DNA of 33,044 nucleotides from Myxococcales bacterium (GTDB lineage: Bacteria; Myxococcota; Myxococcia; Myxococcales; Anaeromyxobacteraceae), in contig JAJXVM010000004.1 of assembly GCA_021782135.1 (NCBI GenBank), positions 1 to 33,044 on the forward strand, written 5' to 3'. Of the stretch, positions 1-33,044 are shown in pieces (within the stretch, counting starts at the first letter, position 1; each line of letters begins with the position of its first letter). The position numbers and the translations under genes were made by a program. The notes beneath the pieces are model-generated. The model made no database searches and had not been told where the DNA came from. It worked only from the letters and a program-made list of their open reading frames with translations.

Positions 1-536
1 GACGGGGAGAGGTGCGAGCGGAACAGGATCGCCTCCGCGCAGCGCCAGCGCTCGGGCGCGAGCGGTCCCGCGCGCGCCAGCGCCGGGGCGAGGGCGCGGC
101 TCCCCCGAGGATCCCGGGCGCGGCCGAGCGTGAGGTGGGGCGAGAAGGGGCGCGCCTCCGGCGGATGTCCCAGCGGCTCGAAGCGCTGCTCGAGCCCCCG
201 CACCAGCGCGCGCAGCGGCTCGAGGTCCCCCGCCACTCCGGCCCAGAGCACCCGCGGCCGGGCGGGGGTCGGGAAGGCCCCGGCGCCGGACAGGCGAAGC
301 TCGAGCGGGGACGCGTCGGCGGCCGCCCGCGCCAGCGCCGCCTCGATCGCGGCGCGCCGCTCCTCCGGCACCCAGCCCAGGAACCGCAGCGTGAGGTGGA
401 CGCTCGCCGGATCGACCCACTTCACCTCGCGGGCCGCCGCGCCGGCCGCCCGCCTCAGCGCGGCCTGAAAGTCCCGCAGGGCCGCGCGGACCGGGTCGGC
501 GAGATCGAGGGCCACGAAGAGGCGGAGCTGCTGCAT
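1..536 (-). CDS. thpR: RNA 2',3'-cyclic phosphodiesterase (2'-5' RNA ligase family), 3' end cut by window
   Basis: Read by translating the reverse strand; absent from the ORF track because it runs off the window edge. The ATG at 536 opens MQQLRLFVALDLADPVRAAL. The two signature HxTx motifs of the 2H phosphoesterase family are present: HLTLRFLG near residue 47 and HLTLGRAR near residue 134. The family hydrolyses 2',3'-cyclic phosphate RNA ends and in vitro can ligate tRNA halves. About 178 residues are visible and end in FRSHLSP, close to the usual C-terminus of a protein of 180-195 residues, so only a short tail is missing. It lies 30 bp downstream of glmS on the same strand and is probably co-transcribed with it. 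Identification is firm from the paired motifs and length. Confidence 0.9.
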   Translation of the reverse strand, partial: MQQLRLFVALDLADPVRAALRDFQAALRRAAGAAAREVKWVDPASVHLTLRFLGWVPEERRAAIEAALARAAADASPLELRLSGAGAFPTPARPRVLWAGVAGDLEPLRALVRGLEQRFEPLGHPPEARPFSPHLTLGRARDPRGSRALAPALARAGPLAPERWRCAEAILFRSHLSP

Positions 537-566
537 CGGAGCACCTGCCCGCGCGCCTCGCGCCCC

Positions 567-2399
<1,833 letters not shown>

Positions 2400-2407
2400 G
2401 CGGCAAA

Positions 2408-2413
2408 TGTATA
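2408..2413 (-). promoter_or_regulatory. -10-like hexamer of glmS (leaderless start)
   Basis: On the minus strand TATACA is separated by 8 nt from the glmS ATG, placing the expected transcription start at or next to the start codon. The intervening TTTGCCGC has no ribosome-binding sequence. No convincing -35 is visible 16-18 nt upstream. Confidence 0.5.
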
Positions 2414-2501
2414 GCAGCCCTCCGGCCGCCGGACGACCCTCGGGCCGGGGGGGCGCCTGCCGAGGCGCGGAGCCCCGGCGGACGTCCCCGCCGCGCTCGC
2501 G

Positions 2502-3938
2502 TCAGGCCCGCTTCTTCGCCGGCGCCCGGCGCGAGGCCTCGAGCCGGTCCACCCAGCCCTCCTTGTTCACCTGCCGCGCCCGCCCGAGCGCCAGCGCGCC
2601 CGGCGGCACGTCGTCGGTGAGCGTCGAGCCGGCCGCGATGTAGGCCCGCTCGCCGATCTCGATGGGCGCGACCAGGATCGAGTCGCTCCCCACGAAGACC
2701 CCGTCGCCGATCACGGTGGGGTTCTTCTTCTCGCCGTCGTAGTTGCAGGTGACGGTGCCGCAGCCGACGTTCACCCCCGCGCCGATGGTGGCGTCGCCGA
2801 GGTAGGTGAGGTGGTTCGCCTTCGACCCCTTGCCGAGCCGGGTCTTCTTGAGCTCGACGAAGTTGCCCACGTGCGCCTCCTCGCCGACGTCGGCGCCCGG
2901 CCGCAGCCGCGCGAACGGGCCCACGACGGCGCCGGCGCGGATCTCGGCCTGCTCGGTGACGCAGTACGGCTTGATGGTCACGCCGTCCCCCACCACCGTG
3001 TCGGTGAGCACCGAGCCCTGGCCGATGACGCAGCCCCGGCCGACGCGCGTCGCCCCGCGGAGCCGCACGCCGGTCTCGACGACCGTGTCGGGGCCGACCT
3101 CCACCCCCTCGTCGCAGAGGAAGCGCTCCGGATCCTCCAGGGTGACCCCGCCGCGCATGAGCCGCTGCGCCAGCCGGCGGGTCAGGGCGCGCCCGGCGAG
3201 CGAGAGCTCCTCCTGGTCGTTCACCCCCGCCGCCTCCACCGGCGAGACCCGCGCGGCGACCGCCCCCGGCCCCTCGGCCGCGAGCGCGACGAGGTCGGTC
3301 AGGTAGAACTCGCCCTGGGCGTTCTTCTGCCCCACCTTGGCGAGCGTCTTCCAGAGGAAGGCGGCGTCGGCGCAATAGAGCCCGGCGTTCACCTCCTGGA
3401 TGCGCCGCTCCTCCGGCGTGGCGTCCTTCTCCTCGACGATGAGCGCCAGCTTGCCGTCGTGGCTGTGGACCACCCGGCCGTAGCCGGTCGGGTTCTCGAG
3501 GGTCATGGTGGCGAAGGCGAGCCCGGCCTTCGCCTTGCGGCGCGCCTCCACCACCGAGGCGAGCGTCTCCTCGGTGAGGAGCGGGGTGTCCCCGGAGCAG
3601 ATGAGCACCGAGCCCTCGAAGCCGCGCAGCGCCTTGCGCGCGGAGAGCACGGCGTGCGCCGTCCCGAGCTGCTGCTCCTGCGCCGCGAAGCGCAGCGGCG
3701 CCTCCGGAAGCGCGGCTCCCAGCGCCGCCTGGACCTCCTCGGCCTGGTGGCCGACCACCACCACCACCGGGTCGGCGCCGAGCGCCAGGGCGCGCCGCAC
3801 CGGGTAGTAGGCGAGCGGCCGGCCGCAGATGCCGTGGAGCACCTTGGCCCGGGACGACTTCATGCGAGTGCCCTTGCCGGCGGCGAGGACGATGGCGGCG
3901 AGCGGTTCGGAGCGCTTGCGAGCGGAAGGACGGGGCAT
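2502..3938 (-). CDS. glmU: Bifunctional UDP-GlcNAc pyrophosphorylase / glucosamine-1-phosphate N-acetyltransferase
   Basis: Catalyses the last two steps to UDP-GlcNAc: acetylation of glucosamine-1-phosphate and uridylylation of GlcNAc-1-phosphate. The nucleotidyltransferase signature LAAGKGTRMKS occurs near residue 18, with CSGDTPLL and the GEFYLTDL region further on. From about residue 260 the left-handed beta-helix of hexapeptide repeats begins and carries KANHLTYLGDATIG and NVGCGTVTCNYDG, the acetyltransferase active-site region. At 478 residues it is slightly longer than E. coli GlmU, with a charged extension of about 10 residues at the N-terminus. It is followed after 102 bp by glmS. A TAGCCT hexamer 7 nt before the ATG and the lack of a Shine-Dalgarno suggest a leaderless transcript. 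Confidence 0.97.
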   Translation of the reverse strand: MPRPSARKRSEPLAAIVLAAGKGTRMKSSRAKVLHGICGRPLAYYPVRRALALGADPVVVVVGHQAEEVQAALGAALPEAPLRFAAQEQQLGTAHAVLSARKALRGFEGSVLICSGDTPLLTEETLASVVEARRKAKAGLAFATMTLENPTGYGRVVHSHDGKLALIVEEKDATPEERRIQEVNAGLYCADAAFLWKTLAKVGQKNAQGEFYLTDLVALAAEGPGAVAARVSPVEAAGVNDQEELSLAGRALTRRLAQRLMRGGVTLEDPERFLCDEGVEVGPDTVVETGVRLRGATRVGRGCVIGQGSVLTDTVVGDGVTIKPYCVTEQAEIRAGAVVGPFARLRPGADVGEEAHVGNFVELKKTRLGKGSKANHLTYLGDATIGAGVNVGCGTVTCNYDGEKKNPTVIGDGVFVGSDSILVAPIEIGERAYIAAGSTLTDDVPPGALALGRARQVNKEGWVDRLEASRRAPAKKRA

Positions 3939-3945
3939 GGCCGAG

Positions 3946-3951
3946 AGGCTA
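3946..3951 (-). promoter_or_regulatory. Candidate -10 of glmU (leaderless start)
   Basis: TAGCCT on the minus strand ends 7 nt before the glmU ATG. It matches only the conserved TA....T positions, so alone it is weak; its support is the same spacing seen at glmS, YfhO, TMTC and the first propeller gene. Confidence 0.35.
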
Positions 3952-4112
3952 GGGTGGGGGGAGGGTGGGGATCAAGCGCCGTGAACGGGGTCGATGGAGC
4001 CCCCCCGCTTGCTCCGCCTGCCGGCCCCGGTCCCGGGCGCGCCCACCCCGGCGTGTCGAGGAGCGAGCCCGGGGAGCCCGGCCCCTGCCTCACGGTCCCG
4101 GTCGGGTGCCAT

Positions 4113-4118
4113 GTATAG
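4113..4118 (+). promoter_or_regulatory. -10-like hexamer of the YfhO-type gene
   Basis: TATAGT is followed by 7 nt (CCGCCGG overlapping the GTG) and then GTG at 4126. It lies inside the longer ORF-track reading, which argues against the upstream starts at 3994 and 4111. The rest of the 187-bp divergent gap to glmU (3939-4125) is GC-rich and shows no other recognisable element. Confidence 0.5.
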
Positions 4119-4125
4119 TCCGCCG

Positions 4126-6543
4126 GTGCCGACCGCCCGGAGTCGCCCCGCCGTCGAGGAGCCTGTCGCTCGGGGCGCGGGCGCGGTCCGCCCCGGGCTG
4201 CTCGCCGCGTCCGGACTCGCCGCGCTGGTGGTGCTCGCCTACCACCGCGTCCTGTTCCTCGGCGAGACCCTGGTCGCCAGCGACGCCCTGACCTTCACCC
4301 TCCCTTCCCGCGCGTTCCTGGGGGGATCGCTCCGCGCCGGCCGCTTCCCCCAGTGGGCGGACTGGATCGCGTTCGGCTCCCCCTTCGCGGCGAACCCCAT
4401 CCACGGAGTGACCTACCCGCCGCTCTGGCTCACCGGCGCGCTCCCGCCGCTGCTGGCCTCCGACCTGGTGAACGTCGCGCACCTGCTCGTGGCGGCGGTC
4501 GGCGCGTCGCTCTTCGCGTCCCGGCTCGGCGCCGGGGCGCTGGGGTGCTTCGCGGCCGGAGCCCTGTACGCGATCGGCGGCTACGCCGTGACGGTCGTGC
4601 CGAACGGGATGGCCATCGCCCTCGCCTGGCTGCCCTGGATCGCCTGGGCGGCCGATCGGCTCGCCGCCGATCCCGGGCCGCGGGTGGCCCCGCGCGTGGT
4701 CGGGCTCGCCATGGCGATCGCGCTGCAGGCGATGGCCGGGGAGCCGGGGCAGCTCGCCACCGCCGGCCTGGTGGCGGCCCTGGTGACGCTGGTCCGGGCC
4801 GAACGTCCGGGCCGGGCGATGGGGCGGCTGGCGCTGGCCGGCGCCGTGGCGGTGCCGCTCTCGGCCGCGGTGCTGCTGCCGGGCTGGGGCCTGCTCGGCT
4901 GGAGCGACCGGGCCACCGGCATGGGCGACCTCGCGCCCTCCGTCTGGGCGCTGCACCCGCTCCGGCTGGCGGAGCTGGTCTGGCCCGAGGTCCTGGGCGC
5001 GCGGAACGTGCCGTTCCTCGACCTGGGGCGGCTCCTCGCGAGCACCTCCCACGGCGCCGTCTCGAGCGCGTCCTGGTCGCGGAGCCTGTTCCTCGGCGCG
5101 CCCGCGCTGCTGCTCGCCGCCCGCGCGGGCCTCGCCGGCCGCCGCGAGCGCTGGCTGCTCCTCGGCTCGCTGCTCTTCGTGCTCCTCGCGCTCGGGGGCG
5201 CGACCCCGGTCTACGCGGCCTTCCGCTGGCTGCCGCCGTTCTCGCTGGCGCGCTATCCGGAGAAGTACGTGGACGGCGCCCTCCTGATCTGGTCGGCGCT
5301 GGCCGGCGCGGGGCTGACGGGCGCGTTCCGCGAGGGCGCCGGGCGGCGCCCGCTGCTGCTCGTTGCCGCCGTCGCGAGCGGCGCCCTGGCGGCGCTGGTC
5401 GCCGCGGGCTGGCTGCTGCGAGGACCGCTCGTCGAGGCGCTGCGGGAGTCCGCCCGGGCGAGCCGCTTCCCCTACGAGGTGGAGCGCGCGGTGGCGGTCT
5501 CCCTCCGGAGCGGGCTGGTCGCCGCGGCCGCGGCCGCGCTCTTCGCGGTCGGGCTCGCCCTCCGCTCGCGCCGCGCCGGGGCCGCGGTGTCGGCCTTGGC
5601 TCTGGTGGGCGCGCTCCTCTGGCACTCCCAGGCCATGATCCGCAGCGCGCCGCGGGCCCCGCTCTCCGCGCCGCCCGGGATCCTGGGGCCGCTCGCGCGC
5701 GACCCGTTCGCGGACCCCGGCCCGCGCCCCCGGCTGGCGGTGCTGCGCGGCACCGAGCAGGCGCCCAAGGCGATGTACGAGTCGCCGGCCGCCTTCGCGA
5801 GCGTCCTGCACGAGCACCTGTTCAACGACGTGGCGGCGCGGTTCGGGCTGGACGTGGTGCCCGGGTTCGACAGCGTCTCGAGCGCGCCCTTCGGCCGGCT
5901 CCGCGCCCTGCTCGAAGAGGCGCGCGCGCCCATGACCGCCCCAGGCCTGGCGCGGCTCGCCGGCGTCGAGTGCGCGCTCGTCTTCGTCGGCGACGCCCCC
6001 GCCTCCGGGTTGCCGGTCCTGGCGCGGCGAGGCTACGTCGCGCTCCTGGCGGCGCCGGCCCGTCCCCGCGCCTTCGTCGCGCCGAGGTGGGCCTGGACGG
6101 CGCCCGAGGCGGCGCTCCGCCTCGACGAGGAGGCCCTCGCCGGCTCGGGCCCGCCCGACCCGGCCCTGGTTCACCTGGAGGGAGCGGGAACGGACGGCGC
6201 GGGGCCGGATCGGGCCGCCGAGCCGCTCGCGCCCTGCGAGATCCGGGCGCCCACGCCCGAGGAGGTCCACCTCCGCTGCGACTCGCGGCTCGGCGGGTAC
6301 GCCGTCCTGCTCGACGCCCCCGCGCCCGGCTGGAGCGCGCGCGTGGACGGGACGCCGGCCCGGATCGAGGCCGCCGACGGCCTGTTCCGCGCGGTGCCGG
6401 TCGGGCCCGGGCCGCACGAGGTGACGTTCCGCTACCGGACGCCGGGGCTGCTGCTCGGGTCGGCGGTGGCCATCCCGAGCTGGCTCGCCTGCCTGGCGTT
6501 CGCCTTCGCGGCGGGGCGGCGCCGGTGGCCGGAGGCGCCTTGA
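4126..6543 (+). CDS. YfhO-family GT-C-fold integral membrane protein
   Basis: Large inner-membrane protein of about 805 residues. After a cytosolic N-terminus it has a hydrophobic segment (GLLAASGLAALVVLAYHRVL) and then the YfhO-type luminal loop with an acidic SDALTF site and WADWIAFGSPFAANP. Roughly a dozen further membrane segments follow to about residue 510. The C-terminal soluble region holds the YfhO hallmark APGWSARVDG...GPHEVTFRYRTPG before a last membrane helix. YfhO proteins are thought to transfer sugars from polyprenyl-phosphate donors, modifying surface polymers or proteins; the substrate here is unknown. GTG 4126 was chosen because TATAGT sits 7 nt upstream; the track's 3994 and the ATG at 4111 would precede or overlap that promoter. 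A TMTC-like gene follows after 34 bp. Confidence 0.8.
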   Translation: MPTARSRPAVEEPVARGAGAVRPGLLAASGLAALVVLAYHRVLFLGETLVASDALTFTLPSRAFLGGSLRAGRFPQWADWIAFGSPFAANPIHGVTYPPLWLTGALPPLLASDLVNVAHLLVAAVGASLFASRLGAGALGCFAAGALYAIGGYAVTVVPNGMAIALAWLPWIAWAADRLAADPGPRVAPRVVGLAMAIALQAMAGEPGQLATAGLVAALVTLVRAERPGRAMGRLALAGAVAVPLSAAVLLPGWGLLGWSDRATGMGDLAPSVWALHPLRLAELVWPEVLGARNVPFLDLGRLLASTSHGAVSSASWSRSLFLGAPALLLAARAGLAGRRERWLLLGSLLFVLLALGGATPVYAAFRWLPPFSLARYPEKYVDGALLIWSALAGAGLTGAFREGAGRRPLLLVAAVASGALAALVAAGWLLRGPLVEALRESARASRFPYEVERAVAVSLRSGLVAAAAAALFAVGLALRSRRAGAAVSALALVGALLWHSQAMIRSAPRAPLSAPPGILGPLARDPFADPGPRPRLAVLRGTEQAPKAMYESPAAFASVLHEHLFNDVAARFGLDVVPGFDSVSSAPFGRLRALLEEARAPMTAPGLARLAGVECALVFVGDAPASGLPVLARRGYVALLAAPARPRAFVAPRWAWTAPEAALRLDEEALAGSGPPDPALVHLEGAGTDGAGPDRAAEPLAPCEIRAPTPEEVHLRCDSRLGGYAVLLDAPAPGWSARVDGTPARIEAADGLFRAVPVGPGPHEVTFRYRTPGLLLGSAVAIPSWLACLAFAFAAGRRRWPEAP

Positions 6544-6564
6544 CGCGGCCGGTGGTCGATCGCC

Positions 6565-6570
6565 GACAAT
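6565..6570 (+). promoter_or_regulatory. Candidate -10 of the TMTC-like gene
   Basis: GACAAT lies 7 nt before GTG 6578 with no ribosome-binding sequence between. Its last two bases overlap the ATG at 6569 that the ORF track uses as start, so the two start assignments compete. Confidence 0.35.
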
Positions 6571-6577
6571 GCGCGCC

Positions 6578-8218
6578 GTGAGCGCCGCCGAGGGACCCTG
6601 GCGCCCGGCGCGTCACGCGGCGAGCCTGCTCTGCGTGACGCTCCTCGGGATCGCCTGCTACGCGAACTCCCTGCGGGGCCCGTTCGTCGCCGACGACGCC
6701 TCCTCCATCGTGGACAACGGCCTCCTCCACGACCTCGGCAACTACCTCGGCAGCTTGCGCGGCTACGAGGCCCTGCCCAACCGCTACCTCGCCTACCTCA
6801 CCTTCGCGCTCAACTACCGCTGGGGCGGGCTCGAGGTCTTCGGCTACCACCTGGTGAACCTGGTCATCCACCTCGCGAACGCCGCGCTGGTGTACGCCCT
6901 GGTCTGGCTGGCCTTCGGGACGCCGCGCCTCGCCGGCTCGGCGCTGGTGCGCTCGCGGGGCTGGGTGGCGCTCCTGGCCGCGGCGCTCTTCGTCGCCCAT
7001 CCGATCGAGACCGCCGCCGTCACCTACGTGGCGCAGCGGATCGCCTCCCTGGCGACCTTCTTCTACCTGCTCGCCGCGGTGCAGTACCTGGCGTGGCGAT
7101 CGCGGCGCGCGGCCGGGGACCTGGGCGGCGCCGCCAGCGCGGCGCGCTCCCTGGCGCTCCTGCTCACCGTCCTCGCGGCGATGAAGACCAAGGAGATCGC
7201 CTTCACGCTGCCGCTGGCGCTGCTGCTGCTGGAGGTGAGCTTCTACGGGCGGCCCTCCGCGCGGACCGCCCTCCTCCTCGTCCCGCTGCTCGCCACCCTG
7301 GGCGTGATCCCGCTGACGCTGGTCGATCTCGGTCGCGGAGCGAGCATCGGCCAGGTCGAGCAGACGGTCCGGGCCGGAGGGCTCTCGCGCCTCGACTACC
7401 TCACGACCCAGTTCGCGGTGGTGGGGACCTACCTCCGCTTGCTGGTGCTCCCCATCGGGCAGAACCTCGACTGGGACTACCCGGTCTACCGCTCCCTGCT
7501 CGCCCCCGCGGTCGCGCTCGCCCTGGCGGTGCACCTCGCGCTGCTCGGGCTCGCGGCGTTCCTCTACCGGGGGGCCGCCCGGGGGCGGCTCGATCCGGCC
7601 TGGCGCCTCGTGGGCGCGGGCGTCCTGTGGTTCTTCCTCGCGCTGTCGGTCGAGTCGAGCCTGATCCCGATCGACGACGTGATCTTCGAGCACCGGGTCT
7701 ACCTCCCGAGCGCCGGCCTGATGGCCGCCGCCGCGACCGCGCTCTGCCTCCTGGCGGCGCGCCTGCCGCGGCCGCGGGCCGCCGCGGTCGGGTTGGTGGC
7801 GCTCGTGCTGGCGCTCGCGGCGGGCACCGCGCTGCGGAACCGGGTGTGGGGGAGCGCGGTCTCTCTCTGGGCCGACGTCGTCGAGAAGTCGCCCCGGAAG
7901 CCGCGGGCCCACCTGAACCTCGGGAAGGCGCTCGACGAGGCGGGGGATCCCGCCGCCGCGGTGCCGGAGTACGTGGCCGCCCTGCGCCTCGATCCCGCGT
8001 CGCCCGACGCGGGCAACGACCTCGGCGTCGCCCTGTTCCACCTCGGCCGGTATGACGAGGCGATCGCCGAGCTTCGCTCGGTGGTCCGCCTGGCGCCCGG
8101 CTACGCCGACGCGCACCTCAACCTCGGCATGGCCTACGCGAGGAAGGGCTGGGCCGAGCAGGCCAACCAGGAGATGAGCCTCGGCATGCGACTGCAGCCG
8201 GGAGCGGCCGCGCCCTGA
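6578..8218 (+). CDS. TMTC-like GT-C membrane glycosyltransferase with C-terminal TPR repeats
   Basis: Predicted polytopic membrane protein of about 546 residues. The first luminal loop has FVADDASSIVDN, the acidic pair typical of GT-C mannosyltransferases of the TMTC/PMT class. LNYRWGGLEVFGYHLVNLVIH, FVAHPIETAAVTYVAQR and MKTKEIAFTLPLALL follow and are family landmarks. About ten membrane segments precede a C-terminal tail of roughly three TPR motifs (HLNLGKALDEAGD, NDLGVALFHLGR, HLNLGMAYARKG). Eukaryotic TMTCs O-mannosylate proteins; bacterial members are mostly uncharacterised. GTG 6578 is preferred over ATG 6569 because a -10-like hexamer overlaps the ATG. It follows the YfhO-type gene by 34 bp, so both may act in one surface-glycosylation pathway. 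A second homologue lies at the window's right edge. Confidence 0.78.
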   Translation: MSAAEGPWRPARHAASLLCVTLLGIACYANSLRGPFVADDASSIVDNGLLHDLGNYLGSLRGYEALPNRYLAYLTFALNYRWGGLEVFGYHLVNLVIHLANAALVYALVWLAFGTPRLAGSALVRSRGWVALLAAALFVAHPIETAAVTYVAQRIASLATFFYLLAAVQYLAWRSRRAAGDLGGAASAARSLALLLTVLAAMKTKEIAFTLPLALLLLEVSFYGRPSARTALLLVPLLATLGVIPLTLVDLGRGASIGQVEQTVRAGGLSRLDYLTTQFAVVGTYLRLLVLPIGQNLDWDYPVYRSLLAPAVALALAVHLALLGLAAFLYRGAARGRLDPAWRLVGAGVLWFFLALSVESSLIPIDDVIFEHRVYLPSAGLMAAAATALCLLAARLPRPRAAAVGLVALVLALAAGTALRNRVWGSAVSLWADVVEKSPRKPRAHLNLGKALDEAGDPAAAVPEYVAALRLDPASPDAGNDLGVALFHLGRYDEAIAELRSVVRLAPGYADAHLNLGMAYARKGWAEQANQEMSLGMRLQPGAAAP

Positions 8219-8250
8219 TCGCCGCGTCCCGACGCGGCGTCACGTCTGGG

Positions 8251-8415
8251 TTGAGTCGGATGTCCGGAACCGGGATATGATGCGATCGTCGGCTTGGGAG
8301 AGCCGGCGTCGCGTCGCAACCAGTGGCGGGTTCCTCCAAGCTGCGCTGGTTGCGGCGCGAACCAGTACCTCTCCCTTCTGGTCTTCCGCGGCCTCTCGTC
8401 GCGGGCCGAGGCCGC
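8251..8415 (+). ncRNA. Candidate structured transcript in the 242-bp gap 8219-8460
   Basis: No gene is supported in this gap on either strand. A sigma-70-like pair, TTGAGT (8251) and TATGAT (8276), has a 19-bp spacer and is followed by three potential stems: CGGCT/AGCCG (8290-8305), a perfect 9-bp CGCAACCAG/CTGGTTGCG (8315-8354), and a perfect 8-bp GCGGCCTC/GAGGCCGC (8388-8415). No T-tract terminator follows before the antisense gene at 8461. It could be a small RNA, an antisense transcript to the Cys-rich gene, or chance pairing in GC-rich DNA. I recognise no known RNA family. Confidence 0.2.
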
Positions 8416-8460
8416 TCGCGTCGGCGAGACGCCGGGCGGCAGGGCGAGCGTGCGCTCCGT

Positions 8461-8748
8461 TCAGCGCATGTCGTGCACCACCGCGCAGACCTGCATGGCC
8501 CGCAGCCCGTCCGGCTTGCACTCCGGCACCGGCTCGCAGATCGCGTGGCAATCGATCTCGCGGACCGCGCACTCGCGCCGCTGGGGGTTCTGGATCCCGC
8601 AGAAGGCGTGACACCCCGGGGCTTCGTAGATGAGCTTGTCGGCGTCCTGGAGCACGAAGGTCTCGTTCGGTCTCGCTCGCGCGACGTCGCTCCCGACGAT
8701 GAGCACGATCGCGGCCAGCGTGACGATCTGCAGGATGGAACGGTACAT
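8461..8748 (-). CDS. Small secreted cysteine-rich protein, function unknown
   Basis: 95 residues. The N-terminus MYRSILQIVTLAAIVLIVG...ARA is a signal peptide, and the mature part has seven cysteines, starting with CHAFC and including DCHAIC and PEC. This spacing suggests disulfides or metal binding; there is no CXXCH. The strand is decided by a strong Shine-Dalgarno, GGAGGTCGC directly before the ATG, and by a TAGAGT -10-like hexamer at 8773-8778 (minus) about 25 nt upstream. Overlapping plus-strand ORFs have neither. It is divergent from the first beta-propeller gene, sharing a 95-bp promoter region. I do not recognise the family. Confidence 0.7.
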   Translation of the reverse strand: MYRSILQIVTLAAIVLIVGSDVARARPNETFVLQDADKLIYEAPGCHAFCGIQNPQRRECAVREIDCHAICEPVPECKPDGLRAMQVCAVVHDMR

Positions 8749-8829
8749 GCGACCTCCGGAGCGGATGGGCTCACTCTAGCACCGATCCCCCGCGCCGGCC
8801 GGCCGGGCCCGCCCCGCCGGACCCGGTGC

Positions 8830-8835
8830 TATGCT
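8830..8835 (+). promoter_or_regulatory. -10-like hexamer of the first beta-propeller gene
   Basis: TATGCT lies 8 nt before ATG 8844. It falls within the track's upstream extension from GTG 8826, making that start unlikely. The ATG has no Shine-Dalgarno, so a leaderless transcript is inferred. Confidence 0.45.
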
Positions 8836-8843
8836 CGGCGGAG

Positions 8844-9839
8844 ATGCTCCTCGAGACGCTCACTTCCCTGCTCGCCGCCGCGGCGCTGGCCGCGGCTCCG
8901 TACAACCCGGGGACCGCCGCCAAGGGGGTCTGGATCTACGACCTCTCGGACAGCAGCGGCCCCGTGCCGTCCACCTGGGCTTCGCTGGCCTACGACACGA
9001 AGCACCACGAGCTCTACGTCACCGACCGCTCCGACGGGTCGGTCGGGGTGTTCAACGACGCGGGCATGGAGGTCTACCGGTTCGGGGCCGACGAGGAGTT
9101 GGGCACGATCGTCGACGTGGCGCCGCTCGAGGAGGGCGACCTGGCGGTGCTGGCGAGCCAGAAGGGACGGCCGGTGCTGTGGCGCTGCAACTTCCGCGGG
9201 GAGCGGAAGGCCCGCATCTCCATGGACAAACTGCCGCCCGAGTTCGCGAACGGCTTCTTCCCCGATCGAGCGGTGGCGCGGGGGAAGCGGCTCTACCTGG
9301 CCGAGCGCGGGGCCATGAAGGTCGCGGTCCTCGGGCTGGACGGCGCCGTCGAGGAGACGCACGACTTCTTCCACCAGCTCGAGCTCGACAAGCTGAAGAG
9401 CGCGCGGGGCGGCATTCCCGCGATGCAGGCCTTCAACGTGGACGAGGCCGGCAACATCCTCTTCACCGTGGCTCCGATGTTCCGGGCCTTCATCATCAGC
9501 CCCTCGGGGTCGGTCACCTCGTTCGGCGAGCGGGGCGGCTCGCCGGGCAGGTTCAACGTCGTCGGCGGGATCACCCGCGACTCCTCGGGCCGGCTGATCA
9601 TCGGCGACGTGCTCCGGTGCGTGGTGATGGTCTTCACGCCGGACCTGGAGTTCCGGGGGGAGTTTGGGGGCCGCGGGTGGGGGCCGGGTGACCTGATCGC
9701 GCCCCTCGACGTCGCTTTCGGGAACGGGCTGGTCTTCGTCTCCCAGAGCGCACGGCGGGGCGTGAGCGTCTATCGCCTGACCGTCCAGGAGCCGACGGCG
9801 CCGCCCGCGGCCGCGCCCGCGCCGGCCGCGGCGCGCTGA
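8844..9839 (+). CDS. Secreted NHL-type beta-propeller protein
   Basis: 331 residues. MLLETLTSLLAAAALAAAPY is a signal peptide. The mature protein has repeated propeller-blade motifs such as HHELYVTDRSDGSVGVFNDAG, KRLYLAERGAMKVAVLG, GNILFTVAP, SGRLIIGDVLRCVVMVF and NGLVFVSQSARRGVSVY, about six blades of the NHL/SMP-30 type. The C-terminus is an Ala/Pro tail. There is no CXXCH, so it does not bind c-heme. NHL propellers commonly act as extracytoplasmic binding scaffolds. Its position just before an OmcS-like gene, and the presence of a second propeller at the far end of the locus, suggest a role in cytochrome assembly or export. The start at ATG 8844 rather than GTG 8826 follows from the signal peptide and the -10-like hexamer. 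Confidence 0.82.
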   Translation: MLLETLTSLLAAAALAAAPYNPGTAAKGVWIYDLSDSSGPVPSTWASLAYDTKHHELYVTDRSDGSVGVFNDAGMEVYRFGADEELGTIVDVAPLEEGDLAVLASQKGRPVLWRCNFRGERKARISMDKLPPEFANGFFPDRAVARGKRLYLAERGAMKVAVLGLDGAVEETHDFFHQLELDKLKSARGGIPAMQAFNVDEAGNILFTVAPMFRAFIISPSGSVTSFGERGGSPGRFNVVGGITRDSSGRLIIGDVLRCVVMVFTPDLEFRGEFGGRGWGPGDLIAPLDVAFGNGLVFVSQSARRGVSVYRLTVQEPTAPPAAAPAPAAAR

Positions 9840-9873
9840 AGCAGCCCGCTCAACTCCCAGGATCCTGTGAGTT

Positions 9874-9891
9874 TCCGGCCTCGGGGCCGGA
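9874..9891 (+). terminator. GC-rich stem-loop after the propeller gene
   Basis: TCCGGCC-TCGG-GGCCGGA is a perfect 7-bp stem 34 nt after the stop codon. No T-tract follows, so it may be a Rho-dependent stop or a 3' stabiliser rather than a classical intrinsic terminator. Confidence 0.3.
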
Positions 9892-10167
9892 CGCGTGGCC
9901 GCGCCGTTTCGACGGCCGCTCGCCGGTGGTTGCGTGTCCCACCACCACCCACACCCAGCCACAACCACGGACCCGTGACTCGAGCTCTCGCATGGTGATC
10001 CAATCCGGTCACCCGTTTGGGGGCAACTGAGCGCGGACGGGCCTCTGTCGCCTGAATCAGGGACATGCCGCATACCGTTTCAGCTGACACGAAATTGGTC
10101 ATCATGCCGGTCGCCAGGGCGCCGACGAAGCGAGCCCGGGCCGGGCCTGGTCTGGTGGTCGCGAGGG

Positions 10168-10195
10168 CGAAGCTGGGGGCTTTCACCCAGCTTCG
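10168..10195 (+). promoter_or_regulatory. 10-bp inverted repeat upstream of the sigma-54 element (candidate activator site)
   Basis: CGAAGCTGGG and CCCAGCTTCG form a perfect inverted repeat with an 8-nt spacer, centred about 75 bp before the predicted transcription start of the OmcS-like gene. Sigma-54 promoters need an enhancer-binding protein at upstream dyad sites, so this is a candidate; alternatively it is an RNA hairpin. The remaining gap sequence, 9892-10167, shows no gene and only a loose 7-bp repeat pair (GTGGTTG at 9926, CAACCAC at 9962). Confidence 0.35.
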
Positions 10196-10230
10196 ATCGG
10201 GAAAAACCGAGCGTTTACAGCGGCTCCGAG

Positions 10231-10246
10231 TGGCGCGCAGGATGCA
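10231..10246 (+). promoter_or_regulatory. Sigma-54 (RpoN) -24/-12 promoter of the OmcS-like gene
   Basis: TGGCGCGCAGGATGCA matches the RpoN consensus TGGCACG-N4-TTGCA at all but two positions, with the required GG-N10-GC spacing (GG 10232-10233, GC 10244-10245). The expected start is near 10257, leaving a leader of about 76 nt. The sequence is almost identical to the element at 17290 in the same locus, which argues against chance. Confidence 0.65.
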
Positions 10247-10260
10247 ACGTGCTGCGGCGT

Positions 10261-10303
10261 CGCGTCGCTCCGGTTCTCCCAGGAACACCGCCGGAGCGAC
10301 GCG
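10261..10303 (+). other. 13-bp stem-loop at the predicted 5' end of the OmcS-like mRNA
   Basis: CGCGTCGCTCCGG (10261-10273) pairs perfectly with CCGGAGCGACGCG (10291-10303) around a 17-nt loop. It starts about 4 nt after the predicted transcription start. A run of A, not T, follows, so it is not a plus-strand intrinsic terminator. A 5'-terminal hairpin that stabilises an abundant mRNA is the simplest reading. Confidence 0.6.
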
Positions 10304-10332
10304 AAAAACCGCAGCTTGGAGGATCAACCACA

Positions 10333-11745
10333 ATGAAGGCGCTCAGATACGCAGTCGCCGTGGTCGCCTCGCTTGCCTTCGGCAATGCGTGGGCGTTCCA
10401 CGATGGCGGCGTCGCTTACTGCGATGGCTGCCACTCGATGCACAACTCGTCGGGCAACAAGTTCATGTCGGGCGGCCGGAACACCGGCCTCACCGGCTGG
10501 AACGCGCTCGGCGCGGCTTCCACCACCCAGTTCCAGGGCAACAAGTTCCTGCTCCAGGGCTCGGACGACAGCTCGACCTGCCTCAACTGCCACGCCGCCG
10601 CCGACAAGGCGCCCAGCGGCTACCACGTGATGACCTTCCCGGCCCCGGCGGCCGGCACGGCGCCGGTGGAGCGGACCCCGGGCGGCGACTTCGCCTGGCT
10701 GACGGTCTCCACCACCGCGACGGCCAGCTACGGCGCCCCCATCAGCAACAAGGGCGAGCGCCACGGCCACAACGTCGTCGCCCAGGACTACGGCCTGGTC
10801 GCCGACAGCACCCTGCTCACCGCTCCGGGCGGCCAGTATGACGCCACCAAGCTGAGCTGCGCCTCCTGCCACGACCCGCACAGCCGCGCCCGCGTGGTCG
10901 ACGCCAACGGGACGATCGCCTACCCGTCGCTCCCGAACGGCTCCACTCCCGGCAGCAACGTCCTGCCCATCGGCAGCTCCGGCTCCTACGGCGCCACCGC
11001 GAGCGGCAGCGAGGCCGTGGGCGTGTACCGCCTCCTCGGCGGCGCGAACTACTCGCAGATGTCCTACACCAACCCGCTGCCCTTCAACGCCAACCCGCCG
11101 ATCGCGGTGGCTCCGTCGACCTACAACCGGTCTGAGAGCGTGACCGAGACCCGCGTGGCCTACGGCCAGGGCATGTCCGAGTGGTGCTCCAACTGCCACC
11201 GCTCGATCCACAACGACAACACCAACACCTCCAACACCGCGCTCATCCACCCGGCCGGCAACGGCGCCAAGCTGACCGCCACCGCCAACGACCTGGCCGG
11301 CAACGCCAACGGCACCACCATCGCCGCCATCTACAATGCGTACGTCGCCTCGGGCAACCTGACCAACACCCAGGCCTCGTCCTACACCTCCCTCGTCCCG
11401 TACGAGGAGGGCACCAACGTGATCGCCACCCTGGCCGGCCACGCGGTGAACGATGGCTCGCAGAAGAGCGGCCCGCAGACCGGCAGCGAGAACGTGATGT
11501 GCCTCTCCTGCCACCGCGCGCACGCTTCCGGTTGGTCCAGCATGACCCGCTGGAACAACCAGGCCGAGTTCATCACCATCGGCGGCGCCTACCCCGGCAC
11601 CGACGCGACCGGCGAGGGCACCTACGGCCAGTACAACCTGGGCTACACCACGGTTCAGGTCACGGCGGCCCTCTACGATCGCCCGGCGACCAACTTTGCC
11701 TACGCGCAGCGGTCCCTCTGCAACAAGTGCCACGCCAAGGATTAA
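10333..11745 (+). CDS. omcS-like: OmcS-like hexaheme c-type cytochrome, probable extracellular nanowire subunit
   Basis: 470 residues. The signal peptide ends at AWA, giving a mature N-terminus FHDGGVAYCDGCHSMHNS that aligns without gaps with my recollection of mature Geobacter OmcS. Six CXXCH motifs are present (CDGCH, CLNCH, CASCH, CSNCH, CLSCH, CNKCH). Shared blocks include YGQGMSEWC.NCH, HPAGNGAK, CLSCHRAHASG..SMTR and a final LCNKCHAKD. Distal His candidates are kept (FH, SMH, YH, GHN, DPH, SIH, GHA, RAH), including His16 of the mature chain, which in OmcS ligates a heme of the neighbouring subunit. It is about 40 residues longer than OmcS. ATG 10333 has GGAGG 11 nt upstream; the track start at 10249 precedes the predicted transcription start. 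A sigma-54 element lies upstream and a strong terminator downstream, so it is probably monocistronic. Confidence 0.93.
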   Translation: MKALRYAVAVVASLAFGNAWAFHDGGVAYCDGCHSMHNSSGNKFMSGGRNTGLTGWNALGAASTTQFQGNKFLLQGSDDSSTCLNCHAAADKAPSGYHVMTFPAPAAGTAPVERTPGGDFAWLTVSTTATASYGAPISNKGERHGHNVVAQDYGLVADSTLLTAPGGQYDATKLSCASCHDPHSRARVVDANGTIAYPSLPNGSTPGSNVLPIGSSGSYGATASGSEAVGVYRLLGGANYSQMSYTNPLPFNANPPIAVAPSTYNRSESVTETRVAYGQGMSEWCSNCHRSIHNDNTNTSNTALIHPAGNGAKLTATANDLAGNANGTTIAAIYNAYVASGNLTNTQASSYTSLVPYEEGTNVIATLAGHAVNDGSQKSGPQTGSENVMCLSCHRAHASGWSSMTRWNNQAEFITIGGAYPGTDATGEGTYGQYNLGYTTVQVTAALYDRPATNFAYAQRSLCNKCHAKD

Positions 11746-11773
11746 CGCGCGGTACGTAGTCGGTTGACGGGGA

Positions 11774-11808
11774 GGGGGGTCGCGACGTTGCGGCCCCCCT
11801 TTTCCTTT
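11774..11808 (+). terminator. Intrinsic terminator after the OmcS-like gene
   Basis: GGGGGGTCGC and GCGGCCCCCC form a 10-bp stem with one G-U pair and a GACGTT loop, followed by TTTTCCTTT. It begins 28 nt after the stop codon. It would end most transcripts and set the barrel operon at a lower level unless that has its own promoter. Confidence 0.85.
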
Positions 11809-11834
11809 GCGCCTGACACGAGGAGATACGGAAA

Positions 11835-13244
11835 GTGAAACTCGCGCGCCTGTGGCTCCTCGCCTTTCTGCTGTCCGGCTGTGGTCTCCTCACTCCGCGC
11901 CCGAGCGGCCGTCCGCCGCTGACGGATCAGGGCGCGCTCTTCCTCTATCTCGAGCCCTGGCCCGACGGCGCCGGCCGGCTCTCCGTCACGCTCTCGTCGG
12001 TGACCGCGGTGCGCTCGGACGGCGTGCCGGTTCCGCTGGAGCTCGCCCTGACCGACCTCCCCGGCCCGGACGCGAAGCGCCAGCGGCTGCTCGCGTCGGC
12101 GCAGCTGCCGCCTGGCGCCTACCGCGGCCTGGAGGTCACGGCGGCCCGGGCCCGGGTGATCGGCGGCGAGGGCCCGGCGGACCTGCTGATCGGCAAGGAG
12201 CCGACCTCGCTGGAGGCGCCCTTCGAGATCGCCGCCGGCCAGGCCAAGGTGCTCACGCTGACGCTCCGGTACGAGGCCTCCCTCCCCGCGGGCGTGACCT
12301 TCGTCCCCCGGTTCCTGGTCGGGACCCCGCCGCGCCCGCCGCCCATCCTGTACGGCTTCTGCTCCAACACCAACGAGAACACCCTGACGCTCTTCGAGCG
12401 CCGCCAGCACGAGGTCTTCCGGGTGCTGGCCACCGGGCGGGCGCCCCGCGGGCTCGCCCTGGGGAGCCCCCCCAGCACGCGCCTCTTCGTCGCGGTGGAG
12501 CGCGAGGACGAGATCCAGCCGTTCGAGATCACCGGCGACCTGCCGCTCCCGCCGCTCAAGCTGGTCCCCGGGGACCGGCCCTGGGAGGTGGCGCTCTCGC
12601 CGGACGCCCGGACCCTGCTGGTGCTGAACAACGGCTCCAACTCGCTCGCCTTCCTCGACGCCGCGAGCGGCGCCGAGCGCGGGCGGGTCGCGGTGGGCAT
12701 CTCGCCGATCTCGCTCCTCGTCGATCGCTCCTGGCGCCGCGCCTACGTCCTCAACGACGTGTCCAGCAGCATCACGGTGGTCGACCTGGCCACCCGCAAG
12801 GTGTTCGGCTCGATCCCCACCGGCGCCGGACCGCTCCGGGCGCAGCTCAACCGCGCCGGGGACAAGCTGTACGTGATCGCCTCCGGCTCTCCGCAGCTGC
12901 AGGTCTTCTCGGTCCCGGCGTTCACCATGACCAGCCAGATCACCATCGGGCTGGGCGCCACGGCGCTGAAGGTCGATCCGCGCACCGACCTGGTCTACGT
13001 GGCCAAGCAGGGCGAGCACCGGGTCTACGTCTACGACTCCTTCTCGCTCATCCCCATCGACTCGATCGACCTGCCGGGAGACGCCAGCTGGTTCGCCATC
13101 GACGACACCGAGAACGCCCTTCTCGCGCTCATGCCCTCCCTGCGCGGGGTGGCGGCCGTGGATCTCGCCAGCCACCGGGTGCTGGGCGTGATCCCGGTGG
13201 GGGACGAGCCGTACGAGGTCACGGTCGCCGACGAGAGGTACTGA
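11835..13244 (+). CDS. Beta-propeller lipoprotein (YVTN-type) with N-terminal beta-sandwich domain
   Basis: 469 residues starting at GTG with GAGGAG about 10 nt upstream. The lipobox LLSGC near residue 16 predicts a lipid-anchored protein. Residues about 30-165 (ALFLYLEPWPDG, LSSVTAVRSDGVPVPLEL, LPPGAYRGLEVTAARARV) resemble a DUF4382-type beta-sandwich. From about 175 there are 40-residue YVTN-like blades: PWEVALSPDARTLLVLNNGS, AYVLNDVSSSITVVDLATRKV, GDKLYVIASGSPQLQVFSV, LVYVAKQGEHRVYVYDS. No heme motif is present. It is the first gene behind the terminator and is followed after 7 bp by the barrel gene, so it probably sits at the outer membrane with it. Function inferred as an assembly or surface-attachment factor. 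Confidence 0.8.
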   Translation: MKLARLWLLAFLLSGCGLLTPRPSGRPPLTDQGALFLYLEPWPDGAGRLSVTLSSVTAVRSDGVPVPLELALTDLPGPDAKRQRLLASAQLPPGAYRGLEVTAARARVIGGEGPADLLIGKEPTSLEAPFEIAAGQAKVLTLTLRYEASLPAGVTFVPRFLVGTPPRPPPILYGFCSNTNENTLTLFERRQHEVFRVLATGRAPRGLALGSPPSTRLFVAVEREDEIQPFEITGDLPLPPLKLVPGDRPWEVALSPDARTLLVLNNGSNSLAFLDAASGAERGRVAVGISPISLLVDRSWRRAYVLNDVSSSITVVDLATRKVFGSIPTGAGPLRAQLNRAGDKLYVIASGSPQLQVFSVPAFTMTSQITIGLGATALKVDPRTDLVYVAKQGEHRVYVYDSFSLIPIDSIDLPGDASWFAIDDTENALLALMPSLRGVAAVDLASHRVLGVIPVGDEPYEVTVADERY

Positions 13245-13251
13245 GAGGCTC

Positions 13252-15447
13252 GTGATTCACCGGCGCCCAGGTCCGCTCGTCGCGCTGGCGCTGGCTCTGG
13301 CGCCCTCCGCCGCGCTGGCCGACGGGATCTCGGCCTACCTGCAGCCCGAGTACGATCACGTGGACACGCGCAGCACCGACAGCACCGGCCGGACCACCCA
13401 GTCGTCCAGCGACGAGCTCCTCCAGCAGTACGTGCTCGGCCTGTCCCAGACGCTGGCGCCCCTGCTGCACTTCGACGCCAACGGGACCTTCAACGACCAG
13501 CGGGCCTGGACCACCCAGGATCAGGTGCCCTCCCGGTCCGACTCCTGGTCGGGCTCCGGCAGCGCGCGGCTCCACATCGGGCCCCCCGTGCTCGGCGGGG
13601 ATCTCAGCTACCAGCGCTCGGAGGACTCGACCGGGAGCTCCCTCAGCCCCGCCACCCTCCACGAGGTGAACGAAGCCTACAGCCTGCACCTCGGCTGGCA
13701 CCCGGCCGACATGCCCGACCTCGACGTGCTCGCGACGCGAGGGGACAACTACGACGTGGGCAAGCAGTACATGGACGTGGTCAGCGACGACGTGCTCACC
13801 ACCCTGACCTACAACGGCTGGAAGCAGCTGCGGGTCCAGTACAGCGTGGAGTACCAGAAGGTCGCCGACGAGCTGCACGCCTCGACCACCACCAGCCTCC
13901 TCAACGCCGGGCGGCTCAGCTACGCCGACAGCTTCGACGGCGGGCGCACCAGCGTGCAGGCCAACTACGACTTCATGAACCGGCTCGCGGACACCTCGAC
14001 CGCGGGGGTGGGGGGCATGGTGTCGACGCAGCAGCTCCCCGCGGCGGGGCTCTCGCTGGTGGACCAGCCGACGACCCTGCCGCAGACCGACACCCTCCAG
14101 CAGAACGGGCTGCTGGTGGACGGCAAGACCGACGTCTCCGCCGGCATCAACCTGGGCTGGTCGATCGGGCTCGCCGGCGACACCAACGCCCGCGAGCTCG
14201 GGGTCCAGTTCTCGGACCCGACCACCCAGCTCAACACCGTCTACGTCTACGTCTCGCAGACCTTGCCGCTCGACGTCTCGTCGGCCTTCACCTTCACCGC
14301 CTGGACCAGCGACGACAACGTCAACTGGACCTCGGTCCCGCTCGCCGCGGCGACGGTCTTCAACACCCTCCTGCGCCGCTTCGAGGTCACCCTCGCCAAG
14401 GTCCAGGCCCGGTACGTGAAGCTGATCACCTACCCCATCGCGCCCGCGGTCAGCACCGACCGCCGCTACTCCGACATCTTCGTGACCGAGCTGCAGACCT
14501 ACCTGGTGGTCCCGGCGGAGTCGGTCCGCGGGCGGAGCTCCCTCACCTCGCAGGACGTCTCGGTCGCCCTGCGCCGGCAGCTCTTCTCCGAGCCGCTGGT
14601 GGCCTACGACTTCGCGGCGAACGGCTCCTACAGCGCCGGGAACGCCTCCTACACCATCCAGAACGGGGTCAGCTTCGACAAGGCGCTCGAGTCCTGGCTG
14701 CGGCTCTCCTCCCGCTTCGCCCGGATGGACTCGGGGATCCGGAACGAGGCCGGGCCGTCGGAGCACAACGGCGCCTGGCAGTACTCGGCCTCGCTGGTGA
14801 GCCGCCCCCTGGACACGCTCACCCAGTCCTTCACCTACAACGGGCAGCTCGCGCAGGACGTGCACGGCTCCTCGGCGTTCAACGCGGTCACCTTCGTGAA
14901 CCGTGCCTCGCTGTACCGCGGGGTGGACTTCCTCGTGTCCGCCGGCTACACGCAGAACTACCTCTCGAGCGGGGCGGTCTCGAGCGGGCCGCAGGTCGTG
15001 GCCACCGCCTCGCTGACGCCGAACAAGGTGGTCACGCTCTCGTCCACCTACACCTACTCCGGCCTCCACCAGGTCGGCGGCGGGCTGCCGGAGAGCGAAC
15101 TGGACGACGAGCGGCTCGACGGCTCGGTCTCGATCACTCCGTTCCGCGCCCTCTTCCTGTCGGCCTCGGTGCAGCGGGTGATCAAGGGCGCGCGCCCGAC
15201 CACGCTCGCCAGCGCGAGCGCCTCGTTCACGCCGTTCCCCGACGGGGACCTGCTGCTCCGCTCCTCGTACACCGACTCCCTCGACACCTCGCTCGACGCC
15301 CGGACGCAGCTCGGCACCGCCGGGCTGCGCTGGACGATCTCCACCCACGCCTACGTCGACGTAAACTACACGCTGCTCGACGCGGCCGCCCCCGAAGGCA
15401 CGACGCAGACCAAGACCTTCACGGCCAGCCTGTCCGTGCAGCTCTGA
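13252..15447 (+). CDS. Outer-membrane beta-barrel protein, candidate electron-conduit porin, with galactose-binding-like insert
   Basis: 731 residues. The signal peptide ends at ALA-DG. Most of the mature chain alternates hydrophobic and polar residues in amphipathic strands rich in Tyr/Ser/Thr (LLHFDANGTFNDQ, LRVQYSVEYQKV, FLVSAGYTQNYL, VVTLSSTYTYSGL), and the C-terminus YVDVNYTLL...FTASLSVQL ends like a barrel strand. Residues about 270-420 differ: TVYVYVSQ, FTFTAWTSDDNVNWTSV, RFEVTLAKVQARYVKLITYP and FVTELQTYL resemble an F5/8-type (discoidin, galactose-binding-like) domain, probably exposed. It has no CXXCH. Its place among multiheme cytochromes suggests the barrel of a porin-cytochrome conduit. 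The gene overlaps no neighbour: it starts 7 bp after the propeller lipoprotein and ends 9 bp before the next. Confidence 0.78.
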   Translation: MIHRRPGPLVALALALAPSAALADGISAYLQPEYDHVDTRSTDSTGRTTQSSSDELLQQYVLGLSQTLAPLLHFDANGTFNDQRAWTTQDQVPSRSDSWSGSGSARLHIGPPVLGGDLSYQRSEDSTGSSLSPATLHEVNEAYSLHLGWHPADMPDLDVLATRGDNYDVGKQYMDVVSDDVLTTLTYNGWKQLRVQYSVEYQKVADELHASTTTSLLNAGRLSYADSFDGGRTSVQANYDFMNRLADTSTAGVGGMVSTQQLPAAGLSLVDQPTTLPQTDTLQQNGLLVDGKTDVSAGINLGWSIGLAGDTNARELGVQFSDPTTQLNTVYVYVSQTLPLDVSSAFTFTAWTSDDNVNWTSVPLAAATVFNTLLRRFEVTLAKVQARYVKLITYPIAPAVSTDRRYSDIFVTELQTYLVVPAESVRGRSSLTSQDVSVALRRQLFSEPLVAYDFAANGSYSAGNASYTIQNGVSFDKALESWLRLSSRFARMDSGIRNEAGPSEHNGAWQYSASLVSRPLDTLTQSFTYNGQLAQDVHGSSAFNAVTFVNRASLYRGVDFLVSAGYTQNYLSSGAVSSGPQVVATASLTPNKVVTLSSTYTYSGLHQVGGGLPESELDDERLDGSVSITPFRALFLSASVQRVIKGARPTTLASASASFTPFPDGDLLLRSSYTDSLDTSLDARTQLGTAGLRWTISTHAYVDVNYTLLDAAAPEGTTQTKTFTASLSVQL

Positions 15448-15456
15448 AGAGGAACC

Positions 15457-16029
15457 ATGCGAGCTCGCCCGTCCCATCTCCTGGTCGTCGCGGCGCTGGC
15501 GCTCCTGGCCGGTTGCGCCGGCAGCGGCGGCAACTACCACGACCCCAACATGGACTTCGGCTCGGTGAAGACGGTCGCGGTGCTCCCGTTCACCAACCTG
15601 TCCCGCGACTCCGCCGGGGCCGAGCGGGTGCGCGACGTCTTCGTCAACATGCTGCTCGCCAGCGGGTCGATCTACGTCCTGCCGAACGGCGAGGTGGCGC
15701 GCGGCCTGAACCGCCTCGGCGTGCAGAACGCCGCCAACCCCAGCGTGGAGGAGCTGACGAAGCTGGGGAGCTTCCTTAAGTGCGACGCGATCATCGGGGG
15801 GGTGGTCAAGGAGTACGGCGAGGTCCACTCGGGCAACGCCGCCGCCAACGTGGTCTCGGCGAGCGTGCAGATGTTCGAGTCGGCGAGCGGCCGGGTGATC
15901 TGGTCGGCGTCGTCCACCAAGGGCGGCATCTCGCTCACGGACCGGATGTTCGGCGGGGGCGGGGTGCCGGCGAACGACGTGACGGAGTCCCTCGTCAATG
16001 ACCTGCTGGACCGGCTCTTCAAGCAGTAG
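15457..16029 (+). CDS. GNA1162/CsgG-like outer-membrane lipoprotein
   Basis: 190 residues with GAGG just upstream of the ATG and a clear lipobox, LLAGC, near residue 20. The mature part VKTVAVLPFTNLSRDSAGAERVRDVF, LPNGEVARGLNRLGV, LGSFLKCDAIIGGVVKEYGE and SASVQMFESASGRVIWSAS follows the GNA1162 (DUF799) / CsgG / LpoB-type pattern: an opening VLPF.N strand, a helix, and a D.II.G...Y hairpin. CsgG forms the outer-membrane channel that exports curli subunits; GNA1162 proteins are related by fold, but their role is not established. The next gene overlaps its 3' end by 32 nt and encodes two more domains of this general type. Confidence 0.75.
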   Translation: MRARPSHLLVVAALALLAGCAGSGGNYHDPNMDFGSVKTVAVLPFTNLSRDSAGAERVRDVFVNMLLASGSIYVLPNGEVARGLNRLGVQNAANPSVEELTKLGSFLKCDAIIGGVVKEYGEVHSGNAAANVVSASVQMFESASGRVIWSASSTKGGISLTDRMFGGGGVPANDVTESLVNDLLDRLFKQ

Positions 16030-17170
16030 CCGCGCCGGGCGGGCGGTCGCGCTCGTGCTGACGTCGCTGGTGGCGTGCGCCTCGGCGCGCCCGGCCGGCG
16101 CGCCCGCGGCGTCCGGCGGGGGCGCGAGGGCGTTCCGGGTGGCGGTGCTCCCGGCCGACAGCCTCTCGTCCGGGCCGGTGCCGCTGCGGGCGGTCACCAC
16201 GCAGGTGGAGCGCGCCATGGAGGCGGCCGGCCTGAAGGTGGTCGGCGGAGACGCCGTCGAGGCCTACCTCGAGAACCACCGGCTGCGCTTCACCGGCGGC
16301 GTGGACGGTCCGGCGGCGGCGGCGGCGCGCGGGGAGCTCGGAGTGGACGGGCTGCTCATCACCACCGTCGAGGAGCACGAGCTGGAGGGCCCGCCGCGGC
16401 TGGCGATCACCTTCCGGCTCGTCTCGGCGTCCGAGGACGCGCGCATCCTCTGGACCGACGGCTTCGGCCGCGCCGGCGACGACGCGCCCGGCCTGCTCGG
16501 GCTCGGGGTGGTGCGCGACTACCGCCGCCTCGAGGCGCGGGAGCTGGTCCGCATGGCCCGGTCCCTGACGCTGGCGCTCGACGGCCGTGGCCCGCGCGCG
16601 CCGCCCTGCCCCGCCGAAGGGCGCTTCGAGCCGAGCGTGCTCTACCGCTCCCCGGACTTCCAGCCCGCGGGCAGGTACTCGGTCGCGGTGCTCCCGTTCG
16701 TCAACGAGACGTCGCGGCGCCGGGCCGGCGACCTGCTGGCGCTCGAGCTGACTCGCCAGCTCGCCGGGATCGGGCGGCTGCGGGTGATCGAGCCCGGCGT
16801 CACCCGCGACCGGCTCATCCACTACCGGGTCATCATGGAGGGCGGGGTCTCCCTCGACACGGCCCGGGTGACGCTCGAGACGGTGGGCGCGGACCTGGTG
16901 ATCGCCGGGTACGTGCGCGAGCTGTCGGAGGGCGCCGATCCCTCGCTCGAGTACACCGCGCTCGCGCTCGACCGATCGGGAAAGATGGTCTGGCAGGCCA
17001 CCTCCCACGGCAACGGCTCGGCGGGAGTCTGGTTCTTCGACTGGTCCATGATCGGCTCGGCGAGCCAGCTCGCGTGCCGGTTGGCCCGGGGCTCGGCGGT
17101 GTCTCTCTTCGGAGAGGGCGACACCGGCGGGACGGAGGTGGCGCTGCCGGCGAAGGGGGGGAAGCAATGA
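15998..17170 (+). CDS. Two-domain CsgG/GNA1162-like lipoprotein
   Basis: 390 residues from ATG 15998, which overlaps the previous gene by 32 nt and implies translational coupling. The N-terminus has the lipobox LVAC near residue 25. Two related domains follow. The first, about 45-170, begins FRVAVLPADSLSSG and contains LGVDGLLITTVEEHEL and DARILWTDGF. The second, about 225-370, begins YSVAVLPFVNETSRRRAGDLLALELTRQL and contains LRVIEPGV, VGADLVIAGYVRELSEG and SGKMVWQATSHG. This is the same fold pattern as the neighbouring lipoprotein. There is no membrane span beyond the signal. A downstream in-frame GTG could also be the start. It is the last gene of this unit, since a sigma-54 element begins 120 bp later. 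Confidence 0.65.
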   Translation: MTCWTGSSSSSRAGRAVALVLTSLVACASARPAGAPAASGGGARAFRVAVLPADSLSSGPVPLRAVTTQVERAMEAAGLKVVGGDAVEAYLENHRLRFTGGVDGPAAAAARGELGVDGLLITTVEEHELEGPPRLAITFRLVSASEDARILWTDGFGRAGDDAPGLLGLGVVRDYRRLEARELVRMARSLTLALDGRGPRAPPCPAEGRFEPSVLYRSPDFQPAGRYSVAVLPFVNETSRRRAGDLLALELTRQLAGIGRLRVIEPGVTRDRLIHYRVIMEGGVSLDTARVTLETVGADLVIAGYVRELSEGADPSLEYTALALDRSGKMVWQATSHGNGSAGVWFFDWSMIGSASQLACRLARGSAVSLFGEGDTGGTEVALPAKGGKQ

Positions 17171-17235
17171 TTGCGCAGAATCAACCAGCGCGCCGAGGCC
17201 GCTGCAACTCTTGCGTCCCGCGTTCATGGGCGCCC

Positions 17236-17258
17236 GGCGGAGTTCCGCGCGCTCCGCC
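17236..17258 (+). promoter_or_regulatory. 7-bp inverted repeat upstream of the second sigma-54 element
   Basis: GGCGGAG (17236-17242) and CTCCGCC (17252-17258) flank a 9-nt spacer, centred about 70 bp before the predicted start. The placement resembles the inverted repeat before the first sigma-54 element, but the sequence differs. Candidate activator site, or chance in GC-rich DNA. Confidence 0.22.
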
Positions 17259-17289
17259 AGAATTCGCTGGAACCTCACGCCCCCAACCG

Positions 17290-17305
17290 GGGCACGAGGG
17301 ATGCA
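17290..17305 (+). promoter_or_regulatory. Sigma-54 (RpoN) -24/-12 promoter of the prolyl isomerase-cytochrome operon
   Basis: GGGCACGAGGGATGCA matches TGGCACG-N4-TTGCA with two mismatches and exact GG-N10-GC spacing (GG 17291-17292, GC 17303-17304). The expected start is near 17316, a leader of about 57 nt. The element is nearly the same as that at 10231 (shared GGC.CG..GGATGCAA). It lies inside the track's upstream extension of the isomerase ORF, showing that the extension is non-coding. Confidence 0.68.
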
Positions 17306-17317
17306 AACGTCCATCGG

Positions 17318-17336
17318 GCCACACGAATCGTGTGGC
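17318..17336 (+). other. 8-bp stem-loop at the predicted 5' end of the isomerase-cytochrome mRNA
   Basis: GCCACACG pairs perfectly with CGTGTGGC around AAT. It begins about 2 nt after the predicted sigma-54 start and repeats the arrangement before the OmcS-like gene, although the sequence is different. No T-tract follows. Confidence 0.55.
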
Positions 17337-17372
17337 TGCCGGCGCGAGGCGACCGGCGAAAGGAAGTGGATC

Positions 17373-19118
17373 GTGAATCGACGGATCGCCGTGGCAACCG
17401 CCCTGCTCGGGCTCGCCGCTCCCGCGTTCGCCGCTCCGGCGGCCAGCTCCGCCCCGGCGGCTCCCGCGCCGAGGCCGGCGACGGCCTCCGCCGGGCAGGG
17501 CGACATGCGCGCCTTCCTGGTCCGCGACGGCCGCGAGGCGCAGGTGCCGCTCTTCTCGCCCGACGCGCTCACCCTGGCGGTGGCGCGGGTGGACGACGAG
17601 GAGATCACGCTCCAGCAGCTGACCGACGCGCTCCTCACCGCGCACCGCGCCGGCCACTCCGGCGAGACCAGCCAGCACGACTTCCGGCCGGTGCTCGACC
17701 GGCTCATCGACATGAAGCTCTGCGTCCTCGAGGCGCGCGAGATGGGGCTCGACGAGCTGCCCGAGGTGAAGCGGGCGATCCAGGACGAGGAGACGAGCCA
17801 GCTCCTGCTGCGCGTCCGCGCCGCGGCGGTGAAGGACGTGAAGGCCGACCCGGCGGAGGTGGAGCGCCTGTACCGGGACGCGGTCCGCGAGTACCTGATC
17901 CGCTCCCTCCTGTTCCGCGCCGAGGGCGACGCCAAGACCTTCCAGAAGGCGCTCGCGGCCGGCGGGGACTTCGAGGCGCTCGGGAAGAAGAGCATCGACG
18001 CCAAGAAGGCCGTCGGGAGCATGGCCCCCGGGTACGTCGGGCTCGGCGGCATGAAGCCCGAGGTGGCGAAGGCGGTGGCCGGCGCCGCCGCCAAGGCGGT
18101 CCGGCTGGTGAAGCTGCCCGACGGCTGGACGGTGGTGCAGGTGGCCGGCATCCGCTACCCCGAGAAGCCCGAGGAGCGCGCGCGCGCCCAGGAGAAGGCG
18201 CTCGAGGGGGCCAAGCAGCGCGTGGCCATCAGGTACTACGAGGTGCTCGCGAAGCAGCACGCGCACGTCGACAAGAAGCTGGTGAGGAAGCTCGACCTGG
18301 AGGCGAAGAGGCCGGGCCTGGCGGCGCTCCGCAAGGACCCCCGCCCGCTGGCCACCATCGACGGCGAGCCGCCGCTCACGGTGGCCGACCTGCTCCGAGG
18401 CATGGAGGGCAAGTTCTTCCACGGGCTCGAGGCGCCGGTGAAGGAGCACCGCGCCAACGCGGCCAAGGAGGAGGTGCTCCACGTCCTGCTGCGCAAGCGG
18501 CTGGTGCTGGCCGAGGCGCGCCGCCAGAAGATCGCCGAGAGCGTGGAGTTCCGGCGCTACATGGCCGAGTTCACCGACGCCACCCTCTTCAGCGCCTACG
18601 TCGAGCGCGCGGTCATGCCCGACGTGAAGGTGACCGACCAGGAGGGGCGCGCCTACTACGAGAAGCACAAGGCCGAGTTCGCCACCCCGGCCATGTACAA
18701 GCTCGAGAGCCTCACCTTCTCCAGCGCCGCCGACGCGCAGCGCGCCTACGACAAGCTCCGCGCCGGCACCGACTTCAAGTGGCTGCGGTCCAACGCCGGC
18801 GGGCAGGTGAAGGAGGATCTGCGCAAGGCGCAGCTCGACGACGCGGTGGTGAGCGCCGGCGCCATCCCGCCGGAGCTGGCGAACCAGCTCCAGGGCGCCA
18901 AGACGGGGGACTGCCGGCTGCAGGAGATCGACGGCCAGTTCTTCCTGATCCGGCTCGTGAGCGCCACCCCGGGGAGCCAGCAGCCCTACCAGGCGGCGCG
19001 GTCGGCCATCGGGAAGAAGCTCGTGATCGAGGACCTGAACAAGGCGCTCAAGGACTCGACGGCCAAGATCCGCATGGCGCACAAGGTCAGCGTCTACCTG
19101 ACCCGCATCGGCCACTAG
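17373..19118 (+). CDS. Periplasmic parvulin-type peptidyl-prolyl isomerase / SurA-like chaperone
   Basis: 581 residues from GTG 17373, preceded by AAAGGAAG and starting a signal peptide MNRRIAVATALLGLAAPAFA. The track start at 17211 lies upstream of the predicted transcription start. After an Ala/Pro linker, VARVDDEEITLQQLTDALL...LDRLIDMKLCVLEAREMG is a SurA-type N-terminal chaperone region. Two parvulin-like modules follow: about 165-265 (IRSLLFRAEGDAKTFQKAL...DFEALGKKS, GYVGLGGM, DGWTVVQVAGI) and about 430-530 (YKLESLTFSSAADAQRAYDKL, GQFFLIRLVS), with a second chaperone region between. It probably folds cytochromes or barrel proteins in the periplasm. It heads the operon and ends 29 bp before the 26-heme gene. 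I recall prolyl isomerases being encoded near omcS in Geobacter (not checked). Confidence 0.85.
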   Translation: MNRRIAVATALLGLAAPAFAAPAASSAPAAPAPRPATASAGQGDMRAFLVRDGREAQVPLFSPDALTLAVARVDDEEITLQQLTDALLTAHRAGHSGETSQHDFRPVLDRLIDMKLCVLEAREMGLDELPEVKRAIQDEETSQLLLRVRAAAVKDVKADPAEVERLYRDAVREYLIRSLLFRAEGDAKTFQKALAAGGDFEALGKKSIDAKKAVGSMAPGYVGLGGMKPEVAKAVAGAAAKAVRLVKLPDGWTVVQVAGIRYPEKPEERARAQEKALEGAKQRVAIRYYEVLAKQHAHVDKKLVRKLDLEAKRPGLAALRKDPRPLATIDGEPPLTVADLLRGMEGKFFHGLEAPVKEHRANAAKEEVLHVLLRKRLVLAEARRQKIAESVEFRRYMAEFTDATLFSAYVERAVMPDVKVTDQEGRAYYEKHKAEFATPAMYKLESLTFSSAADAQRAYDKLRAGTDFKWLRSNAGGQVKEDLRKAQLDDAVVSAGAIPPELANQLQGAKTGDCRLQEIDGQFFLIRLVSATPGSQQPYQAARSAIGKKLVIEDLNKALKDSTAKIRMAHKVSVYLTRIGH

Positions 19119-19147
19119 CGCCGCGCACCCGCGGAGAAGAGGCGACC

Positions 19148-21100
19148 GTGAACAAGCTCGAGAATCGGTGGGTGGTCCTCCTGGTGGGCGCGCTGGCGGC
19201 GGGGCTGGCGCTCTCGCCCGTCCGCGCCGGCGCGGCGGAGCGGAAGTTCAAGACCAAGGGCTGCGCGGACTGCCACCAGAAGGCGGTCGAGAAGTTCAAG
19301 GAGGCGAAGTTCGCCCACGCCGCGGTCAAGGACCAGAAGTGCGAGGCCTGCCACCTGCGCCACGGCACGGTGGGCAAGCTGCTGCTGAAGCAGCAGGGGA
19401 ACGCCCTCTGCTACTCCTGCCACAAGCGGGACGCGATCGGGATGGACAAGCCGGTGGTGCACAAGGTGCTCCGCAGCGGCTCCTGCACCCAGTGCCACGA
19501 TCCGCACGGCTCGCAGGCCCCGCACCTCCTCAAGGCGGAGGGCGCGGAGGCCTGCTTCGGCTGCCACGCCCGCGAGCCGTTCCAGCGCAAGACGGTCCAC
19601 GCCGTCCTGAAGAGCGGCTGCGCCTCCTGCCACGCCGCGCACGCCTCCTCGGTCCCGAACCTCCTCGTCGCCGATCAGGCGAAGCTCTGCGCCCAGTGCC
19701 ACGCCTCGAACGGCGCCTTCCAGAAGGCGCACGGCGGCTACCCGGTCACCACCTGCACCGGCTGCCACGACCCGCACTCGTCCGACGGTCCCAAGCTGCT
19801 CAAGCCGACCGTGCACAACCCGGTGGCCAGCCAGTCCTGCGACGCCTGCCACGTGCCGGCCGGCTCGCCCAAGCCGTTCGCGGTCCAGGCCACCGGCTTC
19901 AAGCTCTGCGAGACCTGCCACGACGCCAAGGACTTCTCCGGCAAGGTCCAGCACGCGCCGGTGAAGAAGGGCGAGTGCCTCTCCTGCCACGACCCGCACG
20001 CCTCCGCCACGCCCAAGCTGGCGCGCGCGGCCGGCGCGCAGCTCTGCGTGCGCTGCCACAAGCGCTTCGCCGACGCGCCCGCCGTGCCGCACAAGCCGAT
20101 GAGCTCGCCCGAGGGCTGCCGCTCCTGCCACCAGGTCCACGCCTCGGCGAACGCCAAGCTCCTCAAGCAGCCCGCCGACCAGATCTGCGGCTCCTGCCAC
20201 GCCAAGGTGAAGGAGGAGGCGGCCAAGAAGAAGGTGGTCCACCCGGCCTTCCTGGCCGGCGACTGCGGCTCCTGCCACGACCCCCACGGCGCCGCCACCC
20301 GCAACCTCTTCAAGGCCCGCGCCGACCAGGTCTGCTACTCGTGCCACCGCGACGAGGAGACGCGGTTCGTCAAGGTGCACACCCACCGGCCGGTGCAGGA
20401 CGGCAACTGCACCGCCTGCCACGACGGCCACGCCTCGGACAACCCCAAGCTGCTCAGGGCGACCGGGTCCAAGCTCTGCGAGGGCTGCCACTCGCAGCTG
20501 TTCAAGCCGCTCGGGGACGGCGAGGTGGCCCACAAGCCGTTCGCCGAGGGCAAGTGCCTCGACTGCCACGACCCGCACGGCTCGAACGCGCCGGGGATGG
20601 TCCGGACCGACCAGAAGTCGCTCTGCCTGGGCTGCCACACCGCCGCGGCGAAGCAGCTCGACGGCGCGAAGAGCATCCACCCCGCGTTCTCGCAGGGCGA
20701 GTGCTCCAAGTGCCACAACCCCCACCGGTCCAGCATGAAGAAGCTGCTGCTGGCCTCCCCGCCCGACCTCTGCTTCGCCTGCCACAAGGCCATGAAGGCC
20801 CGCATCGACGGGCTGAAGCAGCACGCGCCGGTCGGCGACTGCCTCACCTGCCACAGGCCGCACGCCTCGGACCAGCCGAAGCTGGCGGCGGAGGCGGGCT
20901 CGGCGCTCTGCCTGCAGTGCCACGACGGCGCGGAGAAGACCTTCGCCGCCGCCCACCTCGGCATCGACCCCAAGGTGATCCGCTGCGTGAGCTGCCACGA
21001 CCCCCACGCGTCCAAGGACCCGAAGTTCTTCAAGCCCAACCAGCACGCGCCCTTCGCCGGCGGCCAGTGCGACGCCTGCCACGCCGTGGCCGGGAAGTAG
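19148..21100 (+). CDS. 26-heme periplasmic/outer-membrane c-type cytochrome
   Basis: 650 residues from GTG 19148; the much longer track ORF (from 17171) is a frame extension through the isomerase gene. Signal peptide NRWVVLLVGALAAGLALSPVRAGA. I count 26 CXXCH motifs from CADCH to the terminal CDACH. They come in pairs about 45 residues apart: an LC..CH site, then a C..CHDPHAS or C..CHDPHGS site, followed by a KLL-containing strand and a further His (HAP, HKP, HPA). This is the doubled-CXXCH architecture and implies growth by duplication of a di-heme unit about 13 times. No porin or binding domain is visible. The likely role is long-range electron transfer through the periplasm or across the barrel to the OmcS-like filament. 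The 16-heme gene follows after 12 bp. Confidence 0.93.
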   Translation: MNKLENRWVVLLVGALAAGLALSPVRAGAAERKFKTKGCADCHQKAVEKFKEAKFAHAAVKDQKCEACHLRHGTVGKLLLKQQGNALCYSCHKRDAIGMDKPVVHKVLRSGSCTQCHDPHGSQAPHLLKAEGAEACFGCHAREPFQRKTVHAVLKSGCASCHAAHASSVPNLLVADQAKLCAQCHASNGAFQKAHGGYPVTTCTGCHDPHSSDGPKLLKPTVHNPVASQSCDACHVPAGSPKPFAVQATGFKLCETCHDAKDFSGKVQHAPVKKGECLSCHDPHASATPKLARAAGAQLCVRCHKRFADAPAVPHKPMSSPEGCRSCHQVHASANAKLLKQPADQICGSCHAKVKEEAAKKKVVHPAFLAGDCGSCHDPHGAATRNLFKARADQVCYSCHRDEETRFVKVHTHRPVQDGNCTACHDGHASDNPKLLRATGSKLCEGCHSQLFKPLGDGEVAHKPFAEGKCLDCHDPHGSNAPGMVRTDQKSLCLGCHTAAAKQLDGAKSIHPAFSQGECSKCHNPHRSSMKKLLLASPPDLCFACHKAMKARIDGLKQHAPVGDCLTCHRPHASDQPKLAAEAGSALCLQCHDGAEKTFAAAHLGIDPKVIRCVSCHDPHASKDPKFFKPNQHAPFAGGQCDACHAVAGK

Positions 21101-21112
21101 GAGGCGGACCTC

Positions 21113-22375
21113 ATGCGCTCGCGGATTCTCCTGGCCCTCCTCGCCGTCCTCCTCCTCCCCCCCGCCCGGGCGCTGGCCGCGCCCGACCCCTTCAAGCTCA
21201 AGCCCGGCGCCGACGGCAAGGTCTGCCTGGGCTGCCACTCGGGTGAGCTCGACCCGGTGCTCAAGAAGCCGTTCGTGCACACGCCGGTGAAGTCGCGGAA
21301 CTGCGTCGGCTGCCACAGCCCGCACGCCGCCAACCACGGCAAGATGCTCGCCGACGAGCCCGGCAAGATCTGCGCGAGCTGCCACGACGTGGTCCCGGCC
21401 AAGCCCAAGAGCACGCACGAGCCGGTGGAGAGCGGCTGCACCACCTGCCACGATCCCCACGCCTCGAACTTCAAGAACAACCTGGTGAAGGCGCCGCAGG
21501 ACCTGTGCGCGGGCTGCCACAAGCCGGTGCTGCAGACCGCGACCGACGCGAAGTTCAAGCACTACCCGGTGCAGCAGGACTGCACCACCTGCCACGACCC
21601 GCACGGCTCGGCCAGCTCCGCCTCGCTGCTCAAATCGGCGGTGCCGCAGCTCTGCGTCGGCTGCCACAAGATGAACCGGCCCAACCTGGTCGCCAAGCAC
21701 CAGGGCTACCCGGTGGCGACGGCGCGCTGCACCGCCTGCCACGACCCGCACGGCTCGAACGTGCGCGGCATGCTCTACGACCACGTGCACCCGCCGGTGG
21801 CCAAGGCGATGTGCGGCCAGTGCCACGAGCCGCCCGGCTCGCCCAAGGGCTTCCAGCCCAAGCTCGCCGGGGTGGCGCTCTGCAAGGGCTGCCACGCGCA
21901 GAAGGTCAACTCGATGCTCGACCGCAACCGGGTGCACTGGGCGGTGCTGGGCGGCGACTCCTGCCTCGGCTGCCACAGCCCCCACGCCGGCAAGGACAAG
22001 GGGATGGTGAAGGGCAACATGGTGACCGTCTGCGGCGCCTGCCACGCCGACACCATCAAGCGCCAGGCGCTCTCCGAGACCAAGCACAAGCCCATCTCCG
22101 ACGGGCAGTGCACCAAGTGCCACGATCCGCACGGCTCGAGCGCGCCGCTCCTGCTGGTGAAGCCGGACGCCATCGAGCTCTGCGGCACCTGCCACGACTG
22201 GCAGAAGCACTCCACCCACCCGCTGGGCCCGAGCCACAAGGACCCGCGCAACCAGAACCTGACGCTCAACTGCCTGAGCTGCCACCGCGCGCACGGGACC
22301 GAGTACAAGCACATGAACCCGTTCCCCACGACGACCGAGCTCTGCACCAAGTGCCACGCGAGCTTCCGGAGGTGA
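21113..22375 (+). CDS. 16-heme c-type cytochrome
   Basis: 420 residues with GAGG about 8 nt before the ATG and signal peptide LLALLAVLLLPPARALA. I count 16 CXXCH motifs from CLGCH to the terminal CTKCH. It has the same alternating pattern as the preceding gene, LC.GCH sites followed by C..CHDPHGS or C..CHSPHA sites, about eight di-heme units, so the two are paralogues. Distal His candidates recur as HTP, HEP, HYP, HQGYP and HKP. It sits between the 26-heme gene (12 bp before) and the second propeller, whose start overlaps the ribosome-binding region at its 3' end. A partner of the 26-heme protein in a conduit across periplasm and outer membrane is inferred. Confidence 0.93.
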   Translation: MRSRILLALLAVLLLPPARALAAPDPFKLKPGADGKVCLGCHSGELDPVLKKPFVHTPVKSRNCVGCHSPHAANHGKMLADEPGKICASCHDVVPAKPKSTHEPVESGCTTCHDPHASNFKNNLVKAPQDLCAGCHKPVLQTATDAKFKHYPVQQDCTTCHDPHGSASSASLLKSAVPQLCVGCHKMNRPNLVAKHQGYPVATARCTACHDPHGSNVRGMLYDHVHPPVAKAMCGQCHEPPGSPKGFQPKLAGVALCKGCHAQKVNSMLDRNRVHWAVLGGDSCLGCHSPHAGKDKGMVKGNMVTVCGACHADTIKRQALSETKHKPISDGQCTKCHDPHGSSAPLLLVKPDAIELCGTCHDWQKHSTHPLGPSHKDPRNQNLTLNCLSCHRAHGTEYKHMNPFPTTTELCTKCHASFRR

Positions 22376-22379
22376 TGCC

Positions 22380-23267
22380 GTGTCCACGTCGATGAAGAGC
22401 GCCCTGGCGCTGCTCCTGCTCTGCGCCGCGCCCGCCGCGCGGGCCGACATCGCCCTCGTCTCCCGCGGGCCGGTGTACGCCGACGCCAAGGCCGTTCCGT
22501 TCCAGGCGCCCGAGGGGGTGGCCTGCAGCGACGGCGGCCTGGTGGTGGCCGACACCGGCAACGGCCGGCTGGTCCGGTTCGACTGGAAGGACGGGGTGGT
22601 GAGCGGCGGGACCGAGATCAAGCTCGCGCAGCTCACCTACCCGATCCGCCTCCAGCTCGACTCGAAGGGAGACCTCCTGGTGCTCGACCGCAGGGCGAAG
22701 CGCATCGCCCGGCTCGACCCCAAGGGCGCCTTCCAGGGGTGGGTGGATCCCAAGGGCGCCGCCAACGTGGTCCCGCTCGCCTTCAAGGTGGACGCCGCCG
22801 ACGCCCTCTACGTCCTCGACCAGACCTCGGGGTCGGTCCTGGTCCTCGACGCCTCCGGCGCCGTGACCCGCACCGTGCCGCTGCCGAAGCGGCCGGCGAT
22901 CTTCGTGGACCTGGCGGTGGACGGGGCCGGCACCATCTACGCCCTCGACGCCGCCGGCTCGGAGGTCTGGTCGGTGGAGAAGGCCGGCGCCGAGTTCAAG
23001 CCGCTCTCGAAGGGGCTGAAGGACGCGATGAGCTTCCCGTCCTACCTCACCACCGACGGCAAGGGCGCGCTCCTCGTCAGCGACCAGAACGGCAACGGCA
23101 TCGTGCTGCTCGGGATCGACGGCAGCTACCTCGGCCGCCGGCTCTCGATCGGCTGGAGCGAGGGCGCGGTCTACTACCCCGTCCAGCTCTGCCTCACGCC
23201 GTCCGGCGAGCTGGCGGTGGCCGACCGAGGCAACAATCGGATCGACCTCTTCACCGTGACCCGCTAG
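22380..23267 (+). CDS. Secreted NHL-type beta-propeller protein (second copy in locus)
   Basis: 295 residues from GTG 22380. A perfect GGAGGTGAT Shine-Dalgarno lies over the stop of the previous gene, so translation is coupled. Signal peptide MKSALALLLLCAAPAARA. Blades of the NHL type are clear: GGLVVADTGNGRLVRFDWKDG, GDLLVLDRRAKRIARLDPKG, DALYVLDQTSGSVLVLDASG, GTIYALDAAGSEVWSVEKAG, GALLVSDQNGNGIVLLGIDG, GELAVADRGNNRIDLF, giving six blades with no extra domain or heme site. It is the last gene of the sigma-54 operon. With the propeller at 8844 it brackets the cytochrome locus, and the two may do related jobs in assembly. No catalytic residues can be assigned. Confidence 0.85.
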   Translation: MSTSMKSALALLLLCAAPAARADIALVSRGPVYADAKAVPFQAPEGVACSDGGLVVADTGNGRLVRFDWKDGVVSGGTEIKLAQLTYPIRLQLDSKGDLLVLDRRAKRIARLDPKGAFQGWVDPKGAANVVPLAFKVDAADALYVLDQTSGSVLVLDASGAVTRTVPLPKRPAIFVDLAVDGAGTIYALDAAGSEVWSVEKAGAEFKPLSKGLKDAMSFPSYLTTDGKGALLVSDQNGNGIVLLGIDGSYLGRRLSIGWSEGAVYYPVQLCLTPSGELAVADRGNNRIDLFTVTR

Positions 23268-23308
23268 CGAACCGCCTCCTCGGGCCGCGCGAGCGCGGCT
23301 CGGGGAGA

Positions 23309-23408
23309 GTCAGGGAGGGCGGTGGCGCACTCCGTCCAACCCGCCGCCCCTCCTTTCCCTCCCCGCCGGAGGGGGGGAGGGTCAGGGAGGGGTGGCGAAC
23401 TCCGTCCA
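23309..23408. repeat. REP-like intergenic repeat pair with central hairpin
   Basis: Two near-identical copies of GTCAGGGAGGG.GGTGGCG.ACTCCGTCCA lie at 23309-23338 and 23381-23408. Between them CCCTCCCC and GGGGAGGG can pair in a stem. The gap 23268-23436 separates convergent genes, so it may also serve as a bidirectional terminator. Similar phrases are common between genes in high-GC genomes, which would make this a dispersed element. Confidence 0.5.
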
Positions 23409-23436
23409 GCGCGCTCGGGGGAAAGTGGCCCGCCGG

Positions 23437-25095
23437 CTAGGCGCAGGTGCCGTTGGTGCAGGTCTGCCCGCTCGGGCAGGTGACGGGCGTCCCGGTGTCC
23501 ACGCAGGTCGGCGTCGTGCCGCAGGAGAGCGTGCCCACGTCGCAGGGGCTGGCGGGGACGCAGCTCGCCCCGTTCGTGCAGCTCTGGCAGGTGCCGCTCA
23601 GGCAGACGCCGCCGGACACGGTCGTGCAGCTCGTGCCGTCCGCCTCGAAGGTCTGGTCGGTGCAGACCGGCCCGCCGCTGGTGCAGGAGATGGCGGCGGA
23701 GGTGGCGCAGACGTTGGTGGAGGTGCAGGCCGTCCCGGTGACGCACGCGTTGCAGACGCCCGAGCTGCTGCAGACCCCGGCGGCCGTGCCGGAGGTGCAG
23801 GCCGTCCCTGTCGCGAGGAACGTCTGGTCCGTGCAGACCGGCGCGCCGCTCGAGCAGTCGATGGTGGCGGTGGCCGCGCAGGGGTTCGCGGACGTGCAGG
23901 TGGCCCCCTGGACGCAGGCCACGCACGACCCCGAGGAGCCGTTGCAGACTCCGGCCCCGCCGGTGCTGGTGGTGCAGGCGGTGCCGGCGGCGACGAAGGT
24001 GGTGTCGGTGCAGACCGGCTGCCCGCTCGAGCAGTCGTAGGCCGAGGCGGTGGCGCAGACGTCGCCGGTGCTGCAGGTCCCGCCGCAGCGCAGGAAGTTC
24101 CAGGTCACCCGGAGCGTGCCGATGCTGGGCGGCGACTGGGTGCAGTCGATGGTGTAGTCGCCGGTCGCCTGGTCGGCGGTGGTCACCGGGGCCGCCGCGC
24201 CGCTGGTGAAGCCGCGCGCGCAATCGAGGTGGGTCATGCCGTTGTCGTCGAACACCATCTCGATGAAGTCCGGCGCGGTCCCGCAGGTCAGGTCCCAGAG
24301 GGCGCTGCCGGCCCAGGCCAGCTTGGCCGGGCTGAGGAACGCCTCGGCCACGTTCGGGATGAGGTTCTTGGTGGCGCTGTCGGGCGTGCAGACGTTCCCG
24401 GTCGCGTCGGTCACCGTCTGCAGCGTGGCGCTCCCGGAGAGCAGGTAGACGCGCTCGACCGCGTCGGCGCCCGAGTAGGCGAGCGAGACGGCGCCGTTGG
24501 CGGTGAAGGGGGTGCTGACGTTCAGCGAGGAGGTGACGGTGAAGGTGCCGGCCATGTTCTGCGAGGGATCGCTCGCGACCAGCGACCAATCGCTGAAGTG
24601 GGTGCTCTGGCTGGTGACCAGGTTGTTGCGAACGTTCCGCAGCAGGGAGCCGGAGGGCACCCAGTACTTGTCCGTGGCGGTGGGGTCGTAGAACCAGACG
24701 GCCTGGTTCGCGGCCGGCCTGGAAAGGTCGGCCCGGAAGGTGATGGCGACCGGGACGGCGAAGACGCTCCCCGAGGGCCCGAGCCGGTACGCGCTGCCGA
24801 TGCCGTTCGGAGCGGTGTTGGTGATCTCCTGCACCGAGACGGTGGTCGCCTGCGCGAGCGCACCGGCCGGGATGTGCACGGTCAGCCGTCCGTCCGCGCT
24901 CGTGACGGTGCCCCCGGGCGAGCCGAGCTGGGCCGAGACCGGGGCGGCGACGGGGGAACCGGGGGAGGCCGCGGTGGGCCGGGTGACGCCGCCGCCCGAG
25001 CCGCAGGCAGCGCACGCGAGCGCGAGAGAGAGCGCGAAGGCTTTCGCCGTGGCGCGGTTCGGAAGAGCCTGCATGCCCGCGACAGAGAGCGTCAT
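23437..25095 (-). CDS. ZU5-domain lipoprotein with four C-terminal cysteine-rich repeats
   Basis: 552 residues from ATG 25095, which has GAGGTG 6 nt upstream; the track's start at 26175 runs antisense through two other genes. A lipobox (LACAAC) near residue 28 predicts a lipoprotein. Residues about 53-150, LGSPGGTVTSADGRLTVHIPAGAL, are a ZU5-like beta domain, followed by a beta-rich region of about 200 residues. The C-terminus has four repeats of about 50 residues, each with a VCATxAxxxCSSGxPVCTDxTF.A.GTxC core and Cys pairs such as CNAC; the last repeat diverges. Myxobacteria encode many Cys-repeat surface proteins of this sort, often of unknown function. It is divergent from the small secreted gene at 25272. 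Confidence 0.8.
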   Translation of the reverse strand: MTLSVAGMQALPNRATAKAFALSLALACAACGSGGGVTRPTAASPGSPVAAPVSAQLGSPGGTVTSADGRLTVHIPAGALAQATTVSVQEITNTAPNGIGSAYRLGPSGSVFAVPVAITFRADLSRPAANQAVWFYDPTATDKYWVPSGSLLRNVRNNLVTSQSTHFSDWSLVASDPSQNMAGTFTVTSSLNVSTPFTANGAVSLAYSGADAVERVYLLSGSATLQTVTDATGNVCTPDSATKNLIPNVAEAFLSPAKLAWAGSALWDLTCGTAPDFIEMVFDDNGMTHLDCARGFTSGAAAPVTTADQATGDYTIDCTQSPPSIGTLRVTWNFLRCGGTCSTGDVCATASAYDCSSGQPVCTDTTFVAAGTACTTSTGGAGVCNGSSGSCVACVQGATCTSANPCAATATIDCSSGAPVCTDQTFLATGTACTSGTAAGVCSSSGVCNACVTGTACTSTNVCATSAAISCTSGGPVCTDQTFEADGTSCTTVSGGVCLSGTCQSCTNGASCVPASPCDVGTLSCGTTPTCVDTGTPVTCPSGQTCTNGTCA

Positions 25096-25190
25096 CTGAG
25101 CACCTCGCGTTCCGTCGCGCAGTTCACCTGGCGCGATGCAGGGCGGGGCCCCGGGCGAGTGCACGCGGGTACGGCGCCGGTACGCTTCCC

Positions 25191-25196
25191 ATAATA
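25191..25196 (-). promoter_or_regulatory. -10-like hexamer of the ZU5 lipoprotein
   Basis: TATTAT on the minus strand is an excellent -10 in this GC-rich context, in the divergent gap 25096-25271. It would give a leader of about 90 nt. No clear -35 is visible. Confidence 0.4.
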
Positions 25197-25229
25197 GGCG
25201 CGCCGCTCTCCGCGGAGGGCGGGAAGGTG

Positions 25230-25235
25230 TATGTT
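25230..25235 (+). promoter_or_regulatory. -10-like hexamer of the small secreted gene
   Basis: TATGTT on the plus strand would start transcription near 25242, about 30 nt before ATG 25272, leaving room for the AGAGG ribosome-binding site. Confidence 0.35.
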
Positions 25236-25271
25236 GCGGGCCAACTCGCCGCAATTCAAAAGAGGCCTCAC

Positions 25272-25634
25272 ATGTCGCAGATCGGACCACGCGCCACGTT
25301 CGCCGCGTTGACCCTGGTTCTGGCCGCGCCGGCCGGCGCCGCCGCGTTGGCCACCCACACCCAGAGTTGCATGTCGAAGTCGGGCGCGAGCTGCAGCGAG
25401 TGGGACGTGATGGCGGCCGGTCCTCAGCTCCAGCCCAAGCTCGAGAACGCCTGCCGCTACGCGCGGGGCAAGGTCGCCATGACCCCGTGCCCGTCGCGCA
25501 AGCGCGTCGGCGTCTGCACCTACCCGCCCGGCGCGGGCGTCCAGGGCTCCCGGCTGGTGTTCTACCGCCCCACCACCGAGCAGAAGGCCCGCGAGACCTG
25601 CGCCCAGGAGAAGGGGGTCTTCTCGGAGAAGTGA
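25272..25634 (+). CDS. Small secreted six-cysteine protein, function unknown
   Basis: 120 residues. ATG 25272 has AGAGG 6 nt upstream; the track start at 25227 would overlap the -10-like hexamer. The signal peptide FAALTLVLAAPAGAAA is followed by a mature chain with six cysteines (QSCMSK, ASCSEW, NACRY, TPCPS, GVCTY, ETCAQ), consistent with three disulfides. The end YRPTTEQKARETCAQEKGVF resembles a motif seen in many myxobacterial hypothetical proteins. The TatD-like gene starts 4 bp after its stop, so the two are coupled. No function can be assigned. Confidence 0.75.
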   Translation: MSQIGPRATFAALTLVLAAPAGAAALATHTQSCMSKSGASCSEWDVMAAGPQLQPKLENACRYARGKVAMTPCPSRKRVGVCTYPPGAGVQGSRLVFYRPTTEQKARETCAQEKGVFSEK

Positions 25635-25638
25635 GGGC

Positions 25639-26406
25639 GTGCTCTTCGACCCCCACCTGCACCTGCGTGGGCTCGGCGCCCGGGACCTCGCCGACCTGGT
25701 CTTCTTCGGCGTGCGCGGCGCGCTCGGCCCCTGCGACGACGGGGTGATGCCGGCGACCGCCGCCGCGGTGCGCGCGGACCTCGAGGCGCAGACGGGCGAG
25801 CGGCTGGGCCGGCTGCGCGCCGCCGGCCTCGCCGGCTACGCCGCGCTGGGCGTCCACCCGCGCCGGATCCCGGCGCGCGGGCTCGAGGCGCTCCTGCACG
25901 ACCTCCCCGACTGGCTCGGGCGCCGCGGGGTGCGGGCCCTGGGCGAGATCGGCCTCGACCAGGGAACGCCGCGCGAGGAGCAGCTGCTGCAGCGCCAGCT
26001 CGAGCTGGCGCGCTCGCTCCGGCTGCCGGTGCTGCTCACCACGCCTTCCCGGGGGCGCGTCCCGCTCACGCGCCGCCTGCTCTCGCTGGTCCGCGAGGCG
26101 GAGCTGCCGCCCGAGCGCGTCCTGGTGGCGCGCGCCGATCCCCGCACGGTGAAGATGATCCGCGGCTGCGGCCACCTCGCCGCGCTGTCGCTCTCGGCGC
26201 GCGAGGGCGCGGTGGACGAGGCGGTCCGGCTGGTCCGCTCGCTCGGCCCCGAGGGGATCGCGCTCGCCTCCGACGCGGGCGGCGGGGGAGGGGACCTGCT
26301 CGCGCTGCCGCGCGCGGCCGACCGGCTGCGCAAGGCCGGCCTCTCCCCGGCGGTGGTGCGGCGGGTCTGCGGCGCCAACGCGCGCCGCTGGCTGGGGCTC
26401 GCCTGA
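25639..26406 (+). CDS. TatD-like metal-dependent hydrolase (TIM barrel)
   Basis: 255 residues from GTG 25639, with GAGGG overlapping the stop of the previous gene. The N-terminal metal-binding HxH appears as FDPHLHLRG. Later motifs fit an amidohydrolase/TatD fold: ALGVHPRRIP, RALGEIGLD, ARSLRLPVLLTTPSRG and a final ALASDAGGG with the C-terminal Asp. It resembles the predicted TatD-related phosphoesterase group (COG1099) more than canonical TatD DNase. Cytosolic, with no signal peptide. It converges on the HNH gene, with one base between the stop codons. Substrate unknown. Confidence 0.78.
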   Translation: MLFDPHLHLRGLGARDLADLVFFGVRGALGPCDDGVMPATAAAVRADLEAQTGERLGRLRAAGLAGYAALGVHPRRIPARGLEALLHDLPDWLGRRGVRALGEIGLDQGTPREEQLLQRQLELARSLRLPVLLTTPSRGRVPLTRRLLSLVREAELPPERVLVARADPRTVKMIRGCGHLAALSLSAREGAVDEAVRLVRSLGPEGIALASDAGGGGGDLLALPRAADRLRKAGLSPAVVRRVCGANARRWLGLA

Positions 26407-26407
26407 T

Positions 26408-27037
26408 TCAGTCCGGCTCGCCGCGATCGTCCCCGGCCGCGGCCTCGCGGGGGCGCTCCCCCGGCGCCGAGCCCGGCTCCGGGTTCGGTTCGCTCGCTCG
26501 CGCGCCGTGCGCCTCGTGGACCACGGCCTGCACGGTGGAGAGCGCCAGCCCGAGCGTGCGCGCGGCCTGGCGCTGGCTGCAGAGCCCCACCGCGAGCGCC
26601 CAGCGCAGGTGGGCCCGCTCCTCCTGCGAGAGGCGGCCGCGCACGCGCCGATGCCCGGGCTCCTGCCGGTGCGCGTTCAGGTCGGCCCACACCTCCTGCT
26701 CGGAGCCCCAGGCCAGGTTCTCCGCCCGGTTGTTGTCCAGATCGCCGTCGATGTGACGGACCTGGCAGGACTCGTCCCAGGGCATGCCGTGAAAGGCGGC
26801 GCAGATGACGCGGGCCAGCGCCAGCGCCATCCGGCGGCCGTCGAGCTCGATGACCACGGTCCGGGAGCGCTGCCGGCGCGCGCCGCCCACCGGGTGCCAC
26901 TCGACGTACTTCCAGCGGCCGAAGCCCTTGTGGCGCAGGCGGGAGTAGATCCGGCCGTCCTCCCCCGCCATGTAGTCGGGGTTCCGGACCATGGGCAAGG
27001 GGGCCAGCCTCACGCCGGCCGCGGTTCGAATCTCCAC
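26408..27037 (-). CDS. HNH homing-type endonuclease with NUMOD4 and HTH regions (copy 1)
   Basis: 209 residues from GTG 27037, chosen because GGGGAAAGG lies upstream and similarity to the neighbouring paralogue begins here; the track start at 27121 adds 28 residues over an inverted repeat. NPDYMAGEDGRIYSR is a NUMOD4-like start. The HNH core is CQVRHIDGDLDNNRAENLAWG, with the His-x-Asp and Asn-Asn...Glu-Asn residues intact. About residues 140-180, LSQEERAHLRWALAVGLCSQRQAARTLGLALSTVQAVV, form a helix-turn-helix for DNA binding. The C-terminus is Glu/Pro/Ala-rich. No intron, intein or phage gene is next to it, so it looks like a free-standing chromosomal nuclease. It lies 245 bp downstream of a close paralogue on the same strand. 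Confidence 0.82.
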   Translation of the reverse strand: MEIRTAAGVRLAPLPMVRNPDYMAGEDGRIYSRLRHKGFGRWKYVEWHPVGGARRQRSRTVVIELDGRRMALALARVICAAFHGMPWDESCQVRHIDGDLDNNRAENLAWGSEQEVWADLNAHRQEPGHRRVRGRLSQEERAHLRWALAVGLCSQRQAARTLGLALSTVQAVVHEAHGARASEPNPEPGSAPGERPREAAAGDDRGEPD

Positions 27038-27094
27038 GCCGTCAACCTTTCCCCGTCCCTCACCCGCCGCGCCGCGGCGATTGCGAATTGCAAT

Positions 27095-27140
27095 ATGCAC
27101 ATGAAAGCCGAAGTCCGCCACCCATTTGGTGGATGTGCAT
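27095..27140. promoter_or_regulatory. Compound inverted repeat in the leader of HNH copy 1
   Basis: ATGCACAT (27095-27102) pairs perfectly with ATGTGCAT (27133-27140). Inside, CCACC-CATTT-GGTGG (27118-27132) forms a second stem flush with the 3' arm. The surrounding DNA is unusually AT-rich for this window. It could be an operator, a leader RNA structure, or a recognition site for the adjacent nuclease. The rest of the gap (27038-27281) shows nothing else. Confidence 0.35.
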
Positions 27141-27281
27141 GCAGGTGCGACAATCCCCTCCCGGTGGGCGTTGGGGGCGGCGGATGCTCTCCTGTAGGGG
27201 CCGGCGGGCGGGCGGGCGCGCTCCCGCTTGCATTCAACGACCCGGCGATCGTCGAGGAGGCGTGATCGGGACGCTGGCGCG

Positions 27282-27911
27282 TCATGGTTGCCCGTCCGAT
27301 TCGCCCGACTCGACGGAATCCGGGCCGGACGCCCGCCATCTGGCGCCTGCGCTCGCCGCCGGCGCCGCTGGCAACCCCGCCGCCCGCTTCCGCAAGATCC
27401 CCTGCACCGTGGAGAGCGCCACCCCGAGCACCCGGGCCGCCTGCCGCTGGCTGCAGAGCCCGTTTCCCACCGCCCAGCGCAGGTGGGCCCGCTCGCCCGG
27501 GTTGAGCCGCCGCGCCCTCCGCGGCTCGCCCTCGGGGCCGGCGCGCAGATCGTGCCAGCACCCCCAGGCCAGGTTCTCGGCGCGGTGGTCGTCCTCGTTG
27601 CCGTCGAGGTGGACGACGCAGCTCTCCTCCTCGGGCGACGGCCCGTGAAAGGCGGCGCAGATGAGCCGCGCCAGCGCGACCGAGATCCGCTTGCCCTCGT
27701 GCTCGATGACCACGGTGCGGTTCCGCGGCCGGCGCCGGGAGGCGACCGGGTGCCAGTCCACGTACTTCCAGCGGCCGAAGCCCCGGTGGCGCAGGCGGGT
27801 GTAGATCCTCCCGTCGGCTCCCGCCATGTAGTCGGGGCTCGGGCTCATCGAGATGGGCCTCAGCTCGACGCCAGCCGGCGTCCGGACGACGACCTGGTTC
27901 TCCAAGCGCAC
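27282..27911 (-). CDS. HNH homing-type endonuclease with NUMOD4 and HTH regions (copy 2)
   Basis: 209 residues if started at GTG 27911; a TTG at 27905 is equally possible, and the track's 28031 start adds a low-complexity stretch not shared with copy 1. SPDYMAGADGRIYTR (NUMOD4-like), GFGRWKYVDWHPV, the HNH core CVVHLDGNEDDHRAENLAWG and the helix-turn-helix LNPGERAHLRWAVGNGLCSQRQAARVLGVALSTVQGIL align with copy 1 almost without gaps and with most positions identical. A local tandem duplication is the simplest origin. The core Asn-Asn of copy 1 is Asp-His here, so activity may differ. It lies downstream of moaC in the same direction, after a gap of about 340 bp. Confidence 0.78.
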   Translation of the reverse strand: MRLENQVVVRTPAGVELRPISMSPSPDYMAGADGRIYTRLRHRGFGRWKYVDWHPVASRRRPRNRTVVIEHEGKRISVALARLICAAFHGPSPEEESCVVHLDGNEDDHRAENLAWGCWHDLRAGPEGEPRRARRLNPGERAHLRWAVGNGLCSQRQAARVLGVALSTVQGILRKRAAGLPAAPAASAGARWRASGPDSVESGESDGQP

Positions 27912-28183
27912 CCCCGGGTCGGACGGAGGAAGGGATCGCGGCGAACCGGCTCGCGCCAACTTGGAGCGCCCCGCCGATCCCGCCGTCCGTGAACTCCGCC
28001 TCCCCCGCCGGACCGTCACCCGATTAGCCAAAGGCGTGCCAATCCCATCCTCCGGCGCCGCCGGTCGGCAGGGCGCTCGGGCGCAACCGATTTGTCATGT
28101 GAACACGCGGCGGGGCGCGTTGGAATGCCGTCCCGGGGCGTGCGCGATCCGGTCGCCGGAGCGCACACGATCCGACACCGTCG

Positions 28184-28204
28184 CATTGGGCAATTCACCC
28201 AATG
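28184..28204. promoter_or_regulatory. Inverted repeat between moaC and HNH copy 2
   Basis: CATTGGG and CCCAATG flank CAATTCA, a perfect 7-bp dyad with an AATT centre, typical of a repressor site. It lies 48 bp after the moaC stop, so it could instead be the moaC 3' stem, but no T-tract follows. Nothing else is recognisable in 27912-28251. Confidence 0.3.
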
Positions 28205-28251
28205 TCGCGAGATGGCGCAAACTGCGACGCGGCGGCGCGCGACGCGCCGTT

Positions 28252-28704
28252 TCAGCGCTTGCGGGCGGGCCTCGCCCGGCGCCAGTGCCCGGAGCGGCCG
28301 CCCCTCTTCTCGAGCAGCTCCACCGACTCGATCCGCATGCCGCGCTCGTAGCGCTTCAGCATGTCGTAGACCGTGAGGCAGCCGGCGGAGACGGCGGCGA
28401 GCGCCTCCATCTCCACCCCGGTCCGGTCGCGGGTGCGCACGGTGGCCTCGATCACCACGCCGCCGTCCTCCACCCTCGCCTCCACGTCCACCCCGGTCAG
28501 GGCGATGGGGTGACAGAGCGGGACCAGGTCGGGGGTCCGCTTCGCGGCCAGGATCCCGGCGAGCCGGGCGGCGGCGATCACGTCCCCCTTCTCCGACTCG
28601 CCCCGGCGCACGATCCCGGCGGTGGCGTCGGCCATGGAGACCCGGCCGCGGGCGACGGCCACCCGCTCGGTCTTCCTCTTCGCGCCGACGTCGATCATCT
28701 TCAT
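28252..28704 (-). CDS. moaC: Cyclic pyranopterin monophosphate synthase
   Basis: Acts in molybdenum cofactor biosynthesis with MoaA, converting the GTP-derived intermediate into cyclic pyranopterin monophosphate. The 150 residues include family landmarks KGDVIAAARLAGILAAKRTPDLVPLCHPI, TGVEMEALAAVSAGCLTVYDMLK and a basic C-terminal tail (HWRRARPARKR). The conserved CHP, the Glu of VEMEAL and the Asp of DMLK are present. It starts 4 bp after the trxB stop on the same strand, so the two are translationally coupled. Other moa genes are not in the window. Confidence 0.95.
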   Translation of the reverse strand: MKMIDVGAKRKTERVAVARGRVSMADATAGIVRRGESEKGDVIAAARLAGILAAKRTPDLVPLCHPIALTGVDVEARVEDGGVVIEATVRTRDRTGVEMEALAAVSAGCLTVYDMLKRYERGMRIESVELLEKRGGRSGHWRRARPARKR

Positions 28705-28708
28705 GCGG

Positions 28709-29653
28709 TCAGTCCCAGGTCTCGGTCGCGTGCTCGCCGAGCCAGCGCTCCGCGTCGATGGCGGCCACGCAGCCGGAGCCGGCGGCGGAGACCGCCTGGC
28801 GGTAGCTCGGGTCGGCCACGTCGCCGGCCGCGAAGACGCCCGGCACGCTGGTGCGGCTCGAGGGGGAGCGCACCTCGAGGTAGCCGACCTCGTTCATCTC
28901 CAGCTGGCCCCGGAAGATGGCGGTGTTCGGCTCGTGGCCGATCCCCATGAAGAGCCCCTGGACCGCCAGGTCGCGGGTGGCGCCGGTGAGCACGTTCTTG
29001 AGCCGTACCCCGGTGACGCCCTTCCCGTCCCCGAGCACCTCGTCCACCACCGCGTTCCACTCGAAGCCGATCTTGGGGTTGGCGCGGGCCCGGTCGGCCA
29101 TGATCCGGGAGGCCCGCAGCGCGTCGCGCCGGTGGATGATGGTCACCTTGGAGGCGTACTTGGTGAGGAAGGTCGCCTCCTCCACCGCGGTGTCGCCGCC
29201 GCCCACCACCGCCACCTCGGCTCCCCGGAAGAAGAAGCCGTCGCAGGTCGCGCAGGCGCTCACGCCCTTGCCCTGGTACTTCTTCTCCGACGGCAGGCCG
29301 AGCCACTTCGCCGACGCGCCGGTGGCCACGATGACCGCCTCGGCCTCGTAGAGCTGGTCGTCCTGCCAGATCTTGAAGGGCCGGCAGCCGAGCTCGACCC
29401 GGGTCACCTCGCCGAGCACGAAGCGCGTGCCGAACCGCTCCGCCTGCCCCTTCATCTTCTCCATCAGCTCGGGCCCGAGGATCCCCTCCGGGAAGCCGGG
29501 GAAGTTCTCCACGTCGCTGGTGATGGTGAGCTGCCCGCCCGGCTGCATGCCCTCGAACAGCAGCGGCTTCAGGTTGGCGCGCGCCGCGTAGAGCGCGGCG
29601 GTGTAGCCGGCCGGGCCGCTGCCGACGATGACGAGCTTCTCGTGCTGGGCCAT
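28709..29653 (-). CDS. trxB: Thioredoxin-disulfide reductase
   Basis: Flavoenzyme passing electrons from NADPH to thioredoxin in the cytosol. The 314 residues match the family. FAD-binding GSGPAGYTAALYAARA is near the N-terminus, the redox centre CATC is in VSACATCDGFF near residue 135, the NADPH-binding GGGDTAVEEATFL follows, and the C-terminal FAD motif GVFAAGDVADPSYRQ is present. AGGGGAG precedes the ATG. It heads a two-gene unit with moaC and is divergent from the SurA-DsbA gene. With that gene as neighbour, two thiol-disulfide systems lie side by side. Confidence 0.96.
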   Translation of the reverse strand: MAQHEKLVIVGSGPAGYTAALYAARANLKPLLFEGMQPGGQLTITSDVENFPGFPEGILGPELMEKMKGQAERFGTRFVLGEVTRVELGCRPFKIWQDDQLYEAEAVIVATGASAKWLGLPSEKKYQGKGVSACATCDGFFFRGAEVAVVGGGDTAVEEATFLTKYASKVTIIHRRDALRASRIMADRARANPKIGFEWNAVVDEVLGDGKGVTGVRLKNVLTGATRDLAVQGLFMGIGHEPNTAIFRGQLEMNEVGYLEVRSPSSRTSVPGVFAAGDVADPSYRQAVSAAGSGCVAAIDAERWLGEHATETWD

Positions 29654-29716
29654 GGAGCTCCCCTGGAGAGAGAGTGGAACGCCGATCCTTAGCGCGCGCC
29701 GGCTCGGCTGTCATCC

Positions 29717-29732
29717 GGGGAAGTGCTTCCCC
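29717..29732. promoter_or_regulatory. Inverted repeat in the trxB / SurA-DsbA divergent promoter region
   Basis: GGGGAAG-TG-CTTCCCC is a perfect 7-bp dyad about 64 bp from trxB and 74 bp from the DsbA-type gene. It is placed to regulate either or both. No matching activator family is recognised. Confidence 0.3.
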
Positions 29733-29805
29733 CACCCGGCTGTTTCTGGAAGAATCCCCGCCTTCTCTTCGAATCCCGTAAAGGGAGAATCGAGACACGG
29801 ACACA

Positions 29806-30876
29806 ATGCGCGTCATCTTCATCGCCTTCGCCCTCGCCGCGGCCTGCCAGTCGCCCGCCAAGACGCCGCCGGCCGAAGGCGCCACCAAGGCCGCCGCCCA
29901 GCCCTCCAGCCAGCCCGAGCTCGACCCGAAGTCGGCGGTCGCGAAGTGGGACGGGACGACCGTCACCGAGGGTGATCTGGACGACCTCATCAAGGGCGAG
30001 CAGCGCCGGCTCGAGTCCGAGCACCAGGAGCAGCTCTACAAGCTCCGCAAGGCCGGGCTCGACTCGATCGTGAACCGCAAGCTGGTGGAGGAGAAGGCGA
30101 AGGCCGCGGGGCTCGCGCCGGAGGAGCTGCTCCGCAAGGAGCTCGCCTCGCAGATCCAGCCGCCCACCGACGAGGAGATGAAGAAGGTCTACGACCAGGC
30201 CAAGGCCGGCGGCCAGCCGCTCCCCCCGTTCGCGCAGATCAAGCCGGAGATCGAGCGCTACCTGCTCCAGCAGAAGCAGCAGGAGGCGGCCAAGCGCTAC
30301 TACGAGAAGCTGCGCGCGGAGGCCAAGGTGCAGGTCCTGCTCGCGCCGTACAAGCCGGCCCGGGTCGAGGTGGCCGCGGTCGGCCCGAGCCGCGGCCCGC
30401 AGAGCGCTCCGGTCACCATCGTCGAGTTCAGCGACTTCCAGTGCCCGTACTGCGTGAAGGCGGAGCCGACCGTCAAGCAGGTGCTCGCCACCTACGGCGA
30501 CAAGGTCCGGCTCGTCGCCCGCGACTACCCGCTGCCGTTCCACGAGAAGGCGGAGAAGGCCGCCGAGGCCGCCCGCTGCGCCGCCGACCAGGGCAAGTAC
30601 TGGGAGATGCACGACAAGCTCTTCGCCAACCAGCAGGCGCTCGACGTCCCCGGCCTGAAGAAGACCGCCGGCGACCTCAAGCTCGACCAGGCGAAGTTCG
30701 ACAAGTGCCTCGACTCCGGCGAGAAGGCCAAGGAGGTCGCCGAGGACAAGAAGGCGGGCGAGGCGGCGGGCGTCAACGGCACCCCGGCCTTCTTCGTGAA
30801 CGGCATGCTCCTCTCGGGCGCGCTGCCGTTCGACTCCTTCAAGGAGGTCATCGACTCGGAGCTGCAGGGCAAGTAG
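29806..30876 (+). CDS. Lipoprotein with SurA-like N-terminal region fused to a DsbA-type thioredoxin domain
   Basis: 356 residues. The short signal ends at a lipobox-like ALAAAC (Cys14), so it is probably lipid-anchored in the cell envelope. Residues about 45-190 (VAKWDGTTVTEGDLDDLIKGE, LDSIVNRKLVEEKAKAAGL, then a coiled-coil-like charged stretch) match a SurA_N/trigger-factor-like chaperone region. Residues about 200-356 form a DsbA/Thioredoxin_4 domain: APVTIVEFSDFQCPYCVKAEP with the redox CPYC, an inserted helical region, and cis-proline GVNGTPAFFVNG. It probably oxidises or isomerises disulfides while holding clients. No strong Shine-Dalgarno is visible near the ATG. ispG follows after a terminator-like hairpin. 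Confidence 0.85.
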   Translation: MRVIFIAFALAAACQSPAKTPPAEGATKAAAQPSSQPELDPKSAVAKWDGTTVTEGDLDDLIKGEQRRLESEHQEQLYKLRKAGLDSIVNRKLVEEKAKAAGLAPEELLRKELASQIQPPTDEEMKKVYDQAKAGGQPLPPFAQIKPEIERYLLQQKQQEAAKRYYEKLRAEAKVQVLLAPYKPARVEVAAVGPSRGPQSAPVTIVEFSDFQCPYCVKAEPTVKQVLATYGDKVRLVARDYPLPFHEKAEKAAEAARCAADQGKYWEMHDKLFANQQALDVPGLKKTAGDLKLDQAKFDKCLDSGEKAKEVAEDKKAGEAAGVNGTPAFFVNGMLLSGALPFDSFKEVIDSELQGK

Positions 30877-30893
30877 CCCGCGGCTGGCGCGGA

Positions 30894-30930
30894 GGGGGGG
30901 TCGCCGGTTACCTTCTGGCGGCCCCTCTTC
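30894..30930 (+). terminator. Terminator-like hairpin between the SurA-DsbA gene and ispG
   Basis: GGGGTCGCC and GGCGGCCCC can pair with one T-G step, followed by TCTTCC. It resembles the stronger terminator at 11774 in stem sequence. The T-tract is weak, so read-through to ispG is possible. Confidence 0.55.
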
Positions 30931-30952
30931 CGTAAACCCCTGGAGGACCCTC

Positions 30953-32065
30953 GTGGGCGCCTACGATCACCAGCAGCTCCCCGCCATCGCTCCCCGCCGG
31001 GCCACCCGGCAGGTGCGCGTGGGCAACGTGCCGGTCGGAGGCGGTGCCCCGGTGGCGGTGCAGTCGATGACCACCACCGCGACCGCCGACGCCGCGGCCA
31101 CCCTGGCCCAGGTGCGCGCGCTCGCCGAGGCGGGCGCCGACATCGTGCGGCTGGCGGTCCCGGACCAGGACGCGGCGGCCGCCCTGCCGGCGATCGTGAA
31201 GGGGGCGCCGGTCCCGCTCGTCGCCGACATCCACTTCGACTACCGGCTCGCCCTGGCGGCGCTCGACGCCGGCATGCACTGCATCCGGCTCAACCCCGGC
31301 AACATCGGGTCGGCGGAGCGCGTGCGGGAGGTGGTCAAGGCCGCCTCCGAGCGCAAGGTGCCCATCCGCATCGGCGTGAACGCCGGCTCGCTGGAGGAGG
31401 AGATCGTCCAGAAGCACGGCTGGCCCACCGCCGAGGGGATGGTGGAGAGCGCCGAGCGCCACATCCGCATCCTCGAGGACCTGGGTTACCGCGAGATCAA
31501 GGTCTCGCTCAAGGCGCACGACATCGCCATGACGGTCCAGGCGAACCGGCTCTTCGCGCAGCGGTTCGAGTACCCGCTCCACCTCGGCGTCACCGAGGCG
31601 GGCACGCTCCTCGCCGGCGCGGTGAAGAGCGCCGCCGGGATCGGCATCCTCCTCGCCGACGGCATCGGCGACACCATCCGGGTCTCGCTCGCGGCCGATC
31701 CGGTGGAGGAGGTGAAGGTCGCGCGCATCCTCCTCAAGGCCATGGGGCTCAAGTTCGGCGGCGCCACGCTCACCGCCTGCCCCACCTGCGGCCGCTGCTC
31801 GGTCGGCATGATCCCCATCGCCGAGCGGGTGGAGAGCCGGCTCGGCCACCTCAAGGGCGAGGTGAACGTGGCGGTGATGGGCTGCGAGGTGAACGGTCCG
31901 GGTGAGGCGCGCGCCGCCGACGTGGGCATCGCCTTCGGGCACAACGGCGTGGGGCTCCTCTTCCGGGGCGGCGCCATCGTGAAGCGCATGAAGGTGGAAG
32001 AGCTCGAGGACGCGGTCGTCTCCGAGGCCGAGGCCATCGCGGCCTCGCGCGAGAACAAGGGCTAG
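30953..32065 (+). CDS. ispG: 4-hydroxy-3-methylbut-2-en-1-yl diphosphate synthase
   Basis: Penultimate enzyme of the MEP isoprenoid pathway, a [4Fe-4S] enzyme converting MEcPP to HMBPP. The 370 residues from GTG 30953 have GGAGG 6 nt upstream. VAVQSMTTTATAD, LVADIHFDYRLAL, RLNPGNIG and PIRIGVNAGSL are TIM-barrel landmarks. The iron-sulfur ligands are CPTCGRC and CEVNGPGEA in the C-terminal domain. It lies 76 bp behind the SurA-DsbA gene, with a hairpin between, and converges on the TMTC-like gene with 31 bp between stop codons. Confidence 0.96.
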   Translation: MGAYDHQQLPAIAPRRATRQVRVGNVPVGGGAPVAVQSMTTTATADAAATLAQVRALAEAGADIVRLAVPDQDAAAALPAIVKGAPVPLVADIHFDYRLALAALDAGMHCIRLNPGNIGSAERVREVVKAASERKVPIRIGVNAGSLEEEIVQKHGWPTAEGMVESAERHIRILEDLGYREIKVSLKAHDIAMTVQANRLFAQRFEYPLHLGVTEAGTLLAGAVKSAAGIGILLADGIGDTIRVSLAADPVEEVKVARILLKAMGLKFGGATLTACPTCGRCSVGMIPIAERVESRLGHLKGEVNVAVMGCEVNGPGEARAADVGIAFGHNGVGLLFRGGAIVKRMKVEELEDAVVSEAEAIAASRENKG

Positions 32066-32096
32066 CCTTTCGCCGGAGCGCCCGGGCCGGCGTCGA

Positions 32097-33044
32097 TCAC
32101 CTGCCGTCGCGCCCGCGCAGGTCCAGGAACAGGCCGAGGTTTCGCCGGGCCGCGAGGTCGTCGGGCGAGGCCCGCACCGCCGCCCGGAAGGCCGCCTCGG
32201 CCTCGTCGGACCGCCCCGCCCGCTGGCAGGCGATGGCGAGGGCGGTCCAGGCCTGGGCGCTGCCCGGCTCGAGCCGCGCCCCCTCTCGCAGGTCCGCCAC
32301 GGCGGCGTCGAGGCGGCCGGCGCCCTGCTCCGCGAGACCCAGCGCCTGCCAGGCCCGGGCGCGCCCCGGGTCGAGCCGCAGGGCGGTGCGGAGCGCCGCC
32401 TCGGCCTCCTCCAGCCGGCCCATCTCCAGGGCCTGCTCGCCCAGGTTGTACCAGCCGATGGGCTCGTTCGGCCCGCTGCGCGCGGCCTCGCGCAGTTCCG
32501 CCAGCGCCTCCTCCGCCCGCCCCTGGCGCCTCAGCTCGAGCCCGAGCAGCTCGTGGGCGCGCGCGTTCTCCCCGGTGACCGCGAGGGCGTGCCGGAAGAG
32601 CGTTTCCTGATCGATCCAGAGGCCGACCTGCCGCCACGAGATCGACGTGAGCAGCACCAGCGCGCACGCGGCCGCGCCGGCGAGCAGGGGAGCCGCGGCC
32701 GGCCGGCGCGCCGCCAGCGCCCGCCCGCCCCAGGCGGCGATGACGAAGATCCCGATCAGCGGCACGTAGGCGTAGTGGTCGGCCCGCGCCTGCGAGCCGG
32801 CCTGGACGACGCCGCTCATGGGGACGAGCGATCCCGCGAACCAGAGCCAGCCGGTGGTGAACCAGGGGGCCCGGCTCCGCGCCGCCCGGCCGCAGGCGGC
32901 CGCGGTCAGCGCCAGGAGCACGAGCGCGCTCGGCCCCGCGGCCCGCGTGAGCCGGGTGAGCGCGCGGTAGAGCAGGAGCGCGCCCAGGGCGTGCAGCGCC
33001 GCGTTCACGAGGTGGTGCGCGCCCGGGCTCGGCCCGAAGAGCTG
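32097..33044 (-). CDS. TMTC-like membrane protein with TPR repeats, 5' end beyond window
   Basis: The open frame continues past the right edge: upstream of the track's start at 33008 the bases encode LFGPSPGAHHLVNAALHALG, matching the TMTC motif G..PG.HHLVN..LHAL. About 315 residues are visible: several membrane segments (ALVLLALTAAACG, WLWFAGSLVPMSG, HYAYVPLIGIFVIAAWGG, LLAGAAACALVLLTSI), then at least five TPR motifs (AHELLGLELRRQGR, WYNLGEQALEMGR, WQALGLAEQGAGR, WTALAIACQRAGR, ARRNLGLFLDLRG). The N-terminal acidic catalytic loop lies outside. It is a homologue of the gene at 6578 but with a longer TPR tail. Probable membrane glycosyltransferase; substrate unknown. Confidence 0.8.
   Translation of the reverse strand, partial: QLFGPSPGAHHLVNAALHALGALLLYRALTRLTRAAGPSALVLLALTAAACGRAARSRAPWFTTGWLWFAGSLVPMSGVVQAGSQARADHYAYVPLIGIFVIAAWGGRALAARRPAAAPLLAGAAACALVLLTSISWRQVGLWIDQETLFRHALAVTGENARAHELLGLELRRQGRAEEALAELREAARSGPNEPIGWYNLGEQALEMGRLEEAEAALRTALRLDPGRARAWQALGLAEQGAGRLDAAVADLREGARLEPGSAQAWTALAIACQRAGRSDEAEAAFRAAVRASPDDLAARRNLGLFLDLRGRDGR

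Follow-up and report, generated by a model that had tools for sequence, protein, structure and literature searches.

The window, i.e. the whole stretch of 33,044 nt that was analysed, carries an OmcS-type cytochrome cluster which is very probably expressed as two RpoN-transcribed units, each with its own site for an enhancer-binding protein (EBP), and most likely with two different EBPs. At the heart of it are two 16-mers, one before each unit (P1 and P2), which, as judged from sequence comparison, are almost certainly real sigma-54 (RpoN) promoters; use of the sites in the cell, EBP binding to the palindromes upstream, the number of two EBPs and the limits of the transcripts are inferences. 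The features, in their order along the window, are the following.

10173..10190, unstranded: predicted activator site of P1, palindrome CTGGGGGCTTTCACCCAG (bottom strand CTGGGTGAAAGCCCCCAG), conserved in related clusters at helically phased distances
10231..10246, plus strand: P1 -24/-12 element TGGCGCGCAGGATGCA, GG-N10-GC, 10/12 consensus positions
10333..11745, plus strand: omcS homologue, 470 aa, six CxxCH motifs; PDB 6ef8 OmcS, E=4.8e-105 over residues 22-470
11835..13244, plus strand: YncE-like beta-propeller protein, gene 2 of the P1 half; Pfam YNCE E=3.8e-13, synteny in 17 clusters
13252..15447, plus strand: exported 731-aa protein, probable outer-membrane protein, P1 half; syntenic
15457..16029, plus strand: GNA1162-like lipoprotein, P1 half; Pfam E=3.1e-08
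15998..17170, plus strand: second lipoprotein-like gene, last of the P1 half; syntenic in the clusters
17202..17216, unstranded: predicted activator site of P2, dyad CTGCAACTCTTGCGT, consensus GCGCAA-N3-TTGCGC, 9/12
17236..17258, unstranded: GC-rich inverted repeat GGCGGAG...CTCCGCC (arms 17236-17242 and 17252-17258), not conserved in the congener
17290..17305, plus strand: P2 -24/-12 element GGGCACGAGGGATGCA, GG-N10-GC, 10/12 consensus positions
17373..19118, plus strand: PpiC-type peptidyl-prolyl isomerase (PPIase), gene 1 of the P2 half, GTG start; Pfam Rotamase_2 E=1.1e-27
19115..21100, plus strand: many-heme c-type cytochrome, P2 half; Paired_CXXCH_1, 12 stretches, E=2.8e-152
21113..22375, plus strand: many-heme c-type cytochrome, P2 half; 16 CxxCH
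22380..23267, plus strand: NHL/beta-propeller protein, last syntenic gene of the P2 half; profile match and synteny

Like the OmcS nanowire cytochrome (PDB 6ef8, 6nef), the product of the gene at 10333-11745 has six CxxCH hemes and full-length OmcS homology, along almost the entire chain, which places it in the OmcS family. It is longer than the solved OmcS chain (470 aa against 407) and may likewise form filaments. The 731-aa protein (13252-15447) had no match in Pfam, and a family search with the lipoprotein-like gene at 15998-17170 gave none either. In the window, 202 bp of non-coding DNA separate the P1 half from the P2 half. Seventeen clusters, that of the window among them, share this gene order; they come from 14 genomes in the family plus one relative at the order level. 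A looser version of it is found at many OmcS-like loci in Geobacterales, Nitrospirota, other Desulfobacterota and others. The term 'isomerase/conduit operon', which the earlier note had used for the second half, fits only in part: besides the PPIase gene that half holds the genes of two many-heme cytochromes and of an NHL protein, but the gene of the probable outer-membrane protein lies in the P1 half.

Two neighbouring regions deserve mention. In the stretch of about 2 kb from a TPR gene to P1 (8219-10172), none of the ORFs checked looks convincingly like a coding frame, their third-position GC being low compared with about 95% or more in the host's genes; in some relatives, an NHL gene directly precedes omcS. 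On the minus strand, adjoining ORFs with an HNH_3 endonuclease domain (26408-27121 and 27282-28031) are unrelated to the cytochrome locus.

The host is a soil bacterium known from a metagenome-assembled genome of Anaeromyxobacteraceae (3.38 Mb in 375 contigs, 73% GC, 80.85% complete; the window is contig C79), with Anaeromyxobacter among its family-level relatives. It encodes rpoN (Sigma54_DBD E=2.5e-64, contig C206) and gives at least 37 matches to Sigma54_activat, the EBP domain; its RpoN and EBP capacity is ample.

As the earlier note had read, both 16-mers have the exact GG-N10-GC spacing and both stand in non-coding DNA before a gene of the cytochrome locus, P1 at 102 bp from the start codon of omcS (10333) and P2 at 83 bp from that of the PPIase gene (17373). 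Sigma-54 likeness was scored over the 12 positions of TGGCACG-N4-TTGCW; both elements of the window have ATGC where the consensus has TTGC. At each site the GG and GC 10 bp apart are accompanied by the wider consensus and an upstream dyad, in a genome with rpoN and EBP genes. A search of positions 9800-17500 for a sigma-70-like promoter found none. Pattern searches of the host's own 3.38-Mb assembly with the degenerate 16-mer GGCNCGNNGGATGCAA returned two exact matches, P1 and P2, both non-coding, so that the equal density inside genes named by the earlier note as counter-evidence was not found; the five matches with one mismatch, elsewhere in the assembly, were all inside open reading frames. 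When three mismatches are allowed, the pattern is as common in the window as in shuffles (16 found, 22 expected): the 16-mer itself is thus not evidence, and it is conservation that makes the case. The likeness of the two sites beyond the consensus, to which the earlier note had given weight, holds for the window's 16-mers but is mostly lost in the only congener, which has TGGCACAGCCGATGCT at the place of P1 and AGGCACACGCGATGCA at that of P2; since GATGC alone is common to P1 and P2 in each of the two species, the argument from near-identity is weak.

P1, a GG-N10-GC element before the omcS operon, is present in 17/17 aligned syntenic clusters, weakly in three of them; in relatives with an NHL gene ahead of omcS the promoter is found about 1.1 kb upstream, before that first gene. 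Of the inverted repeats that the earlier note had placed about 70-75 bp upstream of both predicted starts, the one at P1 proved to be conserved. Its consensus is CTGGG[T/G]G-N4-C[C/A]CCCAG and, in the window, it lies within a 10-bp inverted repeat (10168-10177/10186-10195) centred at about -75. The distances from the palindrome to the -24 in the 17 clusters are 58, 58, 69, 70, 79, 79, 79, 79, 80, 69, 89, 89, 89, 89, 89, 91 and 92 bp, i.e. steps of 58/69/79/89 bp which correspond to whole helical turns (p about 0.0002 on merged values), as expected because an activator must face the polymerase. In a joint test of palindrome and promoter, 15 of the 17 clusters reached the minimum p of 0.0025, beating all 400 dinucleotide shuffles; L066 and L067 were individually not significant, and the weaker P1 sites of L064, L066 and L067 were located post hoc. 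Exact matches to CTGGGTGAAANCCCCCAG were found solely upstream of omcS in the host's own genome (G000) and in the A. dehalogenans-type genomes G003, G016 and G019, in which the reversed pattern, used as a control, gave no match. Copies with two mismatches occur near other genes (L092 in G015:C105, L084 in G013:C12, L091 in G021:C146), the L092 copy with a multiheme cytochrome gene adjoining and a sigma-54-like site 100 bp further on; these are possible further members of the regulon.

P2 was found before the isomerase operon in 13 of the 17 clusters, with scores of 9-11/12, usually as [G/A]GGCACA..CGTTGCA and at 73-168 bp past the preceding stop codon, in a gap whose sequence has otherwise diverged. 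Both genomes of the window's genus are among the 13, as is a metagenome-assembled genome assigned to another family. The repeat that the earlier note had seen upstream of P2 (17236-17258) is real but not conserved; the conserved dyad lies further upstream. Nine clusters have it 85-90 bp from the -24, the three dehalogenans-type genomes at 76 bp and G057 at 67 bp, a spacing whose phasing is weaker than that of P1 (p about 0.05). In the window and its congener the dyad is weak (9/12) and alone is not significant. Tested together with the promoter against dinucleotide shuffles, it gave p values from 0.0025 to 0.0175 in 13/13 clusters. The four clusters without a usable P2 are paralogous and have all kept P1; in two of them a -24-like GGCACG is left while GA or GT stands in place of the -12 GC, and the dyad is 96-97 bp off, about one further turn. 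For each promoter the joint tests of nine representatives combine to a Fisher p of about 3e-13. This and the other p values are optimistic because the tested sequences themselves supplied the consensuses and come from related species, so that they are not independent samples.

A mechanism can be proposed from these data. RpoN-RNA polymerase would wait as a closed complex at P1 and P2. An EBP bound to the upstream palindrome, which lies 58-92 bp from the -24 at P1 and 67-90 bp from it at P2, would reach this complex through DNA looping and open it by ATP hydrolysis, with predicted transcription starts at about 10257 and 17316. P1 would drive the five genes from omcS to the second lipoprotein-like gene, and P2 the four from the PPIase gene to the NHL gene. 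As the P1 and P2 palindromes are unrelated, there would most likely be two different EBPs, one per palindrome. The filament subunit and the operon for assembly and electron feeding could then be tuned separately while both remain RpoN-dependent.

Would a single EBP suffice for both promoters, the P2 dyad being the site of another factor or an alternative form? We consider this unlikely, though worth keeping in mind. At L076, a paralogous cluster without a usable P2, a dyad of the GCGCAA...TTGCG type is present about 114 bp upstream of the -24 of P1, and L077 has a weaker one, which means that the two types of site can coexist at one promoter. However, the conserved palindromes of P1 and P2 differ in sequence and, in the window, that of P1 is not seen at P2, nor that of P2 at P1. 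The joint RpoN control put forward in the earlier note is thereby split: a sigma-54 promoter for each half is borne out by conservation, while a single activator and regulon is not, given the different palindromes and the four paralogous clusters that have P1 only. The two halves probably share the sigma factor and differ in their activators.

An improbable reading is that the omcS promoter alone is of the RpoN type, with P2 decayed or accessory and the second half expressed mainly by read-through from P1. The locus can evidently work without P2, since this element is lacking in the four paralogous clusters and generally outside Anaeromyxobacteraceae and one relative of the same order; moreover, no clear terminator turned up between the halves. 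Yet 13 clusters have kept both the dyad and a P2 of 9-11/12, and the gap measures about 200 bp in the window. Much less probable still is that the 16-mers are chance GG-N10-GC occurrences in GC-rich DNA and the promoters of another type: the shuffle-like frequency of the three-mismatch pattern and the poor conservation of the extra common letters would fit, but cross-species conservation, strand bias, spacing, helical phasing and the uniqueness of the exact matches in the genome all argue otherwise. Least credible is a shared structured leader RNA (riboswitch) made of GGATGCAA and the hairpins just downstream, for although the predicted leaders (10257-10332 and 17316-17372) fold better than shuffles (z -3.96 and -3.87), the hairpin sequences differ, the conservation is centred on the -24/-12 element, and Rfam searches at the gathering and a relaxed threshold gave only chance-like low-score matches, none at a family threshold. 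Strong hairpins do stand right after the predicted starts in both leaders and are possibly mRNA stabilisers or elements of translational control.

Candidates for the activators were also sought. The window contains no EBP gene, and none of the matches listed lies near the other clusters; over wider loci one was detected within about 10 kb in 2 of 76. In a phylogenetic profile, the EBPs of the congener (G001) served as queries against 13 genomes with P2 and five without. A 459-aa NtrC-type regulator of G001 had orthologues (78-88%) in 11 genomes of the first group, whereas the second group had none. Other EBPs of G001, too, have no orthologue in three omcS-less genomes. It was nevertheless rejected as the P2 activator: its profile tracks phylogeny, and in G001 and G000 (loci L281 and L282) its gene has that of a histidine kinase before it and nrfH/nrfA-like genes after it, so it is probably a regulator of nitrite reductase. 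At L283, the kinase frame beside an NtrC-type regulator bears a CxxCH motif.

Precedents are found in Geobacter sulfurreducens. Its RpoN regulon comprises operons with upstream GG-N10-GC elements, including genes for extracellular electron transfer, and its confirmed RpoN promoters match the consensus at 9-11 of 13 positions (Leang et al. 2009, PMC2725144); the elements described here, close to TTGGCACGGTTTTTGCT with 10/12 consensus positions, resemble them. What differs from that study, whose main text is without the name omcS, is the OmcS cluster, the pair of promoters and the two different palindromes. The omcS-omcT locus of that species has nearby genes for a sigma-54 response regulator, GSU2506, and a kinase, GSU2507 (PMC10599522). 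GSU2506 may be taken as a precedent, though not as a test, for an RpoN activator associated with an OmcS gene; the present locus differs in its gene order and in having no adjacent EBP gene among the matches listed. A literature search, largely outside subscription journals, found no paper on sigma-54 control of OmcS in Anaeromyxobacter. The system is of a known kind, and its regulatory assignment is a new one that the comparative data support well.

How far does the rule extend? At 64 OmcS-type loci outside the family, sites of at least 10/12 number 23 in the sense direction against 3 antisense in 85 kb upstream of omcS. Over the 1.4 kb upstream of the gene, the density is 0.27/kb sense, 0.035 antisense and about 0.03 downstream, figures that ignore kinship. 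The enrichment spans several phyla (loci L095-L170), and the sites concentrate in two zones: -1250 to -1000, often one gene (about 1.1-1.25 kb) ahead of omcS, and the last 250 bp. P2 was also considered as a feature of all OmcS clusters and dismissed as such: among the loci compared, it is confined to Anaeromyxobacteraceae and the one relative of the same order. As we read these data, the filament operon came under RpoN control long ago or has often regained it, and P2 would be a speciality of that family and its relative. A fuller scenario is plausible but should be held tentatively: an old RpoN rule for OmcS-type operons, spanning Myxococcota, Geobacterales, other Desulfobacterota, Nitrospirota and Acidobacteriota with lineage-specific activators, to which Anaeromyxobacteraceae would have added P2 with a different activator, uncoupling the maturation and electron-feeding operon from the filament subunit.

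How a cell decides to build cytochrome nanowires is poorly known. The present analysis yields two sharply defined predicted promoters and two enhancer motifs in a group with cultivated strains (e.g. A. oryzae, A. dehalogenans), from which the activators can therefore be fished out directly, and it points to a link between nanowire expression and sigma-54 signalling that reaches well beyond Geobacter.
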